Part shown: positions 1 to 64,000 of the stretch, piece by piece | Layout of the letters: every line of letters begins with the position of its first letter | Position numbering within the stretch: position 1 is the stretch's first letter | Source of the DNA: Bugulina stolonifera | Lineage: Eukaryota > Bryozoa > Gymnolaemata > Cheilostomatida > Bugulidae | Length of the DNA: 64,000 nucleotides | Reading direction: 5' to 3' | Assembly (NCBI GenBank): GCA_935421135.1 | Contig: OW285196.1 | Location: forward strand, 15,745,001 to 15,809,000 | Made by a program: the position numbers and the translations under genes | Notes under the pieces: model-generated | What the model was told of the DNA's origin: nothing | The model's input: the letters and a program-made list of their open reading frames with translations, nothing else | Database searches by the model: none

Positions 1-548
1 GTTCAAGAATTGAGCTCAGCGAAGCCGTATGCTCATTCGGATCTCAGTCAGATTTACATGACTGTACAAAGCTAGAATTAATATAATAACCGAACAAAAG
101 TACGAGTACTCACTGAAGATGGATTTGTAGGCGTAGCACTTCTCATTGCCCTCACCTTGTTAAACCTCTTTAGTGTCACGAGGAATCCTCTCAGGTCTAT
201 GACGGCACTGCTGTGTAGCATCAGGCCAGGAGCAGCTTGGGTCACTCAAGCATATCCCTTGCACATTGCAGAGATTGTTTTGAAAAATATTTGATTGCAG
301 TGTATAAACTATTAGCAATTTTTTTATTTGGCAAAATCTTGAATATTAAAACTTGCAAGCCTTGTCCTTGTGCATATTATATTATGTAATATGCATATAT
401 TATATACATATTGCATAGTATATATTATGCAATCGTTTGTCAAGTGCTCAATGCATGCTGATTACCTCTATACCTATGAGCTGTGTAATCCTATATAAAA
501 GTCAAGTAAATATCATGTCCTCCTAGAGAGTTATGATTGTTATTTCAG
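1..548. other. Unassigned 5' flank
   Basis: I see no convincing gene here. On the plus strand a frame is open from about 141 to 293 and starts with a hydrophobic run (LLIALTLLNLF). On the minus strand a good donor (ACTCAC on plus, about 107-112) sits beside short cysteine-containing reading frames. Neither gives a closed exon model. The stretch 360-430 is AT-rich with TATAT runs. Upstream exons of the receptor gene could lie here or outside the window. Confidence 0.3.
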
Positions 549-732
549 TGGATACGATGTACATCAGGCTGATTAGTGTTCGAGAGATCACAGGTTCTCT
601 GTTTATCTGGATGACGAGAGAGTCTGATTCGACCGCACTTGACTCCTTAAAGAATCTGAGAACAATCAAAGGAAGGGATATGTTACCTGAATCTATATGC
701 AGAGTGTTTCAAGGAAAGCAAACTTGTGATGA
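549..732 (+). CDS. Receptor L-domain exon (candidate 5' exon of receptor gene)
   Basis: The exon is bounded by acceptor TTATTTCAG and donor GA|GTAAGT, and ends in phase 2. The frame reads through ISVREITGSLFIWM and LDSLKNLRTIKGRDML. This is the beta-helix ladder pattern of the Receptor L domain (Recep_L) of insulin and EGF receptors: VREITG, then a short strand, then LDSLxNLRTIxGR. The exon ends in FQGKQTCDE, with a cysteine typical of the L-domain rim. It lies 1.9 kb upstream of the furin-like exon and in the same orientation, so it probably belongs to that gene. The linking exons are not all found. Confidence 0.6.
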
Positions 733-1073
733 GTAAGTATATCACTGACCCAGATACCGTGTGTGATGGATCATGTGATGTCTCTATTGCTACTACATTG
801 CATATGTGATGTCATGTGATCTAATATTATGACATATGGTGTCACATGACCTGATGCTATGAGATGTGGTAGATCATGTGGTGTCATGTAGTCTAGTGCT
901 ATGATCCGTGTTATTTTTACTCTAAACTACTCTGAATAGAAACATGTTCCATGGCTAGTAGTGTATGCAATCCCGGTGTGCCGACTACTCTATTAATAGC
1001 CATGTAAACATGCATATAATGTGCCTCCATTACGTCGATGCAATCACTTGGTAATTAAATTGTATTTCCAAAG

Positions 1074-1143
1074 GGGGCGGTCTTTCTCTCTCATCATGAA
1101 TCTAAAGGGTAAAATGTACACCGGACTAGATAACTTAAAGCGA
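1074..1143 (+). CDS. Second half of Receptor L domain (candidate exon)
   Basis: Acceptor TTTCCAAAG and donor CGA|GTAAGG bound 70 nt. The first base completes the GA left by the exon ending at 732, giving Glu, so the phases agree. The frame gives FSLIMNLKGKMYTGLDNLKR, which matches the closing strands of an L domain (hydrophobic pair, then GLxxLKR). The match of phase and domain order supports a real exon. It is short, and the next exon in phase 0 is uncertain. Confidence 0.45.
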
Positions 1144-1408
1144 GTAAGGTCAACGGCATACGTGCAAACCAGTACATGTCATCCAAGACGAGCAAACCTG
1201 TTGCAATCATTTGGAGTTACCAACCCTACTGGTAGCTTAATTGATAGACACACATGTCATGATGGTAGGTACTGCAGTGATGGTATAGATTACCTTCTTA
1301 TGACAGGGTATATATGGCGAGTGTACACTAATACACAATGTAGTTTGTAAAGCTATTGGTTACCAGAGCAGTGTCATGGAGATACATGTACTCTAGTAAG
1401 ATTACTAG

Positions 1409-1507
1409 ATAATTAGTGAATTCAATATAGAAGACTGGTTTATCGTTGTTCAACTTATTGCTACTCATACTACTGCTCTCACAACGGTGGGGACTCCCGC
1501 AGTAATA
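1409..1507 (+). CDS. Possible L-domain 3' exon (weak)
   Basis: An open stretch between ACTAG and donor ATA|GTAAGT reads EFNIEDWF in the phase-0 frame expected from the previous exon; this resembles the end of an L domain. The acceptor lacks a pyrimidine tract. The exon ends in phase 0, while the furin-like exon needs phase 1, so either another exon is missing or this one is wrong. A second frame here is cysteine-rich, which adds doubt. Confidence 0.2.
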
Positions 1508-1844
1508 GTAAGTGGTGTTACGAGTTACGTCATGTACATGTACTTACACAAACTTAATAGTTTAAACTATCAGAATTGTTTATATTTGTTTAACTAGTCG
1601 TATTTCACAGTTTAGTTTATGGCAATATATATGGCAAAATATAGGTAAACGGTATCTAATCATCACTGCACCTGTCATGATCTGTCTAAAGTCTACTTGT
1701 CTTCCTTTTGACCCCCTGATCCTCCCCGACTCTCTGATTTCCTCTGATCCCTGATCTCTTGACCCCTTGATATCCCAATGCAGCTGTCATCAGATGCACC
1801 TTCTTTTGTTTCAAGAGTAATGCAGCTAAAGTCCCGCCCATCAA

Positions 1845-1995
1845 TGTTGGTGGTCAAGTGGTCTAGCGCTAGTCACTCTGGTCTTGCAGCGATGACGCAA
1901 GTTATCTACAAGGACGTGGGTTTGAGTCCCGCCAATTACCTGGAGGCTTTCGTCCCAAAGAAGGTCTTCCCTCTGTGCCATATCGAACTATAATA
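1845..1995 (+). mobile_element. tRNA-derived SINE head
   Basis: The head has an A-box-like TGGTCTAGCGC (about 1859-1869) and a B-box GGTTTGAGTCC (1919-1929, consensus GGTTCRANNCC with C to T), at tRNA-like spacing. It ends in a CCCGCC-type run as in tRNA 3' arms, followed by unrelated body sequence. It does not fold as an intact tRNA gene, so a tRNA-derived SINE is the better call. The SINE body may continue to about 2110, where the LINE hairpin begins. Confidence 0.6.
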
Positions 1996-2114
1996 ATATC
2001 CAGCTCTAGGAGCCATGGTGGCCACTCGACTAGCTCTGCTATTGGGCAGCCACGTTAAAAGAGTTGGGTTTGGCACCACGGATATTATTGCTCGTGTTGA
2101 TTTCCTCAGCTCTG

Positions 2115-2601
2115 CAGCCGGTGTGAATTTGTGTCTGGTTAGAACCCCTAACCTGAGACATCCAACACTTTCCTCAGTATAATTGCCGTTCCTAGTAGAG
2201 CAGAAAATTGAATCATGTCTACTTCCTTCGCTGTATATCAATCATCCCCAGATATTCTTCTAACTTCACCACTGCTCCAAGTGCTTCTACGACAACAGGG
2301 ATCACATTTACAGATGTTTCCCAAAGTCTCTGTAACTCTCTCGCCAAATCTTGATATTTCTCAACCTTTGGCGAGAGAGTTACAGAGACTTTGGGAAACA
2401 TCTGTAAATGTGATCCCTGTTGTCGTAGGAGCACTTGGAGCAGTGGTGAAGTTAGAAAAATATCTGGGGATGATTGATATACAGCGGAAGGAAGTAGACA
2501 GGATTCAATTTTCTGCTCTACTAGGAACGGCAACTATACTGAGGAAAGTGTTGGATGTCTCAGGTTAGGGGTTCTAACCAGACACCAATTCACACCGGCT
2601 G
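2115..2601. mobile_element. Head-to-head inverted pair of LINE 3' ends (about 234 bp arms)
   Basis: Arms 2115-2348 and 2367-2601 are near-perfect reverse complements around an 18 nt loop. Read outward, each arm encodes a degenerate C-terminus of a non-LTR retrotransposon reverse transcriptase (LARELQRLWET, NVIPVVVxALGAV, LLGTATILRKVLDVSG). These are patterns I know from the ends of metazoan LINE polyproteins. The right arm runs into an (ATT)n tail at about 2605-2631, as in LINE 3' ends. A single-ended copy of the same 3' end lies near 21655-21745. Confidence 0.7.
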
Positions 2602-2604
2602 TAG

Positions 2605-2632
2605 ATTATTATTATTATTATTATTATTATTA
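2605..2632 (+). repeat. (ATT)n microsatellite tail of LINE
   Basis: About nine ATT units follow the sense LINE 3' end directly. Simple-repeat tails are usual at the 3' end of several non-LTR retrotransposon clades. Confidence 0.8.
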
Positions 2633-2669
2633 AACTATTTAGTCTACACAACTGTTGTTGTATTAACAG

Positions 2670-2902
2670 GGTCAGCTGAATACGTCTGTGCTTTCCAATG
2701 CTATGATGACTGCACTGGACCTGGAGATCATCAATGTTTAGGCTGTCCAAGAGGTGCTACAGATTGTAGGAAATGTAAGAACTTTCTACAAGGCTCCAGA
2801 TGTGTATACAAATGCAACGGAGAGTTTTATATGAAACAGAATGGAAGTGAACAGATCTGTGCTGACTGTCACTCGGAATGTGTAGATGGATGCACTGGAC
2901 CG
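2670..2902 (+). CDS. Exon: furin-like cysteine-rich domain, part 1
   Basis: Acceptor TATTAACAG and donor CCG|GTGAGT bound the exon; phase 1 in, phase 0 out. It carries about 14 cysteines in the furin-like/growth-factor-receptor pattern: CYDDCTGPGDHQCLGC, CRKCKNF, CVYKC, CADCHSEC, CVDGCTGP. The last motif is the usual lead into GDTDC, which opens the next exon. It lies directly after the LINE (ATT)n tail, so that insertion abuts the branch and acceptor region. Confidence 0.85.
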
Positions 2903-5900
2903 GTGAGTGTAACCTTATCTAAGCATTCGTTTCAAGCTTCAGAAGTAGAACTTGTGAGTTACAAAGATGGCAGACCTGGCTCCGCGGCAATCTAGCCAAT
3001 CAAAACATTAATACGATTATGGCTCTTCCATGCAAGGTGATTATTATGAACAATTCGCATCCTATACTATCTGACCATTTGTCTATCAGGACAGACTATT
3101 ACATCCATGATCGGGTTTAAATTGTGCCACCAGCTTATGACTGTCCAATTTTCAGTTCATTCAGAAATGCAGTTTACTGAGTAACTCGGTAAACTCGGTC
3201 CAAACTGCTAGCATGGTTTACATGCAGGTATCAATGAGTGAACAGTTTGGCAGAGTTCAACTCCGTATCTATTGTTGTGGAATTTTGTTCTCTTGTCCAC
3301 ACTGGATCACATGGGACTTTTGGTTGCTGATTCAAATGCAAATTACAAATATAAGAGCACAAGCTAACAATATCTATTATACATTGTATGTACATGTATA
3401 CATGCATGTGCAAGTTTCCCAAAGTTTCATGGGTTTCATAAGAAAGATCATAACAGACTGCTAAACAATTGACAGCTTCAGAACTGTTTTCCAGGTTCTT
3501 ATAGCAGTTAGCGACTTCAACCCAGAGCTGGGTCCAAGTCATTGATTTGACTTGACTTGCCAAGTCAAGTCAAGTCACAAGTCGACTTGACTTGGACTTG
3601 CCAACCTGCTGACTTGACTTGACTTTGACTTGCGCATCAATGTGACTTGACTTGACTTGACTTGGACACATGAATGACTTGTGATTTCGACTTGACTTTG
3701 ACTTGCACATCAATGTGACTTGACTTGACTTGACTTGGACACATGAATGACTTGTGATTTTGACTTGGGTTCTGCCAAGTCAATCTGGCAAATAAAAATT
3801 TTGTACAGTGTTTAGCCAACATGGAAAAAAGGTCTCAATTGTCTACCTATTTATCATTTGTACTAGGTCAGTGCTACTAGCAGCACTCAGAGTATATCAA
3901 GGTTAGCTATGAGGATACACAATTCAGGCAATATCTAGGCTGTGTGTACGTGAGACTACACAACGAGAATGCATAGTCACAAGTACACGCAGTGCAAGTA
4001 GTGTAGGTGTAGCCTAGGTGTGGTGTCAGTAGTGAATACAATGCACAGTGCAATATTACTAGAGTTAAATTGCAGGACTGGCCAGTGGACACTCTGTACT
4101 GTACCATGTGCTGTTTACATTCTATGTAACACTGCATCACCATTACAATATACAGTATACAATACTATATGACCAGTCTCAACCGTAGTGCCAATAATAC
4201 TACTTATATAGACTAGTTTTTTACCATGATTACATAACATACATGTACATGCCCTGCTACACCTTGGCATAGGTTTTTCATGGATTGGAGTGCCTGCTAA
4301 ACGTAAAATATGATGTTTTGGAAAATGTAAAATTTTTTGAAGTTGTCTTCCACTTGACTTGCATTTCGACTTGACTTGACTTTGACTTGACTTGACTTGT
4401 GACTTGCATGACAGCTGACTTGACTTGACTTGACTTGAGGCATCACTGACTTGACTTCGACTTGACTTGCCTTCAAAATTTTCGAAGTTACTTGACTTGA
4501 CTTGACTTGAGGCAGCACTGACTTGACTTCGACTTGACTTGCCTCCAAAATTTTAGAAATGACTTGACTTGTTGACTTGCAAGTCGACTTGGACCCAACT
4601 CTGCTTCAACCTATTAGGTTTTAGTATTACCAAGAGTTACACCAAAACTTCAAGTGAACTGGTAAACCACCTGCTTTCTCTTACAGGTCTATACAATGAT
4701 CAAGCTAATATCAAGGTAGCCATTGATGGCTAATTGTGTAGAACACGCTAAATTTCTCAAATGTCAACAATACTGTATGGTCTAAAATTCCAAGCTATTG
4801 CATTGTGCAAACACATGTATCTACAAACTTGCAAAGATAGTGGTCTCAATGGTGTCATTAAAGCAGGTGTCATCACCTCCTCACCATTGCCATCAGTGGT
4901 TTTGATTTCTGTTAAGTTAAAAACAAGAGACTTGCTATACAATCCAAGTGAAGACTCAAAAGTGACCCGGGACTAGTGAAATCATAAAAAAATATTGAAA
5001 TATAAGCGTTCAACTATAAAATACTAAGTAAAAGTCGGCCACAGTACAATGCGGACAAAGGTAAACTAGAAGTAGATAAGTAAGATCATAATGAATTTCA
5101 TTACAGTTAGAGTGATCTCACTCCATTAATGTTTCATGATGTAGGGCGACACCGACTGTGCGATATGTAAGAATTACAGGCTACGCAATCACTGCATAAA
5201 GGAATGTCCACCAAATACACAGGTTCATGAGGATAGCAAGACTTGTCTCCCCTGCCAGTCAGGCTGTACCCAGGTGTAAGTACTTGTAAAATTTACCATT
5301 TGTTGAGGGAATGACTTACTCATGAATTGGGCAGCAGAATGAATTACTTCATAAAACTATGCTGTTAGTATCAAAGTATATTTAATTTAATTCAGAGTTG
5401 AAGTACCGAGAATCTACACCTTAACAATTCAAGTGGACCCAAATGGATACTTGTCATGGAAGCTGACGCTACATAATTACTGTGGTTCTTCGTGTCGTGC
5501 AGACATTACTGGAATCAGATTTGCACTTAGTGACTCATCTGGTAGTAATATCTACAGCAGAACGTTAGATAAAGGTATTAATGTTATTCTCATCAGATAC
5601 CATTGAGGAGATAGTGCTTCCAAGTGTAGCATAGCATACTATTGTATAACATAGCGTACTATTGTATAGCACAGCGCACTTATGTATAGCATAGCGTACT
5701 ACTGTATAGCATAGCGTACTATTGTATAGCATAGCGTACTACTGTATAGCATAGCGTACTATTGTATAGCATAGCATACTACTGTATAGCATAGCGTACT
5801 ATTGTATAGCATAGCGTACTATTGTATAGCATAGCGTACTATTTTATAGCATAGCGTACTATTGTATAGCATAGCGTGCTGTAATCTAGCATAGCATACT

Positions 5901-8900
5901 TCTGCACAGCATAATATGGCAATGTAAACTACCAAATGAGTTGTATAGCATATACACATATATATGTCATACTTATTTCACCACAACATTGATTTTATTT
6001 CTGCAGAAGTTGGTGCAGTTCATATATCTACATGTAAATGCAGTACATATATCTACATGTAAATGCAGTACATATATCTACATGTAAATGCAGTTCATAT
6101 ATCTACATGTAAATGCAGTACATATATCTACATGTAAATGCAGTTCTTATAACACTGTTTATTGTACACTATTCTTGTATAGAATAGCATGCTGTGAGAT
6201 AGCATAGCATGCTGTGATATAGCATAGTATACTGTGAGATAGCATAGCATGCTGTGATGTAGCACAGCGTACTGTGAGCTAGCATAGTGTTCTGTGATAT
6301 AGCATAGTATACTGTGAGATAGCATAGCATGCTGTGAGATAGCATAGTGTACTGTGATATAGCATAGCATACTGTGATATAACATAGCATACTGTGATAT
6401 AACATAGCATACAGTGATATAACATAGCATACTGTGATATAGCATAGCATATTGGGATATAGCATAGTATACTGTGAGATAGCATAGCATGCTGTGATAT
6501 AGCATAGCGTACTGTGAGATAACATAGTATACTGTGATATAGCATAGAGATAGACTCATTAACACAGGTGCGACGAATTCCATTAATTTGGAAAACAAAC
6601 TGAAAACAAATCTGAGAGAGCCGTCCTACAGACTTAGAGCCAGCACTTTGTACAGTTATATGGTAGACGTGATTGCAAAAACAAATGAGTTAAGAACTAA
6701 AAATATTCCCACACACTTTACACTCACAGGTAAGGTGACAGATGCAGTATGACCTTTTGATCATGTATACATGTACGTGCTGTAATGTGTTATCTGTACA
6801 AAACAGTGCTTTGAAAGATGACTGTGTACTTACACGTACTAAGACCTTCTAGCTTCTACCATTACTTATTAACCTCTAGTAGCACCTGCTAGTGTCTCCT
6901 AGCACCTGCTAGTGTCTCCTAGCACCTGCTAGTGTCCTCTAGTACCTGCTAGTGTCTCCTAGCACCTGCTAGTGTCTCCTAGTACCTGCTAATGTCTCCT
7001 AGCACCTGCTAGTGTCTCCTAGCACCTGCTAGTGTCTCCTAGCACCTGCTAGTGTCTCCTAGCACCTGCTAGTGTCTCCTAGCACCTGCTAGTGTCTCCT
7101 AGCACCTGCTAGTGTCTCCTAGCACCTGCTAGTGTCTGCTAGCACCTGCTAGTGTCTGCTACCATCTGCTAGTGTCTCCTAGCACTTGCTAGTGTCTGCT
7201 AGCACCTGCTGTGTCTTCTAGCATCTGCTAAAACTACCAGTACTTCCCACTGTCTACTAGCACCTACTGAGATCTGTTAGCACCTACATTTACTAGCGTC
7301 TAAAATAGCACCTGCAGCTTGTATGGTAACACCTGTTGTGACACTTTACCAGGGAAGAAAGTGGTGGTGGCAAAGAGTAGCATATACATTGTGGTTAGTG
7401 AGATTATTAAAGTGACAGTAACGTTTGATGCCTGGGTGTCCACTAATCTCCATATTGCTCCTTCCAAAGTGGGTGTGACTTTAATCGGCGAAGATTTGAC
7501 CCGAGCCAGAGATCTTACCCTGTCGGACCAAAGGTGATTAGAGTAATAGTAAATATATTCTGTACTCATCTCTTCTCTCACAAGATGTGTTGAGTATACT
7601 ACTTACATGTATTATATACATTGATTATACTCACGTTGCAATTGCTGGGCTGTGTGAGGCATGGGTACCTGAGGGAACTTTGGGTTCTATGCGTAGTTGA
7701 GCCCCTGAAGAAATGCTAGCACTGCATCTGGGAACACAATTCTATGTAAGTGCTTGTGTACTTACTGCCAGCAATAAACAGTAAAGAACCACGGGTGAAA
7801 ACTAGAAAGCTCTTTACTAGTAGTCAATAAGCACATGGAAACATGTGCTGCTTATATGAACTGAGGTCTAGAGTTGATACCATAAGCCAGATTCGGATAA
7901 AAAAGATCAGAGGTATAATTTATATATTTGGTTTCATAAAAAAGGAATAATAACAGTAAATCAAATAGTAGCAAACCAGACGGTTGATGAAACATATAGT
8001 TTATTTTTCTAGTACTTTTCAACCATGTACATGTATTTGCAATGTATTTGTGCTTATACTGTACATTAGGACATTGCTATAGTACGGTATAAGTGTAAAT
8101 TTAATTTGTGATGCAGAAGGAGGTCAGTTTATCGTCATGCACACTCTACATAGTCACCAGGTAATGGCTTGGCCTCTGCCATTCCTCTGCTGACGTTGAG
8201 TCAAAACTCTGCAGAGGTTGATTGTCAGTAACTTAAACTCAGGAAGTTGCAATAACAGATATTTTTATGGGTTGCAGTGAGGTGATAGAGAGTATTGATG
8301 AAGGTTCATTTCGTCTACGGAGAGTACGATACAGTGTAAGGATAATTCTACCGCCTAAGAACTTCACCAATTTAGTCAGGGAGGAATTTTTAAGGTACCG
8401 AGTGGACTTTTACGATTCTACTGAAACCGTCCAGCAAAGTGAAATCCTCCTTCCCAGTGTGCCTACTACTACTACAGGTATGATTGTAATGTGTAATATC
8501 ATTGGTTACTAATGCAGGTATGATTGTGATGTGTGATATCATTGGCTACTACTACAGGTATGATTGTAATGTGTGATATCATTGGCTACTACTACAGGTA
8601 TGATTGTAATGTGTGATATTATTGGCTGCTACTACAGGTATGATTGTAATGTGTAATATCATTGGTTACTACTACAGGTATGATTGTGATGTGTGATATC
8701 ATTGGCTACTGATATAAGTATGATTGCAATGTGTGATATCATTGGCTACTGATATAGGTATAAGTCTAACATGTGATGTCATTGGCTATTACTACAGGTG
8801 TGAGTGTAACATGTGATGTCATTAGCTATTGCTACAGGTGTGAGTGTAACATATGACCACCAGCTATTCTAAATAATATTTACAATAGGTTTTTGGTTCA

Positions 8901-11089
8901 AAACAAACTAGCATAGACTTTACACTACTCTTGTACAGTGTACAGCTGAGTAATGGTACATGTATCTTTTTAATGTTGAGTTCACAGTGAATAGAGTATG
9001 GAAAGGTAACTCCAATATTTGCACTAAGTTAGTGACACATTATAAGCAGTGTTTTACCTTTGTCTATCTATTGCTGCCTTTGCCTCTCCACACAAACATT
9101 TTAGGGCTGCACAGTAGTACGCATTTGGTTATACCCTTGCAGTATAGATCTGTTAATTATAATAATATAATTCCCATTTCATTGGAGTATACAGGCTAAT
9201 AGCCATGTGGTTCTATGTTTCAGTACCAAATGGTATCAGTGCATCCACCAAGATCATCATAGTCTTGGGTTCAGCTGTTTTACTATTCTTCATTATAATG
9301 GTGAGTATCTGTTAGAGTATGCCTGTCTTTAGTTAATACCTGATTGGCCTTTGAGGCTACCTACAACCCAGTAGATTTGTAATGTAAGTCAGTGTGTGTC
9401 CCAAACTGTCTTGACAGAACAAATAGTTCCTTTTGATATCTCCTTGGTTTGCTGAAAACAACTTTAACCACCTTAATATGGAGCCTTCACTAACCACAAG
9501 GTTCTATAGCTTCAATATTGTAATGGTTTCTGTGATTTGGTGCGGTCGTCCTGGACGACTATCGACCCAGAAATGAAGTGCCTATGAGTGGTAATAGGAC
9601 TTCGCATTACATGAAAGATCGAGCGGTCTCAGTAGCCCAAATACTACCAAAGACGACCCATCTGATCTCAAGTCCGACCTTCAGACTATACAATGAACGA
9701 GAGTAGTTCGACCTAGTAGGCGGTTTGCTAAGCGAATGACCTAGTAAAAGGAAGAGAAAGTCTCTGTATCAAGTATAGATGTGTCTTTATTGAAAGCCAA
9801 GTGTAGACTGAGACAATGAACAGTAAAACAGTGCCCTTTATATAGTATAAGGACTTCCGGCCGACGTGACGTCGGGAAAAGACGACGTGTGGTCGTCCGG
9901 AAGTTGCGCAACAAGATGGCCGCCGGAAGCCCGACGGCCGACCCAAAATAGGTCGGGTTCTACAAAAGTTGCTTATAATGGTCCAATTCATGTACAAAAT
10001 GAATATCAATGGATTCTGAGAGGTCGGGCCTCTGTACATGGGTATAAAAGGCATTAAAAAGACTTAGTAACATTCATGCAGTTATATACAGTTATATAGC
10101 GGAACAATACATGAATAAGTAGTGAGTATTAGCACATGGAGACACGTATGTAGACAGTAATTAATGGTTTGGACATGTAATGCAGTTAAAGGTAAGTATA
10201 CGAACACTAATTATGAGAATGTGAGTGTCAGATGAGTAGCGCTATAACAACTACTAAACACTTAAGGTGCGATGGAGCTTCGTCCGGGAGTTGTAGTCGT
10301 ATACAAATGTCCTGTACCATCACAATATTAAGCAGATTGTATTATACTCTTCATGAAAGTAAACTGTTGCATGTCAAATATGTATTTCTGTTGAACTTCC
10401 TTTAGATATTTGCAGTTGTCTATAAACTAAAGAAGAGCAAGACTGTTGGGCCAGAGACTGACTACAGCAGATATGTACAGGGTGACAATAGCGGCAGCAG
10501 CAGATATGGACCAGGTGACAATAGCGGCAGCAGCAGATATGGACCAGGCCTGTCTTCAGACGTTGGTAACTCTGCACAGCAAAGGCAGCGTAAACGTGAA
10601 TCCCAGAGTTCTTTCTCACAGTTGAAACAGCGTAGACGTGAATCCCAGAGTTCTTTTTACCCCGCTAAAGAATCTGTATACCCAAAAACTGGAAAGTCTG
10701 GGTATTCTCTTCCACCCAGACAGCAAGGAGTTTATGACAGTGTGTACTACGAGACTGGGAATGTCTATGATCAGGTAACTGATTACTATGGTCAATACTC
10801 TACTGTGGACTACTCAGCCATAACACCACTACCACCACAACCACCACTACCACCACAACCACCACGACCATCACTACCATCACTACCCAGTCAGCACAAA
10901 CCAATAACCAGTGGCAACACTTCTAGGCAGCCCTTGGTGCATCGACCACTACCCAACCCAGTTTCTAATCGACTTTTACCAAAACCTAGTCAGCCGACCT
11001 CCAGCTCTGGTACTGTATCAGGTGCAAACACTTCACTAAACTCAGAGAAAAACACAAAGAAACACAAACTACCGAAACAGTCAAAATAA
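2670..11089 (+). CDS. Kinase-less single-pass receptor with furin-like ectodomain and Tyr/Pro-rich tail (gene span)
   Basis: This is a multi-exon gene whose phases join cleanly: 2670-2902, 5145-5275, 5396-5574, 6568-6729, 7353-7533, (8128-8160 optional), 8278-8477, 9224-9300, 10406-11089. Domain order is furin-like cysteine-rich, fibronectin III-like beta modules, a short Thr/Pro stalk, one membrane segment, then a 227-residue cytoplasmic tail. With the L-domain exons upstream this is the ectodomain plan of insulin/EGF-type receptors, but the stop comes without any kinase domain. The tail offers many tyrosines, an ITIM-like VDYSAI and a polyproline run with PxxPxR, so it probably recruits SH2, SH3 and WW adaptors. 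Ligand and partners are unknown. The gene converges on the nucleotidyltransferase-TPR pseudogene. The start is not identified. Confidence 0.75.
3533..4603. mobile_element. hAT-like element with (ACTTG)n ends in receptor intron
   Basis: Ends CAGAGCTGGGTCC and inverted GGACCCAACTCTG are flanked by CTTCAACC on both sides (3525-3532, 4604-4611), a perfect 8 bp duplication. Subterminal ACTTG arrays cover about 3545-3770 and 4345-4590. No coding capacity. It shares internal sequence (around 4160-4205) with 25405-25450, inverted. Confidence 0.9.
5145..5275 (+). CDS. Exon: furin-like cysteine-rich domain, part 2
   Basis: Acceptor GATGTAG and donor GGT|GTAAGT bound the exon; phase 0 in, phase 2 out. 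It reads GDTDCAICKNY, CIKECPP, then CLPCQSGCTQ, completing the GCTGPGDTDC signature across the splice junction. This junction in a conserved motif is strong evidence that the two exons are joined. Confidence 0.85.
5396..5574 (+). CDS. Exon: fibronectin III-like ectodomain module
   Basis: Acceptor AATTCAG, donor AAAG|GTATTA; phase 2 in, phase 1 out. Alternating hydrophobic strands (IYTLTIQVDPNG, YLSWKLTLHNYCG) and two nearby cysteines (CGSSC) fit a beta-sandwich of fibronectin III type. The domain call is by pattern only. Confidence 0.7.
5626..5925. repeat. 20 bp minisatellite in receptor intron
   Basis: About 15 units of a 20 bp motif close to TAGCATAGCGTACTATTGTA with a few substitutions. 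It is intronic and related to the array at 6183-6547, which shares AGCATAGC(A/G)TACT. Confidence 0.9.
6018..6146. repeat. 25 bp minisatellite, about 5 units
   Basis: Five units containing CATATATCTACATGTAAATG, nearly identical, lying between the two related 20 bp arrays in the same intron. Confidence 0.9.
6183..6547. repeat. 20 bp minisatellite, about 18 units
   Basis: Units near AGCATAGCATACTGTGATAT repeat up to 20 bp before the acceptor of the exon at 6568. Long frames on the minus strand here are products of the repeat (20 bp period, so all three frames cycle) and are not genes. Confidence 0.9.
6568..6729 (+). CDS. Exon: fibronectin III-like module, second half
   Basis: Acceptor AACACAG, donor ACAG|GTAAGG; phase 1 in, phase 1 out. 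The frame includes YRLRASTLYSYMVDVIAKT. A Leu-x-x-x-x-x-Tyr-x-V-x-V pattern like this (L...YSYMVDV) is typical of the F and G strands of fibronectin III. Phase agrees with both neighbours. Confidence 0.7.
6882..7215. repeat. 20 bp minisatellite, about 17 units
   Basis: Units near TAGTGTCTCCTAGCACCTGC, some identical, with decaying units to about 7290. This is the third 20 bp-period array in neighbouring introns of one gene, with an unrelated motif. Confidence 0.9.
7353..7533 (+). CDS. Exon: ectodomain beta module
   Basis: Acceptor TTTACCAG, donor CAAAG|GTGATT; phase 1 in, phase 2 out. Reads KKVVVAKSSIYIVVSEIIKV and later VGVTLIGEDL, all beta-rich. No cysteine is present. Probably a third fibronectin III-like or stalk module. 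Confidence 0.65.
8128..8160 (+). CDS. Possible 33 nt in-frame micro-exon
   Basis: Acceptor GAGGTCAG and donor CACCAG|GTAATG bound 33 nt that enter and leave in phase 2 and read LSSCTLYIVT. Skipping it also keeps the frame, because the exons ending at 7533 and starting at 8278 join directly. Treat it as a cassette-exon candidate only. Confidence 0.25.
8278..8477 (+). CDS. Exon: juxtamembrane ectodomain module and TTTT stalk
   Basis: Acceptor GGGTTGCAG, donor ACAG|GTATGA; phase 2 in, phase 1 out. The frame carries a beta-rich module (YSVRIILPPKNF, YRVDFYDSTE) and ends in SVPTTTTG, a short threonine stalk before the membrane exon. Its donor site is copied about nine times by the 40 bp tandem repeat that follows. 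Confidence 0.7.
8478..8852 (+). repeat. 40 bp tandem repeat that duplicates the exon end and donor site
   Basis: About nine 40 bp units run from the donor of the upstream exon. Most units contain CTACTACTACAGGTATGATT, that is, the last exon codons plus the 5' splice site. Later units diverge (GATATAAGTATGA, GCTACAGGTGTGA). Confidence 0.9.
9224..9300 (+). CDS. Exon: transmembrane segment
   Basis: Acceptor CTATGTTTCAG, donor ATG|GTGAGT; phase 1 in, phase 0 out. After VPNGISASTK it has the hydrophobic run IIIVLGSAVLLFFIIM, continued by IFAVV of the next exon, then basic KLKKSK as stop-transfer. This gives a type I single-pass topology. Confidence 0.85.
9519..10324 (+). mobile_element. Solo LTR (806 bp) in receptor intron
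   Basis: The element begins TGTAATGGT and ends ACCATCACA (TG...CA ends with short inverted repeat) and is flanked by ATAT on both sides (9515-9518, 10325-10328). It has a TATAAAAG box at 10043-10050 and no internal gag-pol. A near-identical 796 bp copy with the same ATAT duplication lies at 49675-50470, where an empty site exists at 33240-33243. It is an LTR retrotransposon remnant; the family is not identified. Confidence 0.8.
10406..11089 (+). CDS. Terminal exon: cytoplasmic tail with tyrosine motifs and polyproline
   Basis: Acceptor CTTCCTTTAG opens phase 0 with IFAVVYKLKKSK, and the frame runs 227 codons to TAA. In order: the membrane exit, a twice-repeated GDNSGSSRYGP, twice-repeated RESQSSF, a tyrosine cluster (SVYPKTG, VYDSVYYETGNVYDQV, DYYGQYSTVDYSAI), a proline run (PLPPQPP...PPRP) and a basic C-terminus. 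VDYSAI fits the ITIM consensus [SIVL]xYxx[IVL], and PPQPPR fits a class II SH3 ligand (PxxPx[RK]). There is no catalytic domain. The 3' part from about 10587 is present again at 33538 and 50769. Confidence 0.85.
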   Translation: MFAVVYKLKKSKTVGPETDYSRYVQGDNSGSSRYGPGDNSGSSRYGPGLSSDVGNSAQQRQRKRESQSSFSQLKQRRRESQSSFYPAKESVYPKTGKSGYSLPPRQQGVYDSVYYETGNVYDQVTDYYGQYSTVDYSAITPLPPQPPLPPQPPRPSLPSLPSQHKPITSGNTSRQPLVHRPLPNPVSNRLLPKPSQPTSSSGTVSGANTSLNSEKNTKKHKLPKQSK

Positions 11090-11253
11090 AACTTGAATTG
11101 CCCCACCCTGGATGATGTACAGCCTAAGCACTCAATTCATTCTCAACTTGCAGTTAAGTTGGTTTAAGCTGACAAGATAAACTGGTAACTTTCTGAAGAT
11201 AAAGAAGGTTTTTATAACTAAAGACTATCAACTATTTCTGTAGACTGTATGTG

Positions 11254-11259
11254 AATAAA
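11254..11259 (+). terminator. PolyA signal AATAAA of receptor gene
   Basis: AATAAA lies 165 bp after the stop codon and is conserved at 34276-34281 and 51474-51479 behind the duplicated tail exons. Confidence 0.6.
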
Positions 11260-11267
11260 GACTTTCA

Positions 11268-11553
11268 CTAAAACCTAGTTAGCCGACCTCCAGCTCTGGT
11301 CCTGTATCAGCTGCAAACACTTCACTCAGCTCACAGAAGAACTCAACCAAACACAAACTACCAAAATAGAACTTAAATTGTGCAATCTTGGATGATGTAC
11401 AGCTTAAGCACTCAAAGTCTATTCTCAACTGTGATGTCTTGCATTTAATTTGGTTTCAGCTGACAATATAAACTGGTAATTTCCTACAGATAAAGGATTT
11501 TTTGCAACTGAAAACTATCAACTATTTCTGCAGACTGTATATGGATAAAGATT
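11268..11553 (+). repeat. Partial tandem duplication of the tail-exon 3' end
   Basis: This repeats about 10979-11259, the last codons and 3'UTR of the tail exon, with decay (AACCTAGTTAGCCGACC, then QLQTLHSAH-like broken frame). Copy 3 has the same duplication (about 51487-51770) but copy 2 does not. Confidence 0.8.
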
Positions 11554-12325
11554 GAGGGAGAGATGTCCCCACTACAAGCTAGCTAACACTGTTAAAGAGG
11601 TTAACTTTCCATAACACACTCAAAATGTAACACACAGAGTACATGTGGATAATGAGGTCAAGCAGATGTATTACTTAGAGTAATTATGAATAGAGTAATT
11701 ATGAATAGTTATCTAAAAAGTAGAATATCGGCTATCACAGTACAGGTAAAAGTCACACAGCACTCAATTCAATGTATGATAAATATTAATTATTATTTGA
11801 TAACACACTGTGAAATATGATATAAAACCGAAGTAGTGTTTGCATACTAGCTAATGGCTACACACATAACAAAAATGCTGGAGAAGTACAAGTGGAGTGA
11901 TACTGCAGAATACTAAACTTATGTTCCAGGTAATATCTAATGTACTCAGTATGGTAACATTTAATTCTTGAATGTCTCAGTAGAGGATGGTTATTGTTTT
12001 ATAGTTAAATCAGTTCAGGATAGCAGCACTAATATATCAATCTATTAGAATAGATATATAGATGGAATATAGAATAAAATACGGAATGTAACTTATAGAG
12101 ATGATATTCTCCATGTGCGTACATGTAATGAAAGTGTGATGTATGTACATGTAAGTGTAAGTATATGTACATATAGGTAAGTGTGAGGGTAAGTATACAT
12201 TGTATGTAAGTGTATGCATATGTGCGGTGTAGGTGGAGCTGTAGGTGTAATGAAATCTGCTCTGCTTTGTGTAACTAGATGTAGTACTCTACTAGATTTC
12301 AGACACTGATTGCTGTCACCTCTAC
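11554..12325. other. Convergent intergenic region, copy 1
   Basis: This is the 3' flank between the receptor gene (plus) and the TPR pseudogene (minus). It is AT-rich with short TATAT and ACATGTA runs. I see no coding sequence; short tyrosine-rich frames near 12037-12219 come from GTATATG-type repeats. Confidence 0.6.
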
Positions 12326-12922
12326 CTACTGGTAGATTATGTTAGAAAACTCATGTTGAACAAGTTTCACCAGGTGAAGGCTGTCAGTCAGTGATTTAGC
12401 CTCTGTATTCACTTTTATACACTCAGCATGTCTGCTGCACTTCTCTAGAAGCTGGCTACTCATATTTAGAGCTTTCTGTGCATGCTCTAAGGCTATTGTA
12501 GTGTTACTGAGATGTAGTAGTAGTGTTGCTATGGTGATGTGAAGCTTGGCCAATGAGGTTGTAGTATCTACATCTCCAGAAATTTGTTCATACAGACAGA
12601 GAGCCGTGTGGAGCCAAGTCCAGCATCTGCCCCATGACCCTGTATTTAGATGACAGATCCCCATTAGGTGGTAGTTCTCAGCTAGAATGAGTTCGTTACT
12701 TGTTGGTGTTTGTTTCACAGAGAGAAGTAGAAACTGTTGAGCTCTTCTGTAGTCTTTGAGATCCACACAGACTTGTGCTATTCTGTTTAGAACTACAGCA
12801 GTTAGATGGGAGTTCTTTGTAGGTGTCACCAGTGCCTGTGTGTAGAGACTGGATGCATTTTTATGTTGATGTACAACTCTGTACAGATTACCAATGGAAG
12901 TATAGGTATTGATCAAGCCAGC

Positions 12923-14242
12923 TAGGCTAGATGTATCACTATGACTCTCATACACAGCTTTCCACATCTCTAAAGCCTTCATGTGATACACCAGTGACTG
13001 TGTATAAACTCCCATCTTCTCATACACATGGCCTATATTGTTGTAACTGGTAGCTATATCAGAGTGATTAGCCTGTTCACCATACACAGCTTTCCACATC
13101 TCTAAAGCCTTCATGTGATACTCCAGTGACTGTGTATAATCTCCCATCTTCTCATACACATGGCCTATATTGTTGTAACTGGTAGCTATATCAGAGTGAA
13201 TAGTCTGTTCACCATACACAGCTTTCCTCATCTCTAAAGCCTTCATGTAATACTCCAGTGACTGTGTATAATATCCCATCTCATTGTACACATTGCCTAT
13301 ATTGTTGTAACTGCTAGCTATATCAGAGTGATTAGTCTGTTCACCATGCACAGCTTTCATCATCTCTAAAGCCTTCATGTAATACTCCAGTGACTGTGTA
13401 TAATCTCCCATCTCATTGTACACACTGCCTATATTGTAGTAACTGGTAGGTATATGAGAGTGATTAGTCTGTTCACCATGCACAGCTTTCCATATCTCTA
13501 AAGCCATCATGTGATACACCAGTGACTGTGTATAATCTCCCATCTGATTATACACATGACCTATATTGTTGTAACTGCTAGCTATATCAGAGTGATTAGT
13601 CTGTTCACCATACACAGCTTTCCTCATCTCTAAAGCCTTCATGTGATACACCAGTGAATGTGTATAATCTCCCATTTCATTGTACGCACTGCCTATATTG
13701 TTGTAACTGGTAGCTATATCAGAGTGATTAGTCTGTTCACCATACATAGCTTTCCTCATCTCTAAAGCCTTCATGTGATACACCAGTGACTGTGTATAAT
13801 CACCCATATTATTGTACACACTGCCTATATTGTTGTAACTGTCAGCTATATCAGAGTGATTAGTCTGTTCACCACACACAGCTTTCCTCATCTCTAAAGC
13901 CTTCATGTGATACACCAGTGACTGTGTATAATCTCCCATCTCATTGTACACACCGCCTATATTGTTGTAACTGGTAGCTATATCAGAGTGATTACACTGT
14001 TCACCATACACAGATTTCCTCATCTCTAAAGCCTTCATGTAATACACCAGTGACTGTGTATAATCTCCCATCTCATTGTACACATTGCCTATATTGTTGT
14101 AACTGGTAGCTATAGCAGAGTGATTAGTCTGTTCACCATACACAGCTTTCCTCATCTCTAAAGCCTTCATGTGATACACCAGTGACTGTGTATAATCTCC
14201 CATCTCATTGTACACATTTCCTATATTGTTGTAACTGGTAGC
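12923..14242 (-). repeat. Coding 132 bp tandem array, 10 TPR units (copy 1)
   Basis: Ten head-to-tail 132 bp units encode 44-residue repeats, SYNNIG-VYN-MGDYTQSL then YHMKALEM-KAVYGEQTNHS. Units differ by only a few residues. This is the TPR_12/kinesin-light-chain style of TPR. Homologous arrays have 8 units (35710-36765) and 4 units (53143-53670). Confidence 0.9.
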
Positions 14243-16170
14243 TACATGTATACTATGTATAACACCTCCATGTAACCCCCTCTTCTCACCAAAGTTTTTG
14301 TTGCTACTCGTCAGCTCCAATATCTCCAGAGAGTCTTTATAACATTCTAATGCAGATGAATTCTGTGTGAGGTTGGACAATGTGCAACCCAGTGTATTAT
14401 AAGCACTTCCTGTAATCTCTATGCAGCCCATTACAGAACCAGACAATTCCTGTTCACTCAATAGTTTCTGTTTAACATACTCTGCTAGTGACTGCTGTAC
14501 CTCCAGTCCTAACAATTCCTTTAGCAGTAAGATAACCCGATTCATCACTGACTTGGCTTTCTTGTATTTTGCTTGCTGAGTCATACACACTGCAACCATA
14601 ATCTTCCTCTGTACTATCTCTAGAGAGTGTGTATCATATGCAGCAAGCCAGGTCAGGTACTCTATGCCTATAGTGTACTCCTCAGCATGGTAAAGGATAG
14701 CAAAGCATATCTCTAGATACTTCTTCTCTGTAGGGTCAGACTTGTCTGTGTGATACTCTGCTCTGATTACCTCGATAAACTTTACACAGTCTCTAACTTG
14801 CTCTTTACCTGCTACTCGGTAGAGATGATTCAGAGCTTCCTGGTATTCTCCGACAAACGCCAGGAGTTCTGCTTTCACCATGAAATCTGTATTAGAAATC
14901 CTGAAACCCTTCATTACAGACTGGAGTTTGGTTACTATGTTAGAAGATGAGTTTTTAAACTCGTGACTGTTGGCTCTTTGTAAAGCAGCGGTGACTGCCT
15001 GTTTGATTGGTACGAGTATACACCCCAGTATAATAAATACATTCTGTGGTACGTGGTACCTGTCTGACACTGAGCTGGTATCTTTAGCTGCAGTGTAGAT
15101 GGAGAGTAGCTCTGACTGTCCTTCCATACAAATGTAAGCAGTGGTACGGATGTATATAGATAGAGCTAGCATGATGTGCATGTATCTGAGATCTTCTGCA
15201 GTTAAAATATTTAACTGGTGCATCTTGGTGTAGGTATCCCATGAATATTCAGAGCCTCAAGGTCAACGATGTGGTAAGGTCATGAGCAAGTATGGTAGGG
15301 TACCTGAATATGTCCATTTTCACTTTCAAATCTGTGTTTTTGGTTTTTGCAAATTCGAACTCAGGTAGAAAATTGTATTCTTGTGTCTTTCGATAACAAA
15401 TTTAGTCTCTTTCTTGTTGCAAACAAGTTTCCTTTAACAACACCTTCCTCATATTCCAACATTTGATTGAGAAAGGAAGAATACAGATTGCTCCCTTCCT
15501 TGTGAGAGTAAAGGAGAGCGGAGGAAGATACGAGGTCAGCGAGGTCATGAACTCTCTTGCTGTCAGTTGGTGACATCACTTCCTTCTTGTACAACTCCAT
15601 CAACTGATCAACAGTCAGAGTCAGACTCTGATTACTGTCTGGGTGACCAGTTGGTATGTGACCAGCTCTCCTGGAGATTCCATCTATTCTGTACCCCACA
15701 GTAGGAGTAATAGACACTGATGTAACAGTACGCTTGATACCAATGGTTTTCAATGGTGTTTCACCAAGGTTACCTATTCTAAAGTAACTATCAACTGCCA
15801 ACTTCTGGAAATATTCTCTCTCAGAGTCATTCTCGACAATGAAAGCATATTCTAAGTCAGAGTAGGGAGTTGCCTCTCCTCTGGCTACAGAACCTAAATC
15901 AATTACAGCAAAGGAACAAGGAGGGACATGGCCATCTTTCTGAAGGGCTTCCACACATGAGTCAATCACAGAACGACTGTAGCTAATGAAACCATCTGTA
16001 CACTCTTTACTCAATGAGAAGACCTGTTGAGAGAAATTAACAGCCTGGTTCAAGTTTGATTCACTGAACGTGTCCTCAGTGTTGAGAGCTTCTTGTTCAA
16101 CTCTGATTCTATCAAAGTCAAGTCTTGTACCTTCTCTGTATTCTCTGAGCAGCTCTTTGTGTCGATTGGT

Positions 16171-16259
16171 CAACAGCTGGTGTTCCTCAAAGCTGATTTG
16201 AGGAACACCAGCTGTTGTTCTACCTCGTGGCTATAGTAGGTTCTATAGCCACGAGGTAG
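16171..16259. repeat. Two adjacent perfect hairpins replacing coding sequence
   Basis: Hairpin 1 has 21 bp arms 16171-16191 and 16197-16217 with a 5 nt loop. Hairpin 2 has 17 bp arms 16220-16236 and 16243-16259 with a 6 nt loop. In copies 2 and 3 the outer arms are present but the sequence between them is ordinary coding sequence. Confidence 0.95.
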
Positions 16260-16809
16260 TTTGCTCCACCATGGGCCTGCAGTGAATGATAATACATGAA
16301 CATATTCATACTTTGTGATGTTGTAGGATCACATTTAGGAAAAACTAATACTTGTATCTTTAGAGTTAATATCTAGAAATTCACCATCTCAAAGCCACAA
16401 AATTACAACTTAATACTTATCAAACAATATTATGTTTATTGACATGATCCTTTCAGTGACAACTTAGATGGATCAACCCACTTCATGCTGTAACCCTGTG
16501 CTCTAATATCATATAACATTCTGACCAGGAGTCAACCTGCGACTAGTGCACCATGTAGGCCCTTGGCTCATCAGATACATACATGTATAATTTATTCATC
16601 AGTCAACAACAGAACGTTGTACTGAGACATTTCTGACCAGCCTGGTCTGTGACAAAGGTTGGGTTGCAGAGAATCCTGTCAGCTACACCAATAACCACTA
16701 GAGCTACATTCTATTTCTTCATGACGCAGCTTTTGGGAGACAAACCACTGAAGTATCCTACAGTGACACAAACGGTGAAGTAAAATCATACAGAAAGTAT
16801 TCTACTTAC

Positions 16810-16908
16810 TCTAAGATAATCTGCCCAGTGTCCACTTTCTCTTACCTTGTTGTGATACTCTTTAACGAGATCCTCTAGCTCTAGTTCAGTGATCTCTAGT
16901 TCTTGTTC
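16810..16908 (-). pseudogene. Copy 1 equivalent of the coiled N-terminal exon
   Basis: Same borders as the copy 2 exon (acceptor ATCATAG, donor AGA|GTAAGT) and an open frame, EQELEITELELEDLVKEYHNK. One codon differs, GCA to GTA, which turns AACAAGGCAAGA into AACAAGGTAAGA. That is a consensus donor inside the exon. Confidence 0.6.
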
Positions 16909-16910
16909 CT

Positions 16911-18370
16911 ATGATATATAGAAGAACAGTCTAAGAGTCCATTTCTGTCAGCATTTAGTGGAATAAATTTGTGCTAGAGGTTATAGTGTTGTAACACAAC
17001 AAGTCTTGGTTATTAATCATGTCATACCTTACCTGCCTGACCCTGATGAATCATAAAAGTGGGCTTAAATGTTCATCCATGAAAGTAGTATAGTCAGTTC
17101 AGATCCTAAAGATGTCATTCCTGAACCTCGTCAGTCAGTCTACCTCAAAATCTCGACGCAAATTTCACTACAAAATTTGCTCGCTTCGCTCGCATGAAAT
17201 AATGGCTTGTGTTCATGTACTGTGGTCATGTATGCGCATGACCTCTGTTGGTGCCAACATGCTACAGTGACTTCATGAGGAGTTGTGTTTCCTTACATTA
17301 GGGAGACAACTCCAAGTACGTAGCCTAAATTCTAACACCAATATAGTAGGTGGGGTGGGTCGAGTACCCACCCGGCCCTGGGTCATGGTTGAGCGCCTAA
17401 AGCTGCGGACCCACCTTGGCAGCGATGTTGGAGGGCCTAGTCCCAAGATCCTAGCACCACCCTGAGCTGAAATCCTCACCGGCAGCATTACAATATATAT
17501 TAATCACAGGTCCAGGAGAATAATCAATGCCAGCATAACCTGAGTTCCAGCATGCATCCAGTGGGTGGGTGGAGTATCCTCCTCGCCCTGGGTTGGGTCT
17601 GAGGGCCTAAGGCTAGGAACCGGCTCCAGCAGCGATGTCGGTGGACCCGGTCCCAAGGTCCTAGTACCACCCGGAGCCGAGATCCTGACTGGCAGCATTG
17701 CTACATATATATGAATTGTCCTAATTTCTTACCCCAAATCTGATTGGAGGATGGCAGACTGTTAACCGTAGACCGTTAACCGCAGACCGTTCCGTCTTTT
17801 GTAATATGATTTTACAATCACTTGGTGACTCTCCTTCATTATTGAGCAATGACCTTTGTTTGACTTCAAGTGTAGCAACTCAGAGATAGTGGGCATGCTG
17901 GTGAATCTGGGGCTACATCTGCACAGTACTGTCAGAAGAATAGCTCTCTTCCTCTCCAATAATTCCTTTGACAAAACAAGCACAGGAAGAATTGGCTGCT
18001 CAAAGCTCTGGATGCTAGCTTGGAAGGTTGTGATGGCTGATGCTTAGAGAGAAGACCTCTATCAGTTGGCTGCTAGTTGTTGATTTGCTTCTGCTACACT
18101 GCCCCCACTTTCCCACCACCATTGTGTGTAATGGCCCCGAGATAGGCACCTCTGCATCGCGCGATGAAACACAACCTGTGCTGTAATGGGTGCATCATTG
18201 GGTCACTGCTTAATCAGCAGAGAGTCCACCCCAATGTTAGAAGACCAGGTGACAGAACCATTAATGGCCCATAGCGCGATATTCGTCAACGAAAAAGTAG
18301 AGTAACATGGGATAGTAACTGCATTTATCTGCACTGACTATACTACTTCGGAGGTACATGTACATGTACA
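16911..18370. other. Putative first intron of copy 1, left part
   Basis: Noncoding sequence shared with copies 2 and 3. Between about 17280 and 17700 there are two diverged tandem copies of a roughly 225 bp GC-richer block (each ends near CCGAGATCCTGAC/GGCAGCATT). At 17757-17790 there are about 2.5 units of CCGTTAACCGTAGA. I find no gene. Confidence 0.6.
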
Positions 18371-20205
18371 TACGAGGAGCGTTCAAAAAGTCCCAGAAAT
18401 GCTTCTCTAATTTCAAAACTACATGTAGCTTGTGCATGAATATTTGGTAATTGTCAGCCCCATGTCTTCTAAGTACATGTTTAAAAAGCTGTTGCTGGCC
18501 AACACATGGTTCCCTACTTATAGCCTTAGATTTAACATGACTTTGACACATAGAGGTAGGATAGAAACACTACTCGACCGCTATTACTATTACGATCGTG
18601 AAGCCGGTCAGGACCCACTTTTTTGCTTTAGATGCAGTTATGGTTTGCTATTAAATCCATGGTACAATACGCAATCGATAACGTTTGCGCAACAAAATCA
18701 CATATTTTGTGGCTATCAGTACTCTGCAAGTTAAGAACTACCCATGATACATTAAAAATACAACTTCTGATATAATTGAAATTAATGAGAAGTCAACTAC
18801 ATATGCATTATATCTATTATTCCACTGTATTGTATATTTGTTTTATCATCTGCAGTGCAGAATTGCGAATGGTAAATCATATGACAAATAGACAAATATA
18901 TATATGCAAACAAGATTGAAAACTAGCAAAAAATGTTATAGGCATAGCAATACAAGAATTAAATAGCAAAAAAAATGGAAAATTTATGAAACACTTACTG
19001 TAAAAATACGCTACAGGTATTGAAATGAAGCAAAAGTTCAATGTTTCAAATGTCAATTCATCAGTCGAGAATTGAGATATACTGTGTAAACACCTGCTCA
19101 CATCAAACCACAGTCTGCTTTACTAAATCAGTAGCATAAGTGAGGCCACCTCTGTTCTTGGCCTTCATCAGCTGGCTATTAGGGTTGTTTCATCCTACAA
19201 CATACAAATGATCGCAAAAGCCACCTGCACACTTCCCCAGAAAGTGCCATGTAGAGTTTTTGCAATATTTCCTGAAATATCCAAGAAAATTCAGTGGGTG
19301 AGTGTTACAAATTTGTAGCGATGTTAAACAGAAGGTATTGGAGCTTTTCACTTGCACCACTGTAAAGAAAATAAACCAGAGCTGGAGTCACAGTTTGCTG
19401 AATTGGCTACATTTAAATTAGACACTGACCACTTCATCAACAGCTTTCTTGGATCTGCCCTAAAGCCTGTAGCAGTTGGGTTGTTGTTATGCTCTCCCAT
19501 TCTATGAATCTTGCTGAACAAAGTCTTGAGAAACTCTGAAAGTAGCAAAATAAGTAGCATCTGTAGCAATAAAATATCAAAAATTATCCAAAACTTAGGA
19601 AACTCCCACGCGAAGTAGCTTTACACTGAATGTTATATACATATAATTATATTTCGAGTATTACGCTCGAAATTGGTAGCAATACCAATTTCTTGAGCAC
19701 TTTACCTGGGAGATACACTGAACTGGTGGCATTACGCAATTCTCGCTGTCTCTGGCAGCTTGAGAACTTTGGTTCAGTGGATTTCACACCTTTTAAATAC
19801 GCTTTGCTGTAAATATACAGTATTGCTAAGGTGTTCTCCCAGGCATATCTCTGAGCTGCACTGATGAGGTGTTAAACACCGAAACAGTACACTGTATGCA
19901 GATTGAGTATAATTATAGTTATATATATATGATAACATACATGTATATAGGTATGTATATACACTGTACTTTTGTACATATATATTACATGGACACGTGC
20001 GTGTGGATGATATATTCTATCAAATATGGTAACACTGAAATTATTATCTTCCAAGATAATATGCTATAGAAGAGACATCAATTTCAATACCAACCTAGAT
20101 TACTACCATACGAATGATCTACATTCACGCTGACATCTGCTACTGAATCTTTAGGGTTAAGTGACAATACTATAATACTGGACATCTGCTGGACTGTCAG
20201 TTTGA

Positions 20206-20483
20206 GGAAAGTGCGGCTATTTGAAAATGGCAGTTCGAAACAGAACGTTTCGAAAGTGGACAGTTCAGCACTGGACAGTTTGAAATGCCTAACCCCAAAC
20301 CACCAGATTTTAACTAATTTTTATTTTTAATATTTTTTTCATCAATTTAATAAGTTAAAATGAACTTTCTGCAAGCTGTGGTCTTCTAAATGTAATCTAC
20401 ACAGTTTCGAACTGTCCTGTTTCTAACTGTCCAGCTGTGAAAAGTCCTGTTTCGAACGGTCTTTTTCGAAATGTCTCTTTACC
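20206..20483. mobile_element. 278 bp MITE-like element
   Basis: CAGTTTGA occurs on both sides (20198-20205, 20484-20491). The two ends are diverged inverted repeats (GGAAAGTG / GGTAAAGAG), and inside, GCAGTTCGAAACAG and GGACAGTT motifs recur in opposite orientation. The GTTCGAAAC-type motif repeats about six times. Nonautonomous, third-level nesting inside the 18549-22137 element. Confidence 0.6.
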
Positions 20484-21654
20484 CAGTTTGAGCACCCGCC
20501 TGCCTTGTTTCTTGGACTAAAAGTACAAAGGATCAAATATTTATAGCGTATTGAAGTTTGTACAAAAATATTGGCGACTGTAGCCACAAGCAACATACTT
20601 TGTCAACAAACCTGTCAACATCATTGCACTTGAATATTGGGGTTCAAACATTCAATATTTGGTTCGGAAAGGGAAACAAACATACAATTAGTGAAAAAAC
20701 TAGAATCTCAAATGAAACTAGGATCTAAACCTGGTGCTTTACCTGCAAATGGCTAGGGAAGTCAAATACAAAAAGCATAACACCTTGCTTGAGACACTTC
20801 TAGCTTCCAACGAACGTTATGAAGCTCTCTAGCTCGAAGTGATCGGACCACAGTCTTGAGTATAACTGGTTGGTGTGAAATCTAGACGTCTCAATGCTCT
20901 GACTCATTTATCCAAGAGTTCAGAGTTGCATAAAAAAACCTTTGAAATATGAACAGGAAAGGCGTTAATAATATTATTACACAATTATTTCAACGTAATA
21001 TCATACATCAGCACACATTATAATACAATAATAAGATAACTACTGTGGCAATGTATATAGGGCCTATAAATTTATTTACAACAGCGCATAACATGAGAAT
21101 AACGCTAAACATATTCTTGATAATGAACAATATGAATGAATATCTATAATATTATCATTATGATTTATGATGTTAACGTATTACGTCTTGTTTTTTATAA
21201 CAAAATAATAATAATAATAAAAAGCAAGTGCATGCATGACAGTTTCACAAGTCCTTTTGTCAACTACTATTGAGATTTTTTCCTACCATTACTGGTCGTT
21301 TTGGTAGTTGGTGGTGGTAGTAGTTAGTAATTCCAACCTCTCTGTTTAGAGCATCACTAGCTAGCAATTACATCTACCACTACTACAAATACAATAACAA
21401 TAATAATAATGTAAACAACGCTATTGTCATTTCATTTTCCATTTTTTTTTTATCAAATTGGTTAATAATACTGTAATTATAACAAATAATAGTTATAATA
21501 ATAATATTCTACACATACATGTAGGCTACATACATCAGCGAATTATTATTATTTTTTGTTTGTTGTTAGCAGTTGTAGTGGTGTGATGGTAGTGGGAGTA
21601 GTCGTAGCAATTAATAATAATAATTATTATTATTATTATCAATTAGTAACAGAA

Positions 21655-21745
21655 AACTTTTAGGATCAGCCAGAATACTAAGAAAAGTTTTGAATCTACC
21701 AGGTTAGTTGTTCTAACCCGAGACCCAAAAAAACGTAAACCAGCT
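21655..21745 (+). mobile_element. LINE 3' end fragment
   Basis: Encodes a remnant like SARILRKVLNLPG followed by TTAGTTGTTCTAACCCGAGAC. It is the same LINE C-terminus and 3'UTR start as in the hairpin at 2115-2601. The 5' part is absent. AAT/ATT runs lie on both sides (about 21605-21640, 21785-21810). Confidence 0.6.
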
Positions 21746-22149
21746 TAACAACATGCTGTGCATACTACTAATAGTACCACAAATTAATTATTATAATTAT
21801 TATTTATTAGTTGCAATAACAGGAGTAGTGGTAGTAGTTCGTAGTAGTGTAATTATTATTATTTCAAAAATAATCAAAAATATACGTTTGGGACGTCAGG
21901 GGATGGCAAACCATAGCATCAGCTAACAAATTTTAAACTGTGAAGTAATAGCTTACGTGTGAAATGACTTGTTATGAGTCCTGGATGAGTTATTACTGCA
22001 CAAAACTTTGGCATAACTAATTATATTCACGTGAAAAATTCAAACCGGAGTTGCGTCTAAAGCAAAAAAGTGGGTCCTTAGGCCTTCACTCGCTTTCTAT
22101 ATAGTACCGCCTCTATCCTACCTACATTGTAGCTATGCTTTGACATCAC

Positions 22150-22655
22150 TTTACTAATTTTGCAAAGACAGCTGAATTTTCTATTGTTGAAGAGCGGAGG
22201 TGTGTAATAAAATTCTTGGTAAATACTGGAAATAAACCAAAGAAGATTATTGAAACGTTGCAAGAAAATTTGGAGATACTGCACTATCTCAAACAGTAGT
22301 TTATGAATGGGTGAAGGTATTCAGAGAAGGTCAAACGAGTCTTAAAGACAGTGCTGGGTGTGGAAGACCATCAAAAAGCACAAGTGAGGAAAACCTCTAT
22401 CTAACTTGTGAAAACATCTACCAAGACAGGCATCTCACAGTCAGAGAACTATCCACAGTGACTGGATTGTCACTAGGATCAGTTCACAGTATTTTGACAC
22501 AAGGTTTAGGGATGAGACGAGTTGTAGCAAAGTTCAATCCAAAACCTCTAACAGATGATCAGAGAGAAAGGAGGTTAAGAATTTGCACAGAATGGAAGCA
22601 GTTTCAGGAGTCTGATAGTGATTTTATTGATTCAATAGTAAGAAGATTTCAATAA
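22150..22655 (+). pseudogene. Mariner transposase N-terminal fragment
   Basis: The frame from 22311 reads VFREGQTSLKDSAGCGRPSK, then LTVRELSTVTGLSLGSVHSI and LGMRRVVAKFNPKPLTDDQR. This is the paired-like helix-turn-helix DNA-binding half of mariner transposases. The expected start ATG is changed to ACA, a 1 bp deletion near 22268 breaks the frame, and the sequence stops at about residue 170, before the first catalytic Asp. It cannot make an active transposase. Confidence 0.85.
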
Positions 22656-22934
22656 TTTTCTTTGGTTTATTTCCTGCATTTACCAAGAATTTTGTCACAC
22701 ACCTCCACTCTTCAACAACAGAAAATTCCGCCATCTTTGCAAAATTAGTAAAGTGATGTCAAGGTCACGTTAAATCTAAGGCTATAAATAGGGAACCATG
22801 TGTTGGCCAGCAACAGCTTTTTAAACATGTACTTAGAAGACATGGGGCTGACAATTACCAAATATTCATGCACAAGCTACATGTAGTTTTGAAATTAGAG
22901 AAACATTCCTGGAACTTTTTGAACACCCCTCGTA

Positions 22935-25084
22935 CTCTAGAACACACCTATCATACTTATTCACATCGTCTGGGTGTAACTAGACAATGAATATATAATA
23001 TAAAACAGAGGGCTTACTGGGGGAGTAATTGACATTGGTTAGACGTGTATCAAAATTAAAATCACTTATTGTGTAAGTTGAAGATAGTTAACCTACTGTA
23101 ACTGAAGTTATTAAGGGCTCAACTGTGTTTTAATTACAATGCATGCTTTCTACAGATATACACTCCTCCTGCGATGGAAGAATAACTACAAGTAATATGT
23201 AATATGAAGAGCTAGCATACTCGTCAGCTATTGAGCAAAAACAATGTGCATGAAGAGTGTAGATAGTAGCTGGCAGTATACCATTACCCTATAGCCAACT
23301 GGATTAGAGCAGGAGACAGACTAGAAGTGCAATGGAACAGCCCTACAATTAATCTACAACTGAAATTGACTTACAATTTATATATTCTGTATACGAAATA
23401 TAACCTAGGCTTTTCAATTTCAACTATAAGGTAGCCATTCTGATATATCAAGTGTGTCATCAACATGGCACAATGACAACAATATAATAATATCAATATA
23501 ATATGCATGTAGTCATGAGCATGCTGACTTGTACCCAACAAAACAACATATTCGTCTATGCAGATGATCATACATCGGCACAACTATTACTATATCACTA
23601 GAGCATGTTAATTCTAATTATTATAGTAGGCATCTAAATATACATGTAATGATGTATATGGCTAATATGCTGTGAGATAGTGTTCCATAATTAGAATATT
23701 CAATATTTAATTTCACTTGAATATCCAAAGAATAGAGCTTCGAATTCAGAATCAAGTCTGAAAATTCATCAGGAACTACTCAAGTAAAGGATAAATAATC
23801 TTGCCATGCAGCTTATTGTATAATAATACATGTGTAGCATTTCCATGATAATTATGGCATAATGCAATACATGGCTGTACCTGATAAACAGGTACATGTA
23901 GGTAGAGCTTGTTATATACTAAAGCATTTCAACATACTCCCTAAACAAGTTAGATCACTATTAAAACTTCCTTTCCGAAAATCAATAATAGACCTTTTGC
24001 TTAATATTATTGATAAAGTGTAGGTAACATGTGAGATATAACACAATGATAATGCGTTTCTTATATTCACCTTTATTATCTTCCTTGCCATAATGCAAAA
24101 ACTAACATTACATCATCTCCTTTTCTACCATGCATATATATGTATAGCTTATGTACAACTGTTAATGTGGTAAATGTGTATGTACAATATACAAACTTTA
24201 CATATGTAATATTTCATTTCCTATGAAATGCATTAACTAATATCAACATAATGTAAAATTTTTGTAATTGTAAATATTGTAAAATTTTCAATTCCAAATT
24301 GTCTTTACTTCGTATGTTAGTATATATTGTGGTATCTATTTTATGTATGAATTATACACTATATAAATATCATTATCTGTACACATTTGTTTCCTCTGTC
24401 ACTGTCATGTTCCTTTTTTTTTTTTTTTTTTTTCTTTTTGTCATTTCTCTCTCTTCTCACTTTCTTGATGTATAACTTCTTTTGTTCTCCTTTTTAAGTA
24501 CCTGTGCAACAGCATGAAAAACATGCAAAAGTTTTCAATGTAAAAAAAAACAAAAGCATGATGCTGATATTCATACATACTGTAAACTGATATTGCACAT
24601 TAAATAAAGTTATATATATATATATATATGTTCAGGTACATCCTTCATTTAGACACCCAGTTATATAGTGAGGTAGTCATATTTCTGTAAGTGTTTTACA
24701 TTAAGAATATCCCTCTGTTACATAGGGAATAGTAGAGACTGCATATGCTAGGTATGGGTAATCTGTGGACCTCTGTTACATAGAGAGTAGTGGCTACTCA
24801 CTAACTCCAGCTCTTCCAGGTGGGCAGCACTATGTTAGTGCCCCATAATTACAAGAGGTGTAGCCTACATGGATAAGAGAGGACAACTCCATACTTAATA
24901 CTGATCCAGCAGAGGGGAGGCAACTCCATATTAGGAACATGTAATACATGTATATACATACAGTGTATACAAGGTAAATTGTACGTAGTACGCAGTTATG
25001 TTATAGTAGGGTAGTTGGTTAATTTCGTGGGTGTCATACATGAAGAATATACCGAAGAAGCTTTTCTGAGCAACAGGAAGTTGG
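22935..25084. other. Putative intron of copy 1, middle part, with a 1.43 kb copy-specific insertion
   Basis: Flanks align with 41191-41914. Between the AAGTAATATG and TTCAGGTA anchors, copy 1 has an extra 23200-24629 that copy 2 lacks at 41459. The insertion ends in ATTAAATAAAG and then a (TA)n run, so it may be a retrotransposed 3' end. No coding sequence is recognisable; a 22 nt T run lies near 24414. Confidence 0.6.
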
Positions 25085-25499
25085 CAGAGCTGGGTCCAAG
25101 TCTTGACTTGAAGGTCAACAAGTCAAGTTATTTCTAAAATCTTGGAGGCAAGTCAGTGCTGCCTCAGGTCAAGCCAAGTCAGTCGTCATGCAAGTCACGA
25201 GTCAAGTCAAAGTCAACTTGCCTACTTGCAAGCCGAAATGCAAGTCAAGTGGGAGACAACTTCAAAAATTTTATATTTCCCAAAACGTCACTTCTTTTCT
25301 TTTAGTAAACATTCCAATACGTGAAAATCATGCCAACATGTAGCTGGGCATGTACATGTATATGTTATACAATTATGGCAACTAGCCTACATTGTATATA
25401 TTATGTAGTAATATTGGCACTACGGTTGAGACTGGTCATGTAGTATTATATAATTAGCAATGGTGACAGAGTATAAACAGCACATGGTGCAATATAGAG

Positions 25500-26695
25500 C
25501 AGGGCTGGCCAAACTGCGGTCCGTGGGCCACAAGTGGCCCACTTGCTCATTTTTGGTGGCCCACTTGAGCTTTGTGTAAAGTTGGCACTCCTAGTATTTT
25601 ATTTGGAGTTGCAAATAGGATTAATTTACAACAGGAACCCGTTAAATGTGTCTAAAGCATCATTGACCTCTGCACCATGCAACATAAATAGAAATTGCAA
25701 ACGTAAAAGAGAAAGAATTTGAAATGTGCTTAGGCTATTTCAGAAATTGAATTTCAACCATTTCAGAAATTTACATAAGCTAATTGAGCTAATTAAGTGT
25801 CAAATTCGGGCCACTGGGGAACCTGAAGGGTTACGGGCTGGGCTACTGGGGAAGCTGAAGGGTTACGGGCTGGGCTACTGGGGAAGCTGGAGAGTTACGG
25901 GCTGGGCTACTGGGGAAGCTGGAGGGTTACGGGCTGGGCTACTGGGGAAGCTGAAGGGTTACAGGCTGGACTACTGGGGAAGCTGGAGGGTTACGGGCTG
26001 GGCTACTGGGGAAGCTGGAGGGTTACGGGCTGGGCTACTGGGGAAGCTGGAGGGTTACGGGCTGGGCTACTGGGGAAGCTGAAGGGTTACGCTGAAAACG
26101 TGTAATACGAATTTTCAGTGCACACCCACATATACGCCTACACCTAGTACATGTACACCTATAGTTACACGTACACCAGCATGTACACCTACACATACAC
26201 CTACAGCTACACGTATACATACATGTAGCCCTACATGTACATGTACACATACAGCTACACATACACCAACATGAACACTTAAATGTACACATACACCTAC
26301 AGCTACATGTATACATGCATGTAGCCCTACATGTACACATACAGCTACACAAACAGCTACATGTACGTCTACAGCTACACCTATACATACATACACCTGA
26401 ACTTCACAGAGCATGCATATACAGGTACTTCAAAAAACACTTTTTAAGTAACTGTGTAATTAGATAGAAGTTTTGTCTATCACTATTTTTAAATACTGGT
26501 AGGTCAAATTATATTTTAATGCTGATTTATTTGCTCTTTTCCCTTTTCCTCTGTTGAATGAAGATGCCAATATCAATGATGTCAACCACTTCATTTTATG
26601 TCCAACTATATTCAATTGAAACTAGAATATAGTGGCCCTCCTCAAGTATGTGAATTCTATATGTGGCCCACTCCAAAAAACTTTGGCCAGCCCTG
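25500..26695. mobile_element. hAT-like nonautonomous element (CAGGGCTGGCCAA ends)
   Basis: CAGGGCTGGCCAA at the left and TTGGCCAGCCCTG at the right are perfect inverted ends. Both sides carry ATATAGAG (25492-25499, 26696-26703), an 8 bp duplication as for hAT. The interior has the 32 bp minisatellite and a run of TACACCTACAGCTACA-type repeats (about 26110-26400). There is no transposase. It lies inside the larger (ACTTG)n element. Confidence 0.9.
25811..26094. repeat. 32 bp minisatellite (copy 1), about 9 units
   Basis: Units contain CTACTGGGGAAGCTG and GGGTTACGGGCTGG with a 32 bp period. The open frame across it (WRVTGWATGEAGGL) cycles through three units and is not a gene. Confidence 0.95.
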
Positions 26696-27469
26696 ATATA
26701 GAGTGTCCACTGGCCAGTCCTGCAATTCTAATCTACATATTTTAGTAATTAACTAATTACTGCACTGTACACCATTGTATTCACTACTTATACCACACTT
26801 ACACTACACTTACACTACTTACACTGTGTGGACTTGTGAGTAGTCTCACGTATACACAGCCTAGATATTAAATTTGATGTGTATCCTCATAGCAAACCTT
26901 GATGTACTCTAAATGCTGCTAGTAGCACTGATGTAGTAAAAATAATAAATAGGTAAACAACTGAGACCTCTTTTCCTCCACATTGACTTGGCAGGACCCA
27001 AGTCAAAGTCACAAGTCATTCATGTGTCCAAGTCAAGTCAAGTCACATTGATGTGCAAGTCAAAATCAAGTCAAGTCAGCATGTTGACAAATCCAATTCA
27101 AGTCGACTTGTGATTTGACTTGACTTGGCAAGTCAAGTCAAATCTATGACTTGGACCTAGCTCTGGAGATGGCTGTTGAGTGGAAGAGATCACCTTCCAC
27201 GACATGAGTGAGTGGGATTGGACTGTGTTACCCTAAGGTTAACCCCTACACCACTATTATCATCTACCTTATGCATTGTTGTTAACACATCAATGTCCAC
27301 CATTTGGATAGGCAATTACTGGATATATCGTGGAGGCTGCCAGAATAGAAATACCAAGAACTATAGAAATGTGAGCCAAACCAACAACTATTGGAATGCA
27401 AGCTCAGTTATGTATACCTAATATATACATGTACATGTACACCTAAAATATACATGTACATGTACTCAC

Positions 27470-27511
27470 CTGGATTGGAGATTCTATACTTCCTTGTGAA
27501 TGTTCTGCCAT
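27470..27511 (-). CDS. Candidate first coding exon, copy 1
   Basis: ATG then 14 codons, MAEHSQGSIESPIQ, ending at donor CAG|GTGAGT. The same exon is at 44692-44733 and 59892-59933 with mostly conservative changes. It would join in phase 0 to the exon at 16810-16908 over a 10.5 kb intron. In copy 1 the rest of the gene is broken. Confidence 0.4.
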
Positions 27512-30500
27512 CTCTCTATCTATTCCCACTTCTACATCAAATGTGGTCTAGTCCTAGGAGAACAGTAGTAGCATAATGAGAGGGAAGTGCAGCAGAGAAC
27601 AGCACATGGAGTAGATAGTGCCAATTGGTTAAATTAAAGTGTACTTTGCTCATATTTAAATGGATAACTTCACGTCAACTTGATTTCGAATTTACCTACT
27701 TGACTTGATTGAACCTGCATATTAGTGCGACTTGACTTGGCTAAACTTGGAAAAGCAAATGACTTTGTGCCAGCCTCCAACAGTGCTCCATGTGTCTGAA
27801 GCCGCTACCATCACGGCAATTTCGGCAATTAGCCCACACACACACACAGCTGGACAGTTCCACCACACTGCTACCCTGCACTACCTCTTACACAACCTCC
27901 TACACTACCTCATACAGTCTTGTACTAACTTATACTAACTCACAATTTAGTTCCAACAAATATTGTTTCTAGCAATGCATTTCACTTGATCCATTGCACA
28001 GTGTATCAATTAACGGAGGACAACAGGTAATATATTGTATATTACAAACTTATTGGATATATTCTTCATACATGTACCTTTCGGCAGATTACAGAGTCTG
28101 GAACTTCTGAGTTACTGTCGCTGTATTTGAGTTACATTCACTGGTAAAAGCCTCATAGCTTAGTTCTTATCTTTTTAATAAAAAAAATGGTGATGAACTG
28201 TTTTATTTAATAATAAAATAATAGCCTCTATTTGCAAGCTAGGATGACATGTGAGTGGCTAGCAATAAATAAGAAATAATAGCCTGGCATTTCTGGCTAA
28301 GATTTGCTGTACATACATGTATAAATATGTGGAGGCTAAAAAGAAACAAAGGTAGAGCAGATAACTCTCAGTTATGAGAAAATGCAAATAAAACTGGTAA
28401 TATTAGGCACCTTTGTTATAACGTTTTAAAGTAATAGACCGACAGAATTAGTAAAGACAATAAATTTCTCTATTTTTACAAAAATTATACCCATATACAT
28501 GTGCATTTTCTAAAATCGTCATCGATTGCAAAGTCGATTGAAGTACAATCATTGATTTGGTAAAGTAACAATCGAATGCTTGTATTCTTTGGTTTAATCA
28601 GCATAATCGAAAATCGAGAATCGAATGCAAAAGTGGATCAAAGTTCCCAACCCTGCATGTACAATACTAATCTCATCTGTAACTGTAACATAGGATTACT
28701 GCAAGTGCAATTCTATTCAACTATAATACAATAGAAATGGGTAAATTACTATAGGATTACTGCAAGTGCAATTCTATATTCAACTATAAGACAATAAAAA
28801 GGGGTAAATTACTACTTATGAGCCAGAAGATCTGTTTAAAGTTGTAATTTTGCCTTACCTGTACCTTACCACATTTTACCACAACCCTGTGCTTTTGTGG
28901 TTGTTAAATTAAAATAGATTTTTGGTGGGTTCGTTAAATTAAAATCGCGCTATGCCCTTCTCAAGCCCATTTTTACTAAAATCGTTATCTTGTATACGCA
29001 TTTTATATACCCAGTGTAGAGAATATCACTAAAACTAGAATCACTGCATCATATGGTTAAACTATGAAGAGATTCTTTCTACTGCACAACTACAATATGC
29101 AGATAATATAATGTATTATATCATACATTATATTATAATATGTATAAGCTGCATTTGTATTGAGGTCTTACTTTGTTTCTATGAAATTATTTGCATTTAA
29201 TAGTTTTTAATGTCACAATACTGGGAATTTCAAAAAACTTCTAAATAGTTATAAATTATATCAATGTGGCCACAGTAGAGTCTAGTGTGTTGTGTGCAGT
29301 TAGCTGAATAAACAGATACTGGTCACTGTGGTAGCTCCTAGTATGCTGTACTCAGAGAGTCACTGCCATGGACACATGGAACCACAGTCAGGGAAAGATA
29401 ACCATTAGAGACGGACAACCAAGTCTTATTCTGCTCATAAAAAGAAAAATATCACAATCTAAGTAGTCATAAATTCAGTGATGAAGAATTTTATAATAAT
29501 TTATACATAATTTGTATGTATCTTTTCGTCAAGCATGTGATAATACCTTGGAGAGTCTGATAAACGCATAAAGTTAATGAAACACTAATATATAGTTTAC
29601 TCTGCCTATATGAGCTACTAGGTCTATGGAAGTTGAAAAAAACTTAGGTGTTGGTCAAAATATTATTAACCGAATAAAAGTTTATGTTTTACAGTAAGAC
29701 ATTCACAAAGGGCTGGATTACTTCACCTCCGTATCTTTACATGATGTAATGATAAGCAACTAATTAGATCACTAGTTCTGTGACGACTCTAGTCAAGTGA
29801 CGTTTTATCAGGTTATGATGGTGAAATTTATTTAATTTTTTGTCTGTGTATAATACAATAATGTTGATCATTGCTCTTGATGAAATAAAACAGGATGTTG
29901 CTGTTCTAGTACAGAGTGTCTCCAAACAAAGATATCCCTAATAACTATTCTCCTCACATTATTGTAGTATACACATGTCATAATCTTATTGCAAAGCATG
30001 ATAACAGAGGAAGCTTGATTTACAAGAAATCTGTAAATTAATCATCTGCTATTATGGAGCTTGTAAAGCAATACTATCTAATATGAACATGTGCATATTA
30101 TGCATATGTTCTACCTCGAGGACCCTTAAGGTCGTCGCTTTAATTATGTTAAATCATAAGACTGCTGTATACTGATAACGTCTTTAATATAATGTATATA
30201 AAGTAATTACAGTAATGTGTTGTGTACAGAGAATTATATAGTACAAGACGGCTCTTAACTGGATAGCAGTAGTCGTCCGGAGCCCGCCGGAAGTAACTGG
30301 TCGTCTTCCTTTTTCATATAAAAAAGATCAGAATATTGTTATACAGTGCAGTCATTCATATACTTTCAAGCAGTAAGTATCATTCAATACACTTATATGT
30401 CTTATACTTACTTTCTGGCATTGCACTGAACAACTATTTAAGGGCATAACAACACACACTTGTGGCCGTTGAGGCACATGGAAACTGCTAAGGCTAGGTA

Positions 30501-31522
30501 GCTGTATACTACATTGCTCATTAGTCATCGGCATCATTGTCCTTGTCCTGTGTCCTTGGTCCTGTGTCCTTGGTCCTGTGTCCTTGGTCCTGTGTCCTTG
30601 GTCCCGTGTCCTTGGTCGCTTGGGGCTCAGACACAACATAACTCTTTTATGCAAGATTAGTGAATGACAGTAAACGACATTACTCGAGCTCTGATAGAGT
30701 TGAGTGTGTGATAACAATGCAGCCCCCTTGCTAACCTTGTTATCATTATATCGTTATATCCTGTGTCGAACTGTTCGCATTCCGTATTGACACTTACCTA
30801 CTTTCACATTACTGCGAGTTAATTGCTCACTTGTGATAACTACATGTATATATACAATAATATGTACATTGACAATGGCTGCACTTTATACTCTCCTGCT
30901 GTATTATTTTACTAATGTCTAGCAATTACCACCCATGAACTTTTGTAATCATTCTGGAATTATTTGTTGGGCTATTATAGCAGTATTCCGAGTCTTTTTA
31001 CATCGACTGTAACTTGGACCCCTTTTCAACCGAGGCCGACCAGATTTAGTATACAAGTAGCCCGATTTAGCCTTCAGACATCAGTTGTCAGTCCTGCTGG
31101 GTTGGACCTGCCTTTCTCTAGTCCTTGCCCACTCACACAATAATCTGATAGTGATATTGTCTCCTCTTTATTACATGTACTGAGTGCACGGTAACTGATT
31201 GTGCGCTGGCTGGATTGCTATGCTTAAGTGCTGACCAGTCGGTCCGAGTGTCCTAGCATGTACTGTACGCGTAGTCACCATATGCCCTACCTATTCTATG
31301 CCAACAATCTGGATGTTAGTCCTGATGGACCTAAGGTAAGAGTCTACTATGTTAGAAGAGATGACTCCGTTTCTTCTATGTACAATATACAGTAGATGTG
31401 ACTTTATTGAGCTCTATCCGACAACTAACTAGCATGACTCAGATTTCTGAATGAATTGGAAGATGACCAGCTATTAGCTGGTGGGACAATTTAAACCCAG
31501 TCATTGATGTAATAGTCTGTCT
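27512..31522. other. Spacer between unit 1 and unit 2, left part
   Basis: Noncoding and collinear with 44734-49556. It includes the upstream flank of copy 1 exon 1, a 5'-truncated hAT copy ending CCCAACCCTG near 28652, and at about 30110-30700 a block with TATA-like AATGTATATAAAG and CATATAAAAAAG that resembles an old LTR (GTCGTCCGGA also occurs in the solo LTR). Its ends are not clear. A 14 bp repeat of TCCTGTGTCCTTGG lies at 30536-30622. Confidence 0.5.
30536..30622. repeat. 14 bp minisatellite
   Basis: About six units of TCCTGTGTCCTTGG. The homologous array is at 48555-48630. Confidence 0.85.
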
Positions 31523-33127
31523 TAGGCCTGCACGGTGTTTCGGTTTCAAACGATGTAAACGATGTGTGAACCCTCGGTGTTACACATCGGCAAATTTTTT
31601 ATGCACCGAATCGTACCGGCACCGTGCCCAAACGATATATCGATGGTTCGGTATAGTTCGATGTTATCGAACCGGATCGCTATGCCAGTAGTCATTCAAT
31701 ATTCATGCGGTCTAATGTCACATGTTCTTGTTTACCTCACTTCAAACTAGGTTGCATACCTTCGCTAATCCGTTTCCACATTAACTGCCATCGTGGCTGT
31801 GATTGATTATCAATGTTGTGGAGGTAATAGTTATTATTAAATTATAATAAATTGATTAATAATTACGTAACTTAGCAGATTCTGCGTAGATTATATTCTA
31901 TCGTTTGCATATGATTGCTTTGTTCATGAATAGTGTGCTGAAATAGATTAGTAGTATACGATCGAATATAATGGATTATTATAAATAATATAAAATAATA
32001 TAATTAAATTTAAACATACCATTGGATTAATTATTTCTATTATAATTAATCTACTACTAATGTTTAAATTTGATTATAATCGCTTGTAACTAAAAATAGC
32101 TTCAATGCTTATAATAGTTAATCATTATTAATTATGTTTTTTTAATTAAAAATCGTTGTGTAGTTGTGCTTTTAGTAAGCACCAGCTCTTTATTTATTTA
32201 AAATAAGCTAATACTAATGTTCAATCAATATTTTGTAGGTGGAATTCATCGGACTGAGCCATCGAAATATCAAATCTGAAGACAAATCTGCTAGATTCAA
32301 TCGGTGGACACACTGAATTACACCAAATCAGCAATCTATCAAGAAAGCTTGCAAGAAAGATTTCCTACATTATCATTACATCATATGCAACTATGCTAGC
32401 GTTTCTTCTTTCTCTTGTGATATGAAGTTAGCCCATGTAATTTTAAATTTGTTATCTTTTTGTGTCAATGGTACGAGTGTGGTGGAAACAATGTTTGCTG
32501 TTTTTCTTCTGTAATTTGGTCACAATCAGTAATAAATCTAATAAATTATATGTAGTCGGTTGGGTGTGTGTCCACCCTCATGTTTTTATATTTAATGTAT
32601 TTATTAAAATTATATAAAATAGGTGAAGTAAGACCCAATGCAACTTAAGACTCACTAGACTACATGGGCAAATACAAAATCTTGGAGTAGGAGTAAGCAC
32701 TGATTACTTTCATTAACTCAGTAGCCACTTAAATAAAAATAATATACATATACTATGTTTTAATGAAGCCCTGTCTGCCTGCCATACCTGAAAATAAAAT
32801 AAAACAATGATTGGCATGAACTCATGTTGCAAGAAAGTGTTGAGGATTTTTGTTCCCTTGTATTGCACGATCATGATGGGACAACTCTATTAGGCAAACT
32901 AGCTCCTGGACCGGTTCGATCCGGTATATCGAGCCAAAGTTGACACCGTCTAACACCGCTTGAGACCAGGTTCAAGAGGTCCGGTGCGGTTTGATATATC
33001 GATCCAAATTTGGCATCGGTTGACACCGAATGAGACCAGGCACAAGAGAACCGGTGTCAACCGGTGTTTGATTACCACCACCCCAAAAACCGAATACCAG
33101 TGGGGAGGCAACACCGGTGCAGGCCTA
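31523..33127. mobile_element. hAT-like element (1605 bp) specific to spacer 1
   Basis: Ends TAGGCCTGCACGGTGTT and inverted (TAGGCCTGCACCGGTGTT) are flanked by GTCTGTCT on both sides (31515-31522, 33128-33135). The homologous spacer has the empty site, one GTCTGTCT near 49550. The interior is AT-rich with repeated CACCGG/CCGGTG motifs near both ends and no transposase frame. Confidence 0.9.
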
Positions 33128-33537
33128 GTCTGTCTGCCTGCCGATTTGCCTGCCTGAGCGCCCACCCGCATGTTAAATAATATAGAAATGTTGAAAGAAG
33201 TAACTCATTATCATGACACCAAAATTAAGATGCTTTCACATATTATGCATTCAACTTTAATCTTTGTGTTTTGTATTTTTATGCTTGGGGATGATCGCAT
33301 GTTCATATACTTTGTGAAAAAATATTGCTGCAAATTTCCTGCAGGTGTGCCATAGATGTGACTGTTAAGGCTCTGTTACAAGAGAGGCCTTGATCAATAT
33401 CCAGCCAATAACCAAAGCTGATTTCAATTAAATTATACAATTGGGGTCATTTTATCCAATATTAACCAATCACAACAGCGCTCCGTGACGCCAGAGAGTG
33501 CGAAGAGCAACACCTTGGTCTTTGCATACCCGAACAA
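33128..33537 (+). other. Spacer end with CCAAT motifs before the orphan tail exon
   Basis: Aligns with 49550-50768 apart from the solo LTR there. Three CCAAT motifs (about 33403-33470) sit just before the orphan tail exon. In the tail frame the sequence is open back to about 33422 but has no ATG. The join to tail-exon homology falls near 33538, so this marks the tandem-duplication junction. Confidence 0.5.
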
Positions 33538-34102
33538 GCAGCGTAAACATGAATCCCAGAGTTCTTTCTCACAGTTGAAGCAGTGTAAGCGTGAATCCCA
33601 GAGTTCTGTTTACCCCGCTAAAGAATCTGTATACCCAAAAACTGGAAAGTCTGGTTATTCCCTTCCACCCAGACAGCAAGGAGTTTATGACAGTCTGTAC
33701 TATGAGACTGGGAATGTCTATGATCAGGTAACTGATTACTATGGTCAATACTCTACTGTAGACTACTCAGACATAACACCACTACCACCACTACCACCAC
33801 AAGCACCACAACCACCACTACCACCACTACCACCACTACCACCACTACCACCACTACCACCACTACCACCACGACCATCACCGCCACCACCACCACCGCC
33901 TAGTCAGCACAAACCAATAACCAGTGACAACACTTCTAGGCAGCCCTTGGTGCATCGACCACTACCCAACCCAGTTTCTAATCGACTTTTACCAAAACCT
34001 AGTCAGCCGACCTCCAGCTCTGGTCCTGTATCAGCTGCAAACACTTCACTCAACTCACAGAAGAACACAAAGAAACACAAACTACCGAAACAGTCAAAAT
34101 AA
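33485..34102 (+). pseudogene. Orphan receptor tail exon, copy 2
   Basis: Homology to the receptor tail starts near 33538 (QRKHESQSSF, matching codons about 61 onward of the terminal exon) and runs to the same TAA. The frame is intact, keeps the tyrosine cluster (VYDSLYYETGNVYDQV, VDYSDI), and has a longer proline run. The membrane exon, the acceptor and the first 60 tail codons are missing. The open frame upstream begins with GTG and has no in-frame ATG. It is therefore a truncated exon copy unless an unseen upstream exon splices in. AATAAA follows at 34276. Confidence 0.7.
33778..33897 (+). repeat. Coding CCACCACTA repeat (polyproline expansion)
   Basis: A 9 bp unit encodes PPL and has expanded compared with 10828-10875 in the receptor gene and 51008-51085 in copy 3. 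The proline runs differ in length and in the arginine positions that matter for SH3 binding. Confidence 0.85.
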
Positions 34103-34281
34103 AACTTGAATTGCCCCACCCTGGATGATATACAGCCTTAGCACTCAGTCCATTCTCAGCTCTGATGTCTTGCAGCTAATTTGGTTTCAGCTGACAACAT
34201 AAATTGGTAATTTTCTGAAGATAAAGAAGGTTTTTATAACTAAAGACTATCAACTATTTCTGTAGACTGTATGTGAATAAA

Positions 34282-35121
34282 GACCGAGAGAGAGGTGTTC
34301 CCACTACAAGTCAACTGCCACTGTTAAAGAGGTTGATTTTCCATAACACACTCAAAATATAAGATACCTGACTGTTGACAATGATGTCAAGCAGATATAA
34401 TGATTACCTAGAGTAATGATGTATATAAAAACTGCTATTTAGGAGAACAACTCCATATACATTGTATGTCATTGCATGAATAGCTATCTAACAGGTAGAA
34501 TATCAGATATCACAGTAGAATACCAGTTATCACAGTACAAGTAAAAGTCACACAGCACTCAATTCAATGTATGATAAATATTTATTTACTAACACACTGT
34601 GAAATATGATATAAAACCGAAGTAGTGTTTGCATATTAGCTAATGGCTACACATATAACGAATGCTGGGGAAGTACACGTGGAGTGATATTGTGATATTG
34701 TAGTAATACTAAACTTATGTTCCATGTAATATCTAATGTACTCAGTATGGTAAGATTTAATCCTTGAATGTCTCAGTAGAGGATGGTTATTGTTTTATAG
34801 TTAAGTCAGTTCAGGATAGCAGCACTACTATATCAATCTATTAGTATAAATATAGAGATAGAATATAGAATAAAATACGGAATGTAACTTATAGAGATGA
34901 TATTCTCTATGTGCGTACATGTAATATAAGTGTGATGTATGTACAGGTAAGTGTAAGTATATGTACATATAGGTAAGTGTGAGGGTAAGTAAACATTGTA
35001 TGTAAGTGTATGCATATGTAGGTGTATGTGTAGCTGGATGTGTAAGTGCAATAGAATATGCTTTGTGTAAATAGATGTAGTACTCTACTAGATTTCAGAC
35101 ACTGATTTCTGTCGCCTTTAA
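34282..35121. other. Convergent intergenic region, copy 2
   Basis: 3' flanks of the orphan exon (plus) and of the TPR gene (minus). A minus-strand AATAAA lies at 34581-34586, about 540 bp after the TPR stop. No coding sequence seen. Confidence 0.5.
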
Positions 35122-38100
35122 CTAATAAGTAAACTCATGTTGAACAAGTTTAACCAGATGAAGGCTGTCAGTCAGTGATTTAGCCTCTGTATTCACTTTC
35201 ATACACTCCGCATTTCTGCTGCACTTCTCTAGCAGCTTGTTACTCATATCTAGAGCTTTCTGTGAATGCTCTAAGGCTATGGTAGTGTTACTGAGATGTA
35301 GTAGTAGTGTTGCTATGGTGATGTGAAGCTTGGCCAATGAGATTGTAGTATCTACATCTCCAGGAGTACTATGTTCATACAGACAGAGAGCCGAGTAGAG
35401 CCAAGTCCAGCATCTGCTCCATGATCCTGTATTTAGATGACAGATTCCCATTAGATGGTAGTTCTTAGCTAGAATGAGTTTGTTACTTGTTGGTGCTTGT
35501 TTCCTAGCAAGAAGTAGAAACTGTTGAGCTCTTCTGTAGTCATTGAGATCTACACAGACATGTGCTATACTGTTTAGAACTACAGCAGTTAGATGGGAGT
35601 CCTTTGTAGGTGTCACCAGTGCCTGTGTGTAGAGACTGAATGCCGCCTTATGTTGACACGTATTTCTGTACAGATTACCAATCTTTGCATAAGTATTGGC
35701 CAAGTAAACTCTGCTAGATCTATCACTATTACTCTCAGACACAGCTTTCATCATCTCTAAAGCCTTCATGTTATACACCATTGACTGTGTATAATCTCCC
35801 ATCTTATTGTACACATCGCCTATATTGTTGTAACTGATAGCTATATCAGAGTGATTAGTCTGTTCACCATACACAGCTTTCCTCATCTCTAAAGCCTTCA
35901 TGTAATACACCAGTGACTGTGTATAATCTCCCATCTGATTGTACAAAATGCCTATATTGTTGTAACTGGTAGCTATAGTAGAGTGATTAGTCTGTTCACC
36001 ATACACAGCTTTCATCATCTCTAAAGCCTTCATGTGATACACCAGTGACTGTGTATATTCTCCCTTCTCATTGTACACATCGCCTATATTGTTGTAACTG
36101 GTAGCTATAGTAGAGTGATTAGCCTGTTCACCATACACTGCTTTCATCATCTCTAAAGCCTTCATGTAATACACCAGTGACTGTGTATATTCTCCCATCT
36201 GATTGTACACATTGGCTATATTGTTGTAACTGGTAGCTATAGTAGAGTGATTAGTCTGTTCACCATACACTGCTTTCATCATCTCTAAAGCCTTCATGTA
36301 ATACACCAGTGACTGTGTATATTCTCCCATCTGATTGTACACATTGGCTATATTGTTGTAACTACCAGCTATATCAGAGTGATTAGTCTGTTCACCATAC
36401 ACAGCTTTCATCATCTCTAAAGCCTTCATGTGATACACCAGTGACTGTGTATATTCTCCCTTCTCATTGTACACATCGCCTATATTGTTGTAACTGGTAG
36501 CTATAGTAGAGTGATTAGCCTGTTCACCATACACTGCTTTCATCATCTCTAAAGCCTTCATGTGATACACCAGTGACTGTGTATAATCTCCCTTCCTATT
36601 GTACACATCGCCTATATTGTTGTAACTGATAGCTATATCAGAGTGATTAGTCTGTTCACCATACACTGCTTTGATCATCTCTAAAGCCTTCATGCAATAC
36701 TTCAGTGACTGTGTATAATCTCCCATATTATTGTACACATTCCCTATATTGTTACAGCTGCTAGCTAGCATACTATGAATAACACTTCTATGTAGCCCAC
36801 TCTCCTCAACAAAGCTCTTATTGTTACTCATCAGCTTCCATATCTCCAGGGAGTCTTTATAACATTCTAATGCAGATGTATGCTGTGTGAGGTTGTTCAA
36901 TATGCTACCCAGTCTATCATAAGCCTCTGCTGTAATCTCTATACAGCCCATTACATTATAAGATAACTCCTGTTCACTCAATAGTTTCTGTTTAACATAC
37001 TTTGGTAGTGACTGCTGTACCTCCAGTCTTAAGTATTCCTTTAGCTGTAGAATAACCTGATTCATCACTGACTTGGCTTGCTTGTATTCTGCTAGCTGAG
37101 TCATACACACTGCAACCATAATCTTCCTCTGTACTATCTCTAGAGAGTGTGTATCATATGCAGCAAGCCAGGTCAGGTACTCTATGCCTATAGTGTACTC
37201 CTCAGCATGGTAAAGGATAGCAAAGCATATCTCTAGATACTTCTTCTCTGTAGGGTCAGACTTGTCTGTGTGATACTCTGCTCTGATTACTTCGATAAAC
37301 TTTACACAGTCTCTAACTTGCTCTTCTCCTGCCACTCTGTAGAGATAATTCAGAGCTTCCTGGTATTCTCCGGCAAACACCAGGAGTTCTGCTTTCACCA
37401 TGAAATCTGTATTAGAAATCCTGAAACCCTTCATTACAGACTGGAGTTTGGTTACTATGTTAGAAGATGAGTTTTTAAACTCGTGACTGTTGGCTCTTTG
37501 TAAAGCAGCGGTGACTGCCTGTTTGATTGGTACGAGTATACACCCCAGTATAATGAATATATTCTGTGGTACGTGGTACCTGTCTGACACTGAGCTGGTA
37601 TCTTTAGCTGCAGTGTAGATGGAGAGTAGCTCTGACTGTCCTCCCATACAAAGGTAAGAAGTGCTACGAATGTATATAGATAAAGCTAGCATTATGTGCA
37701 TGTATCTGAGATCTTCAGCAGTTAAAATATTTAACTGGTGCATCTTGGTATAGGTATCCCATGAATATTCAGAGTTCAAGTTCAACGATATGGTAAGGTC
37801 ATGAGCAAGTATGGTAGGGTACCTGAATATGTCTATTTTCACTTTCAAATCTGTATTTTTGGTTTTTGCAAATTTGAACTCGGGTAGAAAATTGTATTTT
37901 TTCATGTCTTTCGATAACAAATTTAATCGCTTTCTTGTTGCAAACAAGTTTCCTTTAACAACAAATTCCTCATATTTCAATCTTTGATTGAGAAATGTGG
38001 AATACAGACTGTCCCCTTCCCTGTGAGAGTAAAGGAGAGCTGAAGTACAGAGAAGGTCACCAAGGTCAGGCTCCTCACTCTGTGACATCACTTCCTTCTT

Positions 38101-38886
38101 GTACAACTCCATCAACTGATCAACAGTCAGAGTCAGATTCTGATTACTGTCTGGGTGACCAGTTGGTATGTGACCAGCTCTCCTGGAAATTCCATCTATT
38201 CTGTACCCCACAGTAGGAGTACTAGACACTGATGTTACAGTACGCTTGATACCAATGGTTTTTAATGGTGTCTCACCAAGGTTACTTATTCTAAAGTAAC
38301 TATCAACTGCTAGCTTCTGGAAATATTCTCTATCAGAGTCGTTCTCGACAATGAAAGCATATTCTAAGTCAGAGTAGGGAGTTGCCTCTCCTCTAGCTAC
38401 TGAACCTAAGCCAATCACAGCAAAGGAACAAGGAGGGACATGACCATCATTCTGAAGAACGTCCACGCATGATTGAATCACAGAACGACTGTAGCTAATG
38501 AAACCGTCTGTGCACTTTTTACTCAATGAAAAGACTTGCTGGGAGAAATTAACAGCCTGGTTCAAGTTTGATTCACTAAACATGTCCTCAGTGTCGAGAG
38601 CTTCTTGTTCAACTCTCACACTATCAAAGTCCAGTCTTGTATCCTCTCTGTAGTCTATGAGCAGTTCTTTGTGTTGATTGGTCAACAGTTGATGTTCCTC
38701 AAAGCTGAGGGGATGGTTATCTCCATACCAACTGCTCTCTATATCATACACCTGTCTGAGTCTCTCCTCCGTAGATCTTATCGCCACAAGGTAGTTTGCT
38801 CCACCATGAGCCTGCAGCGAATGATAATATATCAACATATTAAATCTTTGTGATGTTGTAGCTTCACATTTCATGTGGTTAGGGAA
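35122..38886 (-). CDS. Nucleotidyltransferase-TPR protein, copy 2 (large terminal exon)
   Basis: An intact 1254-codon exon; counting from the Met at 38874 it is 1250 residues. Residues about 100-235 form a GlnD/DUF294-like nucleotidyltransferase: GLGSVARGEATPYSDLEYAF has the hG[GS]...DxE signature (G157, S158, D169, E171). Residues about 380-700 are helical and TPR-like. Eight identical-register 44-residue TPRs follow (about 704-1055), then further TPR-like helices (SLYTQALVTPTK, VCVDLNDYRRAQQF). No signal peptide or membrane segment, so probably cytoplasmic. Nucleotidyl transfer is inferred from the motif only; the substrate is unknown. The start at 38886 assumes a 35 nt intron. If that is wrong, translation could begin at 38874. 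Confidence 0.85.
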   Translation of the reverse strand, partial: FPNHMKCEATTSQRFNMLIYYHSLQAHGGANYLVAIRSTEERLRQVYDIESSWYGDNHPLSFEEHQLLTNQHKELLIDYREDTRLDFDSVRVEQEALDTEDMFSESNLNQAVNFSQQVFSLSKKCTDGFISYSRSVIQSCVDVLQNDGHVPPCSFAVIGLGSVARGEATPYSDLEYAFIVENDSDREYFQKLAVDSYFRISNLGETPLKTIGIKRTVTSVSSTPTVGYRIDGISRRAGHIPTGHPDSNQNLTLTVDQLMELYKKEVMSQSEEPDLGDLLCTSALLYSHREGDSLYSTFLNQRLKYEEFVVKGNLFATRKRLNLLSKDMKKYNFLPEFKFAKTKNTDLKVKIDIFRYPTILAHDLTISLNLNSEYSWDTYTKMHQLNILTAEDLRYMHIMLALSIYIRSTSYLCMGGQSELLSIYTAAKDTSSVSDRYHVPQNIFIILGCILVPIKQAVTAALQRANSHEFKNSSSNIVTKLQSVMKGFRISNTDFMVKAELLVFAGEYQEALNYLYRVAGEEQVRDCVKFIEVIRAEYHTDKSDPTEKKYLEICFAILYHAEEYTIGIEYLTWLAAYDTHSLEIVQRKIMVAVCMTQLAEYKQAKSVMNQVILQLKEYLRLEVQQSLPKYVKQKLLSEQELSYNVMGCIEITAEAYDRLGSILNNLTQHTSALECYKDSLEIWKLMSNNKSFVEESGLHRSVIHSMLASSCNNIGNVYNNMGDYTQSLKYCMKALEMIKAVYGEQTNHSDIAISYNNIGDVYNRKGDYTQSLVYHMKALEMMKAVYGEQANHSTIATSYNNIGDVYNEKGEYTQSLVYHMKALEMMKAVYGEQTNHSDIAGSYNNIANVYNQMGEYTQSLVYYMKALEMMKAVYGEQTNHSTIATSYNNIANVYNQMGEYTQSLVYYMKALEMMKAVYGEQANHSTIATSYNNIGDVYNEKGEYTQSLVYHMKALEMMKAVYGEQTNHSTIATSYNNIGILYNQMGDYTQSLVYYMKALEMRKAVYGEQTNHSDIAISYNNIGDVYNKMGDYTQSMVYNMKALEMMKAVSESNSDRSSRVYLANTYAKIGNLYRNTCQHKAAFSLYTQALVTPTKDSHLTAVVLNSIAHVCVDLNDYRRAQQFLLLARKQAPTSNKLILAKNYHLMGICHLNTGSWSRCWTWLYSALCLYEHSTPGDVDTTISLAKLHITIATLLLHLSNTTIALEHSQKALDMSNKLLEKCSRNAECMKVNTEAKSLTDSLHLVKLVQHEFTY
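35710..36765 (-). repeat. Coding 132 bp tandem array, 8 TPR units (copy 2)
   Basis: Eight 132 bp units encode SYNNIGDVYN-KG-YTQSL-type TPRs. Neighbouring units share private variants (for example NNIANVYNQMGEYTQSL twice in a row), as expected of unequal exchange within the array. Confidence 0.9.
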
Positions 38887-38921
38887 CTAATATCCCTTGA
38901 GTGCACATCGAGAAATTTCAC

Positions 38922-39035
38922 CTTCTCAAAGTCACAAATCACAATTTGATACAGACCTAACAGTATTGTGTCTATATTGACATATAATCCTTTTAGTGAC
39001 AGCTTAGATGGGTCAACCCACTTCATGGTGTAACC
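38922..39035 (-). CDS. Exon 3 of nucleotidyltransferase-TPR gene, copy 2
   Basis: Acceptor GAGCACAG, donor GAGAAG|GTGAAA; phase 0 both ends, 38 codons (GYTMKWVDPSKLSLKG, NIDTILLGLYQIVICDFEK). A longer frame to 39059 with its own Met reads through what I take as intron. Phase agreement with both neighbours supports the exon. Confidence 0.6.
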
Positions 39036-39349
39036 CTGTGCTCTAATATCATATAACATTATGACCAGTAGTCAACCTGTGACTAGTGCACCATGTAGGG
39101 CCTTAGCTCATCAGATACATACATGTATAATTTATTCATCAGTCAACAACAGAACATTGTACTGAGACATTTCTGACCAGCCTGGTCTGTGACAAAGGTT
39201 GGGTTGCAGAGAATCCTGTCAGCTACACCAATAACCACTAGAGCTACATTCTATTTCTTCATGACGCAGCTTTTGGGAGACAAACCACTAAAGTATCCTA
39301 CAGTGACACAAACGGTGAAGTAAAATCATACAGAAAGTATTCTACTTAC

Positions 39350-39448
39350 TCTAAGATAATCTGCCCAGTGTCCACTTTCTCTTGCCTTGTTGTGATACTC
39401 TTTAACAAGATTCTCTAGCTCTAGTTCAGTGATCTCTAGTTCTTGTTT
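39350..39448 (-). CDS. Exon 2 of nucleotidyltransferase-TPR gene, copy 2
   Basis: Acceptor ATCATAG, donor AGA|GTAAGT; phase 0, 33 codons. It encodes KQELEITELELENLVKEY and ESGHWADYLR, an amphipathic helix likely to form a coiled segment. An alternative acceptor 7 nt further in (CAAG) would fit a different upstream mini-exon at 39573-39594 that starts with ATG; I prefer the version joined to the exon at 44692. Confidence 0.6.
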
Positions 39449-41914
39449 CTATGATATATAGAAGAACAGTCTAAGAGTCCATTTCTGTCAGCATTTAGTG
39501 GAATAAATTTGTGCTAGGGGTTATAGTGTTGTAACACGACAAGTCTTGGTTATTCATCATGTCATACCTTACCTGCCTGACCCTGATAAATCATAAAAGT
39601 GAGCTTAAATGTTCATCCATGAAAGTAGTATTAGTAGTATAGTATAAGTATAGTAGTAAAATAGTATAGTCAGTTCAGATCCTAAAGATGTCATTCCTGA
39701 ACCTCGTCAGTCAGTCTGCCCTCAAAATCTGAGTTTTTACAGGCAATGGCGCATCACCTGTCCTATTTTAACCTTTCTGCTGTCGCAACTCGAACCAATG
39801 CACAAAGCCTTAGCCTTTCGACTGAAGCTTTTATCATTTTCACAAAAAAATGGTGATTGCTCAATCCCCATTGCTTGGGATTTTATGTCACATGGTCACC
39901 AAGCCATTGGCAAGAAGTTCTGTTACAAGCACTTTGTGCTTGGTCTACGGAGCAAGTTTCCCTACAAAATTTGCTCGCTTCGCTTGTGTGAAATAATGGC
40001 TTGTGTTCATGTGCTGTGGTCATATATGCGCATGACCTCTGTTGGTGCCAACATGCTACAGTGACCTCATGAGGAGTTGTGTTTCCTTACATCAGGGAGA
40101 CAACTCCAAGTATATAGCCCAAATTCCAACACCAATATAGTAATATAGTAGGTACCCACCCCGCCCTGGGTCATGGTTGAGGGCCTAAAGCTACGGACCC
40201 ACCTCGGCAGCGATGTTGGAGGGCCCGGTCCCAAGGTCCTAGCACCACCTGGAGCTGAAATCCTCACCGGCAGCATTACGATATATATTAATCACAGGAC
40301 CAGGAGAATAATCAATGCTGGCATAGCTTGAGTTCCAGCATGCATCCAGTGGGTGGGTGGAGTACCCTCCTCGCCCTGGGTCGAGTCCGAGGGCCTAAGG
40401 CTAAGAACCCGCCCCGGCAGCGATGTCGGTGGACCCGGTCCCAAGATCCTAGTACCACTCGGAGCCGAGATCCTGACTAGCAGCATTGCAACATATATAT
40501 GAATTGTCCTAATTTTTTACCCCAAATCTGACTGGAGGATGGCAGACCGTTAACCGTAGACCGTTAACCGTAGACCGTTAACCGTAGACCGTTAACCGTA
40601 GACCGTTTCGTCTTTTGTTATATGACTTTACAATCACTTGGTGACTCTCCTTCATTATTGAGCAATGACCTTTGTTTGACTTCAAGTGTAGCAACTCAGA
40701 GAATAGTGGGCATGCTGGTGAATCTGGGGCTACGTCTGCACAGTGCTGTCAAAGCAATAGCTCTCTTCCTCTCCAATAATTCCTTTGACAGAACAAGCAA
40801 CAGGAAGAGTTGGTTGCTCAAAGCTCTGGATGCTATCTTGGAAGGTTGTGATGGCTGATACTTAGAGAGAAAACCTCTATCAGTTTGCTGCTAGTTGTTG
40901 ATTTGCTTCAGCAACACTGACCCCACTTTCCCACCACCATTGTGTGTAATGGCCCCGAGATGAGCACCTCTGCATCACGTGATGAAACACAACCTCCGTT
41001 CTAATGGGTGCATCACCGGCTCACTGCCTACTCAGCAGAGAGTCCACCTCAATGGTAGAAGACCAGGTGACAGAACCATTAATGGCCCATAGCGCGATAT
41101 TCGTCAACGAAAAAGTAGAGTAACATGGGATAGTTACTGCATTTATCTGCACTGACTATACTACTCCGGAGGTACATGTACATGTACATACTCTAGAAGA
41201 TACCTATCATACTTATTCACAGTGTCTGGGTGTAACTAAACAGCAAATATATAATATAAAACAGAGCACTTACTGGGGGAGTAATCGACATTGGTTAGAC
41301 ATGTATAAAAATTAAAATCACCTAAATTATTGTGTAAATTGAAAATAGTTAACCTACTGTAACTCAAGTAATTAAGGGCTCAACTGTGTTTTAATTACAA
41401 TACATACTTTCTATAGATATACACTCCTCCTGTGATGGAAGAATAACTACAAGTAATATGTTCAGGTATATTCTTCATTTAGACACCCAGTTATATAGTG
41501 AGGTAGTTATATTTCCGTAAGTGTTTTACATGAAGAATATCCCTCTGTTACATAGGGAATAGTAGAGACTGCATATACTAGGTATGGGTAATCTGTGGAC
41601 CTCTGTTACATAGAGAGTAGTGGCTACTCACTAACTCCAGCTCTTCCAGGTTGGCAGCACTATGTTAGTGCCCCATAATTACAAGAGGTGTAGCTTACAT
41701 GGATAAGAGAGGATAACTCCACACTCAATACTGATCTAGCAGAGGGGAGGCAACTCCATATTAGGAACACGTAATACATGTATATACATACAGTGTATAC
41801 AAGGTAAATTGTACGTAGTATGCAGTTATATTATGGTAGGGTAGTTAGTTAATTTCGTGGGTGTCATACATGGAGAATATACCGAAGAAGCTTTTCTGAG
41901 CAACAGGAAATGGG
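39449..41914. other. Putative first intron of copy 2, left part
   Basis: Contains the two-block tandem repeat (40067-40490, each about 225 bp), about 4.6 units of the 14 bp CCGTTAACCGTAGA repeat (40545-40609), and the empty mariner site (TA at 41189-41190). No coding sequence recognised; open frames at 40067-40486 are repeat-derived. Confidence 0.6.
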
Positions 41915-42346
41915 CAGAGTTGGGTCCAAGTCTTGACTTGAAGGTCAACAAGTCAAGCTATTTCTAAAATCTTGGAGGCAAGTCAAGTCCAAGTTAAGTC
42001 AGTGCTGCCTCAGGTCAAGCCAAGTCAGCCGTCATGCAAGTCACAAATCAAGGCAAGTCGAAGTCGACTTGCCTACTTACAAGCCGAAATGCAAGTCAAG
42101 TGGGAAACAACATTAAAAATTTTACATTTCCCAAAACGTCACTTCTTTGCTTTTAGTAGACATTCCAATGCTTGAAAATCATGCCAACATGTAGCTGGGC
42201 ATGTATGTTGTACAATTATGGCAACTAGCCTACATATTATGTAGTAATATTGGCACTACGGTTGAGACTGGTCACATAGTATTATATATTAGTAATGGAG
42301 ATACAGTGTTACATAACATATAAACAGCACATGGTACAGTATAGAG

Positions 42347-43888
42347 CAGGGCTGTCCCACTTGCTCATTTTTGGTAGCCCACTTGAGCTTTGTGTAAAGT
42401 TGGCATTCCTAGTATTTTATTTGGTCAAGGAGTAAGAGAGAAGGAGGCTCGTTTATGAAAACCTGCATATATGTTACAATGGGCTTCCGGTGTTCGATGT
42501 GCGCCTCGGGTACTTGGTAAAGTCTGAAGAAAAGATGATGAATATTTTTAAAAAAGTAAAATTTACACATGAACTAAAATAAAATATAAGCAATGTCAAC
42601 TATTGGTAGCACTCTAATGAACAGGATGACTATAATACACACTACATATTTCAATGGGATACGATAAATATTGGCAAGTAAATTCGCCAGATTTGAAGAA
42701 AATTGCGTATTTCAACATAAAATGACACTTTTTGTAAATACCAACATGCTCAATAAAATAAGCAAAAATAATATTAACAGATTTAAACTTGCTGCAATTG
42801 GTAAAGTGCAAATCCAAATTTAAACTTTGCTCCTTCATAACAAAAAAACCGTACAAACGCTGAAATCGCGGTTAAAATGAGCTAATTTGTGCAACACGCT
42901 TCTCTACCATCAGGACTCCATATACTTAATTTGATTGATGATGCATAGTTCAGATACCATTTTAGTTGGTAGGCTAGTTCATGGGCCCTACAAAATGCCC
43001 ACACTATATGAAAATAGTGCTCAAACTATATATAGGCTATGTCAATAAACAATGATGTTTATCTCTCCATAGAAATGATTTTTATTGAATGCTATAACTG
43101 TGACGTGTTAAGCGCCAGAGCCGTGCACATGTGCATTGCTTTTATACCTGTTTAGCAATGAGGAAGCCCATTACGATTCAACGGGGTTATCTACCCGCTT
43201 AATGCCAGTGACTCATGTGCTCATATTTTAAGCCGAGGAGCACATCGAACACAAAATTCTCATGGGCGAGCCTCCTTCTCTCTCTTACTCCTTGGTTTGG
43301 TGTTGCAAATAGGATTAATTTACAACAGGGACCCATTAAATGTGTCTCAAGCAGCATTGAGCTCTGCACCATGCAACATAAATAGAAATTTAAAACGTAA
43401 AGGAGAAAGAATTTGAGATTGCTTAGGCTATTTCAGAAATTGAATTTCAGCCATTTCAGAGATTTACATAAGCTAATTGAGCTGATTAAGTGTCCAATTC
43501 GGGCCACTGGGGAAGCTAGAGGGTTACGGGCTGAACTACTGGGGAAGCTGAAGGGTTACGGGCTGGGCCACTGGGGAAGCTGAAGGGTTACGGGCTGGAC
43601 CACTGGGGAAGCTGAAGGGTTACGGGCTGGGCTACTGGGGAAGCTGTGTAATTAGATAGAGGTTTTGTTTATCACTATTTTTAAATACTGGTAGGTCAAA
43701 TTATATTTTAATGCTGATTTATTTGCTCTTTTGTCTTTTCCTCTGTTGAATGAAGATGCCAATATCAATGATGTCAACCACTTCATTTTATGTCCAACTA
43801 TATTCAATTGAAACTAGAATAAAGTGGCCCATCTCAAGTATGTGAATTCTATATGTGGCCCACTCCAAAAAAAGCTTGGCCAGCCCTC
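42347..43888. mobile_element. hAT-like element (CAGGGCTG ends), copy 2
   Basis: Orthologous insertion to 25500-26695: flanks GTATAGAG (42339-42346) and ATATAGAG (43889-43896). Its left end is rearranged (CAGGGCTGTCCCACTTG), and only about 4.5 units of the 32 bp repeat remain (43503-43646). Confidence 0.8.
42425..43295. mobile_element. 871 bp TIR element, copy 2 only
   Basis: Inverted ends of about 26 bp (CAAGGAGTAAGAGAGAAGG at left; the inverse at right has a 2 nt indel) are flanked by TTTGG on both sides (42420-42424, 43296-43300). Copy 1 has the uninterrupted TTATTTGGAGTTGC. No open frame. The superfamily is not recognised; a 5 bp duplication is unusual. Confidence 0.8.
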
Positions 43889-44691
43889 ATATAGAGTGTC
43901 CACTGGCTAGTCCTGCAATTCCAATCTACATATTTTAGTAATTAACTATTTACTGCACTGTACATCGTTGTATTCACTACTTATACCACACTTACACTAC
44001 ACTTACACTACTTACACTGTATGGACTTGTGAGTAGTCTCACGTATACACAGCCTAGATATTAAATTTGATGTGTATCCTCATAGCAAACCTTGATGTAC
44101 TCTAAATGCTGCTAGTAGCACTGATGTAGTAAAAATAATAAATAGGTAAACAACTGAGACCTCTTTTCCTCCACATTGACTTGGCAGAACCCAAGTCAAA
44201 GTCACAAGTCATTCATGTGTCCAAGTCAAGTCAAGTCACATTGATGTGCAAGTCAAAATCAAGTCAAGTCAGCATGTTGGCAAATCCAATTCAAGTCGAC
44301 TTGTGATTTGACTTGACTTGGCAAGTCAAGTCAAATCTATGACTTGGACCCAGCTCTGGAGATGGCTGTTGAGTGGAAGAGATCACCTTCCACGACATGA
44401 GTGAGTGGGATTGGACTGTGTTACCCTAAGGTTAACCCCTACACCACTATTATCATCTACCTTATGCATTGTTGTTAACACATCAATGTCCACCATTTGG
44501 ATTGGCAATTACTGGATATATCGTGGAGGCTGCCAGGATAGAAATACCAAGAACTATAGAAATGTGAGCCAAACCAACAACTATTGGAATGCAAGCTCAG
44601 TTATGTATACCTAATATATACATGTACATGTACTCACACCTAATATATACATCTACATGTACACCTAAAATATACATGTACATGTACTCAC

Positions 44692-44733
44692 CTGGGTTGG
44701 AGATTCTATACTTCCTTGTGAATGTTCTGCCAT
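44692..44733 (-). CDS. Candidate first coding exon, copy 2
   Basis: ATG plus 13 codons (MAEHSQGSIESPTQ) to donor CAG|GTGAGT, phase 0. It is present before each of the three TPR genes at a variable distance. If joined to 39350-39448 the protein is about 1339 residues. The intron would hold the (ACTTG)n, hAT and 871 bp elements. Confidence 0.45.
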
Positions 44734-47700
44734 CTCTCTATCTATTCCCACTTCTACATCAAATGTGGTCTAGTCCTAGGAGAACAGTAGTAGCATAATG
44801 AAAGGGAAGTGCAGCAGAGAACAGCACATGGAGTAGATAGTGCCAATTGGTTAAATTAAAGTGTACTTTGCTCATATTTAAATGGATAACTTCACGTCAA
44901 CTTGATTTCGAATTTACCTACTTGACTTGATTGAACCTGCATATTAGTGCGACTTGACTTGGCTAAACTTGGAAAAGCAAATGACTTTGTGCCATCCTCC
45001 AACAGTGCTCCATGTGTCTGAAGCCGCTACCATCACGGCAATTTCGGCAATTAGCCCACACACACACACAGCTGGACAGTTCCACCACACTGCTACCCTG
45101 CACTACCTCTTACACAACCTCCTACACTACCTCATACAGTCTTGTACTAACTTATACTAACTCACAATTTAGTTCCAACAAATATTGTTTCTAGCAATGC
45201 ATTTCACTTGATCCATTGCACAGTGTATCAATTAACGGAGGACAACAGGTAATATATTGTATATTATTAACTTATTGGATATATTCTTCATACCTTTCGG
45301 CAGATTACAGAGTCTGGAACTTCTGAGTTACTGTCGCTGTATTTGGGTTACATTCACTAGTAGTCAACTGACACTCCCAAGCAGGTATACTGTGTGACAC
45401 TCCCAAGCAGGTATACTGTGTGACACTATCAAGCAAGTATACTGCGTGACACTCCCAAGCAGGTATGCTGTGTGACACTCCCAAGCAGGTATGCTATGTG
45501 ACACTCCCAAGCAGGTATACTGTGTGACACTCCCAAGCAGGTATACTGTGTGGCACTCCCAATAAACCGGTTTAGTCATGTGAGTGCTTTCAATAGCTAC
45601 CAGCAAACAGTAAGTGAATGTAATAACAATAAAACATTATCTGTAAAAACTAGTTCAATTCATGCTACCTCAAAGCTTAAGAAATTACATTGAATGCAGA
45701 AAATGGCCAGGTTTTCTATACAAACAGAATTGATGTGTTCATTTCTATTTAGCTAAGCTTGAATGCAGCTCGGCATGTATGTATTATTATGTGTATGACT
45801 CTGTGTGTAATGCCCCTTTCATATCTTATAATCTCCCACAAACACATTGTTCATGGGAGGCAAGTGCAACTTTGTGCTTTTTGCCCATAGCCAGGGTTCC
45901 TTAGTGAAGTTCATAATGGAGTTGTCTTTTCCATTGTATACGGTGTCATCCCCAACTCAATTGCTCAAACCACAAACAAAGACCTAAGGCTACATCAAAG
46001 TGTGCAATATTGCGCCTATTAATACCAAAATACACAATTTTTCAATATTTGATGGCGCTTTTTGTTGGTCTATTCACCATCGATTCCACCTAATCGTTGG
46101 TTTCCAACAAAGCCATCAAAATGCATGTATTCGTTGGTTTTATAGGGTTACAGCTGCATTCGATTGTCACTAAACTGCTAAGTGATCTGCTAGTAATGTT
46201 TAGTACAGGAAATAAATAAAAAGCCTCGTAGCTTAGTTCGTATTTTTTTAATAAAAAAAATGGTGATGAACTGCTTTATTTAATAATAAAATAATAGCCT
46301 TTATTTGCAAGCAAGGATGACATGTGAGTGGCTAGCAATAAATATGAAATAATAGTCTGGTATTTCTGGCTAAGATTTGCTGTACATATAAATATGTGGA
46401 GGCTAAAAAGAAACAAAGGTAGAGCAGATAACTCTCAGTTATGAGAAAATGCAAATAAAACTGGTAATATTAGGCACCTTTGTTATAACATTTTAAAGTA
46501 ATAGACCGACAGAATTAGTAAAGACAATAAATTTCTCTATTTCTACAAAAATTATACCCATATACATGTGCATTTTCTAAAATCGTCATCGATTGCAAAA
46601 TCGATTGAAGTACAATCATTGATTTGGTAAAGTAACAATCGAATGCTTGTATTCTTTGGTTTAATCAGCATAATCGAAAATTGAGAATCGAATGCAAAAG
46701 TGGATCAAAGTTCCCAACCCTGCATGTACAATACTAATCTCATCTGTAACTGTAACATAGAATTACTGCAAGTGCAATTCTATATTCAACTATAAGACAA
46801 TAGAAATGGGTAAATACACTACTTCTATTAGTCAGAAGATCTGTTTAAAGTTGTAATTTTGCCTTACCTGTACCTTACCACATTTTACCACAACCATGTG
46901 CCTTTGTCGTCATTAAATCAAAATAGATTTTTGGTGGGTTTGTTAAATTAAAATCGCGTTATGCCCTTCTCAAGCCCATTTTTACTAAAATCGTTATCTT
47001 TTATACGCATTTTATATACCCAGTGTAGAGAATATCACTAAAACTAGAATCACTGCATCATATGGTTAAACTATGAAGAGATTCTTTCTACTGCACAACT
47101 ACAATATGCAGATAATATAATGTATTATATCATACATTATATTATAATATGTATAAGCTGCATTTGTATTGAGGTCTTACTTTGTTTCTATGAAATTATT
47201 TGCATTTAATAGTTTTTAATGTCACAATACTGGGAATTTCAAAAAACTTCTAAATAGTTATAAATGATATCAATGTGGCCACAGTAGAGTCTAGTGTGTT
47301 GTGTGCAGTTAGCTGAATAAACAGATACTGGTCACTGTGGTAGCTCCTAGTATGCTGTGCTCAGTGAGTCACTGCCATGGACACATGGAATCACAGTTGG
47401 GGAAAGGTAGCTATTAGAGACGTACAACCAAGTCTTATTCTGCTCATAAAAAGAAAAATATCACAATCTAAGTAGTCATAAATTCAGTGATGAAGAATTT
47501 TATAATAATTTATACATAATTTGTATGTATCTTTTCGTCAAGCATGTGATAATACCTTGGAGAGTCTGATAAACGCATAAAGTTAATGAAACACTAATAT
47601 ATAGTTTACTCTGCCTATATGAGCTACTAGGTCTATGGAAGTTGAACAAAACTTAGGTGTTGGTCAAAATATTATTAACCGAATAAAAGTTTATGTTTTA

Positions 47701-49674
47701 CAGTAAGACATTCACAAAGGACTGGGTTACTTCACCTCCGTATCTTTGCATGATGAAGTGATAAGCAACTAATTAGATCACTAGTTCTGTGACAATTCTA
47801 GTCAAGTGACATTTTTGATCAGGTCATGATGGTGAAATTTATTTAATTTTTTGTTTGTGTATAATACAATAATGTTGATCATTGCTCTTGATGAAATAAA
47901 ACAGGATGTTGCTGTTCTAGTACAGAGTGTCTCCAAACAAAGATATCCCTAATAACTATTCTCCTCACATTATTGTAGTATACACATGTCATAATCTTAT
48001 TGCAAAGCATGATAACAGAGGAAGCTTGATTTACAAGAAATCTGTAAATTAATCATCTGCTATTATGGAGCTTGTAAAGCAATACTATCTAATATGAACA
48101 TGTGCATATTATGCATATGTTCTACCTCGAGGACCCTTAAGGTCGTCGCTTTAATTATGTTAAATCATAAGACTGCTGTATACTGATAACGTCTTTAATA
48201 TAATGTATATAAAGTAATTACAGTAATGTGTTGTGTACAGAGAATTATATAGTACAAGACGGCTCTTAACTGGATAGCAGTAGTCGTCCGGAGCCCGCCG
48301 GAAGTAACTGGTCGTCTTCCTTTTTCATATAAAAGAGATCAGAATATTGTTATACAGTGCAGTCATTCATATACTTTCAAGCAGTAAGTATCATTCAATA
48401 CACTTATATGTCTTATACTTACTTTCTGGCATTGCACTGAACAACTATTTAAGGGCATAACAACACACACTTGTGGCCGTTGAGGCACATGGAGACTGCT
48501 AAGGCTAGGTAGCTGTATACTACATTGCTCATTAGTCATCGGCATCCCGTGTCATTGTCCTGTGTCCTTGGTCCTGTGTCCTTGGTCCTGTGTCCTTGGT
48601 CCTGTGTCCTTGGTCCCGTGTCCTTGGTCGCTTGGGGCTCAAAAGCAACATAACTCTTTTATGCAAGATTAGTGGATGACAGTAAACGACATTACTTGAG
48701 CTCTGATAGAGTTGAGTGTGTGAAAACAATGCAGCCCCTTGCTAACCTTGTTATCATTATATCGTTATACCCTGTGTCGAACTGTTCACATTCTGCATTG
48801 ACACTTACCTACTTTCACATTACTGCGCGTTAATTGCTCACTTGTGATAACTACATGTATATATACAATAACATGTACATTGACAATGGCTGCACTTTAT
48901 ACTCTCCTGCTGTATTATTTGACTAATGTCTAGCAATTACCACTCATGAACTTTTGTAATCATTCTGGAATTATTTGTTGTGAATGGTTTTGCCCTCATT
49001 TCGGGCTATTATAGCAATATTCCGAGTCTTTTTACATCGACTGTAACTTGGACCCCTTTTCAACCGAGGCCGACCGGATTTAGTATACAAGTAGCCTGAT
49101 TTAGCCTTCAGACATCAGTTGTCAGTCCTGCTGGGTTGGACCTGCCTTTCTCTAGTCCTTGCCCACTCACACAATAATCTGATAGTGATATTGTCTCCTC
49201 TTTATTACATGTACTGAGTGCAAGGTGACTGATTGTGCGCTGGCTGGAGTGCTATGCTTAAGTGCTGACCAGTCGGTCCAAGTGTCCTAGCATGTACTGT
49301 ACGTATAGTCACCATATGCCCTACTTATTCTATCCCAACAATCTGGCTGTCAGTCCTGATGGACCTAAGGTAAGAGTCTACTAACTGAGAAAAGATAACT
49401 CCGTTACTTCTATGTACAATATACAGTAGATGTGACTTTATTGAGCTCCAGCACACAACTAACTAGCATGACTCAGATTTCTGAATGAATTGGAAGATGG
49501 CCAGCCATTAGCTGGTGGGACAATTTAAACCCAGTCATTGATGTAATAGTCTGTCTGCCTGCCGATTTGCCTGCCTGAGCGCCCACCCGCATGTTAAATA
49601 ATATAGAAATGTTGAAAGAAGTAACTCATTATCATGACACCAAAATTAAGATGCTTTCACATATTGTAATGGTT
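44734..49674. other. Spacer between unit 2 and unit 3
   Basis: Noncoding, collinear with 27512-33240 minus the hAT-like insertion there. It includes a 26 bp minisatellite (45368-45560), a truncated hAT copy ending near 46722, the LTR-like block (about 48090-48700) and the 14 bp array (48555-48630). No gene found. Confidence 0.5.
45368..45560. repeat. 26 bp minisatellite, about 7 units
   Basis: Units of ACACTCCCAAGCAGGTATAC plus 6 nt. Two to three units occur in copy 3 (60632-60690) and none in copy 1, where a deletion removes the site. Confidence 0.9.
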
Positions 49675-50470
49675 TCTGTGATTTGGTGCGGTCGTCCTTG
49701 GACGACTATCGACCCAGAAATGAAGTGCCTATGAGTGGTAATAGGACTTCGCATTACATGAAAGATCGAGCGGTCTCAGTAGCCCAAATACTACCAAAGA
49801 CGACCCATCTGATCTCAAGTCCGACCTCAGACTATACAATGAAAGAGAGTGATCCGACCTAGTAGGCAGTTCGCTAAGCGAATGACCTGGCAAAGGGAAG
49901 TGAAAGTCTCTGTATCAAGTATAGATGTGTCTTTATTGAAAGCCAAGTGAAGACTGAGACAATGAACAGTAAAACAATGCCCTTTATATAGTATAAGGAC
50001 TTCCGGCCGACGTAAGGTCGGGAAAAGACGACGTGTGGTCGTCCGGAAGTTGCGCAACAAGATGGCCGCCGGAAGCCCGACGGCCGACCCAAAATAGGTC
50101 GGGTTCTACAAAAGTTGCTTATAATGGTCCAATTCATGTACAAAATGAATATCAATGGATTCTGAGAGGTCGGGCCTCTGTACATGGGTATAAAAGGCAT
50201 TAAAAGACTTAGATATAATCATGTAACTATATACAACAATATAGGAGTAAGGTACATGAATAAGTAATGAGTATAAACACATGGAGACATGTACATAGAC
50301 AGTAATTAAGTGGTTTTAACATGCAATGCAGTTGAAGGCAAGTATACGAACAGCTAATTATGAGAGTGTGAGTGTCAGATGAGTAGCGCTGTAACAACTA
50401 CTAGGCACTTAGGGTGCGGTGGAGCTTCGTCCGGGAGTTGGAGTCGTATACAATGTCCTGTACCATCAAA
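49675..50470 (+). mobile_element. Solo LTR in spacer 2
   Basis: Same family as 9519-10324: begins TGTAATGGT, ends ACCATCAAA, flanked by ATAT (49671-49674, 50471-50474), TATAAAAG at 50189-50196. Spacer 1 has the empty site at 33240-33243, so the insertion followed duplication. Confidence 0.9.
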
Positions 50471-50715
50471 ATATTATGCATTCAACTTTAATCTTTGTGT
50501 TTTGTATTTTTATACTTGGGGATGATCGCATGTTCATATACTTTGTGAAAAAATATTGCTGCAAATTTCCTGCAGGTGTGCCATAGATGTGACTGTTAAG
50601 GCTCTGTTACAAGAGAGGCCTTGATCAATATCCAGCCAATAACCAAAGCTGATTTCAATTAAATTATACAATTGGGGTCATTTTATCCAATATTAACCAA
50701 TCACAACAGCGTTCC

Positions 50716-51309
50716 GTGACGCCAGAGAGTGCGAAGAGCAACACCTTGGTCTTTGCATACCCGAACAAGCAGCGTAAACATGAATCCCAGAGTTCTTTCT
50801 CACAGTTGAAGCAGTGTAAGCGTGAATCCCAGAGTTCTGTTTACCCCGCTAAAGAATCTGTATACCCAAAAACTGGAAAGTCTGGGTATTCCCTTCCACC
50901 CAGACAGCAAGGAGTTTATGACAGTCTGTACTATGAGACTGGGAATGTCTATGATCAGGTAACTGATTACTATGGTCAATACTCTACTGTAGACTACTCA
51001 GACATAACACCACTACCACCACAACCACCACAACCACCACTACCACCACTACCACCACTACCACCACTACCACCACGACCATCACGACCATCACTACCAT
51101 CACTACCCAGTCAGCACAAACCAATAACCAGTGGCAACACTTCTAGGCAGCCCTTGGTGCATCGACCACTACCCAACCCAGTTTCTAATCGACTTTTACC
51201 AAAACCTAGTCAGCCGACCTCCAGCTCTGGTACTGTATCAGGTGCAAACACTTCACTCAACTCACAGAAGAACACAAAGAAACACAAACTACCGAAACAG
51301 TCAAAATAA
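50716..51309 (+). pseudogene. Orphan receptor tail exon, copy 3
   Basis: As at 33485-34102: homology begins near 50769, the frame is intact to TAA, and there is no in-frame ATG, acceptor or membrane exon. The first half matches copy 2 (LYYET, VDYSDI), while the second half (SLPSLPSQHKPITSG, GTVSGA) matches the receptor gene itself. The switch lies within the proline run. AATAAA at 51474-51479. Confidence 0.7.
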
Positions 51310-52545
51310 AACTTGAATTGCCCCACCCTGGATGATGTACAGCCTAAGCACTCAATTCATTCTTAACTTGCAGTTAAGTTGGTTTAAGCTGACAAGATAA
51401 ACTGGTAACTTTCTGAAGATAAAGAAGGTTTTTATAACTTAAGACTATCAACTATTTCTGTAGACTGTATGTGAATAAAGACTTTCACTAAAACCTATTT
51501 AGCCGACCTTCAGCTCTGGTCCTGTAGCAGCTGCAAACACTTCACTCAGCTCACAGAAGAACTCAACCAAACACAAACTACCAAAATAGAACTTAAATTG
51601 TGCAATCTTGGATGATGTACAGCTTAAGCACTCAAAGTCTATTCTCAACTGTGATGTCTTGCATTTAATTTGGTTTCAGCTGACAATATAAACTGGTAAT
51701 TTCCTACAGATAAAGGATTTTTTGCAACTGAAAACTATCAACTATTTCTGCAGACTGTATATGGATAAAGATTGAGGGAGAGATGTCCCCACTACAAGTT
51801 AGCTAACACTGTTAAAGAGGTTAACTTTCCACAACACACTCAAAATGTAACACACAGAGTACATGTGGATAATGAGGTCAAGCAGATGTATTACTTAGAG
51901 TAATTATGAATAGAGTAATTATGAATAGTTATCTAAAAAGTAGAATATCGGCTATCACAGTACAGGTAAAAGGCACACAGCACTCAATTCAATGTATGAT
52001 AAATATTAATTATTATTTGATAACACACTGTGAAATATGATATAAAACCGAAGTAGTGTTTGCATACTAGCTAATGGCTACACACATAACAAAAATGCTG
52101 GAGAAGTACAAGTGGAGTGATACTGCAGAATACTAAACTTATGTTCCAGGTAATATCTAATGTACTCAGTATGGTAACATTTAATCCTTGAATGTCTCAG
52201 TAGAGGATGGTTATTGTTTTATAGTTAAATCAGTTCAGGATAGCAGCACTAATATATCAATCTATTAGAATAGATATATAGATGGAATATAGAATAAAAT
52301 ACGGAATGTAACTTATAGAGATGATATTCTCTATGTGCGTACATGTAATGAAAGTGTGATGTATGTACAGGTAAGTGTAAGTATATGTACATAAAGGTGA
52401 GTGTGAGGGTAAGTATACATTGTATGTAAGTGTATGCATATGTGCGGTGTAGGTGGAGCTGTAGGTGTAATGAAATCTGCTCTGCTTTGTGTAACTAGAT
52501 GTAGTACTCTACTAGATTTCAGACACTGATTGCTGTCACCTCTAC
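51310..52545. other. Convergent intergenic region, copy 3
   Basis: Nearly identical to 11090-12325, including the partial tandem duplication of the tail-exon end (about 51487-51770), and unlike copy 2. No coding sequence seen. Confidence 0.6.
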
Positions 52546-55500
52546 CTACTGGTAGATTATGTTAGAAAACTCATGTTGAACAAGTTTCACCAGGTGAAGG
52601 CTGTCAGTCAGTGATTTAGCCGCTGTATTCACTTTTATACACTCAGCATGTCTGCTGCACTTCTCTAGAAGCTGGCTACTCATATTTAGAGCTTTCTGTG
52701 CATGCTCTAAGGCTATTGTAGTGTTACTGAGATGTAGTAGTAGTGTTGCTATGGTGATGTGAAGCTTGGCCAATGAGGTTGTAGTATCTACAGCTCCAGA
52801 AATTTGTTCATACAGACAGAGAGCCGTGTGGAGCCAAGTCCAGCATCTGCCCCATGACCCTGTATTTAGATGACAGATCCCCATTAGGTGGTAGTTCTCA
52901 GCTAGAATGAGTTCGTTACTTGTTGGTGTTTGTTTCACAGAGAGAAGTAGAAACTGTTGAGCTCTTCTGTAGTCTTTGAGATCCACACAGACTTGTGCTA
53001 TTCTGTTTAGAACTACAGCAGTTAGATGGGAGTTCTTTGTAGGTGTCACCAGTGCCTGTGTGTAGAGACTGGATGCCTTTTTATGTTGATGTACAACTCT
53101 GTACAGATTACCAATGGAAGTATAGGTATTGATCAAGCCAGCTAGGCTAGATGTATCACTATGACTCTCATACACAGCTTTCCACATCTCTAAAGCCTTC
53201 ATGTGATACACCAGTGACTGTGTATAAACTCCCATCTTCTCATACACATGGCCTGTATTGTTGTAACTGGTAGCTATATCAGAGTGATTAGCCTGTTCAC
53301 CATACACAGCTTTCCACATCTCTAAAGCCTTCATGTGATACTCCAGTGACTGTGTATAATCTCCCATCTTCTCATACACATGGCCTATATTGTTGTAACT
53401 GGTAGCTATATCAGAGTGAATAGTCTGTTCACCATACACAGCTTTCCTCATCTCTAAAGCCTTCATGTGATACACCAGTGACTGTGTATAATCTCCCATC
53501 TTATTGTACACACTGCCTATATTGTTGTAACTGCTAGCTATATCAGAGTGATTAGTCTGTTCACCATACACAGCTTTCATCATCTCTAAAGCCTTCATGT
53601 GATACACCAGTGACTGTGTATAATCTCCCATCTCATTGTACACATTTCCTATATTGTTGTAACTGGTAGCTACATGTATACTATGTATAACACCTCCATG
53701 TAACCCCCTCTTCTCACCAAAGTTTTTGTTGCTACTCGTCAGCTCCAATATCTCCAGAGAGTCTTTATAACATTTTAATGCAGATGAATTCTGTGTGAGG
53801 TCGGACAATGTGCAACCCAGTGTATTATAAGCACTTCCTGTAATCTCTATGCAGCCCATTACAGAACCAGACAATTCCTGTTTACTCAATAGTTTCTGTT
53901 TAACATACTCTGGTAGAGACTGCTGTACATCTAGTCCTAAGTATTCCTTTATCTGTAGGATAACCTGATTCATCACTGACTTGGCTTGCTTGTATTTTGC
54001 TAGCCGATTCATACACAGTGCAACCATAATCTTCCTATGTACTATCTCTAGAGGGTGTCTATCATATGTAATAAGCCAGGTTAGGTAATCTATAGCCATA
54101 GTGTATTCCTCAGCATGGTAAAGGATAGCAAAGCACATATCTAGATACTTCTTCTCTGTGGGGTCAGACTTGTCTGTGTGATACTCTGCTCTGATTACCT
54201 TTATAAACTTTACACAGTCTCCAACTTTCTCTTCTCCAGCCACTCTGTAGAGATAATTCAGAGCTTCCTGGTATTCTCCGACAAACGCCAGGAGTTCTGC
54301 TTTCACCATGAAATCTGTATTAGAAATCCTGAAACCCTTCATTACAGACTGGAGTTTAGTTACTATGTTAGAAGATGAGTTCGTAAACTCATGACTTTTG
54401 GCTCTTTGTAAAGCAGCGGTGACTGCCTGTTTGATTGGTACGAGTATACACCCCAGTATAATGAATATATTCTGTGGTACGTGGTACCTGTCTGACACTG
54501 AGCTGGTATCTTTAGCTGCAGTGTAGATGGAGAGTAGCTCTGACTGTCCCCCCATACAAATGTAAGCAGTGGTACGAATATATATAGATAGAGCTAGCAT
54601 GATGTGCATGTATCTGATATCTTCTGCTGTTAAAATATTTAACTGGTGCATCTTGGTATAGGTATCCCATGAATATTCAGAGTTCAAGTTCAACGATATG
54701 GTAAGGTCATGAGCAAGTATGGTAGGGTACCTGAATATGTCTATTTTCACTTTCAAATCTGTATTTTTGGTTTTTGCAAATTTGAACTCGGGTAGAAAAT
54801 TGTATTTTTTCATGTCTTTCGATAACAAATTTAATCGCTTTCTTGTTGCAAACAAGTTTCCTTTAACAACAAATTCCTCATATTTCAATCTTTGATTGAG
54901 AAATGTGGAATACAGACTGTCCCCTTCCCTGTGAGAGTAAAGGAGAGCTGAAGTACAGAGAAGGTCACCAAGGTCAGGCTCCTCACTCTGTGACATCACT
55001 TCCTTCTTGTACAACTCCATCAACTGATCAACAGTCAGAGTCAGATTCTGATTACTGTCTGGGTGACCAGTTGGTATGTGACCAGCTCTCCTGGAAATTC
55101 CATCTATTCTGTACCCCACAGTAGGAGTACTAGACACTGATGTTACAGTACGCTTGATACCAATGGTTTTTAATGGTGTCTCACCAAGGTTACTTATTCT
55201 AAAGTAACTATCAACTGCTAGCTTCTGGAAATATTCTCTATCAGAGTCGTTCTCGACAATGAAAGCATATTCTAAGTCAGAGTAGGGAGTTGCCTCTCCT
55301 CTAGCTACTGAACCTAAGCCAATCACAGCAAAGGAACAAGGAGGGACATGACCATCATTCTGAAGAACGTCCACGCATGATTGAATCACAGAACGACTGT
55401 AGCTAATGAAACCGTCTGTGCACTTTTTACTCAATGAAAAGACTTGCTGGGAGAAATTAACAGCCTGGTTCAAGTTTGATTCACTAAACATGTCCTCAGT

Positions 55501-55794
55501 GTCGAGAGCTTCTTGTTCAACTCTCACACTATCAAAGTCCAGTCTTGTATCCTCTCTGTAGTCTATGAGCAGTTCTTTGTGTTGATTGGTCAACAGTTGA
55601 TGTTCCTCAAAGCTGAGGGGATGGTTATCTCCATACCAACTGCTCTCTATATCATACACCTGTCTGAGTCTCTCCTCCGTAGATCTTATCGCCACAAGGT
55701 AGTTTGCTCCACCATGAGCCTGCAGCGAATGATAATATATCAACATATTAAATCTTTGTGATGTTGTAGCTTCACATTTCATGCGGTTAGGGAA
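52546..55794 (-). CDS. Nucleotidyltransferase-TPR protein, copy 3 (large terminal exon)
   Basis: An intact exon of 1082 codons; 1078 residues from the Met at 55782. The N-terminal half, with GLGSVARGEATPYSDLEYAF (G157, S158, D169, E171), is almost identical to copy 2. From about 54620 downward it follows copy 1, with extra changes of its own (EEKVGDCVKFIKV, CMNRLAKYKQ). Only four 44-residue TPRs remain. The C-terminus ends EFSNIIYQ as in copy 1, not EFTY as in copy 2. If TPR number sets partner range, this paralogue differs functionally from copy 2; that is inference. Confidence 0.85.
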   Translation of the reverse strand, partial: FPNRMKCEATTSQRFNMLIYYHSLQAHGGANYLVAIRSTEERLRQVYDIESSWYGDNHPLSFEEHQLLTNQHKELLIDYREDTRLDFDSVRVEQEALDTEDMFSESNLNQAVNFSQQVFSLSKKCTDGFISYSRSVIQSCVDVLQNDGHVPPCSFAVIGLGSVARGEATPYSDLEYAFIVENDSDREYFQKLAVDSYFRISNLGETPLKTIGIKRTVTSVSSTPTVGYRIDGISRRAGHIPTGHPDSNQNLTLTVDQLMELYKKEVMSQSEEPDLGDLLCTSALLYSHREGDSLYSTFLNQRLKYEEFVVKGNLFATRKRLNLLSKDMKKYNFLPEFKFAKTKNTDLKVKIDIFRYPTILAHDLTISLNLNSEYSWDTYTKMHQLNILTAEDIRYMHIMLALSIYIRTTAYICMGGQSELLSIYTAAKDTSSVSDRYHVPQNIFIILGCILVPIKQAVTAALQRAKSHEFTNSSSNIVTKLQSVMKGFRISNTDFMVKAELLAFVGEYQEALNYLYRVAGEEKVGDCVKFIKVIRAEYHTDKSDPTEKKYLDMCFAILYHAEEYTMAIDYLTWLITYDRHPLEIVHRKIMVALCMNRLAKYKQAKSVMNQVILQIKEYLGLDVQQSLPEYVKQKLLSKQELSGSVMGCIEITGSAYNTLGCTLSDLTQNSSALKCYKDSLEILELTSSNKNFGEKRGLHGGVIHSIHVATSYNNIGNVYNEMGDYTQSLVYHMKALEMMKAVYGEQTNHSDIASSYNNIGSVYNKMGDYTQSLVYHMKALEMRKAVYGEQTIHSDIATSYNNIGHVYEKMGDYTQSLEYHMKALEMWKAVYGEQANHSDIATSYNNTGHVYEKMGVYTQSLVYHMKALEMWKAVYESHSDTSSLAGLINTYTSIGNLYRVVHQHKKASSLYTQALVTPTKNSHLTAVVLNRIAQVCVDLKDYRRAQQFLLLSVKQTPTSNELILAENYHLMGICHLNTGSWGRCWTWLHTALCLYEQISGAVDTTTSLAKLHITIATLLLHLSNTTIALEHAQKALNMSSQLLEKCSRHAECIKVNTAAKSLTDSLHLVKLVQHEFSNIIYQ
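53143..53670 (-). repeat. Coding 132 bp tandem array, 4 TPR units (copy 3)
   Basis: Four units; the last two carry HVYEKMGDYTQSL and HVYEKMGVYTQSL like units 9 and 10 of copy 1. The copy 3 array therefore looks like the copy 1 array with six middle units lost. Confidence 0.9.
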
Positions 55795-55829
55795 CTAATA
55801 TCCCTTGAGTGCACATCGAGAAATTTCAC

Positions 55830-55943
55830 CTTCTCAAAGTCACAAATCACAATTTGATACAGACCTAACAGTATTGTGTCTATATTGACATATAATCCTT
55901 TTAGTGACAGCTTAGATGGGTCAACCCACTTCATGGTGTAACC
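55830..55943 (-). CDS. Exon 3 of nucleotidyltransferase-TPR gene, copy 3
   Basis: Same borders and phase as 38922-39035, with identical predicted residues (GYTMKWVDPSK...CDFEK). Confidence 0.6.
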
Positions 55944-56257
55944 CTGTGCTCTAATATCATATAACATTATGACCAGTAGTCAACCTGTGACTAGTGCACC
56001 ATGTAGGGCCTTAGCTCATCAGATACATACATGTATAATTTATTCATCAGTCAACAACAGAACATTGTACTGAGACATTTCTGACCAGCCTGGTCTGTGA
56101 CAAAGGTTGGGTTGCAGAGAATCCTGTCAGCTACACCAATAACCACTAGAGCTACATTCTATTTCTTCATGACGCAGCTTTTGGGAGACAAACCACTAAA
56201 ATATCCTACAGTGACACAAACGGTGAAGTAAAATCATACAGAAAGTATTCTACTTAC

Positions 56258-56356
56258 TCTAAGATAATCTGCCCAGTGTCCACTTTCTCTTGCCTTGTTG
56301 TGATACTCTTTAACAAGATTCTCTAGCTCTAGTTCAGTGATCTCTAGTTCTTGTTT
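56258..56356 (-). CDS. Exon 2 of nucleotidyltransferase-TPR gene, copy 3
   Basis: Same borders and phase as 39350-39448; encodes KQELEITELELENLVKEY and onward. Confidence 0.6.
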
Positions 56357-57449
56357 CTATGATATATAGAAGAACAGTCTAAGAGTCCATTTCTGTCAGC
56401 ATTTAGTGGAATAAATTTGTGCTAGGGGTTATAGTGTTGTAACACGACAAGTCTTGGTTATTCATCATGTCATACCTTACCTGCCTGACCCTGATGAATC
56501 ATAAAACTGAGCTTAAATGTTCATCCATGAAAGTAGTATTAGTAGTATAGTATAAGTATAGTAGTAAAATAGTATAGTCAGTTCAGATCCTAAAGATGTC
56601 ATTCCTCAACCTCGTCAGTCAGTCTGCCCTCAAAATCTGAGTTTTTACAGGCAATGGCGCATCACCTGTCCTATTTTAACCTTTCTGCTGTCGCAACTCG
56701 AACCAATGCACAAAGCCTTAGCCTTTCGACTGAAGCTTTTATCATTTTCACAAAAAAATGGTGATTGCTCAATCCCCATTGCTTGGGATTTTATGTCACA
56801 TGGTCACCAAGCCATTGGCAAGAAGTTCTGTTACAAGCACTTTGTGCTTGGTCTACGGAGCAAGTTTCCCTACAAAATTTGCTCGCTTCGCTTGTGTGAA
56901 ATAATGGCTTGTGTTCATGTGCTGTGGTCATATGCGCATGACCTCTGTTGGTGCCAACATGCTACAGTGACCTCATGAGGAGTTGTGTTTCCTTACATCA
57001 GGGAGACAACTCCAAGTATATAGCCCAAATTCCAACACCAATATAGTAATATAGTAGGTACCCACCCCGCCCTGGGTCATGGTTGAGGGCCTAAAGCTAC
57101 GGACCCACCTCGGCAGCGATGTTGGAGGGCCCGGTCCCAAGGTCCTAGCACCACCTGGAGCTGAAATCCTCACCGGCAGCATTACGATATATATTAATCA
57201 CAGGACCAGGAGAATAATCAATGCTGGCATAGCTTGAGTTCCAGCATGCATCCAGTGGGTGGGTGGAGTACCCTCCTCGCCCTGAGTCGAGTCCGAGGGC
57301 CTAAGGCTAAGAACCCGCCCCGGCAGCGATGTCGGTGGACCCGGTCCCAAGATCCTAGTACCACTCGGAGCCGAGATCCTGACTAGCAGCATTGCAACAT
57401 ATATATGAATTGTCCTAATTTTTTACCCCAAATTTGACTGGAGGATGGC
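56357..57449. other. Putative first intron of copy 3, left part
   Basis: Nearly identical to 39449-40544, with the two-block tandem repeat at 56973-57392. Frames here are repeat-derived. No gene seen. Confidence 0.6.
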
Positions 57450-57945
57450 AGACCGTTAACCGTAGACCGTTAACCGTAGACCGTTAACCGTAGACCGTTA
57501 ACCGTAGACCGTTAACCGTAGACCGTTAACCGTAGACCGTTGACCGTAGACCGTTGACCGTAAACCGTAGACCGTTAACCGTAGACCGTTAACCGTAGAC
57601 CGTTAACCGTAGACCGTTAACCGTAGACCGTTAACCGTAGACCGTTAACCGTAGACCGTTAACCGTAGACCGTTAACCGTAGACCGTTAACCGTAGACCG
57701 TTAACCGTAGACCGTTAACCGTAGACCGTTAACCGTAGACCGTTAACCGTAGACCGTTAACCGTAGACCGTTAACCGTAGACCGTTAACCGTAGACCGTT
57801 AACCGTAGACCGTTAACCGTAGACCGTTAACCGTAGACCGTTAACCGTAGACCGTTAACCGTAGACCGTTAACCGTAGACCGTTAACCGTAGACCGTTAA
57901 CCGTAGACCGTTAACCGTAGACCGTTAACCGTAGACCGTTAACCG
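57450..57945. repeat. 14 bp satellite-like array, about 35 units
   Basis: CCGTTAACCGTAGA repeated almost without change. Copies 1 and 2 have about 2.5 and 4.6 units. It runs straight into the 32 bp array, with the intervening 2.9 kb of copy 2 missing. Confidence 0.95.
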
Positions 57946-58676
57946 AACTACTGGGGAAGCTGAAGGGTTACGGGCTGGGCCACTGGGGAAGCTGAAGGGT
58001 TACGGGCTGGACCACTGGGGAAGCTGAAGGGTTACGGGCTGAACTACTGGGGAAGCTGGAGGGTTACGGGCTGGGCTACTGGGGAAGCTGGAAGGTTACG
58101 GGCTGGACCACTGGGGAAGCTGAAGGGTTACGGGCTGAACTACTGGGGAAGCTGGAGGGTTACGGGCTGGGCTACTGGGGAAGCTGGAGGGTTACGGGCT
58201 GAACTACTGGGGAAGCTGAAGGGTTACGGGCTGAACCACTGGAGAAGCTGAAGGGTTACGGGCTGGACCACTTGGGAAGCTGAAGGGTTACGGGCTGAAC
58301 TACTGGGGAAGCTGGAGGGTTACGGGCTGGGCTACTGGGGAAGCTGGAAGGTTACGGGCTGGACCACTGGGGAAGCTGAAGGGTTACGGGCTGAACTACT
58401 GGGGAAGCTGGAGGGTTACGGGCTGGGCTACTGGGGAAGCTGGAGGGTTACGGGCTGAACTACTGGGGAAGCTGAAGGGTTACGGGCTGAACCACTGGAG
58501 AAGCTGAAGGGTTACGGGCTGGGCTACTGGGGAAGCTGGAAGGTTACGGGCTGGACCACTGGGGAAGCTGAAGGTTACGGGCTGAACTACTGGGGAAGCT
58601 GGAGGGTTACGGGCTGGGCTACTGGGGAAGCTGGAGGGTTACGGGTTGGACTACTGGAGAAGCTGGAGGGTTACGC
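57946..58676. repeat. 32 bp minisatellite, about 23 units (copy 3)
   Basis: Same unit as 25811-26094, with higher-order patterning of GGGCTACTGG, GACCACTGG and GAACTACTGG variants in repeating blocks. Confidence 0.95.
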
Positions 58677-59608
58677 TGAAAATGTGTAATAAGAAATTTT
58701 AGTGTACACCCACATATACACCTACACCTAGTACATGTACACCTATAGCTACACATACACCAGCATGTACACCTACATGCCTACAGCTACACAAACAGCT
58801 ACATGTACGCCTACAGCTACACCTATATACACATACACGTGAACTTCACAGAGCATGCATATACAGGTACTTCAAAAAACACTTTTTAAGTAACTGTGTA
58901 ATTAGATAGAGGTTTTGTTTATCACTATTTTTAAATACTGGTAGGTCAAATTATATTTTACTGCTGATTTATTTGCTCTTTTGTCTTTTCCTCTGTTGAA
59001 TGAAGATGCCAATATCAATGATGTCAACCACTTCATTTTATGTCCAACTATATTCAATTGAAACTAGAATAAAGTGGCCCATCTCAAGTATGTGAATTCT
59101 ATATGTGGCCCACTCCAAAAAAAGCTTGGCCAGCCCTCATATAGAGTGTCCACTGGCTAGTCCTGCAATTCCAATCTACATATTTTAGTAATTAACTAAT
59201 TACTGCACTGTACATCGTTGTATTCACTACTTATACCACACTTACACTACACTTACACTACTTACACTGTGTGGACTTGTGAGTAGTCTCACGTATACAC
59301 AGCCTAGATATTAACTTTGATGTGCATCCTCATAGCAAACCTTGATATACTCTAAATGCTGCTAGTAGCACTGATGTAGTAAAAATAATAAATAGGTAAA
59401 CAATTGAGACCTCTTTTCCTCCACATTGACTTGGCAGGACCCAAGTCAAAGTCACAAGTCATTCTTGTGTCCAAGTCAAGTCAAGTCACATTGATGTGTA
59501 AGTCAAAGTCAATGCAAGTCAACATGTTGGCAAGTCCAAGCCAAGTTGACTTATGACTTGACTTGACTTGGCAAGTCAAGTCAAATCTATGACTTGGACC
59601 CAGCTCTG
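58677..59608. mobile_element. Right parts of the nested hAT-like elements, copy 3
   Basis: The inner element ends GGCCAGCCCTC at 59138 before ATATAGAG, and the outer (ACTTG)n element ends CCCAGCTCTG at 59608. Their left halves are lost in the deletion that fused the two minisatellites. Confidence 0.75.
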
Positions 59609-59891
59609 GAGGTGGGCTCAGAGTGTAAGAGATCACCTTCCACGACATGAGTGAGTCGGATTGGACTGTGTTACCCTAAGGTTTACCCCTACACCACTAT
59701 TATCATCTACCTTATGCATTGTTGTTAATACATCAATGTCCACCATTTGGATTGGCAATTACTGGATATATCGTGGAGGCTGCCAGAATAGAAATACCAA
59801 GAACTATAGAAATGTGAGCCAAACTAACAACTATAATTGGAAGACAAGCTTCAGTTATGTACACCTAAAATATACATGTACATGTACTCAC

Positions 59892-59933
59892 CTGGGTTGG
59901 AGATTCTATACTTTCTTGTGACTGCTCCGCCAT
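59892..59933 (-). CDS. Candidate first coding exon, copy 3
   Basis: ATG plus 13 codons, MAEQSQESIESPTQ, to donor CAG|GTGAGT. Against copies 1 and 2 it has one synonymous and three amino-acid changes (H to Q, G to E, I to T relative to copy 1) with no indel and an intact donor. That weakly supports coding constraint. Joined protein about 1167 residues. Confidence 0.45.
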
Positions 59934-61317
59934 CTCTCTATCTATTCCCACTTCTAATGTGGTCTAATCCTAGGAGAACAGTAGTAGCATAATGAGAGGG
60001 AAGTGCAGCAGAGAACAGCACATGGAGTAGATAGTGCTAATTGGTTACACGTAAATTAAAGTGTACTTTGCTCATGTTTGAATGGATAACCTCACGTCAA
60101 CTTGATTTCGAATTTACCTACTTGACTTTATTGAACCTGCATATCAGTGTGACTTGACTTGGCTAAACTTGAAAAAGCAAATGACCTTGTCCCAGCCTCT
60201 GGCACTGCTCCTAGCATGTGTCTGAAGCCGCTACCATCACGGCTATCTCGGCAACCCCAAAAAAGAACCTTCAACGATTGCATGCATAGTGACAATAAGC
60301 CCACGCACATAGCTGGACAGTTCCACCACAATGCTACCCTACACCACCTCTTACACAACCTTCTACACAACCTCATACAATCTTGTACTAAATAATACTA
60401 ACTCACTAACTAAATATTATTTCTAGCAATGCATTTCACTTGAACCATTAATGGTGGACAACAGGTAATATATTGTATAAATATACAATATATTACCTGT
60501 TGTCCACCATTAGGCCTACAAACTTATTGGATATATTCTTCATACATGTACTGTACCTTTCGGCAGATTACAAAGTCTGGAACTTCTGGGTTGCTGTCGC
60601 TGTACTTGGATTACAATGAGTGGTAATTGACTGACACTCCCAAGCAGGTATACTGCGTGACACTCCCAAGCAGGTATACTGTTTGATACTCCCAATAAAC
60701 TGGTTTAGTCATGTGAGTGTTGTCAGTAGCTACCAGTAAATAACAGTAAGTGAATGCAATAACAATAATAAATCATTTTTTGTAAAAACTAATTCAATTC
60801 ATGCTTCTGCAAAGGTTAAGAAATTACATTGGATGCAGACAATGGGCAGGTTTTCTGTACAAACAGAATTACTGTTCATATCAACATTAGCTATGCCTGA
60901 ATACAGTTAGTCATGTACATGTATGTATTTTAATATATCATGTGTATGACTCTGTGTGTAATGCGCCTTTCATATCTTATAAGCTCCTAAAACAAACTGT
61001 TCATGGGGGCATACCAAAATACACAAATGTTGTAAGGTCTATATTATTGTTATTATTATATTATGGTTGAATAGAAATGTTAGCATTGCTACACTGAGGA
61101 ACATCCAGTATTGCAGCAACAGTAGTTTAATGTTGCTTAATTGTTGGTCAATCGTCAACTAGGCTACTCCCAGTGCAGAGTATCTCTGTGCTGCTAGTTG
61201 ACTAGTAGAGTATTATTAGTTGGTAGTTCTGTAACCTATCTGTATGAATGTATCCAGATTTTAATGGTGATATTTCTACACTGCATAATAAATTTGCATA
61301 ATAAATACAGTTGTATA
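59934..61317. other. Upstream flank of copy 3
   Basis: Promoter-side region of the copy 3 gene, collinear with 44734-46030, then unique sequence from about 61028. It includes the 62 bp hairpin at 60449-60512 and two to three units of the 26 bp repeat. No gene found. Confidence 0.5.
60449..60512. repeat. Perfect 31 bp-arm hairpin, copy 3 only
   Basis: Arms 60449-60479 and 60482-60512 are exact reverse complements with a 2 nt loop. Copies 1 and 2 have only the left arm (GGACAACAGGTAATATATTG) in normal sequence. Confidence 0.95.
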
Positions 61318-61607
61318 CAGGGCTGTAACAGCCAGAGGGGTAAGGTGAGCATTTGCCACCCCAGAAATCTGTCCGAAAGCAAAAATTTGTTGGTGTAAAT
61401 TCTCCAAAGGTGACCTTTGTACACATTGATCACACAGTTATGGGCAGTGTTATAGTCTAAAAGACAGTATAAGCAGCCTGTGATCCTGCATATTGGACTG
61501 AAATTTGTTAGAGAACATTAAAGCTATTTTTAGTATCTGTCTGGGCAGCTCGATACTCCGGCCTAGGCTTTTTGCCCCCTCAGCCAAACATAGTTGTTAC
61601 AGCCCTG
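61318..61607. mobile_element. 290 bp hAT-like MITE
   Basis: Ends CAGGGCTGTAACA and inverted TGTTACAGCCCTG; flanks GTTGTATA and GTTGAATA (7 of 8 bases). No coding capacity. Confidence 0.75.
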
Positions 61608-61632
61608 GTTGAATATATTGTTGACTTATTTG

Positions 61633-62331
61633 CAGGGTTGGGAATCGCCAATAGCATTCGATATTCGATGGTGATTTTCTTTGGTCTATTCACCATCGAT
61701 TCCACCTAATCATTGGTTTCCAACAAAGCCATCGAAATGCATGTATTCGTTGGTTTTATAGGGTTACAGCTGCATTCGATTGTCACTAAGCTGCTAATTA
61801 ATCTGCTAGTGTTTAGTACAGGAAATAAATGAAAAGCCTTGTAGCTTAGTTCTTATCTTTTTAATAAAAAAAAATGATGATGAGCTGTTTTATTTAATAA
61901 CAAAATAATAGCCTCTATTTGCAAGCTAGGATAAAATGTGAGTGGCTAGCACCAAATAAGAAATAATAGCCTGGAATTTCTGGCTAAGATTTGCAGTGCA
62001 TATAAATATTTGGAGGCTAAAAAGAAACATAAAGGTAGAGGAGATAACTCTAAACTATGAGAAAATGCAAATAAAACTGGTAATATTAGGCACAGTTGTT
62101 ATAACATTTTAAAGTAATAGACAGAATTAGTAAAGACAAATTTCTCCATTTTTACAAAAATTATACCCATATACATGTGCATTTTCTAAAATCATCATCG
62201 ATTGTAAAATCGATTGAAGTACAATCATTGATTTGGTAAAGTAACAATCGAATGCTTGTATTCCTTGGTTTAGTCAGCATAATCGAAAATCGGAAATCGA
62301 ATGCAAAAGTAGATCAAAGTTCCCAACCCTG
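61633..62331. mobile_element. 699 bp hAT-like MITE
   Basis: Ends CAGGGTTGGGAA and inverted TTCCCAACCCTG are flanked by CTTATTTG on both sides (61625-61632, 62332-62339). The interior is related to the truncated copies ending at about 28652 and 46722. Its right end is where similarity between the tandem units ends. Confidence 0.9.
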
Positions 62332-62579
62332 CTTATTTGAAGCTGGCACAAACAGTAGAGGTGTAGTAAATAGACTCACTGACTTACTTCAATGAATTAC
62401 TGGAAAGTGAACACCCAGATCCATCTGCTACAATTCTATCATGTAACAACACTTGTTTGTTATTGCTAAGAAATTTTTATTTTACTCAATTCTTGAAAAC
62501 AAAAAATAAAATTTTAAAAGTCATCAAACAAAACATAATAATTAGAAGTTATTAAGCATGTTATCAGGTTTCAGGTTTC

Positions 62580-62585
62580 TTTATT
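62580..62585 (-). terminator. PolyA signal of the six-cysteine peptide gene
   Basis: AATAAA on the minus strand 59 bp after the stop codon. Confidence 0.65.
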
Positions 62586-62643
62586 GTAGGTGTCAGTGGT
62601 GGGTGTGTCTTAAGTTGTCCATAGTGGGTGTGGCTTGTGTTGT

Positions 62644-62739
62644 CTACTTCTTGCCTTTGTAGGGTCTGCAGTAGCGCACACATATGTTGTAGCAGTTGTA
62701 ATACCCATAGCATACACGCTTGTATTTGCAGCACCTTCT
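62644..62739 (-). CDS. Secreted six-cysteine cationic peptide, exon 2 (mature peptide)
   Basis: Acceptor TTCTATTACAG; phase 0; 31 codons and TAG. The segment has six cysteines spaced CC-x5-C-x5-C-x3-C-x3-C and about ten Lys/Arg, with six tyrosines. Joined to the signal-peptide exon it makes a 59-residue precursor, probably with three disulfides. The family is not recognised. Defence peptide, signalling peptide or venom-like peptide are all possible; nothing in the sequence decides it. The exon pattern (signal in one exon, mature part in another) is typical of small secreted peptides. Confidence 0.65.
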   Translation of the reverse strand, partial: RRCCKYKRVCYGYYNCYNICVRYCRPYKGKK

Positions 62740-62796
62740 CTGTAATAGAATAACAATACTTGTACAAATGAGTGTTTACTGTTTGTTATAATAGGA

Positions 62797-62868
62797 GGCC
62801 GACAGCAGCTAGTAGACAGCATCAACTTACAACAACAAAGTGAACCCTCTATATATACAAATAAGTAA
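62797..62868 (+). CDS. Possible exon on the plus strand inside the peptide-gene intron
   Basis: Acceptor TTGTTATAATAG and donor AATAA|GTAAGT bound a frame reading GRQQLVDSINLQQQSEPSIY. The SIYTN end resembles a YxN-type SH2 site. No partner exon is seen within the window; it could belong to a gene continuing beyond 64000. Confidence 0.2.
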   Translation, partial: GRQQLVDSINLQQQSEPSIYTNK

Positions 62869-63257
62869 GTAGATTTCACAGTCTATCTTCCCCCAACCAA
62901 CTGTATGATTGGACTGTCTCAGTTACATGTACAGTATAATATAGTCTACTTGATAATAATAAACATGCTGTACACTGCTATTGTGAGTAACCTAATTTGT
63001 ACATGTAAGTATACAGTATAGTATATAAGGGAATTTTACACAAATTAATAAAGATATTTTCGCCCTATATAACCTAAAGTTAACATCAGATGTGATCATA
63101 CTATCATTGAGAAAACAGTATAAACATTAATACATTACTATATAATCTCACGTATATGTGACTAAGGAGTCTACAAGGTTTAACTAATTCGTACAACTAC
63201 AATGTATGTTATTATTCATCTGTTGTATTACATCAGGTACTTGAATATATTACTTAC

Positions 63258-63341
63258 AGGTGGATATGATGCATCAGTAGATGTTGGTGTTAGAGTCAGC
63301 AGACAGGCAGCAATAACAAGAGTAAGGTAGAGCAACTTCAT
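63258..63341 (-). CDS. Secreted six-cysteine peptide, exon 1 (signal peptide)
   Basis: ATG at 63341, 28 codons, donor CCT|GTAAGT, phase 0. It begins MKLLYLTLVIAACLLTL, a textbook signal peptide (basic n-region, Leu-rich core), with likely cleavage after STDA. A 5'UTR intron (63351-63497) precedes it, with acceptor TTATGCAG nine bases before the ATG. Confidence 0.7.
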
Positions 63342-63497
63342 CTTGATTATCTGCATAACATAACGCAATATTCATTGTTTCATTTCAAATTGAAATCGAA
63401 GACTTAAAAATCTGCCCAATTCAACTACAATACAGTAGTTTATGTTCACTCTAGATGTTATAATTTATTATTTTCAGAAACTTAGATATTGACTTAC

Positions 63498-63540
63498 CTT
63501 TCCTTGTCTTTCTGTATTCTTCAGAGGCAAACCAAGACAT
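63498..63540 (-). other. 5'UTR exon of the peptide gene, with possible overlapping uORF
   Basis: Ends at donor GGAAAG|GTAAGT. An ATG at 63540 opens a second frame that, after splicing, runs across the signal-peptide exon in another frame for about 39 codons. The TATA box predicts a start site about 63540, so the ATG may or may not be in the mRNA. Confidence 0.45.
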
Positions 63541-63565
63541 GATCACTATATATCTCATTTATCTC

Positions 63566-63573
63566 CTTATATA
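63566..63573 (-). promoter_or_regulatory. TATA box of the peptide gene
   Basis: TATATAAG on the minus strand about 30 bp before the predicted 5'UTR exon. Spacing fits a TATA-driven promoter. Confidence 0.6.
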
Positions 63574-64000
63574 GTAAACACTCCTTCCTTGTGACATCAC
63601 TCAGCTGTCATCTGGTTTTTGACTGGCTAATAGAGCACACAGATCAACCTGTCAAATAATTCCTCTTTTCCAACAGCAAGTTCTTCCACAACATTTAGCT
63701 TGACAATCGATAACTTAAAAATATGCAAAACTAATGATCATTTTCCTTGTTTTTGCCACAAGCAGTGTAGTGGGGTGTGTAATCAACTCTGTGTCTACAG
63801 CTGATGTTTTATTATTAATATATAAGATGGAACTCATCACATAGCTTCCCTGAATGAGTTGGATGTTTAAAAAAGCAGCAAGTAATTGCTGTAATATAAT
63901 AATATGCTGCACTTAATATAATAAGAGTATATATACAGTACCAGTTTCATACTGTATGTAGATGGGTTTAAATCTGATTAAATATACAGCTTATCTGATT
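63574..64000. other. Right edge, upstream of the peptide gene
   Basis: AT-rich sequence with no supported coding region. It may include the promoter-proximal region of the peptide gene. Confidence 0.5.

Follow-up and report, generated by a model that had tools for sequence, protein, structure and literature searches.

A DUF294 nucleotidyltransferase joined to TPR arrays in the bryozoan Bugulina stolonifera: a candidate family of AMPylases

What might an animal gene do that joins a nucleotidyltransferase to a long array of TPRs? The locus lies in the window analysed here (64,000 nucleotides of Bugulina stolonifera contig OW285196.1), which holds three copies of the gene, A, B and C. Where does the gene begin, and is its module a working enzyme? 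If so, does it write or erase, and what would the TPRs contribute?

The gene and its copies

Copy B lies in an open frame of 1254 codons from stop to stop (35122-38886, minus strand), containing GSVARGEATPYSDLEYAF. The first-pass annotation had counted the protein from a Met at 38874, which lies in an intron. The main exon starts at 38811 with AHGGANYL, directly after a CAG acceptor, and is joined in phase 0 by an upstream exon (...GHWADYLR^GTAAGT). Two Watersipora proteins (P0005 and P0008) read uninterrupted across the same junction, which is also kept in copies A and C. A search for a first exon with a start codon found none for the copy B gene, nor was anything found to extend it as far as 44733. 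The exons and copies are as follows.

35122..38811, minus strand: main exon of copy B with nucleotidyltransferase, helical domain, TPR array and stop (open frame, CAG acceptor, homologue junction)
39350..39448, minus strand: upstream coding exon of copy B, 33 codons, KQELEITELELENLVKEYHNKARESGHWADYLR (GTAAGT donor and AG acceptor in the sequence)
15361..16230, minus strand: nucleotidyltransferase part of copy A, frame broken (open frames, Pfam)
12326..15256, minus strand: helical part and 10 TPR units of copy A in their own open frame (open frame, repeats)
52546..55719, minus strand: main exon of copy C, intact nucleotidyltransferase and 4 TPR units (open frame, Pfam, repeats)
56258..56356, minus strand: upstream coding exon of copy C (junction comparison with Watersipora proteins and between copies)

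Is this coding capacity real? Searched against 5.8 billion proteins, residues 60-420 of copy B matched 37 at E <= 1e-3, so the coding module is not a product of chance. The proposal of tandem paralogues differing in repeat number holds, as copies A, B and C have 10, 8 and 4 TPR units at the protein level, the final unit being degenerate in each; in the DNA these are a 132-bp tandem repeat (92-94% matching) in 9.8, 7.8 and 3.8 copies. Copy A is disrupted by three frame-changing indels. Genome-wide, the family numbers 49 or more nucleotidyltransferase loci, the DUF294 cut-off is exceeded at 39 places in a Pfam profile search, and some loci besides copy A have stops or short frames. Family copies show mosaic exchange with one another. 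A Pro-rich neighbour on the plus strand was considered as a functional partner, but this is not supported: with 150 of 320 candidates scored and 129 matches listed, the long ones are confined to the window (three) and the stretch immediately preceding it (one). A dispersed repeat accounts for the matches to roughly the first 45 residues of this neighbour.

The nucleotidyltransferase module and its relatives

What kind of enzyme would this be? Reading from the motif, the first-pass annotation had named a nucleotidyltransferase in the style of GlnD and DUF294. The nucleotidyltransferase and DUF294 parts of this call were right: copy B scores 31.1 bits against Pfam DUF294 (E 2.6e-7, curated cut-off 21), and the nucleotidyltransferase fold is seen in the predicted structure. 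The GlnD part gave way, as the module matches DrrA and GS-ATase, and the predicted structure has the nucleotidyltransferase plus helical domain of that type. Residues are numbered from the stop-to-stop frame.

38305..38490, minus strand: match to Pfam DUF294 (PF03445), residues 133-194 (31.1 bits)
38362..38406, minus strand: active-site motif G161-S-x10-D173-L-E175 (40/40 aligned sequences, 49/49 genomic loci)
38194..38196, minus strand: D231 (GYRIDG), candidate third catalytic carboxylate (conservation)
37477..37950, minus strand: DUF294_C/HEPN-like helical domain after the nucleotidyltransferase (model residues 290-447 and relatives)
36787..37476, minus strand: helical-repeat linker ahead of the TPR array (model helical at residues 454-672)
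35739..36767, minus strand: 8 TPR units of copy B, 132 bp each (7.8 copies, 92% matches)

The motif G-x11-[DE]-x-[DE], described for nucleotidyltransferases of the GS-ATase/DrrA type in PMC8097203, is present together with a third acid. G161, S162, P170, S172, D173 and E175 are invariant in 40/40 aligned sequences. The acid pair singled out earlier (D169/E171 from the Met at 38874, here D173/E175) is borne out: of the 169 proteins retrieved, 166 fit the strict pattern GS-x10-D-x-E, and both acids are present at 49/49 host-genome loci. D231, which may be the third metal ligand, is kept in 37/40 aligned sequences, in 34/34 of an alignment of bryozoan and further sequences, and at all 48 genomic loci that reach it. 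The enzyme module is under purifying selection. Could the domain nevertheless be inert, or a nucleotide-binding switch, with the TPRs doing the work? Helical repeat makes up much of the protein and TPR arrays by themselves scaffold many complexes, but pseudo-enzymes usually lose their catalytic acid residues; with the acid pair kept in 49/49 loci, the third Asp in 48/48 and purifying selection on the module, we consider a pseudo-enzyme scaffold improbable.

Model residues 290-447 align with the helical domains of DrrA and HEPN proteins; PF10335 is passed by the relatives P0036 and P0074 and is absent from the Pfam matches listed for the copy B protein. The module is only 11-16% identical to DrrA and GS-ATase. 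Is it a writer or an eraser? The N-terminal domain of GS-ATase, which removes AMP, matches the module fold as well as the adenylylating C-terminal domain does, so the fold does not tell the two apart. A TPR-guided eraser, acting as a deAMPylase or removing NMP by phosphorolysis and so clearing tags placed on host proteins by, for example, intracellular bacteria, seems to us an outside chance. The reading we favour, and hold to be probable, is that the gene encodes a DUF294 nucleotidyltransferase with a TPR array, an AMPylase of predicted DrrA/GS-ATase fold that would tag proteins held by the TPRs.

How does this compare with known systems? DrrA/SidM of Legionella pneumophila has the fold predicted for the module (16% identity), but carries GEF and lipid-binding domains where the animal family has its TPR array, and its second acid is Asp (DxD) instead of Glu (DxE). 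The SidM_N profile (PF20879, cut-off 27) gives 17.0 bits for copy B and at best 26.3 among the relatives scanned (P0109), both below cut-off. GS-ATase/GlnE of E. coli has two tandem modules, whereas the bryozoan protein has one plus TPRs; no GlnE family is among the Pfam matches listed at E <= 1 for copy B, and we know of no link between the family and glutamine synthetase. CBS-DUF294 proteins and GlnD uridylyltransferases share the Pfam DUF294-type nucleotidyltransferase, but the Pfam matches listed for copy B include no CBS domain. Nitrogen sensing in the manner of GlnD was rejected: neither HD nor ACT domains are among those matches, the NCBIfam GlnD models give 12.0 and 10.4 bits against cut-offs of 799 and 631, and the predicted fold is that of DrrA/GS-ATase.

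Might the module instead be a second-messenger synthase of the cGAS-like or CD-NTase kind, one that produces cyclic or linear oligonucleotides once its TPRs have detected a ligand? We consider this very unlikely. Neither Mab21 nor OAS families are among the Pfam matches listed at E <= 1 for copy B, and cGAS and OAS chains are missing from the fold matches listed, an absence that does not exclude likeness. The NCBIfam model of the MntA antitoxin gives 16.9 bits (cut-off 60), and a defence-system library gave only TPR models and weak candidate-family matches (15.1-16.6 bits) for the copy B protein.

Similar designs occur in intracellular bacteria and in Hydra. DUF294-TPR relatives were found in Rickettsiales, Amoebophilaceae and Hydra, with the same module and TPRs and, in most, the motif TPYSDLE. 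A branch with 100/100 support splits them from the bryozoan side, and Hydra copies interleave with those of Rickettsiales in both trees (the first with 71 rows and its long branches joined, the second without L016, L017, P0168 and P0169). The second tree keeps a long-branch warning, with Parachlamydia beside the bryozoan side; the trees thus do not name the donor of the bryozoan clade. NEX2 of Neochlamydia, as Domman et al. 2014 (PMC4209131) present it, comprises 50 proteins with C-terminal TPRs, DUF294 in most, an F-box in more than half and an OTU domain in ten of them, and is named there a putative nucleotidyltransferase rather than an AMPylase. Like the bryozoan family it is large and lineage-specific, with DUF294 followed by C-terminal TPRs, but it is bacterial; no F-box is among the Pfam matches listed for the copy B frame, which does not include the gene's first exon. 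Among animals, FICD/HYPE couples TPRs with an AMPylating Fic domain (PMC12409994), as in the design proposed here, but with an unrelated catalytic fold; it is described as a single human gene whose target is the ER chaperone BiP. No description of an animal DUF294-TPR family appeared in the titles and abstracts searched, a scope outside which most subscription papers lie.

The TPR array and its variation

TPR_12 (Pfam) matches 11 stretches of the copy B frame, and 28 of the 40 genomic frames scanned have from 1 to 20 TPR units. Where does the array change? Changes concentrate on the concave face, in the window units and genome-wide. The concave set (TPR positions 2, 5, 9, 12 and 13) was taken from the literature after viewing the per-position table, applied to the window units and subsequently borne out by PMC1261162, which also describes TPR binding faces as generally variable; positions 33 and 34 of the seven in that paper were left out, since neither has an obvious counterpart in the 44-residue unit. 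Strong variation is also seen beyond the set, at unit positions 29 and 41. Pooled concave pN/pS is 2.72 for the window units and 1.59 genome-wide, but with genes equally weighted and resampled it is 1.21 (95% 0.67-2.45), and the ratio of concave to other pN/pS is 1.8 (0.97-3.77). A strict claim of positive selection at the concave positions was therefore set aside, the pooled excess being insecure once genes are weighted equally. The first-pass suggestion of a recognition-type family fits the concave-face change; a formal excess of amino-acid changes is insecure.

Could the proteins have everyday tasks in the cell, in trafficking or in controlling the cytoskeleton for example, with TPR variation left to drift and gene conversion and no part in recognising microbes? 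This is compatible with any activity of the module. The TPRs resemble those of kinesin light chain and LGN, and resampled concave pN/pS is not clearly above 1; however, the number of loci, the spread of TPR number among the frames scanned, the mosaic exchange between copies and the kin in intracellular bacteria all fit a conflict-driven family better. We regard ordinary cell work as possible but somewhat doubtful.

Proposed function and its meaning

How would a TPR-guided AMPylase operate? The TPR array would hold a target protein, its concave face possibly serving as the ligand or substrate binding site, and the nucleotidyltransferase module would attach a nucleotide to the bound protein. ATP would be the donor and protein the acceptor; fold and residues suggest a putative AMPylase family that would transfer AMP onto protein hydroxyls. 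Unequal crossing-over may change TPR number and with it specificity. The family may have an immune role, in which it would detect microbes or microbial effectors within the cell. A fuller scenario, which we offer tentatively, is that the bryozoan proteins are AMPylases outside Fic and SelO, resembling enzymes that intracellular bacteria turn on their hosts and either acquired from such bacteria or of common origin with their genes. The ~50 loci would form an intracellular recognition repertoire, diversified on the concave face, that puts AMP on invading effectors or on host proteins that have been hijacked; exchange of this type of gene between the Hydra lineage and Rickettsiales would have happened again, repeatedly.

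AMPylase families are given as Fic, SelO, GS-ATase and DrrA, the last two with bacterial sources (PMC8097203, PMC12409994). If the proposal is true, a large animal family of DrrA/GS-ATase fold, its acids intact and its TPRs variable, would bring the catalytic folds for AMPylation in animals to three. It might also represent a novel class of receptor within the cell, in which TPR recognition is directly coupled to protein tagging. Have animals turned enzymes that they share with endosymbionts into defences? The question becomes testable, with Hydra (copies interleaved with those of Rickettsiales) and Bugulina (~50 loci) as usable systems.

Gene structure and the tandem copies

The motif GSVARGEATPYSDLEYAF lies inside the open frame 35122-38886 (-) read from the window sequence, and a Pfam scan of the copy B protein matches DUF294 at residues 133-194 (31.1 bits, cut-off 21), bearing out the nucleotidyltransferase/DUF294 call of the first-pass annotation. 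Its C-terminal half has many Pfam TPR matches. Residue 1 is the first of the stop-to-stop frame, so that the acids earlier called D169 and E171 are D173 and E175. But where does the protein begin? The Met at 38874, from which residues had been counted, is intronic, because the splice from GHWADYLR to AHGGANYL matches the unsplit counterparts of this junction in two Watersipora proteins, P0005 (...RDYLQAHGIANF) and P0008 (...KHYLQAHGLANY). The upstream exon has no Met and is preceded by an in-frame stop immediately ahead of its acceptor; therefore the gene must have at least one more exon, carrying the start codon, upstream of 39350-39448, where none was found.

Exons of copy B and tandem nucleotidyltransferase-TPR copies in the window
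39350-39448 (-): upstream exon of copy B, ending GHWADYLR at a GTAAGT donor
38811 (-): start of the main exon of copy B, AHGGANYL right after a CAG acceptor
12326-16230 (-): copy A; 132-bp TPR DNA tandem repeat, 9.8 copies (10 protein units)
35122-38886 (-): copy B; 132-bp TPR DNA tandem repeat, 7.8 copies (8 protein units)
52546-55794 (-): copy C; 132-bp TPR DNA tandem repeat, 3.8 copies (4 protein units)

The proposed tandem paralogues with varying repeat number are thus present. An origin by misassembly is unlikely, since tzBugStol2.1 was built from 52-fold HiFi reads (PMC10213821). Copy C is a mosaic: it is 98.5-100% identical to B from 39740 down to ~37760, falling to 80.5% near 36960, where its identity to A is 99% and then stays at 98.6-99.5% through the 3' part. 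Compared with B and C, copy A has a 23-bp deletion and two smaller frame-changing indels, of 2 bp and 1 bp; it is probably a pseudogene, although its TPR half is still open.

The surroundings have features of their own. A proline-rich, tyrosine-rich plus-strand exon is convergent to each copy and co-duplicated with it (33422-34102, 10406-11089 and 50653-51309), with a further copy just before the window at 59% identity; the first ~45 residues of the one at 33422 match a dispersed genomic repeat. Minisatellites beside copy C (57450-58675; a 14-bp unit x36 and a 32-bp unit x23), possibly recombination sites, are much longer than those adjoining A and B. A Cys-rich open frame at 2543-2995 (+) scores 28.0 bits for Growth factor receptor domain IV, just under the cut-off of 29.5.

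A conserved nucleotidyltransferase module with variable TPRs

How large is the family? The genome searched comprised 234,951,659 bases in 27 contigs; tzBugStol2.1 as published has a few small pieces more (234,982,697 bp, 30 scaffolds, the longest 36,811,656, scaffold N50 20,271,823; PMC10213821). A DUF294 search gave 39 places above cut-off, and the same search matched 4 of 14 control genomes, all four bacterial. G-x11-D-x-E is present in 39/39 places, and D231, the aspartate in the [IF]DG motif, in all 38 that are long enough. As this search favours intact motifs, a second was made with the helical part alone (55 rows). It added 12 places, ten of them with a nucleotidyltransferase in the stretch ahead, its acids intact in every case; the other two showed no nucleotidyltransferase in the stretch fetched ahead of them, and both of these places contain stops. 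The total is at least 49 nucleotidyltransferase loci, not all intact: the frame of copy A is disrupted, an internal stop interrupts one of the ten added, and some frames are short. Among the 39 DUF294 loci (40 frames, copy A entering as two), a profile of the window's units found 1 to 20 TPR units per gene in 28 frames; some frames without such units have more divergent TPRs (loci L051 and L053).

The acids are conserved and the TPRs vary. Enzyme-module dN/dS was 0.07-0.35 in all 35 similar paralogue pairs for which it could be estimated, a further pair being saturated (our own Nei-Gojobori counts over at most 300 residues; the pairs have genes in common, and some approach saturation). In the repeats, variation is concentrated on the putative binding face. 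Canonical TPR positions 2, 5, 9, 12 and 13, described as among the most variable and on the concave ligand face (PMC1261162), map to unit positions 44, 3, 7, 10 and 11. In 19 of the window's 22 units (three degenerate end units dropped), mean entropy was 1.33 bits at these positions vs 0.31 elsewhere (p 0.001, random five-position sets), and pooled pN/pS 2.72 vs 1.04. Genome-wide, pooled pN/pS was 1.59 vs 0.76 over 608 within-gene unit pairs of at least 85% identity from 14 genes, the pairs in these comparisons not being independent. The amino-acid change rate was higher at concave positions in 13/13 genes with at least three pairs, broken copy A included. Unit positions 29 and 41, however, are as variable as the concave set, and with genes weighted equally, positive selection at the concave positions is not secured (pN/pS 1.21, 95% 0.67-2.45).

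Relatives and gene movement

A first protein search gave 37 proteins, with named matches in Bugula, Watersipora, Hydra and Rickettsia; two Bugula entries are called 'hypothetical protein' and, automatically, 'Protein-PII uridylyltransferase N-te...'. Searching from P0035, one of the retrieved relatives, found 278 proteins, and the 120 matches listed include Tisiphia, Rickettsia, Megaira, Jidaibacter, a Holosporaceae bacterium, Bacteroidota and many Hydra proteins, mostly on contigs of tens of megabases. A GTDB genome scan, its patterns drawn mainly from bacteria of such groups and its sample leaning towards them, gave 19 loci. Six of them (L001-L006) belong to Rickettsiaceae, another alphaproteobacterium, Cytophagales and Amoebophilaceae; a single Parachlamydia bin supplied nine, and Chlamydiae and a gammaproteobacterium one each. 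The last two, both weak, come from an unplaced bacterium and a proteobacterium. Most of the bacterial groups matched are known for life inside eukaryotic cells. The acid pair singled out earlier is not lost in most homologues: the strict pattern GS-x10-D-x-E occurs in 166 of 169 retrieved proteins, the exceptions being P0044 (SS replaces GS), P0071 and P0167. Four relatives (P0108, P0125, P0139 and P0151) combine the nucleotidyltransferase module, assigned by homology, with TPRs and NACHT/AAA, two of them also with HEAT repeats, architectures that look NLR-like.

In a tree of 75 rows, with four long rows (L016, L017, P0168 and P0169) left out, all 18 bryozoan rows (Bugula, Watersipora, Bugulina and the window) and 18 further rows form one side of a 100/100 branch, with all bacterial and Hydra rows on the other. 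In the sample examined, the bryozoan clade has a single origin. The nine chosen Hydra rows are interleaved with Rickettsiales, and holding them together was rejected (p-AU 4.9e-9; the group was named before the first tree and the test made after the tree was seen), so that Rickettsiales and the Hydra lineage must have exchanged such genes repeatedly, in one or both directions. Fusions occur among the Hydra members, for example P0074 of Hydra vulgaris, a protein kinase domain joined to nucleotidyltransferase and DUF294_C that sits next to Tisiphia (95/70).

A candidate TPR-guided nucleotide transferase

What might such proteins do? For chemistry, ligand and biology we infer TPR-guided nucleotide transfer: the concave face of the TPR superhelix would bind a peptide or protein, and the module, with its predicted DrrA/GS-ATase-type fold, would then add a nucleotide, which is probably AMP, to a hydroxyl group on the bound protein or on a partner. 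The closest chemical rival is that the module removes AMP rather than adds it, because a deadenylylase is among its three best fold matches.

A review lists Fic, SelO, GS-ATase and DrrA as AMPylase families, and its table gives bacterial sources for the last two (PMC8097203). The fold is already known, as is the pairing of DUF294 with TPRs in bacteria; a Neochlamydia family of 50 proteins has TPRs, with DUF294 in most members, an F-box in the majority and OTU in ten of them (Domman et al., PMC4209131). A literature search of titles and abstracts found no published description of an animal DUF294-TPR family. What appears new is a large family of this kind in an animal, with conserved acids and variable TPRs.
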